A DNA stretch of 64,000 bases, from contig CM069876.1 in NCBI GenBank assembly GCA_036172665.1, positions 5,518,001 to 5,582,000 on the forward strand, read 5' to 3'. The translations under genes were made by a program, and so were the position numbers. The notes under the pieces are model-generated. The model made no database searches and was not told the DNA's origin. It worked only from the letters and a program-made list of their open reading frames with translations. This DNA is from Prosopocoilus inquinatus (taxonomy: Eukaryota > Arthropoda > Insecta > Coleoptera > Lucanidae). This document shows, piece by piece, positions 1 to 64,000 of the stretch (positions are counted from its first letter, which is position 1; every line of letters starts with the position of its first letter).

Positions 1-204
1 CAAAACTGCAAGTTACAATTAGTCACCGGATCTTTGAATGAAAGGTGAAGTTTAGCAGCTTCAAAGAGTTCTTCCTCACTGAATTCGAGGCGAAACCTCC
101 TGCAGCTTAGCCCTAATTCTACGCTACTGGTAGAACGCACGTCCGACGCGATGTCGTCATGTGAACTCCGCGGACGGATAGAATAAAAAGGAAACTTCTT
201 AAGT

Positions 205-345
205 AAAAAGGTTTTTTAATCTCGAACCGGACAGAAATATGATGGGAACACACTCTCAACGTTTCGCTACAGATTTATAGCTTCGTCAGGAGTGACGTGT
301 TCCGTTCATATTTCTGTCCGGTTCGAGATTAAAAAAACTTTGTAC
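205..345. mobile_element. Hairpin (foldback) element enclosing a hammerhead motif
   Basis: Arms at about 211-242 and 306-338 are near-perfect reverse complements, and the loop between them holds a hammerhead-like motif on the minus strand. Relatives sharing the arm and the core lie at 40595-40683 and 42530-42666. The flank at 338-378 is also shared with 42525-42560 in reverse complement, so this is a dispersed family and not a chance palindrome. No protein is encoded. Confidence 0.7.
245..303 (-). ncRNA. Candidate hammerhead ribozyme, hairpin-element family
   Basis: Read on the minus strand, the core box CTGACGA (283-289) is followed by a 4-bp stem II (GCTA/TAGC, 266-281), then GAAA (262-265). 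The long stem I pairs GAGTG plus TGTTCC with GGAACA plus CACTC, with a small CGT bulge. Stem III is reduced to the palindrome ACGT followed by T, which would be the nucleotide before cleavage. A GA insertion next to stem III is absent from the two sister copies. The core boxes match the hammerhead consensus CUGANGA/GAAA. Activity is inferred, and the very short stem III suggests weak or dimer-dependent cleavage. Confidence 0.55.
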
Positions 346-1654
346 TTACAATTTTCATCGGACAAGAACAAACATCAATTACGGAAAATTCTTACTTTAG
401 AATCCCTCCGGGACAAGATGAAATACGTGGCTGCTTACTCAACTCAGTGGCGGCACTACCTTCTTAGACCTTCCCAATGAAGGCACGTGGGGGAATGGAG
501 AACATTCACACTGTTCCAGGCGGTTAACTGCCACCGTACCAGTCACTAAAAAGGGAATTAAAAACATATTACAATTGCGAACAATAAATGCTTATGGAAA
601 ACGGACAAGAACGATGAGTAAACAAGATAGCACCCAAAGTTAATATACATAAGAAGTTATCTCATATGCATGAATTTACGTGCATAAAGTCGAATGCCTG
701 GTCGCGATCCACGACGCATGCATAGTCGGTGCCGTTACCATAACGACGCAACTATTCTGGAGCTTCAGTTTTGACGAATAACGTAGACCTGAGACCCATA
801 CGAAAAATGTCGAATCCGTCTGATTTTGCATGGGGCAACTATACATATACTAACTTTGGCATCTACCTTACTTGGAAAAGAAGACAAAGCCTAAGAACGC
901 AAATTTCCACATTGAAAAATCTTTAGCAACTGGTCGTACTAACAGTGGATTGACAATCAACGAAACGAGATAATCCGCCGAAGACGGTCGGGTCACAAAT
1001 TTCAAAAATTAATCACTTTAAAATCGCCCAATCTCACTTCATTCACAACATCCAAATAACAGCCGTTCTCAAGCGTGGCGTACAGGCCGGTACGGCTTTT
1101 GTAGTAGATACCTGCCTTCTCGAATTTACTGGAATGAACGCGAATCAACGAGAAATGCAGATAACATCTTGTGACGCAAGATGGGGTGACTCGTACTAAA
1201 AATTAAGGTTGGTAGAGCTGGATAGTGTATTAGAAAGTCGCCGTGATCAGCGGAGGGGACAGAAGGTGCGTATCTCGTTACATCACGTCACGTGATAAAT
1301 TCCATTGGGCATATTAACGAGATTTTTGAGTTATTTAATCAATAGGACCATAGGATTGACTTCATTTATAGTAAATTAGATTAAGATTTAGGACACAGAT
1401 TAAAACTCACTCTATTTACTTCACTGTGACGGATAGAAGTTTCCTGTGACGTCAGGAGTTACTTTTGCGGCGAGGAAAGAAATTTCAAACTAGTTTTACC
1501 AATCTAAAAATATATTTACGCGTCACAGCTGTAACAGTACTATGGAAACAAAGAAGTAAAACTGTGAAATAAAAATATGATTTGGAAAGAAAAAGGTAAC
1601 TATAAAAAAAATACAAAAAAAAGATGATTGATATTCAAAATAAAAATAAATATC
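346..1654. other. No gene recognised
   Basis: AT-rich sequence with only short chance reading frames. The first bases (346-378) continue the hairpin-element family. I see no splice-framed conserved exon, tRNA or clear transposon end in the rest. Confidence 0.5.
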
Positions 1655-2400
1655 GTCAAATCTAATCAAATAAAAACAGAAGACGATCGTGGATTAAGAT
1701 AGGAAGGGATAGGATTTACTAAGAATAAGTCAAATCGATACAAATATTGACAACCTAAAATTTAATCTGTAAATATTAAAGATTAAAATTAAATAAACTT
1801 AATTGAGTAAATGAAAAAATAAAAAAATAGAAAATCGTATCCATTAAAGTCAAACGAAAGATAAAACAAAAAACAAAAGATTACACGAAAATAAAAACCA
1901 TATAAAAAATATAAGAAGAGAAATTTGCCAAGATCGAAGGGATTAGAACGTAAAATAGACTCAAATCGTTTAAGTAAAACAAAAAATTAAAATAAAAGAC
2001 AAACAAAAATGGCGATCGATAGAAGAATGTAAAATAAATTCAAATCGTGTAAATAAACAAAACAAAAACAAAAGACGATCAATTGCTAATCAATAAATAA
2101 AATTAAATTACATAAAAGAGAAAATAAAAAAGGGCCATCAATCGAAGGGATTAAAATGTAGAATAACTTAAATCGACAAAATTAAAAGAAAATAAAAACC
2201 AAAATAGCAATCGATGAAAAGGATTAAAATGTAAAATAAACTTAAATCAAGTAAATTAAGGGAAAAACAAAAGACAATCAATTGATAATTAAAACACAAA
2301 ATCGCGTCGAATGAAAGACAACCTCATAGTTAAAGAATTTAAAAAAAAACGTAAATTCAATGAAATCGAATAAAAGAAAAAACAAAAATCGATCAATTAA
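1655..2400. repeat. Degenerate A-rich minisatellite
   Basis: A unit of roughly 85-100 bp recurs several times with heavy divergence. Recognisable blocks are GAAGGGATTAAAATGTAAAA, then AACTTAAATCG, then an A/AC-rich run ending AAAAGAC(G/A)ATC. Good examples start near 1935, 2015, 2145 and 2215. The strand is strongly purine-rich and encodes nothing. A T-rich tract of similar texture in the opposite orientation lies at 50690-51540. Confidence 0.5.
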
Positions 2401-2529
2401 TTATACAGATCGGAAACTAAGTGACGGATAAATTCGATATTTTCAAGACAATTAATTAAGAAAAATAATAATAAAAGCTGGGACCCGTCAATTTTGTTTA
2501 ATTGGAAGGGTACCATTAAAAAAAAATAA

Positions 2530-2705
2530 AGATGGCGCGGGCCCCTGAAAACACGAGGCCGCGGGCGGTTGCCCGGTTCGCCCGCCTCTGGTTGCAAACA
2601 GCAACATGCAGAACCCAAAAGCACGGCGGGAAGCCTACTCGACTGCAAAGTCTATTCCCAGGAAATCAACGTAACATAATACATGGTGGAGCAAGGAACC
2701 TGACG
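2530..2705. other. GC-rich patch of unknown origin
   Basis: About 170 bp of clearly higher GC content interrupts very AT-rich DNA. Both strands are open for 60-80 codons, which high GC alone explains. It begins with AAGATGGCG, as does the sequence at 5939, so both may be fragments of one retroelement 5' region. No protein domain is recognisable. Confidence 0.3.
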
Positions 2706-3132
2706 ATTTTTGTAATAAAATAACACACACAATTTGCAATTTTTTATTTAGTGTTTTATATTAATACAAAATTAACTCTATGCCATTTCTTTCTTTTAAG
2801 AAAACATCAGTAAGATAAGATAAACAAAGAACTGTCATTTGTTTTTTTTTAACTTGTTCTATTCGATTATCGATGGCTTTGTTAGTTTTTAATATTATTA
2901 CAAACTTACTTGAGACTCGCTTATATGTCTGGAAGCGTCTCACACAAAACTATTCAATTTAATGTGCTTTTAAAGGTTAACCAAATGTTTTTTTTATTAT
3001 ACGACCCTTCATAAAACTTCCGCTAGGTGTCGGCCACTTCGTAATATTGTCGAATACACTGTTCTTATCTTCCTCGACGGTTTCTTATCATTCGATCAAT
3101 CATCTGCGGAGGAATGGCTCCAATTTCGTTTC

Positions 3133-3291
3133 TTAAGGTAACCCTCACAACCAGTAATCACAATAGGTTAAATCGGAAGAACGAGCAGGGTAGGGTTGTT
3201 ACGTTGCGAAAAATGTTCCTTGGACATTTAATTTCACGATATGATGATGTTGTTTAACCTTTTGCGATTACTGGTTGTGGGATTACCTTAA
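3133..3291. mobile_element. MITE with TTAA ends (piggyBac-like)
   Basis: Terminal inverted repeats of about 38 bp. The left arm begins TTAAGGTAACCC and runs through ACCAGTAATCACAATAGG. The right arm is its reverse complement and ends GGGATTACCTTAA. The outermost TTAA on both sides fits a TTAA target duplication, the signature of the piggyBac superfamily. There is no coding capacity. Confidence 0.65.
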
Positions 3292-3889
3292 GAGCAAAGT
3301 TTATATTTCTCGACCCGCCACTATTCAAGGCCTCTAAATCAGAAGTAATGACGGAAAGCGTCTGGAAATTGAATTGAAACAGAAGTACCACCATGGTCCG
3401 CCATGTGCTAACCGCTTTGAAGTATAATAAGAAAAAGAATGGATCAGTATTCCCTTCTGAACTATTTGAAAACGGCACAAATCTATTTCGAAGAAAACAG
3501 CTATATTAAAAACAAGTAGAGACCGAACCTTTGAACTGAAAAAATAAAACAAAATTTTCATATGCTCAATGTAACTACTTTAACCTTAAAAAATAAAACA
3601 CAGTTCATAACAAAGGATAAATATGTGGTGGTGATACTGCAGATTTTAATTGCAAAGAAAACCAGGTTCACTTTTTCTGAATGATTTCAGAATTTTACAA
3701 AATTAAAATTCGATACTGACCAGCAATGACCTACAATCTAATAAAAATTTAACACGTTTTGTTTAAGTATTGTACCAATTTAATTTAAAATGCTTAACAC
3801 TTGATTTCTTTCACTTAAGAGATCCTTGTTACCAGAATCCCTACAAAAAAAAGTTTTTCTTCGCTTTTTACTGTATAGGATCACAGCAC

Positions 3890-4018
3890 CTACTTTTCCA
3901 AGAATAACTTAAGGGTGGACTTTGTACTTTCAGGAATGTAGTTCTTAGTCAACGCGTTCCCCAAGGCCAAGAGGCAACCATGCAAGTCCCAAACAGGCTT
4001 AAATTTTTTATCTTCGCT
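3890..4018 (-). CDS. RanGAP: RanGAP exon 7 (last)
   Basis: The acceptor is CTTGCAG. It encodes [19 protein letters not shown] and continues to a TAG stop at 3890-3892. With the K that ends exon 6 it rebuilds the IKSE site, equivalent to the SUMO-modified LKSE of vertebrate RanGAP1. Confidence 0.92.
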   Translation of the reverse strand, partial: SEDKKFKPVWDLHGCLLALGNALTKNYIPESTKSTLKLFLEK

Positions 4019-7000
4019 CTGCAAGTCATTGATAAATCCGTATACTCAACATTGTAAATACATTGGCCCGTATTCTCACCTCGTCTTTAATGTAGCAACG
4101 CCGTGATTAAATTCTCTCTTTTACTCATGAAATTCGTATAAAGCTATATCGTTTATGTTTATTTTAATTACGGCTTTAGTTAAAGACGACTTTAATCATG
4201 AGATGAGAATACGGGTCAATGTAACTGAACGTTTACCTTAATTAAACCCAGGTGTACTAAAAGTGAGTTGTTTGTAATGGATAAGTTATCAGTTTTCTGT
4301 GCCCATGTGTACAGTTCTTGGTATAGTTGCTCGCTGCTTTTCATTGATAAACTACTAACTTCAGTGTTTTTGCTCACAGTTAACGCAGACACTTTCATTA
4401 CGATTTTAACTAATTTATCCAAATAAGAGTCGTTATTTACCTTTAACAGTAAGCGTAACGCAATAAGGAGGACTATTGTCAAAATTGAATTTTCTTACGG
4501 AGACTGCCGAAGCTAAAAGCAATTTCGTTCTGTCATTTCCTAGTTTGAAGAAATTTTCCCCGCTTGGTACCGCCAGAAAATCTTCAGCAAGGACGATTTT
4601 GTTATTTTCAGCTTCTTTAGGTGGGCCAATTTTTGTACAGACAGTAACATGTATATCATCACTACTACTACTGCTGTTAGAACTATCCTCACTGTCACTA
4701 TCACCTGACACATCTTCATCTAAACTCCCTAGTACATTGAGTTTACCTGAAAATAAACTACAAGTGAATTTTCATGATTTTTAGAGGTTTTACTCAGGGT
4801 GTCATTGACTGAATATATTATTCAGTTAGGATAATAAAGTATCAAAATTAATTACCGCATTCTTTCAACAAATTTTTGACATCCGTTCTTCCTCGGGAGC
4901 CAAGCTCGTTTCCATCCAGAACCAGAACCTTCAATTTACTTTTGTTAGATATTGCAGAGATGAGGGCTTTTGCACCTTCGTAACGAATTTCGTTGAAGCC
5001 TAACGATAATTGCTCCAGTTCAGTGCAGCTCTGCAAGCCGGCGGCCAAATGTTGGGCTCCTTTGGTCTTCAAAAGACAATCTCCGAAGTTAATTTCTCGG
5101 AGCTTATGCAGGGAGGGCAGAACTTCGGCGATCGCTTTCGCACCTTCTGGACCGATGGTATTGTCATTTAAATTCAGAATTTGTAGGTTCGTGTTATGTT
5201 TGAATGCGTCGGACAAAGCTCTTACGCCGTCGTGGTAGATGCCGTTCTGAGGCATGGCTATTTCTTCGAAAGTACCAATTGTCTAAAAAAAATTGGGTCA
5301 AGTAGGTAACTATTAGAATGAATGAGAATGAGAATCCAAAATCAAAAAGACATCTTTTTTTTCCTACTTTGTGTTTACAATGAACCCGTTGTGATATCAA
5401 AAACGACTGTCAACAACGACACATTTCTGCTCTCGCGATGGATCCACGCGTGCGCCACACAGTAAAAATTACAAAATCAATAAAAATAACGGAAAACTGG
5501 GCGTAAGGTCAAAATGTGACAAAGTGAACTGAATTTGAATAACACAAAAGTTTGATAAAATTCCAAAATTTGAAATGTTTAAGGCTTTCAGGGTTTTTTC
5601 CCCAAAATTTAAGAAATTAAAAGTAATATTTCGATGTGGAAAAAGAAAAAAAATTTAAATAAACTTATCGACACTCCAGGTCCACCAGCGACACCTTCAA
5701 AGCAGAAAGTAGGGGGGGAGAGTAAAGGCGAGTCTGAGAACACCCAATCGGGGCGGAACCCTATGTAGCCTAGCCAAAAGGTGTCCCAAGTAGACTACGA
5801 TTAACCAAGCCTTCGGCAGAAAGGGACGGCTAGCTTCTTGATTTTATCCGACAAAATAAGGGGAAGGAGTCGCCACGCTCCTACACGTAGTCCAAAATCT
5901 TCCCAAATTCCAAAACGAAAAAGGAACGTGGCTTCAACAAGATGGCGGAGCCGGTCGAACACGAGGCAAAATGGCTACAAAACCGTTTTAAAACGGGGGG
6001 GCGATTCCCATCAAAATTTCGCCTGCGGAAACCAAATCCCAGCAAGGAAGCAGTGCGCCAAAATACCAATTGTGATTCCCATAATCACCTCATATCAAAA
6101 CTGCACGTTTTCTATCCAACAGATCAGCCTCGGAATCAACTGGTTTTAACGCCAGCCGACAAGCATCTATCACCGAACCATCGCAGATCCAGTGAAGTTC
6201 GGGAATGGAGAGGAATTAGGTCTGAGATAGAATCATGTGATTTTATAAAAGTCAAAACAAAAGATAACTCATTTTCAGAAGAAAATGCAGGTAGAACACT
6301 ATAATTCTCAGATGACGATATCAGTAATAAAATTCCCATGTGTCCAATTAACTGCCAGTCACTAGAGATATAACGAAATTACATTACACACCAAATTATT
6401 TAAGTTGTCTCACCTTAAAAACCTCTGCCAATGCTTTTGCTCCCTCATTTTCCAATCGGTTTCTTCCAGCAATGAATACCTTCAAAGCCAGCGATTTACC
6501 ATTATTATTGCTATATTTATAACAATCCAGTAGCGCTTTTGCTAATAGCTTCGCACCAGTGATTCCCAGGCCGTTGTTGTTCAAGCGAAGTTCTTCAAGA
6601 GCATAGCACGATGAACTGCGCAATAACGAAGCAAGACCCTCAACACCAATCGGCCCGAATGCATTGTCACTCAAATCCAGTTCCAGCAAATGAGCTCCGG
6701 CTGTCACAAGTCCAGTGCCAAGAAACTCCTAAACGACGGCTTACTTTCACACAGATATTATTAATAATTATAGGTAAATATGTACCGTGCCTTTAAATGA
6801 ATTCCGGATTAAAGTAGGACAAGATTTCTTTATAAGGTTATCTGAAATTAGTGGCTTTTAATACAAGAGCGAGAGGGTAGTTGATAGTAGTTGCCAATAG
6901 CTATCAGTGTCCATTTTGCAAGAGCGACAGAAAAAAAAAACTTTTTTATTTCATCTTTATATTATATTCTTCTTACAGTCGTTGAAAATAACTTGTATTG

Positions 7001-10000
7001 TAATTCTAAAATTTTATAAACTGGAAATACATACAAAGAGACACGATTTGACAATTGTTTAATTTGTATAAGTGGACAGTTGTTAGTAGTGACGGGATCT
7101 CATCCACCGGATTCCTGAGTATGTATACTCGGATTCGTCCAGATTCGTGAGCGTGACATCTGAAGCGTAATTACATGATTCTACTCGCTCGAGATCTCAA
7201 ACCACGACCTACTAGATTTCACGAGTACAGAGAGCTGTTGTCTGGTCAGAGCATGGCCGACTTTATCGATAAGCTAACGCTAATATGGTCGGAATTCGCA
7301 AAAAAAAACCATTTCTGTAAAGTAGGCCTTGGAAGGTACTTCATGTGGCGCCCTCGTTATGCCGAATTAACATTAAATTAAATTGTTGCTTGTCGTTTGA
7401 GACTTTTCATCAGACAACAGGAGACTTTTTATCGAATAAAAGGAGACTTTTCATCATGGGTAAAACGTGTTTAGTGGGGGGAAATATGATTATAAGTCGT
7501 TTCTTTTTTTTTAAATTCCAAGCGATTCACCAATGCAAAAAAGGTTAGAATTGCTCCATCAATTTTGTGATACGTACTGTGCTATTAAGGAAAGTGTAAA
7601 AATTAAAAGCACAACAAAGAAACAACGCTTAAATAAAGGCACTGTCACTTCTATTTTTGTAAATAGCTAGAAGTAGTTTCTAGCTGCCATATTCTGTAAC
7701 TCAAATTGAAGGAAATCTGTGAATACCACAGACCAAACTTAAGAAAAGTAGTAGAGGTTGAGCATTAAAAAATGAAAAGCGAGTGTCACGTGGCTCCCTC
7801 AAATTCAAAACTAGTGTCAAAATGACTGTCATCTTGAAATTTTTTGTTATGAGTAATATCAATTCATCTTAAAATATAAGTTGTCAAAATAAGCGTCGGT
7901 ATCGTAACCATGGTAACATCTAATTAATAAATGTTCGAGGCCGCTAGTTGACACACTCGACGGCTTGCTTTACTGGAACACATTTTTAGGCGAAAATCGA
8001 AAATTGAAACGGCCATATAAGCATTAGCTTATCGATAAAATGTTTAACATAATTCCGCTTTGGCGCTAGTTACCCAAGAAAGAAGTGTCGCAAATAACGA
8101 AAAAAAAAAAAAATTATAAGAAAACTGTACTTGATCAAGAAAATATAACTATACTTGCTATAAACTGTGTGAATTTGACACTAGACCCTTTTTTTTCACA
8201 TTAATGTATTCAACAATGGTTTTCTCTGTGTACGTATGCAACCAACAATACAAAGCGAGTAGCATCACGAGTACTCGAGTCTCACCGAGAAAAGCATTGA
8301 CAATCTCGAGTAGCATCAAAACCCATCACTAGTTGTCAGTGCTACAAACATTTAGGAGAAAAAAACATTGAGATCATAGCCTACCTACTATCCGGAATTC
8401 ATTTGAAGGCACGGTACACTGAAGTCAGAAATGATTTCAACCCATGTGACACCGCCGTGAACGCGTGAAACCCACCAAGGAAAGCAAATCAAAATTAAAT
8501 ACAACAGAACGAAAGTCAATGGCAAATATTTGCTAATTTAAAAGAGAAATCTCATTTTTTTTCAATATTGCCACTTCTGTCTGATAAGACAAAACCTGAT
8601 ACAAATTGGTCATGACTGTCATGAGGGTTGAAATAATTTCCAATGTCATTGTATAAGAAGGCCATATTAATATGCGTGCTCCACTACATGTAAGAAGTTA
8701 AGGCATTGTTGCCAGAGTGCTTATTTAACTACGAAATTTAAACTTCAGGGGTCCTATTCTCGAGTTCACTTTTTAAAAAGTAAAAACAATTCATTCATTT
8801 TCTCCAGAAAATATAAAAATAAAATGCTATTCTATTTGGGAAATTCACATTCAAAGATATCCAATTAATGCTTGATTTGTTAAAAGTGGTTAAGAGATTA
8901 TAAATTCGTTGTACTCAGGGAGGAAGAAAGTTTACTTTTAATACACATAAATTAAAAAATATTGCTGTGCTTAGTTTCCTTGAAGCCTACCTAGACTAGT
9001 GTTGTGAGTCGCTAAAATTACCACGTTACTTTACGATAAATTTCCAATGTTACTGGTAAGGTAACATTCATTTGTTATCGTTAGTTACCGCTTGTTACCT
9101 CTGTCGTCAAAATAACGTAATTTCGAGTTTTGCACTTGCAAAATTCAAATAAAATAATGAAAGTAATGGCCAAGGAATACTTTTGATTATTTGGGAAAAA
9201 CGTAAATACTAAAAAAAAGAAATAAATATTTCATAACCTAAAATGACTTTCGTTTACGCATGAATTTATTTAGTTGAAATACATAATATTAAATATTATT
9301 TTTAACAAAAGCCAAAAATAACGAGTGTTCGATTAAAAAAGCGGTCTAGATAGCCATGAATTTATTCTGAACGTCTAGCATAGGGTTCTTCATACGACTA
9401 GCGTGAAGCGTCACTTGCATTTCTAACCTCACTTTAACTCAACGAAGACATTTCAAAAAGAAACTTTTATTATCGAATGTTTATATTAAGTATAAATATT
9501 AAAAAAAAATTGCAGAAGCAGCTTTCGAGTTTTGTTGGTTAGGTTTAACCGTCAACTTGTCAAAGTTGAAATTCAAATGAAGTTAATCGCGACATGCGTT
9601 CCCGACAACAAAAGCCTGCTACAGCCTACTTGACCGTTTTTTTTAATGAACACTCGTTATAATGTGTATTCGGTATCAAATTAATCAGAAAATTGAGTAA
9701 GAATCACATTTTTAGTTAAAAGTGTAATTGGTAGCTTCGGCGCGTGATGTCGACACTTCAGCTGTAATTGGTAATATTTCGGTAATATTACCGGCATGGT
9801 AACATTAAAAATAAATTACTGGTAATTTAACAACACTAGCCTAGACAGAAAATAACATTTCAGATTTCAATTTGAACACTGTGTGATATAAATCTTAGAT
9901 CTGGCAACATCCAAGCATTACACGCTAAAGCTTTGTCACTTCTTGCACATGCACATTTTAAGGATTACTCAAATACAAGATTACAAAAAATTGCCACATC

Positions 10001-10846
10001 CACAAGCACTTTCATATGAAAGTTAGTGCAATATAATCATTTCGTATTCAGAACACAGGGCGATCGAAATTGATTATCCTGATCCTATACTACTTTCCGC
10101 GAGCTTCGTATCAATATTTATGTCTACCAGATGAAGATTGGCACGGAAAGCAGAGGTGTGCAGGGAACATTCAAAAAAAACTTACATCCGAATTGAACTT
10201 AATTAATAAAAACATCCGGTATACATAAATATTGATACGAAGCTCGTGGAAAATAGTGTAGGGTCAGGACAATCAATTTCGATCACCCTGTATCTGTAAC
10301 CCACCTGACACTTTGGCAACAATGTGCATGATCTAAGACCCTTCTTATACATGTTTACCTTAATCATATACTGTTAGTTACCAGCGCCTTAGGAATTTCA
10401 GTTTTCATTCGTCCTGTGAACAGATCCTTCCATAGAGCACGTTTGAGTTCAGGATGTTTTTCTAGGGATTTAGCGATAGCCTGAGATGCCTCAACTCCCA
10501 ACGTGTTGCCTTCTAAGTTCAGAAACTGCAAATCCTTGCAACTGTCAATTTCTTCGATGATAGGTTTAACTGAAATTTCAAGTGGACTCTAGCACATTGA
10601 GTGGCAAAAATTTTGTGTATCGTCTTGAGCCTTTTTAAGAAGAAAATGGACATGGTGTCCTATTCATCACTTGACGCCTCCAGTACAAATGTTAATGGGG
10701 CGTAAGGCAACGGCGTACCAAGGCCTGCAAAAGTAACGCTTACCGTCGTCTTCTGTATTTAGCCTGAGCGATTTTCCAGCAAAGCTGACGCCACTTAGGC
10801 TCACTCGAGCGCTCTCGAAAGCTGCAGTAACTTCTTCCACACTCAT
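3890..10846 (-). CDS. RanGAP: Ran GTPase-activating protein 1 (RanGAP1), complete, seven exons
   Basis: RanGAP1 stimulates GTP hydrolysis by Ran on the cytoplasmic side of the nuclear pore and so maintains the Ran-GTP gradient that drives nuclear transport. The spliced CDS joins 10846-10744, 10569-10382, 6728-6414, 5282-4856, 4746-4499, 4440-4237 and 4018-3890. That is 1614 nt, or 537 residues, close to the 587 of human RanGAP1. Every junction is GT-AG and keeps the frame. Residues 1 to about 345 carry the leucine-rich repeats, with RanGAP signatures such as [19 protein letters not shown] and MPQNGI. An acidic/serine-rich patch follows (about 350-375), and then the C-terminal RanGAP domain (about 415-537). 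A SUMO consensus I-K-S-E spans the last exon junction. Introns are filled with MITEs and a 1.6-kb GTAC element. Confidence 0.95.
4065..4217. mobile_element. MITE in RanGAP intron 6
   Basis: Ends are inverted repeats: GGCCCGTATTCTCACCTC on the left and its near reverse complement GAGATGAGAATACGGGTC on the right. It is 153 bp long with no coding capacity and lies wholly between exons 6 and 7. Confidence 0.6.
4237..4440 (-). CDS. RanGAP: RanGAP exon 6
   Basis: It follows a 58-nt intron (4441-4498). The 204-nt exon encodes [15 protein letters not shown] and ends LLVHLGLIK, matching the human KVVSAFLKVSSV and LLVHMGLLK segments. The donor is GTAAAC, only 20 bp from a MITE end at 4217. Confidence 0.9.
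4499..4746 (-). CDS. RanGAP: RanGAP exon 5 (acidic linker)
   Basis: The acceptor is TTTTCAG and the donor GTAAGA at 4498. The 248-nt exon encodes the Asp/Glu/Ser-rich linker ([14 protein letters not shown]) and the start of the C-terminal domain. The short intron after it stays open in frame, which makes a longer single frame look plausible, but homology supports the splice. Confidence 0.88.
4856..5282 (-). CDS. RanGAP: RanGAP exon 4
   Basis: The acceptor is a T-run followed by TAG, and the donor is GTAATT. The 427-nt exon begins [15 protein letters not shown] and holds the last leucine-rich repeats, including [12 protein letters not shown] and [13 protein letters not shown]. Confidence 0.95.
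5640..6300. mobile_element. Possible retroelement relic in RanGAP intron 3
   Basis: This stretch is GC-richer than its surroundings. It contains a proline/lysine-rich broken frame near 5640-5765 ([17 protein letters not shown]) and a 120-codon open frame at 5942-6304. Neither shows a domain I recognise, and stops interrupt the first. The composition and location fit a decayed retrotransposon ORF1 or 5' region. This is a weak call. Confidence 0.3.
6414..6728 (-). CDS. RanGAP: RanGAP exon 3
   Basis: The acceptor is TTTAG and the donor GTGAGA. The exon is 315 nt, phase 0 at both ends. It begins [19 protein letters not shown] and contains two to three leucine-rich repeats ending [16 protein letters not shown]. 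Confidence 0.95.
6782..8417. mobile_element. 1.6-kb element with GTAC ends, RanGAP intron 2
   Basis: The two ends are inverted repeats of about 34 bp just inside a GTAC duplication: left GTAC then CGTGCCTTTAAATGAATTCC, right the reverse complement ending GGCACG then GTAC (8414-8417). It encodes no transposase. Internally it contains a copy (about 7770-8010) of the CCATGGTAACATCTAATTAA repeat also found at 36107 and 50015. A one-ended relative lies near 48340. Confidence 0.65.
8997..9838 (+). mobile_element. hAT-like non-autonomous element, copy 1
   Basis: The termini are TAGTGTTGTGAGTC on the left and the inverse ACAACACTA on the right. The flanks ACCTAGAC (8989-8996) and GCCTAGAC (9839-9846) match at 7 of 8 bases, giving the 8-bp target duplication typical of hAT. 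The interior has many internal GGTAACATTACCGG-type palindromes and no ORF. Further copies are at 11030-11270, 36910-37908 and 37939-38860. Confidence 0.7.
10055..10291. mobile_element. MITE with ~70-bp terminal inverted repeats
   Basis: The left arm starts ACAGGGCGATCGAAATTGAT and the right arm is its reverse complement, ending ATCACCCTGT. The arms stay paired for about 70 bp to TCAATATTTATGT. It lies in RanGAP intron 2, 90 bp from exon 2. Confidence 0.7.
10382..10569 (-). CDS. RanGAP: RanGAP exon 2
   Basis: The acceptor is TTTCAG and the donor GTAACT. The 188-nt exon encodes the first leucine-rich repeats ([15 protein letters not shown]) and the conserved [18 protein letters not shown] segment. 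Confidence 0.93.
10744..10846 (-). CDS. RanGAP: RanGAP exon 1 (coding part)
   Basis: Starts at the ATG ending at 10846 ([19 protein letters not shown]) and continues with [14 protein letters not shown], which aligns with the N-terminus of animal RanGAP1 (SFKGKSLKLNT). The donor is GTAAGC at 10743. The exon is 103 nt and ends in phase 1. Confidence 0.9.
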
Positions 10847-11029
10847 ATTGTCCTGAGATTATGTAATTCAACAGGAAAACAATCACAAACGTTCGTCTCT
10901 TTTACCGGCATCAAATTATTCACCAATCATTGTCGCCAACCGACTCGACTAGAAATTCCATTTTCGGCATACAGTACTTCCCTAGAATTCCCTAAATTAA
11001 TCGGGGAAATTTCTCAAAGAAAATATTTT

Positions 11030-11270
11030 TAGGTTATGAAGTATTTATCTTCTTTTAGTATTTACGTTTTCCCTAACTAACTAAAAAAATTCCATGGTCA
11101 TTTGTTTCATTGGTCTGCTTGTATTTTGCAAGTGTGCAATTCGAAATTGCATTATGTCGACAACAGAGGTAACAAACGGTAACTAACGGTAACAAATGAA
11201 TGTTACCTTACCGGTAACATTGGAAATTTACCGTAAGGTAACGTGGTAGTTTTAGCGACTCACAACACTA
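11030..11270 (-). mobile_element. Truncated hAT-like element (copy 2)
   Basis: This is the reverse complement of the first 240 bp of the 8997-9838 element, ending at the TAGTGTTGTGAGTC terminus (CACAACACTA at 11261-11270). The other end is missing. It lies just upstream of the RanGAP start codon. Confidence 0.65.
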
Positions 11271-11289
11271 GGTAATGGTAATAGGAAAC

Positions 11290-12425
11290 AAATTATTTTT
11301 GTTAGTATCGAAGTAGCGCTACTTTTATCGTTAATTACAACTAACTGACAAAAAGACTCATTGTATTATTAGGAAAAAAGTAAGTTATTTCCTCGGAAAA
11401 ATATAGTTGTCTGAAGAAAAAGGTGTATCTCAAAATTCTGTTGAAATTGCATTATTGCCAACTTAGGGAAAAAGTCGTTAAATCTAGGGATAAATTCAAA
11501 CAAAAGAGAAAAAGGTAAAAATTGCGAAAACTCATTAAAATATAAAGAATTTCACAAATTCTTGGGAACAAAAGATAATGGCTACATTTTCAGACAATAA
11601 GACGGAAAAAGGTTTAACAATCATAAACAAAAAAAAAATATTTTTATGATCCAGAAATGCGATAGAAAAATTAAAATTTACAAAGAAATTACGATAATTT
11701 TATTAAAAATTTTGCAATGTGAGGTCAAAAAGCGATCGTAGGATGTCGCTCTTTTATCTGTTCATTAATAATTTTATTTGTTTTTTGTAAAATTGGAAGC
11801 AATTTTAAAAAAACGAAAAAAAATTTGACAATCGAGAAAACCATTACAAATTTTAAAAAAATCTGACTAAAGTAAGAAAACAAATGACGATTATACACAT
11901 AGAAGAAAATAACTCAAAACTAATTGTAAATTTAAAATTAAAAAAAAAAAACTAATAATAAAGAACATTCAAACAAATGACAATCACAAAAAAAATCAAA
12001 AAGAGATGGAAATGTTTGAATTTCAAACTTAAAAAAACAATAATTTATAAAAAAAAGACGATCACGTCAAATCCAAGAAAAAAACTAGTACAAATAATTT
12101 TTTTTTTAATCTAATCGAAGTGCTACTACCTTCTTCTATTCAATTATAATTTTTCATTTCAGTTTTCTTATTTTTTCTCGGGATAATATTGTATAATATT
12201 GTAATTTGTAACTTCAAAATCGATTTTTTTCTTTAAGAAAGATACGAACTTCGAAATTTGATGAGTTGGCAATACTGCTTCGGATTGCTGCAAAGCGCAA
12301 GATTAGGTTTTTCAAGATCTTTATTTCTTTTGTTTTAACAGTTAATTGCAGGAAAAAATTATAAGTAAATTTATCTGTTTAGGTATGTTAATAAATAAAT
12401 TTATATTGTTTTTTCTTTGTAATCG
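11290..12425. other. A-rich intergenic DNA with a retrozyme-like fragment
   Basis: Long A-runs and no gene. One piece at about 11714-11764 (GAGGTCAAAAAGCGATCG, then AGGATGTCGCT, then TTTATCTGTTC) matches the segment preceding the hammerhead in the repeat arrays of CECR2 introns 3 and 4. No ribozyme core follows here, so this is a truncated solo fragment. Confidence 0.5.
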
Positions 12426-12426
12426 T

Positions 12427-13110
12427 GTTTATAACTTTTAACTCCTATTTAAACTTGCCTGATTAATTTTGATCGAAATGATTGACAAGACAGTGTAATT
12501 GATGAGGGAGTTTGTACAGTCAAGCTCTTTAGTAATGTCTCGCCTATAAATGTTATATGACGAATTAATGCCTTCTGACCACTGTGATTGGTAGGCAGAC
12601 AAGCAAACGGGCAAGGAGGTGAATAAGCACAAAATAAAAACATGAAATAAAATTCAACACGTATCTGTTTACCTCTCAGATCGTGACTTAAAATTTTATT
12701 GGGGAGATATTACTAAAGAGCTTGATTGTACCATCGTGCAGCAATCAACATCGCTGTAAAGTGAATAAAAAATAGTTTGTCCATTATTTTATTTCTAATA
12801 ATATGGCAACCTTAGTTTATTAGAATATTTTCCAGTTTTGATCTCTACTATCACCTACCAAACGGTGCTTATAACTTTTAACTCCTATTTAAATTTGCCT
12901 GATTAATTTTGATCGAATTGATTGACAAGACAGAGTAATTGATAAGGGAGTTTGTACAGTCAAGCTCTTTGGTAACGTCTCGCCTATAAATGTTAAATAA
13001 CGAATTAATGCCTTCTGACCACTGTGACTGGTAGACAGACAAACAAACTGATAAGGAGATGAATAAACACAAAATAAAATCATGAAATAAAATTCAACAC
13101 GTGTCCTTTT
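12427..13110. repeat. Two direct copies of a ~245-bp repeat
   Basis: 12427-12680 and 12867-13110 align along their full length at high identity (for example TATAACTTTTAACTCC and ATTGACAAGACAG in both), about 440 bp apart. Parallel 64-codon minus-strand frames occur in both copies, but two frames are open at once and no domain is visible, so I do not call a gene. The 190-bp spacer contains a third, poorer fragment (AAAGAGCTTGATTGTACC at about 12714). Confidence 0.65.
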
Positions 13111-13384
13111 TCTCTCTTAAATTATTATACTGTAGGGACTCGTTCAGGAATAACCTTTCAACTAAAAAGAGCGCGCTTTGGGTAACAGTGTTTCTCTCTT
13201 ACGTAAGTGATTTTGTGCATTTTGGGTTTCATTTTAAAATGCCCAAAGTGCTCTCGCAATACAGTTTCTGAACGCGCCCCAAGTGTTTAAAGTTTCACCA
13301 GATTTTAACAAAGTACAAAAAAATATTTCAATAGATATCAAATGATTTCAAATTTCACCAGACGTACTGAAATTTCATCAACTC

Positions 13385-14636
13385 TACGTGGGCTGCTGGA
13401 AAATTTTCTGGAATCTAGTAGGTCTAAAATTGTTAGCGTTTATCAACTGTCATATTTGAAAAGTTTGACGTTTCTCGCCTATAATTCTATTGACAGTTTC
13501 TATCCAAGTGAACTAGTTTTGTTTGTACAGTATTTGAGAAAAAGTAATTTTGTGTAAACATGGAAATCTCGCGTGAAAATCTTCGTGCCATGATTTTTTA
13601 CGATTTGATGATTTCACTTGTGGTCTAACGCCGAAACAATGCCTCGATCGGCTTCATTTGGCTTTTGAAGATGAAGCACCATCAAAGAGCAGTGTTTATA
13701 ATTGGTTTGCTGAATTCCAGCGTGGACGTACCTCTCTCAGTGACGAATTTCGTGAAGGTCGTCCATCAACATCTGTTGTTGCCACTAATGTAGATGCTGT
13801 GCGTGAAATGCTTGAGCCAGATCGACATGTGGCATACCATGAGGTTCAAGCATCCTTACGCATTGGCATGAAAGTAATATACCAGATTTTGCATGATCAT
13901 TTGAACGCACAAAAGCTTTGCAGTCGTTGGATCCCACACAATTTAACAGAAGCGTAAAAGCAGGGTCGTGTCAAATGGTGCAAAGAAATGATCAAGAAAT
14001 TCAATGGAGGTCGTTCAAATTTAGTTTATAACATCGTTACTGGTGACGAAACGTGGATCTTTTTGTACGAGCCAGAAAGTAAACAACAATCTACTGTTTT
14101 GGCATTTCAAAATGAACCAAACCAATAAAAGTTGTCCGTTCACGCAGTACTGCGAAGCAAATGATTGCTTGTTTCTTTGGTTTAACTGGACGTGTAGCAA
14201 CCGTGGCTTTAGAGGATCGAAAAACCGTGAATGCTGATTGGTATACTACAATTTGTTTGCCGGAAGTCATCGATCAAATAAGAAGCAGCCCGTCAAACAG
14301 TTGATTTTTTGTCCAATAAAAATGTTGAACTAATGACTCATTGTCCATATTCACCTGATTTATTACCTAATGATTACTTTTTGTTCCCAAATACCAAAAA
14401 TAAAATGCGTGGTGAGTGATTTTCGTCGGCTGAATCAGCGATTGAAACATTCCGAACCCTAGTTTCTGAGGTACCATCTTTAGAGTGGAAAACGTGCTAT
14501 ATAAATTGGTTCAAGCGTATGCAAAAGTGTATTGACATCAAAGGCGAATACTTCGAAAAACAATGATACCGTTTACCAAATTTCATATACGTTTTTTTTT
14601 ATACCGTTTCCAGAAACTTTTCCAGCAGCCCACGTA
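13385..14636 (+). mobile_element. Mariner-family transposon, decayed but with both ends
   Basis: Terminal inverted repeats of about 28 bp sit directly inside TA dinucleotides: left TA then CGTGGGCTGCTGGAAAATTT, right the reverse complement with TTCCAGAAAC and CCAGCAGCCCACG then TA. The 1.25-kb length and TA target are typical of mariner. A broken transposase gene fills the element. Confidence 0.85.
13560..14566 (+). pseudogene. Mariner transposase, frameshifted
   Basis: The frame starts MEISRENLRAMIFYDL. After a frameshift near 13605 it continues GLTPKQCLDRLHLAFEDEAP and SVYNWFAEFQRGR, the N-terminal helix-turn-helix region of mariner transposases. An in-frame stop at about 13956 and further shifts follow. 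The catalytic region is recognisable in pieces: VTGDETWIFLYEPE near 14040 and HCPYSPDLLPNDYFLFP near 14340, with Asp residues spaced as in the DD34D triad. The last frame ends at TGA 14564-14566. About 335 codons, the usual family length, but it cannot make a functional enzyme. Confidence 0.9.
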
Positions 14637-14809
14637 TAGGTGCTTTCCAGGTAGAACTTTAAACTCTGAAACTACTCGAGAGCATAGCATAGAAATAGCA
14701 GCCTGTATTTTTGTTACACCCTGTACGTTATATTATTGCTTTCCATCCGCAACCACCTTTAAGACACAACTTATTTGGTCTTGGAAATAATGACTGAATT
14801 TTAGTTTCA

Positions 14810-14937
14810 GGCCCAGTCTTCTCATCTCTGATTAACTTTAACCGTTGATTAATTCTAGTTGTTTCAATTGTCTCTATAATTGTAATTGTGGAAATAAATC
14901 AATGATTAAAGTTAATGAGAGATGAAAACACTGCCCC
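14810..14937. mobile_element. Small palindromic MITE
   Basis: The left arm GGCCCAGTCTTCTCATCTCT and on to GATTAACTTTAA is mirrored on the right by TTAAAGTTAATGAGAGATGA ending CACTGCCCC. It is 128 bp and non-coding. Confidence 0.65.
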
Positions 14938-16787
14938 TTAGAAGAGAGGTAGATATTTTAATTTTACGTCGTTCTAATTGCTTTGCTCTTTATAGGAAAT
15001 TATATACGAAAAGATTCTCTTGCCGATGTATCTCCTGCCGATATTAAAAATAAACACGTTTTTAAATTTACAGAAAAACTGTAATAAAAACAAGCTATGC
15101 GGCGTACGCGTTCTCTTGTTTCGAGATACCTGCGCGTTTCGTGCATTGATAATTCGGTAATCGAATAGAAGTTGCCGTAGGCGTCGAATGTATAAATTTA
15201 AACTTTATTCTATTTGTCTATAATAAATTCGTTTAATTGTAAATTAAAACAGTGTTCGTGATTAAAATAACTGCATTATAGTCGTGTAAAGGTAAGAAGT
15301 GAACTTTGAAACCTGTTAAATTTTTTTCGTTTGTACGAATTACACAATGCATGAAAAAAATGCGATTTGCAAACTTGTTTTGTCCTGGGATGTGTATTCG
15401 ATTGCACAGGTGTGCCAAACTCCTGGAAAAGTGCCGAAAATACCCTTTTAATTAATTTTGTCAAGAAAATGTCTTGTCAAACGTTGTGTAGGTTTTCATT
15501 CCGCATTTTCAAATATACCGGTTGTTAATTTACTAAGTTAATAACTTATTTCTTAAATGGATAACTATACAGGTGTCCACCGAGTGCCGCGGTCTTCTTT
15601 ACCGCCTAAAGTATTAAAGACAGAAAAGAAATTCAAACGAACTGAGGTGTAACTCAGTCAGCTCTATTTTCTAAAATTATTTTTGGCTATACAGGGTGTT
15701 CAGTAAATGAAAGCCATACCAAAGATATATTTTTTTAAAGGGAACACCCAGTATATTTTTACATATTTCGAAAGTACGCATAACGAGTAGGTAACAACCA
15801 AAAGTTTTATTTAAGTTTTTAAGATATTAATGATAGTGTATAAAAAATTGCTCTACTTTGAGCTCTTATAGTTTGATTATTTATTTGCGAATTTTTGTAG
15901 GCAGTCAATACAATATTTCATCTAGAGAAATTTCAGAACAGCTTCGATCTATTAGTTATTATGTGTACAGGGTGTTGAGTTTTGCAAAATATAATTCTCT
16001 TCAAAATTTTCAAATGGAACACCCAGTATATCTAAACCCTCGTGAAACACTGTTTTAATGAGCTTTCGTAAAACGCCAAATGTATTTGTCTAAAAAGAAG
16101 AAATCGCGAGACAGCAATGAAATTTTTTTTTCTTTCAATATTAACGTTATTTAGCCTTTCCGTCCGGTTTTTTTGTTTCAGTTAGATGATCAATCAATGA
16201 ATATGTTTTATTTTGTGTTTCTGTTAAACTAATTCCTATTTTCCAGTACTTTGAAAATATTTGAACAACTTCTTTAAAATAATTTAAAAAAATAAAATTT
16301 AAAATTACGTTTCCGTAGAAAATAGGAAAACAGTTGCCATGAATTTTTAATTGGCATAACAATTATTTAGATTAGTGACACACTACTTTTACAAATTTGT
16401 TTTTCTTTTTGTGTTAATAAAATGGATTTTAATAATGAAAAGCTACGTGACGTGACACACCCAACAGCAGAAAGCAATCAAAACTGTCTTTTGGCGTCAA
16501 CATTACAAGAAGTAAAAACAAGAAACTGAAAAACAATTCGAATATTGAAAATGAATTCTAGATCAAATGGTTCCTTGTCATTCTTAATTTGTTCATTATT
16601 TTCTGATATTCTCTAATTTATTACTTATTATTCTTAATTTGTACATTTTTTTGTTATTTTCTAATCTATCAATTAAATTAACTAATATTCGTTAATTTAT
16701 CAGCAAATTAAAACAGAAAAACCAGTCGAAACTCACGTTCCATTTGAAAATTTTGAGAAAAATTAACTTTTTCAAAATTCAACACCT

Positions 16788-19423
16788 TGTACACTAATGC
16801 TTAAAAGTTTCGAAATGAAAAGCAATAAAATCGTTCGAATTTGAACCTTATTGAAACGGGCCTAATATATTTCGAACCTTAAGGAACAGAGACACTTTCT
16901 CCGCACCCCGATAGGAGGGTTGTTTACATAGGTCCTATTAAACCCCGACCGGTGCAGATGTTTATGGTTTGTTGAATTTCGTTGCCAGTATTTGGTTCCG
17001 AGTATTTATTGAGGCGACGCGCGGTTGCGAACGCGGACGCGGTGGCGAATTTGTTTGCTCTCTTTTGCTTTAACTTAAAAATTGAACAAAAAATGTTTTT
17101 TTTTAATTAGAATATTTTATATTGTTAAATAACAGGATTTCAGATCATATTATAAAGACATATAAATGTTAAATTGCTATAAAGGATCGACGATGTTAAT
17201 TAATCTGAAAAATTATAATTATACCAAATTTCTGCCTTTATACACTTCTGGTTTGTTTGACTTCACAAAAATTTTATTCGTTTGTAGTTTGTGTATGTTT
17301 TTCTGTGGATTCTAAAATTTTCATTACGAGAAATACATAAATAGATTTTTAGTAAATATGAAACACAGGGTGATTTATTAGCTCACCGACAAGCTTTGCC
17401 ATACGGAAAGCTCACATAATTTTAAGAAAATAATAACAATTAGGACATATGTTCGATTTTATTTATTTTTAAGTAAATAGAAGACCTCACAATTTTGATT
17501 CTAGTAATTTTGTCCCGTTCCTCTGTACAGCTGTTTCAGTCCTATTTGGGGCTTCGTCAGCAGAAGCGATCGCAGGATGTCGCTATTTAAGCGGTTTCTG
17601 TTATGCTATTTAAGCATTTCCGTTATATTTTACATTTTTTCACGTCATCTTTATTTTATAAATGTTAATATATTGATATTTTCAATTCAATTTTATCATA
17701 CACGTCTTATTCACATGTCAAGAAACCTATTCATGTAAAATATTTTCGACATCAAGAAAAATTATGTTTCATTTTACCGAACCTCTGTTTTATGATACCT
17801 TTTTGTTTTTTGTGATAAAGAGATATCACGTATAAAAACCTATGACTTTTATGCTGTTATGTTTTTCTGCCGATCCTAAAATAAAGCATCTATACATACC
17901 GTGACTTATTTTATTAACTCTAAACATAAAAGGTAAATATTCCCAGGTTCAGTTATAAAAAAAAAACATGTCAATGCATGGCAGAATATGCAAACAAGTT
18001 TCAATAAAACAAATATAATGTTAATGTCAGTTATGAATGTCATGAATTATGTCTGAAATATTAAAAAAAATACTATGAAAGAATTTGATAATCGTTTGGC
18101 ATTAGTATTTAAAACATAGGACATTTGAAACAGTTAAAATGTTTTTACTAAAAATAAGTGTTATTATTTTTTCTAAAATTGACCATAGGGATATTTACAT
18201 TGCATGTTCAGAGTAAAAAAAACTCATGGTATAGGATGCACAATATATAGAAAAAAATCTAAAACAATTTTATATATCAAGTATGCATAAAACAAAAATT
18301 ATGTGTTGATTATTGGAAACAAGTAAAATAAATGTATCGGAAATTCCTGTTTAAGATGAGGGTTTTAGTATGAGGGAATTCCAAATAATGGATTAAATTG
18401 TTAATTTTTACTTTAGTTTTGTTTTTACTTGTAATAAGTTTTTCGTTGTTCTCAATAATAAAGTCTTGAATACTTTTTCCAGTGTATGTTATTCTTTTTT
18501 ATACGGTATCATATAATATTGTAAGAATTTACAGTGAAATAAATTTAAATTAACTTAATTTCATTTAAATAATAAGTTTATTGATGATACTTATTGATCG
18601 AATAATTAACTCATTAAAATTATTCAGAATCATACAAATTTAGGAAACTTAACAAACATAGTATTAAACTCCTAGAATATAGAATGATATGTGTAATAGT
18701 AAAAAAATGCAATACTTGCGTTAAAAATAATACACATATTTCATTCTACGCCACAGAGGAAAAAATAATATTCTTCTTTTTAGTTTCTTCTCAAATCTGA
18801 CATCAGTAAAATAAGTTGAAAAGTTCATCCACAAAGTTTGGCAAGTTTTCATTAATCTAGAAGTTAAGAGAAAATCGTATAACATTTATTTTGTGAAAAT
18901 ATGTGAATGATTTTTGAGTATTTGAAAAAATATATAGAATGAGCTAGATTATTTAAATTTGTTTCTTATTATAATAATATAAATGCTAAGAAGTTCTGCT
19001 CAACAAAGCTCTTAATTAGTTGCAAAACATATGTGTATTTAATGAAACTAGAAAGTTAAATTTAATTAACGAAAAATAACAGATTTTATTTTATTGACTT
19101 ATTTAATTTCAATTGCCAAAGTTTCAGAAATTTTAATGTCATAATGCACACATTATTTACTACACATGTTATAATATTTAGAAAATAAATTTTGTTAAAT
19201 TTCTTATCCATCCAACTACAATGAAAGTCTTTCTAGCAGATTATTCAAGTTGGTTGAATAAGTTCGCATCTGTGTTAAATCGCTGTGTTTGCGATGACCG
19301 GTTTTATTATCGGGGTATCAGGTACGGTTGTAAAAGCTATAAGGTTCAAAATTGCAAAGCATAAAATTTCTTACTGCCAGTGGCATGTCTCGTACTCCGA
19401 AAACTTTATAGCAGAAGTGTACA
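16788..19423 (-). mobile_element. 2.6-kb GTAC element, copy A
   Basis: It is the reverse-complement counterpart of 54344-56795. The ends are TGTACACTAATGCTTAAAAG and CTTTATAGCAGAAGTGTACA, imperfect inverted repeats of about 25 bp around the palindrome TGTACA. The target is known: the sister repeat at 15960 has one TGTACA and no insert. It contains no ORF of note. A moderately GC-rich 150-bp block lies near one end (16870-17050), and a hammerhead motif at 17520-17566. Copy A carries about 200 bp (about 18183-18400) that copy B lacks. Confidence 0.75.
17520..17566 (-). ncRNA. Candidate hammerhead ribozyme inside GTAC element copy A
   Basis: On the minus strand: CTGACGA (57-60 side, 17554-17560), stem II with one C-A mismatch (AGCCC/GGACT), GAAA (17534-17537), palindromic stem III ACAGCTGT, then A as the pre-cleavage base and stem I CAGAG/TTCTG. 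The sequence is homologous to the array ribozymes in the CECR2 intron. The stem II mismatch and shortened stem I suggest partial decay. Confidence 0.55.
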
Positions 19424-19738
19424 CATAATAACAAATAGATCAAAGCTGTTGTGAAATTTCTGTAAATTAAATATTGTATTGATTTCTTACAAAAATTCAC
19501 GACGAAATGTAAATAAAAAATCAAACTGTAAGAGCTCAAAATAGAGCGATTTTTTACACGTAATCATTAATGTCTTACAAACTCTTAAATAAATCTTCTG
19601 ATATGTTTGGTTATTACTTGTCCTGTATAGCCAAAAATAATTTTATAAAATACAGCCGACGGAGTTGCAGCTCAGCTCGTTTGAACTTCTTTTCTTTAGA
19701 CGGTAGAGAAGACCGCGGCACTAGGTGGACACCTGTAT

Positions 19739-22390
19739 ATTTTATTACTGTTTCGGTTAGCCTTTGAACAGACGATAAAAATGATATAATATTATATTTC
19801 CTTTGTCCCAATTTAATTATCACTTTTCCCCTTTTCCCCCTGGGAATAAAAATATTTAAAACACAAAAACGCACAATTTTAACACATTTTTATTTTGCCT
19901 GGTTCCATAATCGAGAAACTGTATTTACATCCATAGTACCCAAATTCGTTTAAGACGCATGTTTCAACTTGCTGTTTTCGGGTTTTCACTGCGTTACAGC
20001 AAAAACTGATTTGCCGCATGTCGCGTAATTTAGGTCATTTTTTGTGTTTTGATAACTCTTCTTGCTGGGACATTCCTAGGATAACTGGTAAAAACCAGTA
20101 TAAAGATAAACAAAGCAGCGGCGTAGATTTCAACGTCGCTGCTGAACGGCTTATATGCCCGAGGCACTCCTCACCCTTGCGCTCATTGATTGCATCAGAA
20201 GTAACCGTTTGATGTAAATCACGTGTGTAATAGAATTGCCTTTGTACTTTCGAAATGTGTAAAAATATACTGGGTGTTCCATTTAAAGAAATATAATTTT
20301 GGACATTTTCTTGATAAAACGAATTGGAAGGGACGTCTTCGCACTTATCCAGAAATTTCTGTATAAAAAGAAAATCGCAGAAATCTTACATTCGCAATTT
20401 AATAACAAGCCCTTGTTCTTTTTTAAAATTTTTTATCAGCTACGTTTTCAGCCGGTCATATGGCAGGGGTTCATACTTAAATTTAATTTATTCACAACAG
20501 ATTCTATTTATTTGTATCAAGAATTGTGACAATACATTCAGCTAAACTTCGACTGCCTCTTCGGTTCAGAAGTTCTCCTAACTAATGTTTTTATTAGTAG
20601 TTTTTGGATTAATATGGCTTAAAATTTTTCGCTGCTTCCTTCAAGCTAATTGATTTTTCCAGTTTTCAAAAACTTTTTACAAAACTTATTGCACTTGCGC
20701 CTTAATTCAGATATAAAAGAAATTTTAGCGTCAAGTGGGGTAAATATGTAACAAAATATACAACTTTCGATTTTTTGAAGGCATTTGAGAAACACAAATT
20801 GAAATATCTGATTTTATCACTACACGCAGTTTAACGTGATCTTATCACTTATGCATGTTTTGTTATTGTTTACATTACGCATACATTTAGCAAAAAAAAA
20901 ATAACGAAACGACAGCGTTCCATTTTTAACCTGAATTTTGGAAAAAAAAATGAAACAGAGATAGGAAAATGTGAAACAAGCTAATAATTCCTAAACTATA
21001 CGTGATATTGACATTTCCGGAACAAAAATGAAATAAGTGGTAAAAACTGCATAGAAAACATGTGCCACCTGCGTTTACTGTTTAAATTAACAACAAAACG
21101 CATCTGAGAGAAATAAAAATTTCAGTAATACGTTATTATGCTCGAGAAAAGTTTATTATTTTGTTATAAATAATAATGATATCTCAAAACTACCATGCTA
21201 AACTAAAAATACGGTCAATAAAACAATCTACAGAAAAAAATGTGTATAAGAAAATGTAACACGATTGTAATAAAATGGGAGACAGAAAGAAATTGTAGCA
21301 AATATTCGAACAATTGTAGTAAATATTAGGAAAATATTAGCATCTTGCCCTACAATTGTACGATATTTCCTACAATTTGTTTCCATCTATTTTACTATTT
21401 TTCTCTGTACAGTTGGGGAAATAGAAAGCGGGACAGTAAACTTTTGTTAGTTTAAACCTTACTTCTAAATTTCGGTAACTATGAGAATTTATCAACCTTC
21501 ACATTAAGTAAAATGATTAATCATTCCGTTTATAATTAAAACTTATAACGAACAAATACCTCATACAAATAAATCATACTACTGTAATAGTTAGTTTTTA
21601 TTTTACTTACAATTGTTGCCATGCGAAATAAAATGAAACAAAATAACAGTCATACAGCCTTTCGATTGAATTATTGAATGCAAATGTCCGGACATTGATT
21701 GAATTCAGATTTTTAACATACACATTCCACATCCAAAATGTCACATAGTTCTTCCAAAGGCTTCACTAATTCCCTTTGATTCACTGGTCGAAAATTGTCA
21801 CTTACATTTCCCTTAGAAAGACGATACATTCTTAAGAACTCAATTTGATAAGTTATTTCTGACGTTCACTGACGGTAATAAATTAATTAGAAGTAACCAA
21901 GGAAAGTTCACACTATTAAAATAATCGGAAATTTCGTTATAAGACTTGTCCCGCTTTATGTTTCCGCAACTGTACCAACTCGATAAAAATATGAAAAACG
22001 AAAAATGCACTTTCTTTCTTCGGTTTGAATGATAACGGATAGTTCTTCATCTTGCCGAGAAATGTTTGTCGAATTGAAAATTATAACGGTTTACTCGCTC
22101 TTCATTTTCGAACTTTGGGTATATATATATTTTTTTTAAATAAACCTAAGTTTGTTTAAGTGAGTTCAGGTGATATTTACTCCAATGGTACTCGCGGTGC
22201 TGATAATATGCGGCCACCCTTTTATAAATTAAGTTTTGTACCGTGTGGGAACATACGAAACAATTTCGTACAGATTTGTGCAAGAGTCAACAGGAATTTG
22301 TAATTCGTGCCGTGAGAATGCAAAAAATCAATCAATTGGGTGTGTGATTTACACCGAGATACTAATAATAATAATTTTATTTAGTCCCAG
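19739..22390. other. AT-rich DNA with repeat fragments, no gene seen
   Basis: Short chance frames only. A fragment at about 20230-20290 (AAATATACTGGGTGTTCC) is the reverse complement of part of the insertion at 15725-15785. I recognise nothing in 20300-22390. Confidence 0.5.
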
Positions 22391-24471
22391 GTACTAGGGT
22401 TCTCATCAAAAACGATACGACTCGGCAATTTGGTACCTGCCGTCGGGAAACGATTGCGTTTATTTTCGCCGAAAAATAAAAAATATTATGCACAGATTAT
22501 TTAAGAATGCCCATTACTGTTAGAATGTTATTACTGAACTTTGTAACGCTGCGCTTTCCGTAGATATTTTGTTTTGTGCTTTACTAGATCATTATTTTGC
22601 AACTTGTGTATTTTGAGTTTAATAAAGTGGAAGCATATTTCAGGCGGAAACGAAATTGGTGGATTTGCTTACACGTTTTTAGTGGCAGTAAAATTAGCGC
22701 ACACGTCCGATTTTCTTTGAACCATGAATTCGACATTTTTAAGAATAAAAAAGAACACAAAATTAGCGTTTAAAAAGCTTATACATTTTGAATATTAGTA
22801 TATAAAATTGCATAAAAATTAGAAAAAATTATGTATAGAAAAACGAAAGCATAAATGTGCATACAGTAAGTGACTTCGTTCATAATATTATACCGGATAT
22901 CTCTGAAATGAGCCAACAAGTTCTTGTTTGTCTGAAAAATGAAATGCTTTATACTTATAGCAAAAGAACTTAAGATTACGTTTTGATATGATCATATCAT
23001 ATCGTATATCATATTGAAAATGATTCAATGATTTGCTGATGATAAACATGTCACACATGTAACGATTGTGGTAGATTCCTGTCTAATGAATTTGTACAAC
23101 AAATTCTTTTTGATTTTCTAACATTTTGAAAATTGTACACTCGTTCAACTTTTACTGCCGCGTAGATTGATAGCTTTGTCAACAGTGAAAAATTAATAAA
23201 GTTGTCAACTTGTTAATTTTTTTCACTCTAGTCAAGCGACTAATAACGAAACGGTATACAATTGTGTGATTTTTATGTTTTATAAAAGATTGAATTGAAT
23301 TTATTATAACGAATGTCTAAATAAAAAAAAAGTCGATACAAAAGATATAATTTTTTTTTGTTAAATTGCCCTTGATAAATTGTTTCGTTTTTCTCGGTAA
23401 CACGTTTTTCTTGATCCCTAACGTCACAAATTAAAGAACTTTTGTAATAAGAAATTTATTTAATCCAGTGTTAAAAATTAAAAAAATTATAACAATTAAA
23501 TAAATAGTAAATCAGATAATTGGTAGTCAAAGCGTGCAACAAATTATTAGTTGCCTGTAATAATATTTGTTTACGTGGCAATTATCTGTTTTTAGAGTGT
23601 AAGGAAAGAATTAATTTTTTTTCCTACAAATTAGAACAGATTGAATATTTAAGGCGATTTAGTTAATCCGTTCGGAGCGTTTGGTTCTCTATTGGCCGTT
23701 TGCACCATGTCTAGTTAAAAATTAAACCAGGTTTAACAGTAAACCTAGTTTGCACCGCGGCTTAAACCGTAGTTAAAAACTCGCTAAAAACTCAACGTTA
23801 AACCGTCACGGATGGTGGATTAAATTGAGTTGGTTTAGTAAGTTTTTAACTACGGTTTAAGGCGCGGTGCAAACCAGGTTTACTGTTAAACCTGGTTTAA
23901 TTTTTAACTAGACATGGTGCAAACGGCTATACGTGTCTCACTCATACGTGCACTAGGTTTCCATATGCTCTCTCTCATTGCTATACCTGTTGTGTTCCCA
24001 GAAAATTTATTTTCCAACACGAAATGAATTCGACGAATTCGTTTTACGATTGCAAAGAAGCTTAAGCCTCCCGTGAGTAACCAATATTTCTTTAAAATAA
24101 AATATTTATTGTAAATATTTCAAATTGACTGAAAATTAAGATTTACACCTTTCTGTTTGAAGAATCAAACAAATTGTTTAATAAGACGCTATTATCTTTA
24201 AGAAAAATATTATTCTTACTAAACACGGATTTCCTCCAGAAATCGCAAACCGTTGTCGAAATCTCATTAAGTATTCCCGTCGTATTCAAAAGAATTACGC
24301 TTACGCAGGTAGTCTAAAAATATTATTGCCGTCCCAAGCTTTAACCGAAGCAATAAAATTACAGCGGACTTGATTCGAGTAACAATTTTAATGTCCGAGT
24401 TGACTCCGCCGAATGTTCATAAGGGTGTTGTTTGCTTGCAGGGGTATCGTTTTTGCTGAGCTTCATAGTAC
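22391..24471 (+). mobile_element. 2.0-kb element with GTAC target duplication, copy A
   Basis: Flanked by GTAC at 22391-22394 and 24468-24471. The inverted ends are TAGGGTTCTCATCAAAAACG and the reverse complement of CGTTTTTGCTGAGCTTCATA. It is homologous end to end to 53625-57929, which contains the 2.45-kb insertion this copy lacks. It carries a 234-bp MITE (23694-23927) absent from the other copy. No transposase is visible, so it appears non-autonomous. Confidence 0.7.
23694..23927. mobile_element. MITE with ~85-bp terminal inverted repeats
   Basis: The left arm begins GGCCGTTTGCACCATGTCTA and the right arm is its reverse complement, ending TGGTGCAAACGGC. Pairing continues through TTAAACCAGGTTTAACAG and TTAAACCGTAGTTAAAAAC. 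The matching position in the second copy of the host element (about 57386) lacks it, giving an empty site, and TAT sits on both sides. The 3-bp TWA-like duplication and the end sequence suggest a PIF/Harbinger-type MITE. Confidence 0.75.
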
Positions 24472-24597
24472 ATTAAAAAAAATGAGATGATGTCAGAGTT
24501 GCAAGGGTAGGTAGTGACAGTAAATTAATTGCATATTTTGTACATTTGCAATAAATATAGGAAACATTAAAACAAAGAATTGTAAATGTAAAGCTAT

Positions 24598-24681
24598 GTA
24601 CAGACTTGTAACTGAGCCAAATAACGAACCGCGCCGCGAATCTTGCACGGTTCATTACTTGGCTCAGTTACAAGTCTGTAC
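24598..24681. mobile_element. Short hairpin element with GTAC ends
   Basis: Two arms of about 33 bp start GTACAGACTTGTAACTGAGC and end with the reverse complement and GTAC at 24678-24681. It is 84 bp long and shares the GTAC boundary with the larger elements nearby. Confidence 0.55.
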
Positions 24682-26100
24682 GTCACTTAACACACTACAA
24701 AATAAAATTCTCAATCCACGATTACAGTCAGTCTGTGTTTTACACAGGTAAAATTCAGACGAATCTATTATTAATTAATTTAATTTAATTAATTAGTATT
24801 CACACATGTTGTAAAATTCAGAGGAGTCTATTATTAATTCGGGGAATCTATTAAAAAGTTCAAGGCTTAAGTAGTTAGGAGAATTTCACAATTTCCATAA
24901 ATGGTGTTTCACTGTTTCCTAAAAATTTAAATAACCATTAAAAAAACTAATTAACAGAAAAATAAAGGAAGTTCTGATCTGTGACCTATTTGCTCTGTGC
25001 AAAATCAACGTAAAACTGAAACTGAAATTACAAGTCGATACAAGATACAAGTCGTACAACAAAACGTGAAATTTAATTCATAGGTTTTCACACCCATTTC
25101 GAAAATACCTCAAAGACAATATAAAAATTTACCACATCTTTATACCTATCTTCGTAATGCGCATTGTTTTACAATCAAATAAGAGCAGTTGCAGTTTAAC
25201 AATAAATTAATTTGTTAATTTATTATATAGGCTTATTTCACTTTTACTATAATTTTTGCTTGCATATTTGTTCCACTTGACCCTAATAATAAAACATTTT
25301 CAGTGATAACCAAAAACTGCTGTAAATGTTTAACTTCCGAGCTGCTAAAAATTATTACTTGACTTCACGGATACTTTATGATTATTTTTTGTATAGGATA
25401 CTAATAGTATTTTTGTTTCATTTCAGTGTGTTTTTGTGTTGCATCGTGCCTTGTGACTTATAAAGGTAATTTTTCATTTCCCTTATCTTTAAATGTATGA
25501 ATTAAATTGAATTTCTTGTTTTAGTAATGTGCAGTGTTGTGACTGGCGGTTGGAGTTGAATCCAGGCGAACGGCAAGTAGAACGGCACGCTTCGATGAAA
25601 GGTAGGGTAAGTATTACGAATAAATCTTTTCGGTCAATTTCGTTTATTTCTATATAATTTCAGTTCCACGTCGAATTCCTGATTGGGTTGCAGTGCGGTG
25701 AGTACATTTGATTTTTTTTTTTTTAGTTTCGTATTTTATATTTCAGCAGCTTAATGTGACAGTGTAAATCTTGTGCAGTGTTGTGATTTTAGCAGGAAAG
25801 TATAAATGACATTTTGCCAATAGGTAAGCTGGTATGTAAAGTATTATGAATAAGTCTCTTCTTGATCGTTATTCTTTTACTTCTGCATAATTCTGTTTCG
25901 GAAAGTCTGGACTTGAATTTCGTAATTGTTGCAACAAATCACCTGACTTGAATTTTCGATTGACAGTTTATTTGTAATCAATCCAAACAAGTTTTAAAAA
26001 TATAGAGATTTAAACAAATCTCTGTTTTTGAATCAAAACACGTCTTGATCACGAATTTGTGATAATTGAAATTAACCTCTGCCCACAATAACTTGTATAT
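24682..26100. other. Non-coding AT-rich DNA upstream of the Penelope-like 3' end
   Basis: Contains a locally duplicated motif, CAGTGTTGTGA followed by AAGTATTA(C/T)GAATAA(A/G)TC, near 25535-25630 and 25778-25855. The copies may be part of the element's terminal repeat or of an older repeat. No ORF or exon is recognisable. Confidence 0.4.
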
Positions 26101-26101
26101 C

Positions 26102-26144
26102 CGTAGACACGTATTTCGGCAGCTAAGTTGCCCTCTTCAGTACG
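26102..26144 (-). ncRNA. Hammerhead ribozyme motif of the Penelope-like element
   Basis: Minus strand: stem I CGTA (26141-26144) pairs with TACG (26102-26105). The core is CTGAAGA (26134-26140). Stem II pairs GGCA with TGCC around a 7-nt loop, followed by GAAA (26114-26117). Stem III is the near-palindrome ATACGTGT (one T-G pair), followed by C as the pre-cleavage base, giving the favoured GTC site. All invariant core positions are present. Confidence 0.72.
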
Positions 26145-26806
26145 CTACCAACTTAAAACACTAAAAAATGTCTAAAAATAACCTAGTCACACTGACAAAA
26201 TCATAAAAATGTTAAACCTAACAACAATCTAACCATCCTAAAAGATATATATGTCTAAATGTAAGTAAATATAAATTAATATGTAAAAATCTAAAATAAA
26301 TTAAATATATTATGTATAAATCGGGGAAAAAAAATTATGTGAACACCTAAAATTAACTGTTAGGAAACCTTATAAATAAGAGCTAATCAAACAACACGGA
26401 AATGCGGAAATAAATAGTCCAAAGACCCCGAAAAAACTTCTTATTCTAACGTATAAATAAGTACGTAATTCCCTGTTATTTGATACCTAAAAACCTAAAA
26501 ATCCTGAAAAATAAACTAAAATATATATTAGGTATAAATCGTCAAAAAACAACCTATAGATGAGAGCAAATCACACCCACACACCGCAAGTTAAGAGCAC
26601 TTTAGGAAAATTTTATCTCGGAGAGTTCTCTCCTTATGAAATATCCAGTGCAAATCCGCTTAGCTGTCTCTAACACCCCTTTATATTTGATTTAAGTAGC
26701 GACATCTAGCGGATGATTTCTGACATAGAGGTACGACATCTAGCGGCCAATTTTTGACTTAAGATATATATATCTAAATACGAACCATTAAATAACAACC
26801 TACAAA

Positions 26807-28479
26807 TTAGAGTAAATAAAATAATGCCGAATTAGGTATTGGTCCGTTGTCTGAATTCATTAAATTGTTTTTATTTTTCCGAATAAAAATACTTTCGTAA
26901 ACATTTAATTCCCTATTATTTGAAACTTCCTTAATGAGTTTTAAATTATCCTTAATAATACTACGTCCTGTATTGTAAATATGTTGTGCAACACTTGATT
27001 TCTCAAACCTATTATACCTGTAGTGACTTAAATGTTCTTTAAAACGTGTTAATATATTTCTTTTTGTTTGTCCAATATATTTACTAGTACATTCGTTACA
27101 CTTAATTTCATGAATTCCAGATTTCTGTTCAACATCAACTTTATCTTTCGGGTTTCCCAATATATTCTTTATGGTAATGTTAGTTGAAAAACCTAATCGT
27201 AAGTTTTGGGTTTTAAAAATATGTTTTAAACCTTTGGTGCAAAACGGATCGAAAGGCATTTTAACAAATTTTCCTAGAGATGAAGTTGCCGTTAAAGTGC
27301 TAGAATTTTGGACCTGTTTCCTATAGCTAATCTTCCTAATCACATTATCTACTATTTGGGGGGTATAACCGTTATGAACCGCAACATTTTTAATATAATT
27401 AAGTTCTTTATCATATCGGGGTTTAGTAAGTGGAAAAGAGAGTAATCTATTTACTAAAAAATTTAGAGCCGCGAGTTTGTGTTGTACAGAATGTTGAGAT
27501 TCATCAATTATAAACCGGCTTGAATTTGTATCTTTACGATAAATGTCGATTTCTAATTCATTTTTGCTGTTTCTAATTATACGAGTGTCTAAAAAGGGAA
27601 TCGCACTGTTTTCTTCTTTTTCGTATGTAAATTTAATACTTTCAAATTTTGAATTTAATTTTCCTGTAAAATCCTCCAAATCACACTTTTTGGTATCAAA
27701 AATAGCAAAAATGTCATCTACATAACGTACCAAATTCTTGGAAAATACTGATAATTATCTCTTACGTCATTTTCGAATTTACTCATAAATAAATTGGCCA
27801 AAAACGGTGACAAACAGTTACCCATGTTCAAAATACTCACCATTTATTCAAAACAATTCTGAGACATGCAAAGAGGTGTGAGCCTAACGTATTCCTCCAA
27901 TTTATCTTTATCTACATTATTAACTGTTAGTAGTTCCCGCAAATAAGTTAGTTTTTCAGGTATGGGCACACTAGGAAATAAGGATTGAACATCAAACGTG
28001 ACCATAATTTCCCCTTCTTGTAAAGAAATATTTTTAATCATATTTATAAACTCCATTGAGTTTTTTACCGATAATTTATCCCGAGGATTGGGAAGCGGAC
28101 TGAGCTCGATATTCAACCATTTGGAAAGAGAGTAAGTGGGTGAGTTTATACCGGAAACAATTGATCTCACCGATTTACCTGCCTTGTGTATTTTGGGAAG
28201 GACATACAATTTGGGTACATCAATCTTAAATTTATTCTGTTTAGTAATAAGATTGGGACATTCTTTAATCGTGTCTTTGACAGCTTTAATTAACTTTGGC
28301 AACGGGTTTCGGGGTAGTTTCTTGTAGGGACCATTATTTATTAAGTTGTTTACCCTTTCATAATAATCAGGTTTATCTAAAATCTTACCCTTATCAGCTT
28401 TTAAGTAGAAACAGTTTTTCTTTCTTAACCCTGCAATGATTTTATAATATTCATTATGATGTACAGTTTGAACCTGCAA
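26807..28479 (-). pseudogene. Penelope-like reverse transcriptase/GIY-YIG endonuclease ORF, frameshifted
   Basis: The protein would copy element RNA (reverse transcriptase) and nick the target (GIY-YIG nuclease). Frame 28479-27844 holds LPKIHKAGKSVRSIVSG and the motif-A-like VTFDVQSLFPSVP. After a stop at 27844 and a frame change, MGNCLSPFLANLFMSKFE (motif B) is readable at about 27830-27775. A further shift leads to VRYVDDIFAIF, with the catalytic YVDD, in the long frame 27733-26807. The C-terminal part contains the GIY-YIG nuclease core (GIHEIKCNECTSKYIGQT). At least two frameshifts plus the stop make it non-functional. An intact N-terminus is not visible. Confidence 0.88.
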
Positions 28480-28500
28480 GATAGTACACCTTTTATATTT

Positions 28501-29093
28501 CCAATCATAAACCAGCCGCAGCTTTGTGAGTTAAACAAACAAAAATACTCCGACAATAAATCATCTTAAGATATGCGCAGAGTCGTCGGCATTATAATTG
28601 CCTTAAGTGAAACTTTTACTTTTGTCGGCCCGGAATTTTTCGCGAACTGCATTTCACCATGTTTCGTGGGAATTAAATTGAATGTTTATTTTAATTAAGC
28701 GTCGCATCTAGGCTGGTCCTAAAATTTCTGTTACTTTGCCCCTAATGGCCAAATGTAAAATTGGGGAAAATACTTTAGCATTTTATGAAATCTTGGCACT
28801 TGGTGCTTCCCAAGCAATGCGTAGTAGGATGGCGTTCGTGGTCGTCTTTTACGTTTATAAAAAAAATTATAATTGCTTCTTAAATGCAAAAAAAATTAAC
28901 ATCACTTAATTTACTGGAACGGAAATTGAGAATCGATTAAATCAGCCCCCCCCCCTCCAAGCTTCATTCAGCACCAAAAATATACAACCAGGTTCAGTAG
29001 GGTGATACTTTAAGGGTTAAGGGTGTAAGCGCACCTTAATTACTTGTGGTGTGTGTGCGCCTCACTTTATACTGAGCTGAAGTTAAATAAGTT
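28501..29093. other. No gene recognised
   Basis: Single-copy-looking AT-rich DNA with a C8 run near 28947. No conserved frame and no clear transposon end. Confidence 0.4.
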
Positions 29094-29352
29094 AGGCCCG
29101 ATCTTACTGCCTCCTGATAAATTTAACTGCCGGTTAGTTTCCTTGGAAACAATTATGGCCCGATCTTACCACCTCTTGATAAATTTAACCGTTGGTTAAT
29201 ATCCTAAGAAACCATTGTCAGCACAATGATTGCCAAGGATATTAACCGACGGTTAAATTTATCAGGAGGTGGTAAGATCGGGCCTTAGTCGACAAAGGTT
29301 TCCAAGGATACTAACCGCTAGTTAAATTTAGCAGAAGGTGGTAAGATCGGCC
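29094..29352. mobile_element. Compound MITE: four copies of one arm
   Basis: The arm GGCCCGATCTTACCACCTCC followed by TGATAAATTTAACCG and a GGTTAAT/AGT-type stretch occurs four times, two forward (29094, 29157) and two reverse (ending 29285 and 29352). This looks like one palindromic MITE inserted inside or duplicated within another of the same family. Confidence 0.65.
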
Positions 29353-30217
29353 TAAAGCGTGGTTTTAATCCACAATAACTTCAGACGGATTCATTATTCG
29401 TTATTCGTTTTACAAGAAAATAAGACAAAATAAAATGAAAACAACAAATACCAGACTAATTTAGGTAACGATGCGGCTCGTCAGGGCCGGAGGAAGGGTA
29501 GTCGGTGCCCTTTTCCAAAAAAAAAAAAAAATTTACACAGTCGTCCCAAACAAATAGCGTGCAATATAATCAATTGCAGAAAAAATATTGTAAGTAATTG
29601 TATTTTAATTAATTTTTAACTTTTCCTAATTTATACTCTTCATTTTGTTGCAATTTTTCATTTTTTTTTAAAGTTAAATAATGCTAGATTGAGAGCAATT
29701 GGGTTGGATTGAATTATTTAAATTGGTTTCAAGTTGTATTTTGCAGGCATTTCTAATGAAGTTTTTATTATTTTCATCCAAAGGACTAATCGCGCTTTCG
29801 ATACTCGCCACGATATCCGTGGTCGGTGGTTTACGCTATGGTAAATTAAATTTTAAACCACAGTCTCCTTTACTATTTTAGTTTTTACGAATTTGTGAGC
29901 GAAAGAAAGCACCTTTTATTACATTATTATTTCCAAATTTATTTTCTTCGCCATGGTTACCGTGCGTTGTTAGTAATGATACTACTGATTTTGAATTGTC
30001 AGATTCAATTAAATTGTTCTCTTGATTTATTGTAAAATGTATACAACCGCTGAAAAAGTAAAAATGTAGATGCACATTATTTTCAAAATATGTTCATTGA
30101 CAGAGGTCTTTGCGTTATTTGCCGCCAAATTTGCGGATAGATCAATTATTCCCTTCCTTAATACTTCCTATGTGCAGTTTTTAAATGATTCAGCATTGAG
30201 AATTGAGTGGTAGTAAC

Positions 30218-31013
30218 TAGAGATGGGCCAGGGAATGAACCCGGTGCATTGAAAGCACCCATATGGGTGCATTCAAAAATTTAAATTTCCCGCGCAACGA
30301 GAAATAACCTTTTCTTGATATTAGGTGAATTTTCGCCATACTTGATTCTATAACCAGTATTAACCCAGTAGGTTAACCCCCACCATTCGAAAGTTATAAC
30401 TTTTGCAGTGGTGGCGAAAATGCTGCCGGTACGATACGGTAATAGCTGAGGTGTAATTCTAAAAGAAAATGAATTTAGAAAATTAATCCCAACAATTTAG
30501 GAATTATTTTTAATAATGATGTTCAAATGTACATTTTTATCACTTTATTTTATACAGTGGGGATTGATAGTTCCGGTTTTCAATTACCTATGTTCATTAC
30601 CTACCTCGCGACCTAGGTAACAGATTTCTGTTACAGAGTAACAGCAATGACGTATTTGATGACGTCAAACAGCATTACTCTGACATGGCCAAAATGACAA
30701 AACTAATCGGTTTCAATTACTGGTTATAACAAGTAGCTGGCGAAAATTCACCTATTATTTAATTGTTTGCAGGTGGTTTATAAATTTATATGTTTCGTAG
30801 TGTGTCATGATTAGCTGAATAGTAAACTTTTAAGTTTAAGCGAAAGCTTTATAGCTTAAAGACTGATAAAATGAGTAACTTCTTGAAATTACCGTTGTCT
30901 AGCGATGGTCCGCACAAAATATAATATATTTTATGTCATTTTGAAGCATTTTTTATGTCTTATGTTAATGTAGGCAATTGGACAACCACCGGGTGCATTG
31001 TGGGTGCATTCCG
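30218..31013 (+). mobile_element. hAT-like MITE (TAGAGATGGG family), 3'-truncated
   Basis: It begins TAGAGATGGGCCAGGGAATG and matches the complete 452-bp copy at 37986-38437, including the GTGCATTGTGGGTGCATTCC stretch, but stops short of the terminal CCCATCTCTA. It contains a 429-bp insertion of another MITE (30324-30752) that the other copy lacks. Confidence 0.65.
30324..30752. mobile_element. MITE nested in another MITE
   Basis: Perfect 14-bp ends GGTGAATTTTCGCC and GGCGAAAATTCACC, with imperfect pairing to about 40 bp. It is flanked by TATTA on both sides (30319-30323 and 30753-30757). The sister element at 38128 shows the uninterrupted site with a single TATTA, so the insertion and a duplication of up to 5 bp are directly visible. 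Confidence 0.8.
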
Positions 31014-31919
31014 ATTTTGGTCGACGTAGTTGCCGAGCATTTTTAGGTTATAACAAATAACTCGCAAAATGTGAAAAAATTAATAAATCTATTAACGTTA
31101 TGAGTAATTAAATCATAATTAATAATAATATTATTGTAAAAGATGCAAAATTATTCAGATTTTCAAAACTGACCAACTCACAACTTCAAATTAGACGAGC
31201 TATCTGTCCATCTGTCATGCTGACAATTCTTGCATCATTATTGCTCACTTCCTAGCCAAAAGATATTTATAACGTAATTTAATTTTGACGATAACCGCAA
31301 ACTAACTTTTCATAATATTGCATTATTATAAGCAAAAATGGCTGTATAACGTAACGGAAAAGGGTTGCCGCAAACTAACTATTAGCTTTTATAAAATTTT
31401 AAATTCTTGTTTGCTATAACCTAAAAATGTTCGGCAATTACGTCGGTTAAAATCGGCTGTGCACGCCTGTAAATTCCGTAAGGATTATTTCCTGATTGGC
31501 TCCTTTATTTTAAAAAATAGCGTTCGCAAATTAGTTATACGGAATAATTTTCCGTAACTCAACGTTACAGATTATAAGGAAAATTTTTTATAACGGAAAA
31601 CACACTACCGCAAACTCACTAATATCTTCATCTGAAGATTAAAATGCAGCATTCGCATCTCGCATTATTTACTATTATATCACATTACTTACTATTAAAT
31701 CGATTGTAATTATTTAGTGACTGTTAGTTAACGCGTATTCTCCCTATTCTATATCTCTGAACTATGCAGAATCTGCTTTTGTGACTATTGGCACTACTGA
31801 TTTCTAACGTCTTGCATTTGAAAATATAACCTAAAGAAACTGGTGATAAACGCCGATTTACTTTTTTTCAAATAAACTTCGATGAAATGATTCTCTAACT
31901 GGTTACCGAAGCGAAGAAA
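31014..31919. promoter_or_regulatory. Upstream region of the RNF26-like gene
   Basis: No ORF. The region between the MITE and the ATG at 31920 should hold the promoter and 5' UTR. I see no defined TATA or initiator motif that I would trust, so the label rests on position only. Confidence 0.3.
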
Positions 31920-32912
31920 ATGGTTGAAGTTCTAATTAGTTCATTGAGTGTTTTAGCCACCGTCGTACGTTACACTTTCCTGTTGAGTTACAAGACAGGC
32001 CAACTGATAATCGAAGCTTTATGCTATGTGGTGCAAATGATAAGTTTTGCCTGCAGTACTCTGCTCACATTGCTGACAATTATCTCTGAAGACTTTTACC
32101 TATTTCTAACCGACATAATACACCACATTGATGTCATCGCAAGCGGAATTTTTGATGTGATTGCCAGCGTTGCGAAGCTTATGTTCATCGTAATAGAAGC
32201 CCTAAAGTTTGGCATTTTAAATGTGTACAACATTGTAATAATTATTCCATCAATTATTGGTGCTGCAAGTTTGAAGGCATTATCAAGCATAACTTACTTG
32301 TTTTCAACTCTCAAACGTTTACTTCTTTTATTTGGTTCGGGAATATGGTTTACTCTGACTTTGTTTCCGCTCTTTATCATTTACTTGCTATCTCTGTGTG
32401 GATACTTCATGGCAAGCATTTTTAAAGAAATTGCCAGTGTGATACGGAATGGGATTACGCAAACGTATGAACTTGCATGCAATGTGCTTGACTTTGTGCT
32501 CGATGTGCCTTTAGAAGCCACAGCTGGACTTATTGTTGGATGTTGCATATTCTATGTCCTCTTAAAATGCCACCTGATCTTGTGCAGGGTTTTGGAAAAG
32601 ACGTTGCGGTTAGTTTCAAGATATTTAAACCTCAGAGTCCGTGATTTGAGACGTCACTTGCAAATAAGGAGACATATGCAGCGTGTAGGATCTCCTGAAT
32701 TGAGGGTGAGTGATGAACCAGGAACTTCCGGCAATAAAACATATGATAGTAGGTACTGCATTATATGCCAGGAACATTACAAGTGCATTTTAATGTTGCC
32801 CTGTAAACATGTTTGCCTGTGCAGTGAATGTGACAAGAAGCTCAGTTACATTGGCAATACCTGTCCGCTTTGTAGGTGTGAAGTTAAGAAAACTATGAAG
32901 GTTTTTGTGTAA
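31920..32912 (+). CDS. RNF26-like transmembrane RING-finger E3 ubiquitin ligase
   Basis: A single uninterrupted 330-codon frame. Residues 1 to about 230 are strongly hydrophobic, with about five predicted membrane spans (for example around 35-60, 85-110, 135-160 and 190-220). The last 52 residues form a C3HC4 RING: CIIC at about 280, then LPCKHVCLCSEC, then CPLC near 318. A multi-pass N-terminus followed by a C-terminal RING is the layout of RNF26, an ER-membrane ubiquitin ligase that organises endosomes and modulates STING in mammals. Those roles are carried over by family only. Human RNF26 is about 100 residues longer. The ATG follows GAAA, a reasonable insect start context, and a poly(A) signal lies 290 bp downstream. 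Alternatives are other membrane RING proteins of unknown role. Confidence 0.8.
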   Translation: MVEVLISSLSVLATVVRYTFLLSYKTGQLIIEALCYVVQMISFACSTLLTLLTIISEDFYLFLTDIIHHIDVIASGIFDVIASVAKLMFIVIEALKFGILNVYNIVIIIPSIIGAASLKALSSITYLFSTLKRLLLLFGSGIWFTLTLFPLFIIYLLSLCGYFMASIFKEIASVIRNGITQTYELACNVLDFVLDVPLEATAGLIVGCCIFYVLLKCHLILCRVLEKTLRLVSRYLNLRVRDLRRHLQIRRHMQRVGSPELRVSDEPGTSGNKTYDSRYCIICQEHYKCILMLPCKHVCLCSECDKKLSYIGNTCPLCRCEVKKTMKVFV

Positions 32913-33202
32913 AGTGTAAGTTATTTGATGAAATTAAAAACAGTTTCCGTTGAACTGTGACCAAATTAGAAAATGCCAAAGACAAATTTTAGTTAATATT
33001 CGTGTCACGCAATTATTTTTTATACTGCTACTATTAGGATAAGAAATGAAATACTGTTATTTGTAATTCATCATGAATATTTGTAAAACTTATTGAATGG
33101 GTTTGATCTAAAATCTAAACAAATGAGTACATTTACTTATAAACTGTTTGTAATTAGTTTCTAGTCTATTAAAAAAAATCATTGTAAAAGAATTTTATAA
33201 CT

Positions 33203-33208
33203 AATAAA
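33203..33208 (+). terminator. Poly(A) signal AATAAA for the RNF26-like gene
   Basis: The canonical AATAAA lies 291 bp after the stop codon and is followed by a T-rich stretch. The 3' UTR would be roughly 300 nt. Confidence 0.5.
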
Positions 33209-33629
33209 TTTTCATGTTTTTAATCGACTTTGATTCTAAAAGGGCCAGTTTAAGTTCCATTTTATTCTCGGGGTCACATTTTTACAGACTTTTCTGCCTA
33301 CTTTTACTTTAGTAAGTTAGTCTAAAAACTAATGGGTACCTTTAAGCTTCTTAAAATGTTTAAAAATCTTTAATAACAAAGCTTTTCTACAACGAAAATT
33401 TCTTCCTACAGCTTAAATTTTTATATATTATAAATCTTAACGACGTCGTTAAATAACGAAAATCGTTAAGTGATATTTTTGACCAATCAATGTATAAAAC
33501 TACCAGTAGGGCTCCTTCAGCACACAACACTTTTAAAGATTTTACCTTGTTTTTAAATAGCAAATGGAAAACTTTATTAAACAAATTGGCTTCGACTTCA
33601 TCTTTGGAATGACTTCATCAGGCTTTATA

Positions 33630-34200
33630 CAGGGTGAGTAGGGAGGAATGGAACAAACTTCAGGAATGTATCGTACACGTAAAAATAAGTAAAAAAAGTC
33701 AAATGTTGTAATTCGATATTCATTTGTTCTCGAGTTGTAACGTTTTAACAAAATATCTTACATAATATTTTTTTCTCAATTGAAGATGGATAGATTCATG
33801 ACAGCTGTCATCTCATGTTCTATTTTAAAAAAGGACAGTTTCATTTCCAAATTGTAAACGTTGCTATGGATTCTCAGATTCGTACGGAACAGCATTGTTT
33901 TATTAAAATAAATTCACTGTACTTCGTTCCAAACGTTCGTAGTTTATCCAACTCGGGAGTGCTTTGTCCCAACATGATGTTCCAATAATATCGCTTTTTT
34001 AACTTCAGGAAGCCGTTTCACTTGCTGGCCCTTGAAGGACAGTTTTATGCCGAACTTGTTTTGTAATGACAGATTTAATCTGGTCGATAACATTTTTATC
34101 GTTGTTCTTTCGCCCGTCACAATGCCTTCTTGTAAATTTATCAAAGGATATCCCTAGCAGTTAATTAAATATCGGATATCCATAAATTACATGTCTAACG
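33630..34200. other. Unidentified repeat, possible transposon fragment
   Basis: It starts TATACAGGGTGAGTAGG, like several insect DNA-transposon ends. It contains short frames on both strands (for example MINLQEGIVTGERTTIKMLS on the minus strand, 34144-33944) without a recognisable domain. I cannot identify the element. Confidence 0.3.
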
Positions 34201-34274
34201 GCGGTACTTGTGCTGTGTGGGCTCTAGAAAAAATGAGTTTGTGTTCATAAAATGAGGACTCATCGTCGTATAAA

Positions 34275-34830
34275 AAAAAAACAGTGGAAAACAAAAATAG
34301 TAGATAAAAACACAGTTACCTGTAATCTTAATCTTAAGACTTGGATAAAATCTGTAAATTCGTACTATTTTGAGAAAGAACAATTACAGGAAACTGTATT
34401 TTCGTCTACTATTTTTTGCTTTCAACTATATTTAAAAATTGTCGCTGAATTTGTATGTACTAAGAGAACGCTAGAATTCTGATGTTTAGGAAATCATCTT
34501 CAAATATTGAACTGTGCTACCGAAAAACGCGACAAAACCGCTAAGATGACAACACTGGCACTGCGATTGAATTTGACCTAAGTACCTACGGTCGAAAGCA
34601 AAAAATAGTAGACAATTATTAGAGTTTCCTGCATTTTTTTTCTCAAAATAGTACTGTTTAGGTAAATGCAATTTCACGGATTTTACAAAAGTTGTGAACT
34701 TGTCAAATCCAAAAGACTGCAAGCTTATTAAGTGTTACTTGTAAAATCGTATTTAAAGAATAGGTACCATTTTGGAAAAAAGAAAAATTACAGGAGACTG
34801 TAATTGTCTATTATTTGTTGTGCTTTCGAC
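34275..34830. repeat. Two copies of a GAAAGCAAAAAATAGTAGAC-type MITE
   Basis: Parts at about 34275-34430 and 34587-34828 share inverted ends. These run from GAAAGCA(A/C)AA through (A)GTAGAC to ACAGTTTCCTG and TTTCTCAAAATAGTAC. The same family appears at 36515-36720 and 42766-43001. Confidence 0.55.
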
Positions 34831-35269
34831 TGCATTTTTATTAATTTTTTTTGATACTTTTTTTTCTCGAGAAAAATTAAAATAGAAAATTTGAACGGGC
34901 CCATTTAGTAAATACATATTTTTAGTTACAGCTGAAATCATTTGAAAGCTGTGTGCAAAAGAAAGGCTGCTGTGAGCAAAACAAAGGCCGATATTGCAAA
35001 ATAAGGGCCAAAGTCAACTACCCACTGTCAAGTGTCAAAACCATATAATGGCAGTACCTGTGTCCTTAGATAGAGATCGAATACCTTAGATTATCCTATT
35101 TCTAAAAAGTGACAGGAGTTGTCAATCGTTTTAGGTTAGAACACTTAGTTACACTTCTTTCTTGAAGAAATTCGTTTTCAGCTGTTACTTCTTGCGTTCT
35201 CTACTATTCCTGCTCATTCAAATTTATTCGAAATTGTTTTACGTAAAGTTATGTCTTGAATATTTTGAG

Positions 35270-36040
35270 TTAGGTTAGGAGTCGTGATAATAGATGGTGC
35301 TACAAGTGTAAATAAATTCTTTCGCTTTGTGTTTAAATCCAGTTTCCAGTTGCTTCTTTGAAGTTCTTTCTGCGCAAATGTGGGTGACAAAGTTACGACT
35401 CGTAGTTACAAATGGCGCCATATGTGTTTATTGTTCATTAGGAAAGCTCCCAACAACTAGCGGAGGTAAGGCTTCAACTGTTTCTCAAACGCTTTTTCAA
35501 AGAAGAAATTTGTCTACAACTGTTTTGAAAAACTGTTTCCCAGAAATTAAACGGAACAAGTTTAATTACGACTGTACACGTATTAACAGATGGCGCTACT
35601 TTTATTTGAAACATCTAAATTCTGTTCAACTTTATTTATTCGAAATTATATATTTTTTTCATAATGTTATTTCTTGATTTTTTTCTTAGCGTTTTTCAAT
35701 AATTGCTTCCCCCACAAATAAAGAGAACGAAATTACGATCCAGGGTAACAGATGGCGCCAAAAATGGTAAATTTTTTCGCTTTCGCTTTCAGCTACATTT
35801 CCATGCATCCGTCGTGCGCCGTGCGTTGGTCCGTCGTCAATTTGTTATTGGTGCAGCGCTGTAAATCTCTTGGCGGTTGCGAAAAATATTTAAAATCGAC
35901 CAATAAGAACTGACGACGGAACGATTCACGACACAAGACGGATGCATGGAAACGTACGTTCAGTTTTTTTTTTTTAATATTTTTAATGCGAATTACAAAC
36001 GTAAGGCGTGTGTTACCAGATGGCGCCACATTGGAAATTG
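35270..36040. repeat. Spaced GATGGCGCCA repeats
   Basis: A block resembling TTACGAxT...TAACAGATGGCGCCA occurs about five times (near 35280, 35400, 35575, 35740 and 36005) with irregular spacing of about 120-270 bp. Between the last two lies a separate MITE (35798-35952). Chance frames cross the area, but no domain is seen. Confidence 0.45.
35798..35952. mobile_element. MITE with ~54-bp inverted arms
   Basis: The left arm starts TTTCCATGCATCCGTCGTGC and the right arm ends GACGGATGCATGGAAA. Pairing extends to TTATTGGT/ACCAATAA in the centre. It is non-coding. Confidence 0.7.
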
Positions 36041-36106
36041 AATCCGAATTGATATGTCATATACGGCCAGTCCAAAGAACATTAAAAATAAAAAATGTTT
36101 TTTGTA

Positions 36107-36360
36107 AAAAATGAAAGGCGGGTGTCAAGTGTCAAATTCAAAACTAATGTCAAAATTACTGTCATCTTGAAATTTTTGGTTATGAGAATAGTCAATTCGT
36201 CTTGAAATTCAAGTTGTCAAAATAAGCGTCAGTATCGTAACCATGGTAACATCTAATTAATGAGTGTTAGGGTGCAAGTTGTCAGGCTGCATGGCTTGCT
36301 TTACTGGAACAAATTTTTAGCCGAATTGGACTGGCCGTACAAGACATTCAGCTGGCCGTG
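36107..36360 (+). repeat. CCATGGTAACATCTAATTAA repeat, copy 2
   Basis: High similarity to 7770-8010 (inside the GTAC element of RanGAP intron 2) and to 50015-50140: a shared TGTCAAAATAAGCGTC block, then CCATGGTAACATCTAATTAA, then GGCTTGCTTTACTGGAACA. Its own ends are not clear. Confidence 0.55.
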
Positions 36361-36514
36361 CTTAAAACTTATTCCTCGAGTTCTTTTTCAGTTGCTTTGA
36401 TTTTGATTTTAATCCTCCCGGTTTCAACTTAAAGACGATTCGGTAAATTTCTTGTTTTTTTTTTTCTTTCTTTTCTGACGTATTTCATACGTACTGTCGG
36501 AAGTGGTCGGAAGC

Positions 36515-36720
36515 AAAAAGAAGCCAGAAAATAAGCAGACAAATTATAGTTTCCAATATTCACAGATAACATTTAAAAAATTTAAAAGCTTTCAAAATAA
36601 TGTTTAAAACTTTGATAGAATCTGTGAATTCGTCTTTAATCTGTGGCATTTTGAGAAAGAATAATTACAGGAAACTGTAATGTGTCTACTTTTTTGCTTT
36701 AAATTGTACAATTATTCTGC
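36515..36720. mobile_element. MITE of the GAAAGCAAAAA family
   Basis: Imperfect inverted repeats around AAATTATAGTTTCC on the left and GGAAACTGTAATGTGTCTAC on the right. It is related to 34275-34830 and 42766-43001. Confidence 0.5.
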
Positions 36721-36909
36721 ATTCGTAAATATGCGCTTGAGAGAAATTTTGGAAATAAGTTTTCACTTTTCCGTGTTTGTGAATTTTTTTTATAAATCAA
36801 CAAAATATGAAACCGTCTGTAATTATGGTTGCTAAAAATAATTTTGATTTCTTACTTTAGGTTTTAGAGACAGGCGAGATGTCGCCACTTGAGCTGTATT
36901 AGGTAATAT

Positions 36910-37908
36910 TAGTGTTGTGAGTCGGTAATATTAGAGAGTTTTAGCAACATTCAGAAATAAATACGGTAAACCTAACCTACAGAAGATCAGCTTATGCGCA
37001 TGTGCGCATCGCTATTTAGAAACCGAGTTACGCCATTCAAATGTGTTTAGCGTTTGCTTTATCGTTTAATAAATTTTGGAATATTGGCACATTTTATGTT
37101 GAATGCCACGATGAAATGCAGTTGGTAGCGCTCTGTGTTTGTCCACACCGTGACAACAACGCAATACTTAAGTCAAAAACGTTTAAAGAAATGAATAGTA
37201 TGAGTAAAAGTAAAACCTATATGTTACTCTTATAAGATCGAATAAGAAATACCAGTATGTCAAGAAACTCAGTCACAGAAAAGTAATAAGTGAGGTTAAG
37301 TAAAATAAAACGATAAGCGGTATGGCTGAATGTCTAAATTTCTATTCTACGTTATTTTGTAAACCATATTAAATCGGGTGATTTTGACGTTCATCGTAAT
37401 TTTTACCGGAAAGTTGCTAAAACTCCCTATTACCACGTTACCTTACGGTAAATTTCCAATGTTACCGGTAAGGTAACATTCATTTGTTACCGTTTGTTGT
37501 CAACATAACGTAATTTCGAATTGCACACTTGCAAAATGCAAGTAAACTAGTGAAACAAATGGTCAAGGAATATTTCTGATTACTTAAGAAAATCGTAAAT
37601 ACTGAAAAACTAAATAAATATTTCATAACTTAAAATGATTTTCGTTTACAGGTAAATTTATTTAGTGGAAACACGTAATATTAAATATTGGAAACCTTAT
37701 TATTAAAGAAAGACAAAAATATAATGTGTATCCGTTATCAATTTTGTCAGAAAATTGAGTAAATGGTACATTTTTAGTTAAAAGTGTAATTGGTAACTCC
37801 GGCGCGAGATGTCGCCACTTAAGCTGTAATTGATAATGTAATAATATTACGGTAACATTACCGATAAGGTAACATTAAAAATAAATTACCGGTAATTTAA
37901 CAACACTA
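36910..37908 (+). mobile_element. hAT-like element (copy 3) with a nested inverted-repeat insert
   Basis: It begins TAGTGTTGTGAGTCGG and ends AACAACACTA like the 8997-9838 element. After about 20 bp the homology breaks and resumes at 37440. The break is bounded by TAGAGAGTTTTAGCAAC (36932) and GTTGCTAAAACTCCCTA (to 37439), a second inverted-repeat element. A further internal fragment of the same hAT-like family precedes it at 36860-36909. Confidence 0.55.
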
Positions 37909-37938
37909 GTCATATTATGATTAAAAACTAGTAATTAT

Positions 37939-38860
37939 CTTTAATGTTACTTTACCGGTAATGTTACCGTAATATTACCAATTACTAGAGATGGGCCAGG
38001 GAATGAACCCGGTGCATAGAAAGCACCCATATGGGTGCATTCACCAGGGTGCATACATGAATGCACCAGGTGCATTCAAAAATTTAAATTTCCCGCGTAA
38101 ACCGAACGAGAAATAACCTTTTTTTGATATTATTTAATTATTTGCAGGTGGTTTATAAGTTTATATGTTTCATAGTGTGTCGTGAATAGCTGAATAGTAA
38201 ACTTTTAAGTTTAAGCGAAAGCCTTATAGCTTAAAGACTGAATAAAATGAGTAACTTCTTGAAATTACCGTTGTCTAGCGATGGTCCGCACAAAATATAT
38301 TATATTTTATGTCATTTTGAAGCATTTTTTTATGTCTTATGTTAATGTAGGCAATTGGACAACCACCGGGTGCATTGTGGGTGCATTCCGTGATTCCACC
38401 GGTGCAAACGATTGCACCGGGTGGAATCCCATCTCTACCAATTCCAAATCAAGTGGCGACATCTAGCGCCGGAGTTACCAATTACACTTTTAACTAAAAA
38501 TGTGATTTCTGCTCAATTTTCTGATCGATTTGATACCGAATACGCATTACATTTTTGACTTTTGTTAAAAATCAGGTTTACAATGTTTAATATTATGTGT
38601 TTCCACTAAATAAACTCAAGTCATTTTAGGTTAAGAGATATTTATATCCTATTTTAGTATTTACGTTTTTTTCCAAATAATCAAAAATATTCCTTGACGA
38701 TTTCTTTCGTTGGTTTACTTGAATTTTGTAAGTGTGCAACTCGAAATTACGTTATCTTGACGACAGAGGTAACAAACGGTAAGAAATGAATGTTACCTTA
38801 CCGGTAACATTGGAAATTTACCCTAAGGTAACGTGGTAATTTTAGCGATTCACAACCCTA
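37939..38860 (-). mobile_element. hAT-like element (copy 4), inverted, carrying a nested MITE
   Basis: Reverse-complement copy of the 8997-9838 family ending TCACAACCCTA, placed head-to-head with copy 3. The outer 40 bp of its other end are missing. It is interrupted by the complete MITE 37986-38437. Confidence 0.65.
37986..38437 (+). mobile_element. hAT-like MITE (TAGAGATGGG family), complete
   Basis: The termini are TAGAGATGGGCC and CCCATCTCTA. The flanks CCAATTAC (37978-37985) and CCAATTCC (38438-38445) form an 8-bp target duplication with one mismatch. Host-element sequence resumes exactly outside. The interior is rich in GGTGCATT palindromes. Confidence 0.8.
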
Positions 38861-39179
38861 TTATAAACTACCATAATCATTTCTTTGATCGGTTTGATCG
38901 AAAGCGGCTTCCAGTAATAATTGTTAAAAAAGAAATAATAACAATTGATTCCTTTTTACAGTACAGAACGTAAATAGGTAAATTTTAAATTTATACATAA
39001 AATTAGCAGTTGCACTGAAATTCTGTATTTACGGAGAATAATGACAGATCTGGCAACGTTCCGTGACGAAACGAGGGTCTTTCACCTGTTTAAAATGCTT
39101 TGTTATGATTGGTAGATAAGTGTGTACCAACAAAGCGGTAAAAGCGTAAAAGAAATCACCACTTCCGGTTTTTAAAAGA

Positions 39180-39536
39180 CGTGTGCAGCCGATGTGATAA
39201 CGGGTAGCTCCGTGTTCAGAGTAAACTCGAGACCGTGTTTTCCGAAAAATGTTGTGAATTTTTAATCGGTAAGGTGTCGGTGCATTCGCATTCGCTATTA
39301 AAGACGGGTATTGTGTTCATCAGATAGTGGCTGAAGGCTGAAGACAAGACGGGAAGCCTAATCAAAGCTTGTGTTGGAAATGGCATTAATTTCGTTAACA
39401 GCGACGAACTGACTGTTTATCTGGTGGAGAGCTGCTTGATTTGGAAGCGTAATGGCACGAAATATCGATCTGTAATTTGCGTCGTGCGGATTAACGTGAA
39501 TTAATGAAGTTGCCCGTATCGATCACGGTATAGGTT
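39180..39536 (+). promoter_or_regulatory. Probable promoter and 5' UTR of CECR2/dikar
   Basis: GC content rises, with a candidate donor GTAAGG near 39271, suggesting a non-coding first exon. ATGs here are followed quickly by stops. No core-promoter element is convincing. Confidence 0.35.
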
Positions 39537-39564
39537 ATGTTTCCAACTTTCATTAGCATCCTAG
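39537..39564 (+). CDS. dik: CECR2 exon 1 (provisional start)
   Basis: MFPTFISIL, ending in phase 1 before the donor GTGTGT. It was chosen because it is the only upstream ATG I found that joins the next exon in frame (giving ...LDIQSWWEVP). An upstream alternative exon is possible. Confidence 0.45.
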
Positions 39565-42500
39565 GTGTGTTTACAGATCGTTTGATTATTTTACTTGCGC
39601 TCAGATTACGAATGCCCGCTGTTAATAACAACTCTGGCCTTCGTTTCTAGATATTCAATCATGGTGGGAGGTTCCCAGTATTGCACATTTTTGTTCGCTT
39701 TTTCGAACTGCTTTTAACCTTTTGGATTTTGATATCGAGGTATGTGCATTTTAACATTGTAATGTTAAATATGAAAAAAGAAAACTTGTATTCAAGGATC
39801 TTGAAGAAGCGCTCTTAACGGATGGAACCGAAGAGACCTCTTGGTTGCAGGAACTCATAGTGAGACTGTTAAGCGGTTGCTTACCCAATAATGAGATATC
39901 AACGTTTAATTATCAGATGTTCTTGAGACGACTGTTTCGTCAGAAATGTCAGGATCAGTATAACCCATTTAATACAGACATCGATTTTCAGTTGCTCCCG
40001 CTTCGAACTAAAGTCGATATATTACATGCCCTCTGTGACTTTCGTTTAGATGCGGACGACGTTCTTGATCAGTTGAAGAACCTCGAGTCTGACAGTCTTA
40101 GAGTTGAACCCCTCGGTTATGATGATAACCAATCGGCTTATTGGTACTTTTACGGCACGCGTCTTTACCGCGAAGATTTCAAGAACAAAAATAGCAAGAA
40201 GGAAAAATCCATCTGGCAGGTAATTTGCTTTACAGAGGAGGACTGGTTTCAATTGGCGAAGAAGTTCAAGAAGGCCACCTCGAAAACAGAGAAGCAGTTG
40301 TATAGAACTCTAACTGAGAATTTCCTGCCAGAATTGCCGAGATTATTCCGTGAAAAAGAACGTCTGGCAAGGAAACGGTTACTTGAGAATCAACCTCGAA
40401 GGACATCAAGTCGTATAAGAAAGCAGGTAAAGTGTAAACAATAATCCACACTTTCTCTTATGCATAATCACATACAGGTGATGGGTTCAATTTTTATCAC
40501 ACATTCTATTTTAATTTCAAAACCTAACGGCCATTTTCATAATCAGACTTTAAATTTAAAATTACTTTAACCTAAAAAAATACTAAGTACAAAGTTTTTT
40601 TAATGTCGAACCAGACAGAATATGATGGGAACACACTCAATGTTTCGCTATAGATTTATAGCTTCCTCGGGAAGCTATAAAGTAAATAAAAAAAAATACA
40701 TTTGTTTCCCTGTACTTAAAGTGACTTTAAATTAAAATTTCCTTAAAGGGCCGTTTTTATAATCAGACTTTAAATTTAAAGAGTATCGGCCATTTTCATA
40801 ATCAGACTTTAAGGAAGCTTTAATTTAAAGTCACTTTAAGTGTAGGGAAACAAATGTATTTTTTTAGGTTAAAAGAAATTTTAAATTTAAAGTCTGATTA
40901 TGAAAACGGCCCTATGATTATGAAAATGGTCCTTAGGGTCGATTTCATAACAGGATTTTAAATTTAAAGTTACTTTAATCTAAAAAAATACATTTGTTTC
41001 CCTACACTTAAAGTGACTTTAAATTAAAGCTTCCTTAAAGTCTGATTATGAAAACGGCCGTTATAGTCATAAGTATTTTTCTGCTGATAACGTTCAATTA
41101 TTTAAATACAGGAAGCATTAAAGAATTAAAAAATAAAAACTTTGCTTAGGTGTATCAAAATTCATTAAATATATACTGATTGTGTTAATTTTATTCAACA
41201 TTATTCTGTATTGAGTAGGTTAAATTTAAAGGTCTGTTGCTATGGTAACAACCAATCATAAAGCTTTTTGACTGGTTGTTACTTTAGCAACAGTCTGTTA
41301 AATTTAATGTCAATGTCAGGTCAAAAAGCGAGCGTAGGATGTCGCTGTTTTATCTGTTCGTTAAATTTAACAGATAAAACAGCGACATCCTATGATCGCT
41401 TTTTGACCTGACATTGCAGTAGGATAGACAAATTGAAGCGGATTTGCTCCTAATAAGTCCCCCCTGCAAGGCGGCCATTGAAAGTTTTAAAAAATTTTCT
41501 TGCAAATCGTTTTTGATTGCAGTGAAAACCTCAAGCAGCCTCTGTACAGCTGTTTCAGCCCTGTTTGGGGCTTCATCAGCAGAGACAAACAGGACTGAAA
41601 CAGCTGTACAGAGGCTGCTTGAGGTTTTCACTGCAATAAAAAACGATTTGCAACAAAATTTTTTAAATTTAATGCAGTGGGAATGTCGAGCTACGTCTCT
41701 GCTGAAGAAGCCCCAAGCAGGGCTGAAACAGCTGTCCAGAGGCTGCTCGAGGTTTTCACTGCAATCAAAAACGATTTGCACAAAATTTTTCTAAAAACTT
41801 TCATTATGCTTTGACAGCAAGGATGGCCGCCTTGCATGGGGGACTTATTAGGAGCAAATCCCGCTTCAATTTGTTAGTAAGATGTCGCTATTTTATTTGT
41901 TCGTTAAATTTAACATCGCAATTGCGAATAAATTGGACATGTCGTTTTTGTTTGCAGTGGAAATGTCGAGCTACGTCTCTGCTGAAGAAGCCCCAAGCAG
42001 GGCTGAAACAGCTGTCCAGAGGCTGCTCGAGGTTTTCACTGCAATCAAGAACGATTTGCACAAAATTTTTCTAAAATTTTCATTATGCTTTGACAGCAAG
42101 CATGGCCGCCTTGCATGGGGGACTTATTAGGAGCAAATCCCGCTTCAATTGGTCTATCCTACTGCAATGTCAGGTCAAAAAGCGATAGTAAGATGTCGCT
42201 ATTTTATCTGTTCATCACTCTTACATCGCAATTGCGAATAAATTGGACAAGTCGTTTTTGTTTGCAGTGGAAATGTCGAGCTACGTCTCTGCTGAAGAAG
42301 CCCCAAGCAGGGCTGAAACAGCTGTCCAGAGGCTGCTCGAGGTTTTCACTGCAATCAAGAACGATTTGCACAAAATTTTTGTTAAATTTAACGTTCTTTA
42401 TGATTGATTGTTACCATAGCAACAGACCTACGTTAAATTTAAAGGTTTGTTACCGTAGCAACAAACCATAAAGCTTTATGATTGGTTGTTACCAAAGGAA

Positions 42501-45500
42501 CAGATCTTTAAATTTAAAAATTTAAGTTTGTTCTTGTCCGATGAAAATTGTAAGTACAAAGTTTTTTTAATCTCAAACCGTACAGTAGCTATAAATCTAT
42601 AGCGAAACGTTGAGTGTGTTCCCTTCATTTTTCTGTTCGGTTTGAGATTAAAAAAACTTTGTACTTTAAATTTAATGAAAAATTTTTTAAATACAGAAAT
42701 ACAGAATAGCCTCTAATTTCTGACTTTTATGCCTTGTGCTGGACTCAAAATTAATCTCATCTACAGTTGAAAGCAAAAAAAGTAGACAAACCACAGTTTC
42801 CTGTAATCATTCTTTCTCAAAATGCCATTGATTAAAGACGGGTTCACAATTTTACGAAAGGTTTAAACTTGTTAATTTTGAAAGCTTTTAATTTTTTTAA
42901 ATGTTATCTGTGAAGTCGTCCTTAATCACCACTATTTTCAGAAAGAATGATTACAAGAAACTGTAGTTGGTCTACTTTTTTTTTGCCTCCGATTGTACAA
43001 TTTTTGTATACAGTGAAATCTCTGATAAGACACCAACCATCGCCAATTATCTGTCCGCCTGTAAGAAGTGTCCGCTTATTAGAGAGAATTTTATTAAAAG
43101 ATTCTATAGAAAAGTTCCATAAAATTGTCTGGTTACGAGTGGTGTCCATTTATCATAGATGTCCATAGTGAGAGGTTTCACTGTATTGTATATTTACTTT
43201 TGGAAAATATTTAGCTTCATTACACATACAAAAAAAAAATAATGATATGTATCTCTGTATTTGAATCTGTTTTGAAAAGATTTGTCTTCTTTTTATTTCA
43301 GGAGATAATCGCAGTAGAAGAAGAAAAATTTGAGGTACAAAAACAGATAGACATAGAAAAGGAAAAGCAGAAACAGGAGGAGGAAAAACGGAGAACCAAG
43401 AGGAAAGAAGCATATGAGCGCAGAACTAGATTACGTGAACAAAGCGAAGACAGACAGAGCGAACAGTCAAATGATCGGTATGAAATGGCTGGTGCAAAAA
43501 CGAGGGACAAAAAGGCAAAGGCCAGACAACGACAGAACTCTGAAAGTTCCACGAGCAGCAGAGGTTAGTCATTATATTTAATTTTTTGTTCGTATTAATT
43601 AATCTATCAGATTAATTGTATATTTAGTAATCAGGAATGATGCAATATGTGACATACGTTACATGTACCCCGCCTTCAGAAAAAAAAATCCTTATTAAAG
43701 TAACCATTTACAGTAGATGTATTATATAAATACATAGAAAAGAAATTTCCTTTCTATCTCTGATAGAAGGGGTGACCAGAAAAAAGCGCACAGGAGAAAA
43801 CCCCACATGAAAAATGCGCACAAGAAAAAAGCGCACAGAGAAAATTGCTCACACGGAAAAAAGTCCACATAGAAATTTGCGCACACAGAAAAATGCGCAC
43901 ACAGAAAAATGCGCACACAGAAAAAAGCGCACAGAGAAAATTGCTCACAGGGAAAAAAGCCCACACAGAAATTTGCGCACCCAGAAAAATACGCACATCG
44001 AAAAATGCGCACACAGAAAAATGCGCACATGGAAAATTGCTCACACGGAAAAAAGCCCACACAGAAATGTTCACACACAGAAAAATACCCGCACCGAAAA
44101 ATGCTCACATAGAAAAATGCTCACACACAAAAGTACGCACATGTGTATTATTTTCTCGTAGACAAAGTTTAATAATGCAGAGACGCCGTTTACGGGTCGT
44201 ACTACGACAAGTTATTAACCGGACTGACGTACAATTTTTAGAAAAATTTTTGTGCAAATCGTTTTTGATTGCAGTGAGAACCTCGAGCAGCCTCTGGACA
44301 GCTGTTTCAGCCCTGCTTGGGGCTTCTTCAGCAGAAACGTAGCTCGACATTCCCACTGCAGACCAAAAACGACTTGCCCAATTTATTCGCAAATGCGATG
44401 TAAGAATGATGAACATATAAAATAGCGACATCTTACTATCGTCTCTGCTGAAGAAGCCCCAAGCAGGGCTGAAACAGCTGTCCAGAGGCTGCTCGAGGTT
44501 CTCACTGCAATCAAAAACGATTTGCACAAAATTTTTCTAAAATCTTTCATTATGCTTTGATAGCAAGCATGGCCGCCTTGCATGGGGGACTCATTAGGAG
44601 CAAATCCCGCTTCAATTTGTCTATCCTACTGCAATGTTAGGTCAAAAAGCGATAGTAAGATGTCGCTATTTTATATGTACAATTTTTAAGTTCGAAACTT
44701 AATTGTATAAACTTTTGCAATAATATTACTAAATTTTTTCGTTAAAATTGGAACTAGTTCATATTTGTGGGCTTTTTTCCGTGTGAGCAATTTTCTCTGT
44801 GCGCTTTTTTCTTGTGCGCATTTTTCATTGTGCGTTTTTTTATGTGCGCATTTTTCATGGAATCGATAGAAGGTTGGTTGATCTACGTCAACGTGTTTGT
44901 ATAAAACAGAGATAGACAGGAAATATCTTTTCTGTGTATTTATATAATCCACCCTCTGTGATTTTCTTTTATAAACTTGGCGACACATAGATGGCGTTTA
45001 TAAAGTTCGATGAATTACCCCTAGCTTCACAAAAATTATTTAATCATTGATTAATCTAACAGCATGATTAAAGCCTGTGATTGTTTGGGTGAAACAATAT
45101 AATTGGTTGTTTCAAATCTATTGTTAACTTCGTTCAATGATGTTCCTTAATCAGAGAATTAAATTAATCGCTGGTTAACATTTTTTTTGTGAAACTCACT
45201 GTAAGGAGGGTAAAGTAAATACGCGGTAAACGGTTCCTTTCCTCTCCAAAAATTTGGACGAACGCTTGAAGGGCAACAAATAGGAAACTGAACTTTACTT
45301 TTTACTTTGTCGCTGTCACAGATCATTCCGATTATACATTTTAATAGAATTTTAACTTGTTTAAAATAATGTAGAATATTTCCGTAAAAGGAAATACCAC
45401 AAGAAATATTAATAAAAAAGGTACAGTGATGTACAGCATGTTTAAGTTTTGAAACCTATTTTTTAGATTTTAAAATGTCTCCATTCTCGTCTCTCATCAC

Positions 45501-48500
45501 TTTATACATGCAGTTATTATTAGCGTTTCTTTACCTTTGCAAACCTATTTATTTCTTTATATTTAGACCGTACAAATAGGTTACGAGAAATCTGACCAAC
45601 TGTCGCCAATTTTCCTCATGTTCGCACACTGCTAACTGTGGGAGCAATGTTACTCCATCTTCCTCGGTTTTACGAACGAGCAGTGGAGTAATGCTATTAC
45701 TTACTGTCAGAGATGGGAAAATACTTTTGAAAAATATTTAAATACAAGATACTTTTGTAAACATACAAAGACGGTTAAATGACAAAAAAGTTGCCCTATT
45801 TTGAACCCTACCAAAATATTCAAAAAAATCTTTTCTACCTTCATTCGTTTCTGAAATATCAAAAATATCAAAAATCTGAAAATTCTAATTTTCGGAAATC
45901 ATAATAATCTTCCTTATTTATCAAAATAGAATCACGAAATGCGATATTTTTATATTAAATTCGATGAACAATCTAATAGAGTCCGAAGAAATAGGTTAGG
46001 ATTGACAGTTTCGCAGATACGACTGTCAACTGTCTTTTTTCTTATGGACGCTATCTTGGGTATTCATACCACGTGATATAAAAACAAAATCTGTATATGA
46101 CCTTACGACACATTTAATGCTTTTGTTTTAAAACAAAATATGATACTACAAAAGACTTTGAAAAAAAAATATATATATCTAGTAGGGGGATGCGTGTAAA
46201 CATTCTGGACTAAAATTATTATTAAATTACTAAATCTTATTCAATTACGGTACTTATTTATATATGTACTTACATAAAAAATTGCTTTTTAGCAAAAATT
46301 CTTAGTAACTCATTATTTTGCTTTAAAACAAAAGCATAAATGTTCATATGGTCGTATTCAAAAATTATTTCTGCATCACGTACTGTGAATATCTAAGGTA
46401 GCGTCCATAAGAAAAGAAACAGTTGACAGTCGTATCTACGAAACTGTCAAAACTAACCTATTTGTTCGAACTGCATTAGATTGTCCATCGAATTTAATAT
46501 AAAAACACCGATTTTTATAATTTTGTCTTAAGAAATAAGGAAGATATTCTAGATTTTCGAAAATGAGAATTTTCAGTTTTTTGAAGATATTTCAAAAACG
46601 AATGAAAATAGAAAAGATTTTTTTGCATATTTTTTAGACCTCAAGATAGCGCAACTTTTCTATAATTTAACCATCTCTTGTAGTTTACGAGATCCCCATA
46701 GTGGCCCTTTAATTAGTTGTGTATTTGAAGAAACTTTTCAAAAAGATATTCAACACAAAAGCATTCAAGATACAAGATACTATAGTATCTAAGATACTTT
46801 GAAAAAAAAGACTCTTATTTCTTTTTGACCTAAACATTATCCTCCCTATATAAAGAGAAAAGCAGAAAAACCATGCCACCTTCGTTCATAAATAAAAACG
46901 AAAGTTGATTAAGTAATTAATAGGAGTACAAAATTAACCAAAACTAAACAATTTTTGAATTCCATACCAATTAATAAATATTTTACATTTATTTCATTTG
47001 ACTGCTGTTATGATTGTATTACTATTAATGACAATAATTACTTCAAAAAATAAGCAAAATGCAGGAAACAGTATAATACAGCCGCAATTACGCAACATGA
47101 ATTTTTTTGTCGATTTCCCCATTTTATCTCATAAAGGTCGATTAATATTTTAAATACTATTTAGTATCTTAAATACTTTATTAGTATTTAAAATATTTTA
47201 ATAAGATATGTGTAAGATACAAATACTCTTTGAAGGTATCTTTATTTTGTAGACACTTTGCGGTTGTATTGTATTTAACTACAAGATACAAGATACTATC
47301 TCGTATTTAAATACATTTTTGTAGATAGATACAAAGTATCTAGGATCTTTTTTTTCAAGATACTCCCAGCTCTGCTTATGGTATCGTATAATTAATACTA
47401 AGTCCAACAGAACATACAATATTTGAAAATTTCACTGTATTCCCTAGATTATAAACTAAAATTTAGTAGACGATCGAATGAGTTTGCTTTTTGAATATTT
47501 CTGTAGTAAAATTTCTATGAGCTGTTAATTTTTTTCCCTCTGAATATTAACCCTGAGCATTTTAACCCCAAGCGAATGCCAGGGCTTGCCCATAGCTAGC
47601 TACGCCTATGGATTCAGCCATATTTGCTTGAGAGTTCCATTGCAAACCAAAACGACTTGACCAAGGTATGGAGTTACTGAGCCGGTTTTGTAACAACGGT
47701 TGTTATGTCTCATTCATAAGAATTTTTACGCCGGTTTGGAACACCCTGTATATGTACGGTTCGATTAACCGTCTAACCAATTTTCTATCGTGCTTATAAT
47801 CGAACAACCGGTTATTAAAAATGTTCGGCTACTTGACATTTCTCGTAAAGTCCACTTCAAGTATGTAATCATCAACTAAGGTCCCTAGATTTGATCGACA
47901 TTTAACATGTCAGAGAGGATTCGGAAGTACAACGTCATTTCGTTAGTAATGTCAGATGTTATAGTTGGCTAACCTTACTTGGTATGATTTTCCCGTGGGT
48001 TAGGGAGAATAACACATAGCATTGCTATTTCCTAAACGTTACGACTTGACAAAACTTGACAAAATGGCGGATTTGCCGTTGTACTTCCGAACCCTCTTCG
48101 ACATGTTAAATGTCAATCAAAGCTGGAGACCCTATCAACAATGTCTGCCACTATCGCCCCGTGACCAAATTTCATACTTTTCATCTTCCACGTTAATTTC
48201 TGCTTCACCATAAACTGAAGTAACCTCGCCAGTAGCTGTTTGAATTTGATATACCATGGCAATATTTGTCAGTTTCCATTTTGGGAACAGATCTGTTCTT
48301 ATCGGTCCAGTGATTTGGTCCATCTAGTATCAAATTACCGCACCTTCAAATGAATTCCGTATTAGAGTGGGCTATGATTATAGCGCTTTTCTCCTAAAAG
48401 CCTGTAGCACTGAAAGTGATCCAATTATTTAAATTAAATAAATGTCAAATAAATTGTGATGATGATTCTTCCTATTTTCAAATTTTCAGATGTTGGAATT

Positions 48501-51500
48501 ACATCTCAAGATTTTCTTTATTCAAAGTTATTTTCAAACTGGTAGATTAGAAATGGACACTGACAGTTATTGGCAATAATTGTCATCTCATTCTCACAGA
48601 TTAATACAAAGATACGAAGGCTCAGGGTGCACAGTGGGGTTGCCTGATTTAGCTGGCCAAAATTATTTCTATTGCATAATTGATCCAAAATGTGGTTAGG
48701 TAGTTATATAATTATATTTGAAGGCGACAGGAACAATATCGTGAATGTTAAGAGCTTTCACCTCTTATACTGAAGTCTTCTTGATGTTTGCTTGGCTGCC
48801 TCGAATTCCAGTGCAAGGGTCAGTATGTCTGTGCATATGGAGAAGTTAACCGTTTGCAATCTTTGCTGCATTTTTTGATCTTTAATGCTTGAGTAGCCAC
48901 TGGTTCAGACAAGAAATGGCCATATCCCCTCCGCCCCAGACTCACAGCGTTTTCTTGTATATAAGTTTTCAACTAGGTGGTATAGAGTTGCTTCATATGT
49001 GATCACCAAAACGCATATCCAAATTTTCTATCAGTTGATCAAAGTTGTTGTGAATTACAATACTTTGAGATCTTAAAGATACAAATTTAAAAAATTTCTA
49101 CGTTCAAAGTTTAAGAGCTATCCGTAAAGTCTTATACTATTGGAAACCTTAGTAAGATATGTTTTAAACTATGTGTTCATATACAGGGCGTTCCATTAAA
49201 TTTTTTTTAGAAAAATGGTAATTTGCGTTGTGAATTACCCTGTGTAAACTACCCGGAAAAAAATTCGAGTTGACCATACATTTCTGTTTTCTAATAGTTA
49301 AATAATGTATCCACCAAAATTCAAAGCAAAATATTTAAAAATAAGTAATTTATGGAGCAATAAATTTTGTCATTTTTTACCGGTAAATTGTCAATATCTC
49401 GAAAACGATAAACTTTAGGTCAATAAAACCTTATATTATTTTTGTCCATTGATAATGAGACATCTAATAGTGCAATGATATATAGGGTATTCTATTTAAA
49501 AAAACATATGTTAGCGTCGTCACACTCTTACGGAACACTCTGTATGAGTCTAAATAATTTTAGATTATGCATTTAACCGATATGTATGTTATTGCGCACA
49601 CAGATTTCAAAAATTTTCAATAGTAACGCTATAATCTTCCGCCCACGCACTGTTGGTCCACCCTGTACATATTTTGTAAAATAAAAAAAAATACTTAAAC
49701 AATACATGTTTTGCTATTACTATAGCTTCTTAGGGTTGTAACTTGTAACACAAAATTATGGTGCGGTTCTGTTTTATAATAAATTCACCAGTGGTAAGTT
49801 GTTAAGGTTTAGACGACTATTGAATAAGTTGTTGGAATTCGTAAGTTTGTTTATTTCTACAGATTCCAGGAGGTCTAGTTTTTTTAGTTTTACTTTCAAG
49901 GTGTAGAATCTGTATTGAAATTGTGATTAAAATCAGTAAGATGTGTGTCGTAATGCGAATCTGTTTCCTTATGAACAAAATTAAAAAATTGTTCTTTAAT
50001 TTTATTCGTGGGAATTGTAACCATGGTAACATCTAATTAATGTGTATGAGAGGGCGCTAGTTGATATGATCCATGGCTTGCTTTACAGGAACACATTTTT
50101 AGGCGAATTGGACTGGCCGTATATGACATATCAATTCAGCTGCCCTTGGTTTTAAATACTATGCGATCAACGGAATTTATAATAAGAGCAGGCTAAAGAT
50201 ATTTTCCAAAAAGTTGGCAACACTGGCTTGCAGTTTGAAATTAAAAATTTGAAATGTCAGATTTATGACATTTATATTTTTTAATGATTGATAATAAACG
50301 GATTTGTATTATGGAACCTCCCCTAATATTCTAAAAAAAGATTTAAAGTAGCATACGAAATAAAATATCAAAATAAAGATTATATAAAGCACGAGCGTAA
50401 CCTCAAGTATGACAACTGTCATATTATTATTTATTTCTCAGTATATCCAACGACACAGCATAAAATAGCACCAATCACAGCCTCCTCTAATTATGAATTC
50501 CGTTGATCATCCGGTGCATAAGCATAAAATATTTATTTGAAGCAGGGTTGCCATATTGGGCGATTTTTGCTATTTGCACTACATTTTAGAATTTTTGGCG
50601 TTTAAAATTCTTATTCGGCGACTGTTTTGGGCTACTGTTGTTGGTATGTTCACATAACGACATGCAACAAAATTCCACATCTAATGCTTATTCTCTTGTT
50701 TTCTTTTTTTAATTTAAAGAATTGATATTTTGTATTTTATTCACGGTTCGTTTGTTTTATTTCAACCTTTTATTTCCTGCCAGTTTCTTGACTTGCACAA
50801 GTTTTCGGCCGGAGAATCGCCATTTTTTATTTATTATTTTGTCTATCCATTTTTCTTTTCTTTTTTGTTTTTCGCATTTTCTACTTTTTGATCAAATCAG
50901 TTCTCCTATTTTAGAGTCACCTTTTTATAGTTCTTTTTTGTTTAATACGGGCTTGTTTTTACTTGCATTTTAACATCGTGATACATAGTTCTTTTTTTTG
51001 TTTTTTGCTTTTATATTTCTTGCTTATCTATTTTTATCAAATTGTCTTTACTCACTCTGTTGATTGTCGTTTTTTACGATTGTCTTTTATTTCTAGCATT
51101 TTTTTAAAATTTTTGTCTGGACATCCATTTGTTCTTTTTTCAGCTTAGCTGTCAATCTTTTTTGTTTCTTTTCCGTTTCTTTATGCTTTCGTACGACGTA
51201 TGCATTTCTCTATTGTTTTTATTGTCGAATGGATTTTTCAATTCAATTCAGTTCTGAACTGAAATGAATTCTGAATTCAATCTTAATTGAATTCATTTAT
51301 CACATTTTATTGATGCTTTTTTGTCAATTCGTTTGTCGTTTTTCATTTATTTTGTTTTGTGATCTTTTTTTGTTTTACGAGCTGTATTTTATCGTTCATT
51401 TTTTCGCACTATTGACTTTTTTACAGGTTGCTTTTATTTTCTACGATTTTTTTTTGATTCGTTTGGAAAACTGTTGTTTTTCGTTCAGTTCGGTGTTGTC

Positions 51501-54500
51501 TTCTTTTATAATCTAATCGAGAAGCTGAGTCTTTCTACAATTCTTTTTATTTTCTTCACTCACCACCGGTTTCCTCGTCTTAACGACATTTTCAAGTGTA
51601 AACTATAAATCGAAAATATACAGGGTGTTCTTTTACTGTGTGCAAATAAAAAAACCTCGGTATAAGTACACGAAATGCTACTTTCTGCGGGTATTTTTGG
51701 TGGCTGCCGTATCATAGCCAAAAAATTTCACGAACGCCCACCGATACCGCACTCGATCTTCTACGCAGCGTTTCGTAATAAAATAATCACTGATATCGTT
51801 TATTAATTATTTTATTTAAAATTTTAATTCACCGAGCGAAGTAATGTTTTACGATATCAACTATCGACGAATAAATCCGAAAATTTATGCACCAATTAGG
51901 CAAGCGTGTTAAAAATGTTCTTCCTTCACCCTTTACGTAAATAAACTTTTATTGCAATCTCGCTGTTAGCTATGAAAGTATTACTACTTACGGTCCTTGG
52001 AAACAAAGTAAATGTCAAATTTTTATAAGTCTATTAAAAATAATACGGAATGAGAAATTACAATTTGTTTGTACCTCGCTTTTAATTTGTTCGGCAATTA
52101 CGAACCGCAGCTTCTTGAATTGCATTAGATTTTAATTTAAAAATACTTAAACTTGTAATTACTTGCTGTGAAATTAATTTAAATTGTAAACGTTTTGACT
52201 GACCAGCTGATTGGAGCGGCTGATTTACGTCGTTCGTGCTCAAGATCAAGTGAAGTACTGACCCTGGCCTACTTCGGATTCGGGTCATAATTGAAGATGC
52301 GGTCGCGTTCCATTTTTGGCCATGCCAGCGGTTTTCAAACGGTTTAGTGAAAATCTCCTTTGCATTTTATCTCGAAAACTATTAAATTTTTGTTAAGAAC
52401 ATATGAGTTCAATCGTTGCCATTTATGGTGATATATTATAGGTTTAAATATTTGCACACAGTAAAAGAGCACCCTGTATTATAACTAATTATTACTAAAA
52501 GTATTGAATCTTTAAACCTACATCAATTCTTGTTAAGACGACGATACCGGTCGTGAGGAGAAAATAAAAATAATTGTAGAAAGACTCAGCTTTTCAGTTA
52601 AATTATAAATAAAACCTAGGAACAGAAATACAAGAATACAATAATATTGTTTTTTCTTTCGCTGAAACTGTAAAATTAAAAAAAAAGACTCAGCTTTTCA
52701 GTTAAATTATAAATAAAACCTAGGAACAGAAATACAAGAATACAATAATATTGTTTTTTCTTTCGCTGAAACTGTAAAATTAATTACATTTGTATGAGCA
52801 ATTAATGAATAGTTTTTGTTTTTTTATCACCACGTTTTCAATTCGGAAATTCTAAGATGGTATTATGTCATGTTGCTTTATTATTACAGAAAATTTACAG
52901 GTTTTTATTTATTTCTGCTAATATTTCAAATAATGTGGCAAATTAATTGAAACTCTTTTTTACACTTCGGAGTTTGGCGTAATTGGGCCACTTGTTGTAA
53001 AACGTTTGGCTATATTTTTTGAGAAAAATCTGGCAATCTCGATTCGAAGTTCTTTTAAGGACGTTGTCCTTGAACTTTCCTAACGTTTTTCAGTTGTTTA
53101 GAGTCGGATTAACAGTTTTCAAATTGTTTTCCGACAATAACATCTCCAAAAATTAATCCTTTGTCTTTTTTCATTTTCTTTGTTTTTTTTTTTTACTTAT
53201 TTCAGACTATTCTGTTTTCGAAAATACTAATAATAATGATTATAAATGTGTGTTTTACAAAACCTATAAATAATGCCTCTAAAACTATTGGACTATAGAG
53301 AATTCTGATCAAACTCACCTTGATATAAAAGGTAGGGTGTTTCCTTTAAAATAGAGAATTTGCACATATTGCAGTCAAATTGAGACACAACGTATATATC
53401 GGAATAATTTTATATTATGCGGAGCTTGAAACAATGAACCTTTTGTATTAAAAACAGTTTTTATATTTTCAACAGAAAAGGCGCATTTGAAAAAAAAATT
53501 GCATCGGATTTCACATCCGGTGTATCCTGTATTGGGTACCATCGTGTAATTGGTACATGTTTTCTAAATTAAGTCGTTTAATTAAATCCGGCTCTCACCA
53601 TGTAATTACTTAAAACATCAAAATGTACTATGGTGCTCACCAAAAACGATACGACTCGGCAATTTGCTGACCCTTGCGGCAATATACAGACACGAAGGCC
53701 TGAAACCGCTGTAAGAAGTAACTAACTGGTCGACTACGGTCAGGCCTGGAACCTACCGTCCGGATATAATCGTGTTTATTTTCGCCGAAAAATAAGAAAT
53801 ATTATGTACAGATTATTTAAGAATACTCATTACTGTTAGAATGTTATAACTGAACTTTGTAATGCTGCTCTTTCCGTAGGTATTTTGGTTTGTGCTTTAC
53901 TAGATCATTATTTTGCAACTTGTGTATTTTGAGTTTAATAAATTGAAAGCGTATTTTTTGCGGATTTTCTTTGAACCATGAATTCGTCATTTTTAAGAAT
54001 AAAAAAGAACACAAAATTAGCTCTTAAAAAAGCATATACATTTTGAAAATTAGTATATAAAATTGCAGAAAAATTTGAAAAAATTGACGAATGCATACAC
54101 GTGCGTGCAATAAGCGACTTCGTTTTATAATATTACACCGAATATCTCTGAAATTAACAAACAAGTTCTTATTTGTCTGAAAAACGAAATGCTTTATACT
54201 TCTAAAGAACTTTGAATAATTAAGATTGCATTTTGATATGATCATATCACATCGTATATCATATTGAAAATGATTCAATGATTTGCTGATGGTAAAATAT
54301 GTCACACATGTAATGATTGTAGTAGATTCTTGTCTAATGAATTTGTACACTTCTGCTATAAAGTTTTCGGAGTACGAGACATGCCACTGGCAGTAAGAAA
54401 TTTTATGCTTTGCAATTATGAACCTTATAGCCTTTACAACCGTACCTGCTACCCCGATAATAAAACCGGTCATCGCAAACGCAGCGATTTAACACAGATG

Positions 54501-57500
54501 CGAACTTATTCAACCAACTTGAATAATCTGCTAGAAAGACTTTCATTGTAGTTGGATGGTTAAGAAATTTAACAAAATTTATTTTCTAAATATTATAACA
54601 TGTGTAGTAAATAATGTGTGCATTATGAAATTAAAATTTCTGAAACTTTGGCAATTGAAATTAAGTAAGTCAATAAAATAAAATCTGTTATTTTTCGTTA
54701 ATTAAATTTAACTTTCTAGTTTCATTAAATACACATATGTTTTGCAACTAATTAATAGCTTTGTTGAGCAGAACTTCTTAGCATTTATATTATTATAATA
54801 AGAAACAAATTTAAATAATCTAGCTCATTCTATATATTTTTTCAAATACTCAAAAATCATTCACATATTTTCACAAAATAAATGTTATACGATTTAATCA
54901 TTTTCTCTTAACTTCTAGATTAATGAAAACTTGCCAAACTTTGTGGATGAACTTTTCAACTTATTTTACTGATGTCAGATTTGAGAAGAAACTAAAAAGA
55001 AGAATATTATTTTTTCCTCTGTGGCGTAGAATGAAATATGTATATTATTTTTAACGCAAGTATTGCAATTTTTAAGTATTACACATATCATTCTATATTC
55101 TAGGAGTTTAATACTATATTTGTTAAGTTTCCTAAATTTGTATGATTCTGAATAATTTTAATGAGTTAATTATTCGATCAACAAGTATCATCAGTAAACT
55201 TATTATTTAAATGAAATTAAGTTATTTTAAATTTACTTCACTGTAAATTCTTACAATATTATATGATACCGTATAAAAAAGAATAACATACACTGGAAAA
55301 AGTATTCAAGACTTTATTATTGAGAACAACGAAAAACTTATTACAAGTAAAAACAAAACTAAAGTAAAAATTAACAAAACAATAATTCACGTATATATTT
55401 CCAAAAATAGAAAAAATAATAACACTTATTTTTAGTAAAAACATTTTAACTGTTTCAAATGTCCTTCACATTTTAAATACTAATGCCAAACGATTATCAA
55501 ATTCTTTCATAGTATTTTTTTAAAAATTTCAGACATAATTCATGACATTCATAACTGACATTAACATCATATTTGTTTTATTGAAACTTGTTTGCATATT
55601 CTGCCATGCATTGACATGTTTTTTTTATAACTGAACCTGGGAATATTTACCTTTTATGTTTAGAGTTAATAAAATAAGTCACGGTATGTATAGATGCTTC
55701 ATTTTAGGATCCGCAGAAAAACATAACAGCATAAAAGTCATAGGTTTTTATACGTGATATCTCTTTATCACAAAGAACAAAAGGGTGTCATAAAACAGAG
55801 GTTCGGTAAAATGAAACATAATTTTTCTTGATGTCGAAAATATTTTACATGAATAGGTTTATTGACATGTGAATAAGACGTGTATGATAAAATTGAATTG
55901 AAAATATCAATATATTAACATTTATAAAATAAAGATGACGTGAAAAAATGTAAAATATAATGGAAATGCTTAAATAGCATAATAGAAACCGCTTAAATAG
56001 CGCCATCCTGCGATCGCTTCTGCTGACGAAGCCCCAAATAGGACTGAAACAGCTGTACAGAGGAACGGGACAAAATAACTAGAATCAAAATTGTGAGGTC
56101 TTCTATTTACTTAAAAATAAATAAAATCGAACATATGTCCTAATTGTTATTATTTTCTTAAAATTATGTGAGCTTTCCGTATGGCAAAGCTTGTCGGTGA
56201 GCTAATAAATCACCCTGTATTTCATGTTTACTAAAAATCTATTTATGTATTTCTCGTAATGAAAATTTTAGAATACACAGAAAAATATATACAAACTACA
56301 AACGAATAAAATTTTTGTGAAGTCAAACAAACCAGAAGTGTATAAAGGCAGAAATTTGGTATAATTATAATTTTTCAGATTAATTAACATCGTCGATCCT
56401 TTATAGCAATTTAACATTTATATGTCTTTATAATATGATCTGAAATCCTGTTATTTAACAATATAAAATATTCTAATTAAAAAAAAACATTTTTTGTTCA
56501 ATTTTTAAGTTAAAGCAAAAGAGAACAAACAAATTCGCCACCGCGTCCGCGTTCGCAACCGCGCGTCGCCTCAATAAATACTCGGAACCAAATACTGGCA
56601 ACGAAATTCAACAAACCATAAACATCTGCACCGGCCGGGGTTTAATAGGACCTAAGTAAACAACCCTCCTATCGGGGTGCGGAGAAAGTGTCTCTGTTCC
56701 TTAAGGTTCGAAATATATTAGTCCCGTTTCAATAAGGTTCAAATTCGAACGATTTTATTGCTTTTCATTTCGAAACTTTTAAGCATTAGTGTACAACAAA
56801 TTCTTTTTGATTTTCTAACATTTTTAAAATTGTACACTCGTTCAATTTTTACTGCCGCGTAGATTGATAGCTTTGTCAACAGTGAAAAATTAATAAAGTT
56901 GTCAACTTGTTAATATTTTCACCTTAGTGAAGCGACTAATAACGAAACGGTATACAATTGTGTTATTTTCATGTTTTATGAAAGATTGAATTGAATTTAT
57001 TATACGAATGTCTAAATAAAAAAGAAGTTGATACAAAAGATATACATTTTTTTAAATTAAATTGCTCATGATAAATTGTTTCGTTTAATTCGGTAACACG
57101 TTTTTCTTGATCCCTAACGTCACAAATTATTACACTTTTGCAATAAGAAATTTATTTAATCCAGTGTTAAAAATTAAAAAAATTATAACAATTATATAAA
57201 TAGTAAATCAGATAATTGGTAGTCAAAGCATGTAACAAATTATTAGTTGCCTGTAATAATATTTGTTTACGTGGCAATTATCTGTTTTTAGAGTGTAAGG
57301 AAAGAATTAATTTTTTTTTCTACAAATTAAAACAGATTGAATATTTAAGGCGATTTAGTTAATCCGTTCGGAGCGTTTGGTTCTCTATGTGTCTCACTCA
57401 TACGTGCACTAGGTTTCCATATGCTCTCTCTCACTGCTATACCTGTTGTGTTTCCAGCAAATTTATTTTCCAACACGAAATGAATTCGACGAATTCGTTT

Positions 57501-60500
57501 TACGATTACAAAGAAGCTTAAGTCTCCCGTGAGTAACCAATACTTCTTTAAAATAAAATATTTATTATAAATATTTCGAATTGACTGAAAATTAAGATTT
57601 ACACCTTTCTGTTTGAAGAATCAAACAAATTTTTTTAATAAGATGCTATTATTTTTAAGAAAAATATTATTTTTACTAAACACGGATTTCCTCCAGAAAT
57701 CCCAAACCGTTGTCGCAATCTTATTAAGTATTCCCGTCGCATTCAAAAGAATTACGCTTACGCAGGTAGCCTAATAATATTATTGCCGTATCAAGCTTTA
57801 AACGAAGCAATAAAATTACAGCGGACCTAATTCGAGTAACAATTTTAATGTCCGAGTTGGCTCCGCCCAGTGTTTATAAGGGTGCAGTTTGCTTGCAGGG
57901 ACATCGTTTTTTGTTGAGCATCATAGTACATGTTCCGTTTATTTAACGAGAAATATCGTACGCTTATAAACGCAAGTTTTTTTATGTTAAGATTTGCATG
58001 TTATACTTTTTACGACAAGTAACATTTGAATTTTTTTATACCCATTACAGTTTTCAAGCAATTTTATAGCTTTATTCCAACCACTCGAGAAACCGTACAT
58101 TGAACGATCAGGAGCATGCGCATTAAACAAAATGTGTGTCGTTTTGTTTATTGCGCATGCCGTGTTGTTTAATGCGCATGCTCGTGAACGCGCATGCGTT
58201 CAATGTAGGTTTTTCGAGGAGCAGTTGGAACGAAGCTAATGTTTCTTTTATAATTCTGGGCTCAATTAATCATCTGTACCTGCTACTCATTACAAACTCC
58301 TGAACATCTTGTAATAATGGATACTTTATGTTCCAGATCATAGTTCGATTTTTTCCAGCGGTAGTAATCGCACGTCGCACAGAAATAGTGCGTCTTCCGA
58401 TAGTAAAATGGGCCCGTCGGCGACCGGCGCGACCGGCACGCCCACCACGGTGGGAAGACAGACGAATAACTCTTTAGCTAGCGCCACCGGTCAAATAGTC
58501 ATTCAACCTGTCTCTAATCCGCATAGAAAAAAATTAAAAACATCACAAGTGTAAGTCGAAACGTTGGTAATGCGAAATACGATTGCGTTATCTTGTATAT
58601 ACAGGCGTGAGTCAGGCGAGCTTGAATTTTTGCATTACCGGGTTTTCCTTCTCTGTTTTGTTAACGTAGCTTAAATCGATGTCGATGTATGCATGTTTAC
58701 ATCCTTATACTCCTCCTCAAGTATTAATTATAAAAGTAGAGTTTTCTTTAATATGTCCAGAGAATTGTTTTATTGGTAGGTAGTTGAGGTAAATAAAATA
58801 CTCATTATGGAATTATGGCTTTTTTTAACTAACTGCACTGTTCCTTGTCCTCCAGTTCCCGTCTGTGTATTGATTGCTATTTACTTACTAACATGCTTGT
58901 TGGAAACTGTGTGGTTTTGTGACTCTGTGGGGTTTTGTTTTGTTTTTTCTTATAATTTCTTTTCCTGTTTGAAAATCATCGTTTCTTTATGTGTTTCTAG
59001 TTTCCGTCAAACGGATGAAGACTTACAGACAGGAATGCATAAGATTTTGGATTATGTTAAAAACCATGATGACGCTTGGCCTTTTGTTGATCCCGTCGAG
59101 GAAGAGTACGCCCCTAACTATTATTCTGTTATTCGTAAGCCGATGGATTTGCAGAGAATGGAAGAGCGACTTGATGCAGGACATTACAAGACGTTCACCC
59201 GTTTTCGTGCAGATTTCCAGCTAATTGTCGATAACTGCAGATTATACAATGGCGCCGATAATGGTTAGTGCGCCTTCACACTCGTTTAAGGCACTCGTAC
59301 TAACCTAATGACATCTCTTTCAGAGTACACAGAAATGGTGGATAGTTTGCTGAAAGTGTTCGAGAGGGCAACTGAAAGATGCTTAGACGAAATCACTTCC
59401 ACTGACGAAGAAATCGCGGTTGAATATCCGGATTTGGATAAAGACGCAGCCAAGACAAACAATAAACGGAAAAAAAGTGACTCGACGTCGAGCTCGAAAC
59501 GGAAACCAATGTTGGCAGCGCAGACGGACAAAAAAAGAGACGAATCCAACTCGGAAGATTTCTCGAGCAGAAAGAGCGATTCATCTGACGTGTTCGAATC
59601 CAACACGAAAACAAACGAGCACCTAAAGAGTAATAAAAAGCAAAACAAAAACAAAAGGCAGAACAGGAAGAATTCCAAATCGGTAACGAAGAGGCATTCG
59701 AAACAATCTCCTTCTTTGCCCAGCCCAGAGCGAAGCCGAAGCAGAAGTATCACTCACAGCCCGAGCTTAGATGACAGATGGAGTAACTCCCCACCTCCGT
59801 CTTGGTCACCCTCCTCTTCCGATGAACGGTTTGATTTCTCCCCCAAAAAGAATGCCAAATGTACTGTGAGTGATGAAGATAACACTAACAAATCAAAAGT
59901 GAAGGTACAAGATAAGTGGAAAGAAATCTACGAAGAGGAAGTGGAGCAAAAAGACAAGGAAAAAGAACGTTCAAAATCACCCCCCAAGCACAAAGATAAA
60001 CACAATAAGCTGAGGGAAACCATCGAGAAGTTGAAGGCAAAAAGTGAAATCTCTAATAAACTGAAAGAGAAAGAATCCGACTTCGACAGGATGCGTGATT
60101 CATCCACCGACAATAATAAAATCGCCAGGAAACAAAACTGCAAAAACAAATCGAAGCAGAAACAAAAGAAAATTAAAAAAAGTGATTTGGATTTGGAAGA
60201 CGGAAACAGCACGATGGACAGTGTTCAGTCAGACGTTAAAAAACAGAATAAAAATTCTCACGCAAAGAACGCAGCGATCGAAGCTCTGGCTTTAGCGACA
60301 GAGCAAACCCTCAAAGACATCAATAAGTGGTTGGATGATACACCGAAATTTTCAGAGTTCAGTTCTGCTAGTAATTCTCCTTCGCACTTCTCAAGCCTAG
60401 ATGATTTCGATTCGATCGGCGGCAAACCAGACCAGGATTTTCGAAAAAAATTGGAGAAAACTATTCCGAGAAAGGATGGAAAGGACATTAAAAAGCGTCC

Positions 60501-62803
60501 GTTCAGAGATCCAGGCAAGTTGTTTCGGCGTAGGGAAATCCAAAGGACTATCGATCGCCTTCAACCGGGAAAGAGCAAAGGCAATCTCATTTCCAACATA
60601 CAGAACGCCAATAAGCCGGACGATTTATTTCCATTGGGACCACTGTCGAAAATTAAGGACACCAAGAATTCTTTGATCGTTAAGACGGATGAAAGTGCCC
60701 CGAAATTGAGTTTGGGCTCGGTACTGGACAGTTTCGGTAAGCATAAGTTCGTCGATGATTCGAAAAAGGATGAGGACGATAAAGACGGGAGTAAAAAGGA
60801 TGACGCAGTGACTGATTTGAAAAGTGGAAATCAGAGTAGCAGGAGTAAAAACGTGGGTGTTACGAATACTAAAGTCGGTTCAAGTTCGGGGAAAGCGACC
60901 CCGAATTTAAGTGCCTGGTTTAAAGCGTTTGGTGCTCCAAAAGTGCAATTGCCTCAGAAAAAGAATGATGTAAAAACCGACTCGGATAAACTGGACGATA
61001 GTAATAAGAAGGATGAATTGAAAAAGGTAGTACCGATTCCAGATTCTTCTCCAACACCAGATAGTCCAGTCATGCAGCATGGACAATTAACGTCGAGGCA
61101 ACGCAGGATCAGTACTGGAAGTAGTATGAGTGAGAGGTCATCATTTTCTCAAGATATGGACTCGCCAAGAGTGGGAATCGATGAACGTCTGGGGACCTAC
61201 CCTGCCCCTTATCCTTCTCCCTTGCATAAGTCGCCTTCAGGTGCTTCCCCTATAATGGCTTCTCCCAGACCAGATGTCTCTCCCAAAGCGGCTGCTTATC
61301 CTACCTTTAATGGACAAATCCGTGTTGGCTTTTATCAGGATACTGTTTCGACCAAGAGCAGCCCGGATAAATCGTGCAGCCCGAGGGATAATCCGCAGTC
61401 TCCATACGCTCAATACTCTGAACACGTCTATACGCCTCCGACTACACAAAATCCCTCATATTCGTACGGTAACCCACCTTATTACTCTCAAACTCCCAAT
61501 TATTCAACCTCAAATCCCACCCCGCCTTACACCTCAGAACAGAATGACACCACCGCGGCGTACTACGACACAACTAAACCATTAACGGACCAATACCAAG
61601 CCAAAATTACTCCGAATTACGCTCCTAATTCTCCTCAGTTGCCTTCGCCTGTTATGCAACAGCAACCGTCGCCTATTGCACAACAACCTTCTCCAAACAT
61701 GGAAGGTTTTCGTCAGGACCAAGCCCTTCAGTTATCTGAAAAACAACAAACGGCTATGTTCCCTGTTAAAAAACGTGCGTACAATGACGGCGATATTTTG
61801 CACGTAAGTACCAATCGATACGATGTGCAAAAATCTAACATTCAGGAAGAACAGTACGCAAATAGAAACATCGATGTAAACTTGTTAGCTGCAAGACAAA
61901 TTAATCCTGATGTCGATGCTCCAAATAAAGACGCTTCCAAGTACGTGCATCAAAACATTCCTGAGCCGAGAGTCGTGCAGAATGAAAACATCCAAGTGAA
62001 GGAACCTCAGAATAATCAGGACTCCCTAAGTTACACGTCAGTAAATGCGTTTACTTACACGTCGGAACCTAATGGTTATCCGCTAAACATCCCAACGACG
62101 AGAAACGCCTTGGAAGGTGAAAGAACCGTTGACATGTCCGTGAAGTATACCAATATGGGATACACAGGACCAGACATTGGATTCACTAGACCTTTACAGT
62201 ACAATAATTATTCAAGGTCAACACCAACAACTGCATCGGTGCAAAATCCAACGCAAAACCTCCATTATTCAGATCCGCCGACCGTCATGAACATGGGATA
62301 CAAAATGGTGAACACTTCCGCCAATAATTTACAGAGCGCTGGTAACCTGGGACCTAATTCCAATATGGCAAAGTCAACGTCGGATTCTGTGGGAAACTGT
62401 TTGGATGTTCCCTCGATACCAAGACCTTCGTACTCAACGCCTACTTCTTTAGATATTGATCAGACCTTGAATATTCGAGGCAATTTGACAAATCTCTCTC
62501 ACATTGTTGATCGATATCAAAACGACGAGAGGATGTTGGGCTTACAGACGTCAGCTTCATACTACGCAGATAAAACAATGGGAAATATGTTCAATAAACC
62601 AATTGCGACCAGTTCGTCAGGCTTGCCTATGTTCAGTCAATCTACCATGGCGATGCCATACACACACAATATTCAAGCGACCACAGCCCCCATGTACAAT
62701 AGACCCATGGCGGACGCTAGTATTATGAACCAAGACAAGACAGGGGGAATTCAGCAGCAAATTCAAGAAAAGAAGTCGAAGAGGCGCAAAGGTAGCAAGT
62801 CTG
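39537..62803 (+). CDS. dik: CECR2 bromodomain protein (Drosophila dikar), 3'-incomplete
   Basis: CECR2 pairs with an ISWI ATPase in a chromatin-remodelling complex in mammals, and the bromodomain reads acetyl-lysine. Seven coding exons are readable: 39537-39564, 39651-39739, 39797-40426, 43302-43563, 58337-58550, 59001-59263 and 59324-62803. All are GT-AG and in frame, giving at least 1655 residues. In order they encode WWEVPSIAHFCSLFRTAF (CECR2 N-terminal signature); a DDT-like region (LPLRTKVDILHALCDFRLDA); a charged coiled coil; the bromodomain (about 416-515) with YAPNYYSVIRKPMDL and the acetyl-lysine-binding Asn near 491 (CRLYN); and more than 1100 disordered residues. The last donor (GTAAGT, 62804) shows the gene continues. 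The first exon and ATG are uncertain. Introns 3 and 4 (2.9 and 14.8 kb) are crowded with ribozyme repeats and transposons. Confidence 0.93.
39651..39739 (+). CDS. dik: CECR2 exon 2
   Basis: The acceptor is TTTCTAG and the donor GTATGT. It encodes IQSWWEVPSIAHFCSLFRTA then FNLLDFDIE, nearly identical to the vertebrate CECR2 N-terminus. The ATG at 39661 is out of frame and is not the start. Confidence 0.9.
39797..40426 (+). CDS. dik: CECR2 exon 3
   Basis: The acceptor is TTCAAG and the donor GTAAAG. It encodes 210 residues from DLEEALLTDG through the DDT-like LCDFRLDADDVLDQL, ESDSLRVEPLG and YWYFYGTRLYRED to SSRIRKQ. The match to CECR2 is strong throughout. Confidence 0.95.
40526..41063. mobile_element. 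Foldback element cluster in CECR2 intron 3
   Basis: The arm GGCCATTTTCATAATCAGAC plus TTTAAATTTAAAG, with its partner CACTTTAA(G)TGTAGGGAAAC, recurs in both orientations at least five times between 40529 and 41063. The outer ends form an inverted pair (AACGGCC...GGCCGTT). It contains a decayed hairpin-ribozyme element at 40595-40683. Confidence 0.65.
40595..40683 (-). mobile_element. Decayed hairpin element with broken hammerhead
   Basis: It shares GGGAACACACTCAATGTTTC and the stem II region with 245-303, but the core box reads CCGAGGA instead of CTGACGA (40660-40666 region) and the right arm is replaced. It should be inactive. Confidence 0.55.
41222..41310. repeat. Palindrome flanking the ribozyme array (left)
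   Basis: GGTCTGTTGCTATGGTAACA and its inverse TGTTACTTTAGCAACAG(T)C form a hairpin around CAATCATAAAGC. A related double copy at 42395-42510 flanks the array on the right. Confidence 0.5.
41538..41586 (-). ncRNA. Hammerhead ribozyme motif, array unit 1 (antisense to CECR2)
   Basis: Minus strand: GTCTCTG stem I strand (41580-41586), CTGATGA core (41573-41579), perfect 5-bp stem II AGCCC/GGGCT (41557-41572), GAAA (41553-41556), stem III ACAGCTGT (41546-41553), A as pre-cleavage base, then stem I CAGAGGC (41538-41544). All core positions are canonical. Confidence 0.78.
41695..41743 (+). ncRNA. Hammerhead ribozyme motif, array unit 2 (sense)
   Basis: GTCTCTG (41695-41701) pairs with CAGAGGC (41737-41743) as stem I. 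The core CTGAAGA is at 41702-41708. Stem II AGCCC/GGGCT encloses CAAGCA (41709-41724). GAAA is at 41725-41728. Stem III is the palindrome ACAGCTGT (41728-41735), and C41736 completes a GTC cleavage site. Every invariant base of the hammerhead core is present. Confidence 0.82.
41975..42023 (+). ncRNA. Hammerhead ribozyme motif, array unit 3 (sense)
   Basis: Identical over the whole 49-nt ribozyme to the motif at 41695-41743, with the core at 41982-41988. Expected cleavage is after C42016. Confidence 0.82.
42285..42333 (+). ncRNA. Hammerhead ribozyme motif, array unit 4 (sense)
   Basis: Identical 49-nt ribozyme again, with the core at 42292-42298. Identity across three units, while the surrounding sequence varies by indels, suggests recent amplification or homogenisation. 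Confidence 0.82.
42395..42510. repeat. Palindrome flanking the ribozyme array (right)
   Basis: Two overlapping copies of the GTTGTTACCATAGCAACAGA-type hairpin seen at 41222-41310, in opposite orientation, separated by TTAAATTTAAAGG. Confidence 0.5.
42530..42666 (+). mobile_element. Hairpin element with half a hammerhead
   Basis: Inverted arms run GTACAAAGTTTTTTTAATCTC to GAGATTAAAAAAACTTTGTAC. Inside, stem II and GAAA (AGCTATAAATCTATAGC then GAAACG) and stem I survive, but the CTGACGA box and its 5' flank are deleted. Related to 205-345. Confidence 0.6.
42766..43001. mobile_element. MITE of the GAAAGCAAAAA family, best preserved copy
   Basis: The left end is GTTGAAAGCAAAAAAAGTAG and the right end is the inverse CTACTTTTTTTTTGCC then ATTGTAC. 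Inner pairing runs through CACAGTTTCCTGTAATCATT and CTTTCTCAAAAT. It lies in CECR2 intron 3. Confidence 0.6.
43011..43183. mobile_element. pogo/Tigger-like MITE
   Basis: The ends are CAGTGAAATCTCT and AGAGGTTTCACTG, inverted, with TA on both outer sides (43009-43010 and 43184-43185). The 173-bp size, the CAGTGAAAYCTCT ends and the TA target fit pogo/Tigger non-autonomous elements. It lies 120 bp upstream of CECR2 exon 4. Confidence 0.75.
43302..43563 (+). CDS. dik: CECR2 exon 4 (charged coiled coil)
   Basis: The acceptor is TATTTCAG and the donor GTTAGT. It encodes EIIAVEEEKFEVQKQIDIEK followed by Glu/Lys/Arg-rich helix, matching the long charged helix before the bromodomain of CECR2. It ends in phase 1. 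Confidence 0.9.
43790..44145 (+). repeat. GCGCACACAGAAAAAT minisatellite
   Basis: About 20 units of 14-16 bp with consensus (G)CGCACACAGAAAAAT and variants (TGCTCACACGGAAAAAAG, CCCACACAGAAATT). A higher-order pattern of about 100 bp is visible. All three plus frames and two minus frames stay open, giving repetitive HTEKxAHRK-type peptides. That follows from the unit lacking stops and is not evidence of a protein. Confidence 0.85.
44290..44338 (-). ncRNA. Hammerhead ribozyme motif, antisense, CECR2 intron 4
   Basis: Minus strand: stem I strand GTTTCTG (44332-44338) pairs with CAGAGGC (44290-44296) using G-T pairs. CTGAAGA is at 44325-44331, stem II AGCCC/GGGCT at 44309-44324, GAAA at 44305-44308, stem III ACAGCTGT, and C opposite 44297. 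Confidence 0.75.
44441..44489 (+). ncRNA. Hammerhead ribozyme motif, sense, CECR2 intron 4
   Basis: The same 49-nt motif as at 41695-41743, with CTGAAGA at 44448-44454 and stem I GTCTCTG/CAGAGGC intact, although the unit upstream of it is truncated. Confidence 0.8.
45024..45198. mobile_element. Weak MITE with CTTCACAAAAA ends
   Basis: CTTCACAAAAATTATTTAAT on the left is imperfectly mirrored by TTTTTTTTGTGAAACTCAC on the right, with ATTAATC/GATTAAT pairs inside. Boundaries are not secure. Confidence 0.4.
45708..47374 (+). mobile_element. hAT-like element with a nested palindrome
   Basis: The ends are CAGAGATGGGAAAATACTT and AAGATACTCCCAGCTCTG. The flanks CTTACTGT (45700-45707) and CTTATGGT (47375-47382) match at 6 of 8, a degenerate 8-bp duplication. 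The interior is full of AAGATACTATAGTATCTAAG-type motifs, typical of this MITE style. A ~910-bp foldback sits inside (45767-46680). Confidence 0.6.
45767..46680. mobile_element. Foldback element with ~350-bp arms
   Basis: Arms at about 45767-46135 and 46330-46680 are reverse complements over most of their length. They share GGTTAAAT...AAAAGTTGC ends, CAAAAAAATCTTTTCTA, CGAATTTAATATAAAAA and ACAGTTGACAGTCGTATCTA. The spacer is about 200 bp. Non-coding. Confidence 0.7.
47880..48131. mobile_element. MITE with ~53-bp inverted arms
   Basis: 47880-47932 and 48077-48131 are reverse complements, sharing GACATTTAACATGTC and TTCGGAAGTACAACG. Ends are GGTCCCTAG and CTGGAGACC. Confidence 0.7.
48135..48323 (-). 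pseudogene. Orphan exon-like fragment of an unidentified protein
   Basis: A 62-codon minus-strand frame with normal, non-repetitive composition (VYQIQTATGEVTSVYGEAEI, then EKYEIWSRGDSGRHC). It begins directly after a plausible acceptor (ATACTAG) and ends where a MITE begins. It could be a captured exon or a fragment of a transposon protein. I do not recognise the family, and nothing adjacent continues it. Confidence 0.3.
48335..48600. repeat. One-ended relative of the RanGAP-intron GTAC element
   Basis: CCGCACCTTCAAATGAATTCC followed by ATTAGAGTGGGC resembles the terminus at 6782. ATGGACACTGACAGTTATTG near 48552 resembles the inner segment at about 6895-6915 in reverse complement. No second end is seen. 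Confidence 0.45.
49182..49668. mobile_element. Element with TACAGGG/CCCTGTA ends
   Basis: ATACAGGGCGTTCC on the left and GGTCCACCCTGTA on the right are short inverted ends. The interior is AT-rich and shows two further CAGGGTA-like relics (49239, 49485). The boundaries are reasonable, the class unknown. Confidence 0.4.
50015..50140 (+). repeat. CCATGGTAACATCTAATTAA repeat, copy 3
   Basis: Matches 36240-36360 and 7906-8000 from GTAACCATGGTAACATC to GAATTGGACTGGCCGTA, with small indels. Confidence 0.55.
50690..51520. repeat. T-rich low-complexity tract
   Basis: About 830 bp of strongly T-biased plus strand made of degenerate TTTTTTTGTTTTxCGA and CTTTTATTTC blocks. Phe/Leu/Ser-rich frames across it result from composition. 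Texture is similar to the A-rich minisatellite at 1655-2400 in reverse complement. Confidence 0.45.
51521..52593. mobile_element. Inverted-repeat element split by another element
   Basis: The outer arms run AGCTGAGTCTTTCTACAATT to CTCGTCTTAAC on the left. On the right they are the reverse complement, GTTAAGACGACGATACCGG to GAAAGACTCAGCT. The spacer between the arms is mostly the nested element 51618-52479. Confidence 0.65.
51618..52479. mobile_element. Nested 860-bp element with 31-bp inverted repeats
   Basis: The left end is ATACAGGGTGTTCTTTTACT followed by GTGTGCAAATA. The right end is the reverse complement with one mismatch. No transposase is seen. TA or TATA at the edges suggests a TA target. 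Confidence 0.7.
52581..52788 (+). repeat. Perfect 104-bp tandem duplication
   Basis: 52581-52684 and 52685-52788 are identical apart from the A-run at the junction (both contain CTCAGCTTTTCAGTTAAATT and CCTAGGAACAGAAATACAAG). It starts in the right arm of the element above and is very recent, or an assembly artefact. Confidence 0.8.
52789..53624. other. No feature recognised
   Basis: AT-rich intron sequence of CECR2 with only chance frames. No inverted-repeat ends seen. Confidence 0.4.
54344..56795 (+). mobile_element. 2.45-kb GTAC element, copy B
   Basis: Bounded by TGTACA at 54344-54349 and 56790-56795. The empty site in the sister element (about 23088, AATTTGTACAACAAATT) has a single TGTACA. 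Inverted ends are ACTTCTGCTATAAAGTTT and AAACTTTTAAGCATTAGT. It is collinear with 19423-16788 on the opposite strand. It has no transposase but carries a sense-orientation hammerhead motif. Confidence 0.8.
56017..56063 (+). ncRNA. Candidate hammerhead ribozyme inside GTAC element copy B
   Basis: CTTCTG stem I strand (56017-56022), CTGACGA (56023-56029), stem II AGCCC/GGACT with one C-A mismatch, GAAA (56046-56049), palindromic stem III ACAGCTGT, A57, then CAGAGG (56058-56063). Homologous to 17520-17566 and related to the array ribozymes. It lies in CECR2 intron 4 in the sense orientation. Confidence 0.58.
58068..58237. mobile_element. MITE just upstream of CECR2 exon 5
   Basis: The outer arm AGCTTTATTCCAACCACTCG pairs with CGAGGAGCAGTTGGAACGAA then GCT. 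The inner arm GAGCATGCGCATTAAACAA pairs with TTGTTTAATGCGCATGCTC. Total 170 bp, ending 99 bp before the exon. Confidence 0.65.
58337..58550 (+). CDS. dik: CECR2 exon 5
   Basis: The acceptor is TTCCAG and the donor GTAAGT. It encodes a Ser/Thr/Gly-rich linker (FSSGSNRTSHRNSASSDSK, then ATGATGTPTTVG). Low complexity, but it joins exons 4 and 6 in the right phases. It is GC-richer than the surrounding intron. Confidence 0.82.
59001..59263 (+). CDS. dik: CECR2 exon 6 (bromodomain)
   Basis: The acceptor is TTTCTAG and the donor GTTAGT. It carries most of the bromodomain: helix Z (DLQTGMHKILDYV), the WPF shelf, the ZA loop with YAPNYYSVIRKPMD, and helix B ending CRLYNGADN. The open frame continues upstream to 58807, but that part is intron. 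Confidence 0.95.
59324..62803 (+). CDS. dik: CECR2 exon 7 (bromodomain end and disordered tail)
   Basis: The acceptor is CTCTTTCAG. It begins EYTEMVDSLLKVFERATE, the last bromodomain helix. Lys/Ser/Arg-rich stretches follow, then islands likely to be conserved such as FRDPGKLFRRREIQRTIDRL and PNLSAWFKAFGAPK, Ser-Pro-rich and Tyr/Pro/Gln-rich segments, and a basic end (KKSKRRKGSKSG). The exon is 3480 nt, and the last codon is split by the donor GTAAGT. Confidence 0.93.
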
Positions 62804-64000
62804 GTAAGTTTCAATTAAATATTACTTTTTCTTTTCGGTGCTTCAAGAGCTACATTATGAAATTTAAATGAGTCATTTGGGTGTCATCTGGAATTTTATT
62901 TTGTTGGGTTGGTGGTAACATACACTGCTAGATTTGTTCAAATATCAAATTACAAATATTAACCTAACTCCAAGTTATACATGTTTGAAACTACCTTTAT
63001 TTTTTAGCATCCCAAATTACAAAAATATAATTAAAACACTTTATAAGCTCACAAAATACATAATTAGAGACATAATCTCTAAACTGACAATTGTTTGAAA
63101 TTATTTTAAGCGTCAACCAATTTCACCAACCGCCATCAACAAAACAAAAAATCCCCATGCTACATTACAAAATAACGCCGATTTTAAGATTTTTTTCATG
63201 CCTAAGCACCAAAATAGGTAAATACTACAAAATACACGTTTCATAAGACATTTTGGCGCACTTGTCCATTTAGAAAACTCGTCCTCTACTCCTTTTTTAA
63301 AAGTGAATGCGTGCGCTAAAATCACGTCCTATGAAACTTGTTTTTTAATATACCGGCTGTTTCAAATTGGGTGTGCACTGAAGGGATCTCCTAAACCGTA
63401 AGAGATACAAATTCGGTTAAATAGAAGAAAAGTTGCACGAATCAATGCCTAATTCGTATCCATTAAGAGAATAATTTTTTTCTTATTCTTGAGATATGAA
63501 TGAAAATGTGAAAAAAACGACTGTCTTTTTCTCTCTGTATCTCTTTTATTATACTTAATTTTGAAATTCTGATTTAACTTTATACAGGCACTTTTTGATT
63601 CTGCTTCGAATAGAGGTAGCAGAATTGAAGTCAAACGTTTCGTCTTTCCACGACCATCATCAGTTTCGATTTTTTAAATACAACTTATGTTATTTTATTA
63701 TTCTATTCGATAGCATTTTTTCTCCTGTTTACAATGATATATCACACTTAATAGTTGATATTAATCTGAAGCTTAAATAATACAGATTTTTATGTGAAAA
63801 TTTTATTTAATACATAATTTCAAATTTTTAGTTCATTTTCTTAGGTATAGAGTAAATTATAATAAAGTATTTAAAATTTTTCTGTATCGTTATTTTAATA
63901 ATACACTGCACTTACAAAAATGAATTTTTACCGAAAAATATCTAGTGGTTCTAATATAACTTGCTAGATCAGTATCTCAGCTTTAGTACAGGAATGAAAA
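62804..64000 (+). other. Start of CECR2 intron 7
   Basis: It begins with the donor GTAAGT. AT-rich, with no further coding exon visible before the window ends. A weak inverted pair (AAAATACACGTTTCATAAGA near 63230 against ACGTCCTATGAAACTTG near 63325) may mark a MITE. Confidence 0.5.

Follow-up and report, generated by a model that had tools for sequence, protein, structure and literature searches.

A hammerhead retrozyme family in the beetle Prosopocoilus inquinatus with insertions resembling those of Penelope-like elements

We have analyzed a 64,000-nt stretch of contig CM069876.1 of the beetle P. inquinatus (the window) and find that it carries copies of a new family of the known metazoan non-LTR retrozymes. 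The insertion pattern of this mobile non-coding DNA suggests copying of RNA circles, of the type performed by Penelope-like elements (PLEs), from both sides of a break in the target. We consider it probable that the family is processed by its hammerhead ribozymes and inserted by PLE machinery, with both strands of the target as primers and circular or multimeric RNA as the template. This bears on the open question of how animal retrozymes move, the insertion anatomy being a clue to the partner (two start positions, duplications of about 12 bp and head-to-head arms); the same signature can be checked in the genomes of coral, mussel and axolotl.

Hammerheads and the retrozyme unit

The first-pass annotation described four hammerheads in the window, and all of them are present where they had been placed, with cores at +41702, +41982 and +42292 and at 41553-41579 on the minus strand; the three plus-strand copies, said to be identical, are so over 49 nt. 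The number had been set too low, as the window holds six intact copies plus two degenerate ones. A strict topological scan (CTGANGA, stem II of at least 3 bp, GAA, stem III of at least 2 bp, a non-G site, stem I of at least 4 bp) returned 6 sites in the 64 kb; 60 first-order Markov sequences had 0.32 on average and never more than 1. The intact copies located by this pattern are the inverted one at 41538-41586 on the minus strand, which has a GUA site; the three direct ones at 41695-41743, 41975-42023 and 42285-42333, with predicted cuts after 41736, 42016 and 42326; and the two previously missed, at 44290-44338 on the minus strand (core 44305-44331) and at 44441-44489 on the plus strand (core +44448), which belong to the two arms of a second insertion. 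The degenerate copies, at 17520-17564 on the minus and 56019-56063 on the plus strand, have a mismatch in stem II. All six intact copies have the core CUGANGA/GAA, three stems with their pairing intact and C or A, i.e., not G, at the cleavage site, as type I hammerheads do, and nine fixed core positions are invariant across the eight copies including the two degenerate ones. The term canonical is justified for the core boxes and the three stems, but not for the first pair of stem II, which is A-U in the window hammerheads and G-C in the Rfam consensus, nor for stem III, ACAGCTGT, a palindrome of which one molecule closes about 2 bp and two molecules 8 bp, nor for the Rfam scores, which lie below the cut-off. 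Variable columns at tolerant positions were considered as proof of selection on the hammerhead and rejected (p 0.09); Rfam miRNA matches, which are long hairpins, were likewise rejected, all being below their own gathering scores. Searches of viral and prokaryote contigs for the hammerhead pattern gave 0 and 0 exact matches.

Scoring with a covariance model had been proposed as a check, and nothing in the whole window reaches the gathering score of Rfam RF00163 (34 bits), the copies scored having 25.8 bits (42286-42332), 22.2 bits (the inverted copy) and 25.0 bits (56017-56063). Scores below threshold for all copies were to count against the hammerheads, and that is literally the outcome in the window; we think this rule too strict, because seven places elsewhere in the genome exceed the Rfam cut-off. 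These seven (best score 42.6 bits), found in a search of 649.6 Mb on 173 contigs, compare with 0 in 14 control genomes; they consist of sister families and one diverged copy of the beetle retrozyme family, L011, which has a G at the cleavage site and should therefore not cut. L013 and L014, both among the seven, do not differ across the 700 bases compared. When 10 variants were aligned, 93.3% of the stem cells paired and the covariation score was matched in none of 500 shuffles, as was the paired fraction, while changes on both sides were present in 14 cells, a number reached by one shuffle of 500; the pair 10.1-11.1 was A-U three times and G-C three times. Two of the five measures, the pairs with changes on both sides and the further pair types, showed no excess (211 and 453 of 500 shuffles), and the test leans towards structure since seven of the 10 rows had been found by a hammerhead model.

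Used as a probe on the genome, the window array gave at least 248 matches, counted from the best 40 of 6444 candidates. The loci studied, 20 with their flanks and then 19 more, were the best matches to that array and not a random sample. Neighbouring hammerheads on the same strand were 308-313 nt apart in the arrays of the first 20 loci, once 622, and the longest tandem, at L018, had six hammerheads. Among the 36 units with spacings of 305-316 nt (the duplicate locus L028 being counted) 21 were exactly 311 nt long and all were between 308 and 313. The earlier proposal of units of about 280 and 310 nt is thus right in its second length, and no spacing near 280 was seen in the first 20 loci; the 280-nt unit was rejected as a chimera, generated in the window where a deletion-bearing piece (c, below) joins the next (d). 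Tandem non-coding units within the range of about 170-400 nt, a type I hammerhead in each and target duplications longer than 4 bp are the marks of a retrozyme, and dispersed tandem hammerhead units of about 311 nt with target-site duplications support the assignment made in the first-pass annotation. Its claim of an undescribed family stands insofar as no report was found in the open-licence literature searched; the class itself has been described (PMC7229834). No LTR-like layout was seen in the maps of the insertions of the window and of both locus sets, and one open frame of the unit, used as a protein query, had no match. It should be noted that a unit of about 311 nt is too short for a reverse transcriptase (RT) and a GIY-YIG domain, so the element is not itself a PLE despite its PLE-like insertion.

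Folding predictions suggest that cleavage would probably occur mainly between two units, which would form a double hammerhead via the palindromic ACAGCUGU. For a lone 50-nt hammerhead an inactive structure (-20.6 kcal/mol) is predicted to be favoured over the active one (-14.6), a pair of copies is predicted to form the exact double hammerhead (-45.1 kcal/mol), and for the RNA of 41673-42100 the double hammerhead is the unconstrained best predicted fold (-157.7). When 41914-42389 or a 490-nt consensus dimer is folded, the double hammerhead comes out about 7 kcal/mol above the best prediction and below two single hammerheads; in pieces of the consensus it is predicted for 462 and 441 nt and is absent from the best fold of 517 nt. 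The prediction for tandem RNA hence varies with the piece that is folded. Amphibian hammerheads are reported to act as dimers (PMC7229834), and the same has been proposed for PLE hammerheads in a review (PMC7761336), according to which most type I hammerheads of invertebrates cleave efficiently as monomers. Folded as circles, the 280-nt and 310-nt stretches of the window have predicted energies of -93.0 and -113.1 kcal/mol (z of -5.6 and -7.0 against 60 shuffles each), and the circular consensus unit one of -113.0 kcal/mol.

Insertions in the window and across the genome

The best matches of the frame at 59290-62868 are beetle dikar/CECR2 bromodomain proteins (55% identity in Trypoxylus, 52% in Tribolium), and the Tribolium dikar protein aligns to the window in blocks at 39632-40426, 43398-43562, 58450-58551 and 59002-62769. 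The four-hammerhead array (41311-42382 region) is flanked by this alignment, which bears out its placement inside one intron; by these protein matches the intron is one of dikar/CECR2, from about 40426 to about 43302. The three direct hammerheads have the same sense as dikar, and the second pair of hammerheads, at 44.2-44.7 kb, lies in the next dikar intron.

Three direct and one inverted unit had been taken for one tandem array; the units are there, and the most satisfactory reading of the sequence is a nest of insertions, all at a single AT-rich site, TTAAATTTAA. Its outer limits are two copies of a 12-bp target repeat, TGTTAAATTTAA, at 41296-41307 and 42380-42391, and on mapping to the unit its interior resolves into four pieces. 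Piece a (41311-41359, plus strand) is 5'-truncated, covers unit positions 149-197 and ends at the site called B below. Piece b comprises a minus arm (41369-41586), which runs from unit position 196 (site B) back to about 270 and holds the inverted hammerhead, head-to-head with a plus arm (41586-41670) from about 288 to 62 (site A). Piece c (41673-41903, plus strand) runs from 247 to about 197 with an internal deletion, and piece d (41914-42379, plus strand) runs from 207 via two hammerheads to about 60 (site A). Since the pieces are separated by TTAAATTTAA (41361-41370 between a and b, 41663-41672 between b and c, 41904-41913 between c and d), they would be separate insertions at one site; the simplest reading is that the site was hit repeatedly and copied by each insertion, and the inverted unit is best read as one arm of a head-to-head insertion from B to A, i.e., piece b between two copies of TTAAATTTAA. 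A single array of four hammerheads in 280- and 310-nt units was rejected, the 280-nt length being chimeric. The window has 16 occurrences of TTAAATTTAA, 13 within 40550-42675, and several copies belong to other local repeats. By eye, locus L047 has an insertion at the same sequence of apparently the same small hairpin element.

The second insertion of the window (W2) lies between two copies of the target repeat GTACAATTTTTA at 44229-44240 and 44677-44688 and consists of a minus arm (44233-44441; unit 63 back to 168) head-to-head with a plus arm (44440-44681; unit 269 to 199). Its 29-bp terminal inverted repeat was considered as the end of a DNA transposon and rejected, as it arises from the head-to-head junction. 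A solo fragment (W3, 11713-11765, plus strand) covers unit positions 148-200, is 5'-truncated and has an 11-bp flanking repeat, ATAATTTTATT.

Clusters from the window and from the other genome loci were mapped on a circular unit in which position 1 is the first base after the cut, and 44 complete insertions remained of 50 clusters once four that were cut by an edge and two duplicates (L028 and L055) had been removed. In these, 72 of 74 outward 3' ends fell at one of two sites, A (positions 57-79; 37 ends) or B (194-208; 35 ends), and in the 19 of these insertions that made up a second set, for which the two-site prediction, drawn from the first set and the window, had been recorded before analysis, 35 of 36 outward 3' ends did so (one mirror duplicate being removed from this count). 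The 14 5' ends, one in each of 14 of the 44 insertions, were dispersed from 47 to 270. Twenty-eight of the 44 insertions had an outer 3' end at A or B on both sides, and 23 of these 28 paired A with B (permutation p 0.00015), an arrangement favoured by a probe that itself ends at A; because loci were ranked by similarity to that probe, the sample is enriched in A ends, in long arms and in A/B pairs, and the excess of A/B pairs was rejected as a clean test on account of this bias. Four copies met with incidentally, in which both outward ends were 3' ends, had a B end paired with positions 70, 82, 58 and 49, of which 82 and 49 are outside the A range, in a count which omits sister-family matches and edge-cut pieces (with ends at e.g. 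6, 7, 10, 22, 44 and 51). Site B is at the 3' foot of a predicted 15-bp hairpin (156-195) and site A at a weak predicted AU hairpin.

Thirty of the 44 insertions were flanked by exact repeats of 9 bp or more, against 4 of 316 mismatched pairs of flanks, and 20 by repeats of 12 bp or more, against none of the 316. The 30 repeats are 9-14 bp long, 22 of them 11-13 bp, with an AT content of 67-100%; the other 14 insertions had no exact repeat of 9 bp or more. The window array (W1) was scored with a repeat of 5 nt because the alignment ran into the repeat, and its 12-bp match is outside the 30. Such short repeats at the loci studied, which are short dispersed arrays mostly with a target repeat of their own, together with the same two endpoints, make it very unlikely that this is satellite DNA that carries the hammerheads as passengers and was amplified through rolling-circle DNA replication or unequal crossing-over, a view to which the tandem 311-bp units and the up to six hammerheads at L018 would lend themselves.

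Only the mirror pair L051/L055 coincides among 35 head-to-head junctions, 24 of which overlap by 1-6 nt; that of L019 can be placed only to within a 136-nt palindrome. Arms longer than one turn of 311 nt made up 41 of 65, the longest having 1683 nt, up to 5.4 turns, in a sample whose ranking favoured long arms (junction and arm counts include the duplicate L055). A foldback or MITE-like DNA transposon with chance hammerheads, of which the palindromes and the 29-bp inverted repeat would be the termini, could account for long inverted repeats, and hammerheads do lie inside other repeat elements of the window. We regard it as scarcely credible given that, in the loci studied, the inner junctions differ between copies, the outer ends are two positions of an RNA unit, arms reach 5.4 turns, the duplications flank the whole insert and the 29-bp repeat is a head-to-head junction.

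Penelope-like elements and the proposed mechanism

Head-to-head arms, fixed outward 3' ends, short duplications and AT-rich target DNA are the features of insertion of the PLE type, and the window itself contains a PLE at 26061-28530 on the minus strand, identified by homology with an approximate 5' limit. Its RT and GIY-YIG frames are broken and match weakly, below the Pfam cut-offs; both domains are present in many of its homologues, including several beetle ones. A minimal hammerhead-like motif (26100-26146; 16.3 bits) lies 80 nt from its 3' end, minimal hammerheads having been reported for PLEs. Among the best 40 of 3330 candidates, the 3' end of PLE copies was mostly at query position 837-840. 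Eight copies (including L018 and L062-L068) were chosen as head-to-head, and having been picked for inverted pairs they give no rate of such copies. All eight have outward 3' ends with two alternative stops; in seven a tail of about 22-38 nt is present at exactly one end, and the eighth has it at either end, with a PLE tandem junction on one side. Target repeats of 9-16 bp flank five of the eight, and none of 42 mismatched pairs in a flank control on seven copies reached 9 bp; the 12-bp repeat of the PLE at L018 was equalled by 10 of 2852 random window pairs. PLE copies have retrozymes inside them at three loci (L018, L063 and L066); at L066 and L068, retrozyme sequence borders on PLE ends. 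No significant common sequence was found between the start sites of PLEs and retrozymes, and CTATTTTA, common to the end of the PLE tail and to site B, was considered as a mimic that had evolved and rejected, since 202 of 2000 shuffles scored at least as high.

LINEs, too, show target repeats, 5' truncation and inversions, so that a LINE-type enzyme, and not a PLE, might have moved the retrozyme by ordinary twin priming as in L1 inversions. In L1 twin priming the 3' end is constant and the second, internal end varies, whereas the outer ends of the retrozyme tend on both sides to lie at two fixed sites; furthermore no regular poly(A) tail is present at the junctions displayed, and the layout recurs in the PLE copies examined. 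We therefore rate the LINE explanation as unlikely, although twin-primed L1s are described as inverted and truncated with target duplications on their flanks (PMC2837659).

The insertion by PLE machinery that we favour would proceed as follows. Copies would be transcribed by read-through, those in sense in the window via the dikar pre-mRNA; the transcript would be cleaved by the hammerheads, probably mainly as double hammerheads between two units, and the unit of about 311 nt ligated into a circle. The PLE enzyme would then cut both strands of an AT-rich target about 12 bp apart, and each DNA end would prime reverse transcription at A (57-79) or B (194-208), with synthesis able to circle the RNA several times, until the two cDNAs were joined head-to-head and the stagger became the target duplication. 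The insertion anatomy is seen in the sequence, and from it we infer the steps from target cutting to arm joining; those of transcription, cleavage and circularisation draw on structure prediction and on published relatives.

The same reaction might instead use as template multimeric linear RNA from existing arrays, the circles being by-products. Arms beyond one unit need only a multimer, the turns of a single arm differ from one another (median identity 97.5%), and no variant is common to both arms in 11 of 28 inserts. On the other hand, opposite arms share variants (158 of 600, L022 alone supplying 60 of the 158) about as often as turns of one arm do (221 of 1089) and more than five times as often as different loci (5179 of 111649), sharing of a kind that one small template predicts, and related retrozymes accumulate circles (PMC7229834). 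A linear template is to our mind rather doubtful, although it is the strongest of the alternatives.

A bolder reading of the circle is that animal retrozymes parasitise PLEs, one circle being gripped at two start sites by the PLE protein, with each cut end priming at a different one and both copies running round that circle, so that the head-to-head form would be the normal product. We had judged this evenly balanced and now hold it tentatively, as slightly more doubtful than not, because two ends of the incidental copies lay outside the A range. If true, it ties the retrozyme to its autonomous partner, and the inverted pLTRs and the tail of PLEs would be the outcome of the same two-site reaction without an antisense template.

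Relation to known systems

The closest relatives are the metazoan non-LTR retrozymes of coral, mussel and axolotl as described in PMC7229834, which likewise have a type I hammerhead in tandem units of 170-400 nt, less than 50% GC, no coding capacity, a self-paired predicted circle, target duplications longer than 4 bp and PLEs in the same genome. The beetle family differs from the description there in its new sequence, its head-to-head, presumably double-primed insertions and its two start sites; the word "inverted" occurs 0 times in the main text of that paper. For retrozymes in beetles, and for retrozyme insertions of this anatomy, no report was found in the open-licence literature, to which this limited negative applies.

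Among hammerhead satellites, those of newt and axolotl (PMC7229834) and pDo500 of cave crickets (PMC2837043) resemble the beetle family in having type I hammerheads in tandem repeats. The amphibian ones share the weak stem III, with double hammerheads reported in axolotl, and pDo500 shares the proposal of a double hammerhead and compensatory changes at 10.1-11.1. Compared by description, these satellites differ in unit length, and in the dimer proposed for the cricket it is stems I and II that pair between molecules, not stem III.

PLEs have been proposed as partners of retrozymes because the two co-exist, both have type I hammerheads and both occur in tandem copies (PMC7229834). Published accounts of PLEs (PMC3846280, PMC11167929) agree with the beetle insertions in head-to-head inserts, short target duplications and AT-rich targets: head-to-head inverted pLTRs are described with duplications of 8-10 bp and an optional 31-bp tail at one end (PMC3846280), and a PLE protein is reported to cut AT-rich DNA on both strands and to start copying at two adjacent internal RNA sites, the strands not being seen to differ (PMC11167929). 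In 2013 the head-to-head form of PLEs was explained via self-priming on an antisense template (PMC3846280); that both DNA ends may prime instead is the reading of the present analysis, suggested by the insertion sequences. PLEs encode RT and GIY-YIG domains, unlike the beetle element with its non-coding unit of about 311 nt, and the retrozyme insertions look like the PLE reaction run on a small circle.

Inner junctions and targets of the retrozyme insertions

Retrozyme arms whose outward 3' end lies at B (unit positions 194-208) frequently stop at unit positions 265-279, immediately beyond the hammerhead core. This was the case for 7/27 of these arms, with inner junctions in the intronic array W1 (41311-42382), the head-to-head insertion W2 (44233-44681) and L040, L045, L048, L049 and L052, which are loci elsewhere in the genome. 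The stop possibly represents a stall or the end of the template.

W2, the second retrozyme insertion, lies within a foldback element (43700-44960) which contains inverted arrays of a 16-bp repeat. A small palindromic element (GGTCTGTTGCTATGGTAACAACC), with TTAAATTTAA as its boundary, is found at 41220-41307 and 42392-42517; it is a retrozyme target in the window and, as judged by eye, at locus L047.

Other elements of the window

A ~2.5-kb element is present in two mutually inverted copies (16787-19426 and 54341-56796) with ~98% identity across two pieces, each flanked at either side by TGTACA and each carrying one degenerate hammerhead; an empty site at ~23093 matches the 54-kb copy. By eye, the upstream junction of these degenerate hammerheads resembles the head-to-head junction of W2. 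The window also contains a 337-aa reading frame (31899-32909) with several hydrophobic stretches and a C-terminal RING finger.

Hammerhead-like tips and sister families

A second hairpin element (200-380, 40577-40672 and 42519-42673) has a long outer stem and a tip similar to a minimal hammerhead, which in the first copy (200-380, minus strand) reads CTGACGA, a 6-bp stem II and then GAAAC; Rfam did not recognize this element. Sister hammerhead families scoring above the Rfam cut-off occur in the same genome (L009, L010, L012, L013 and L015), and in some of these the first stem II pair is G-C.
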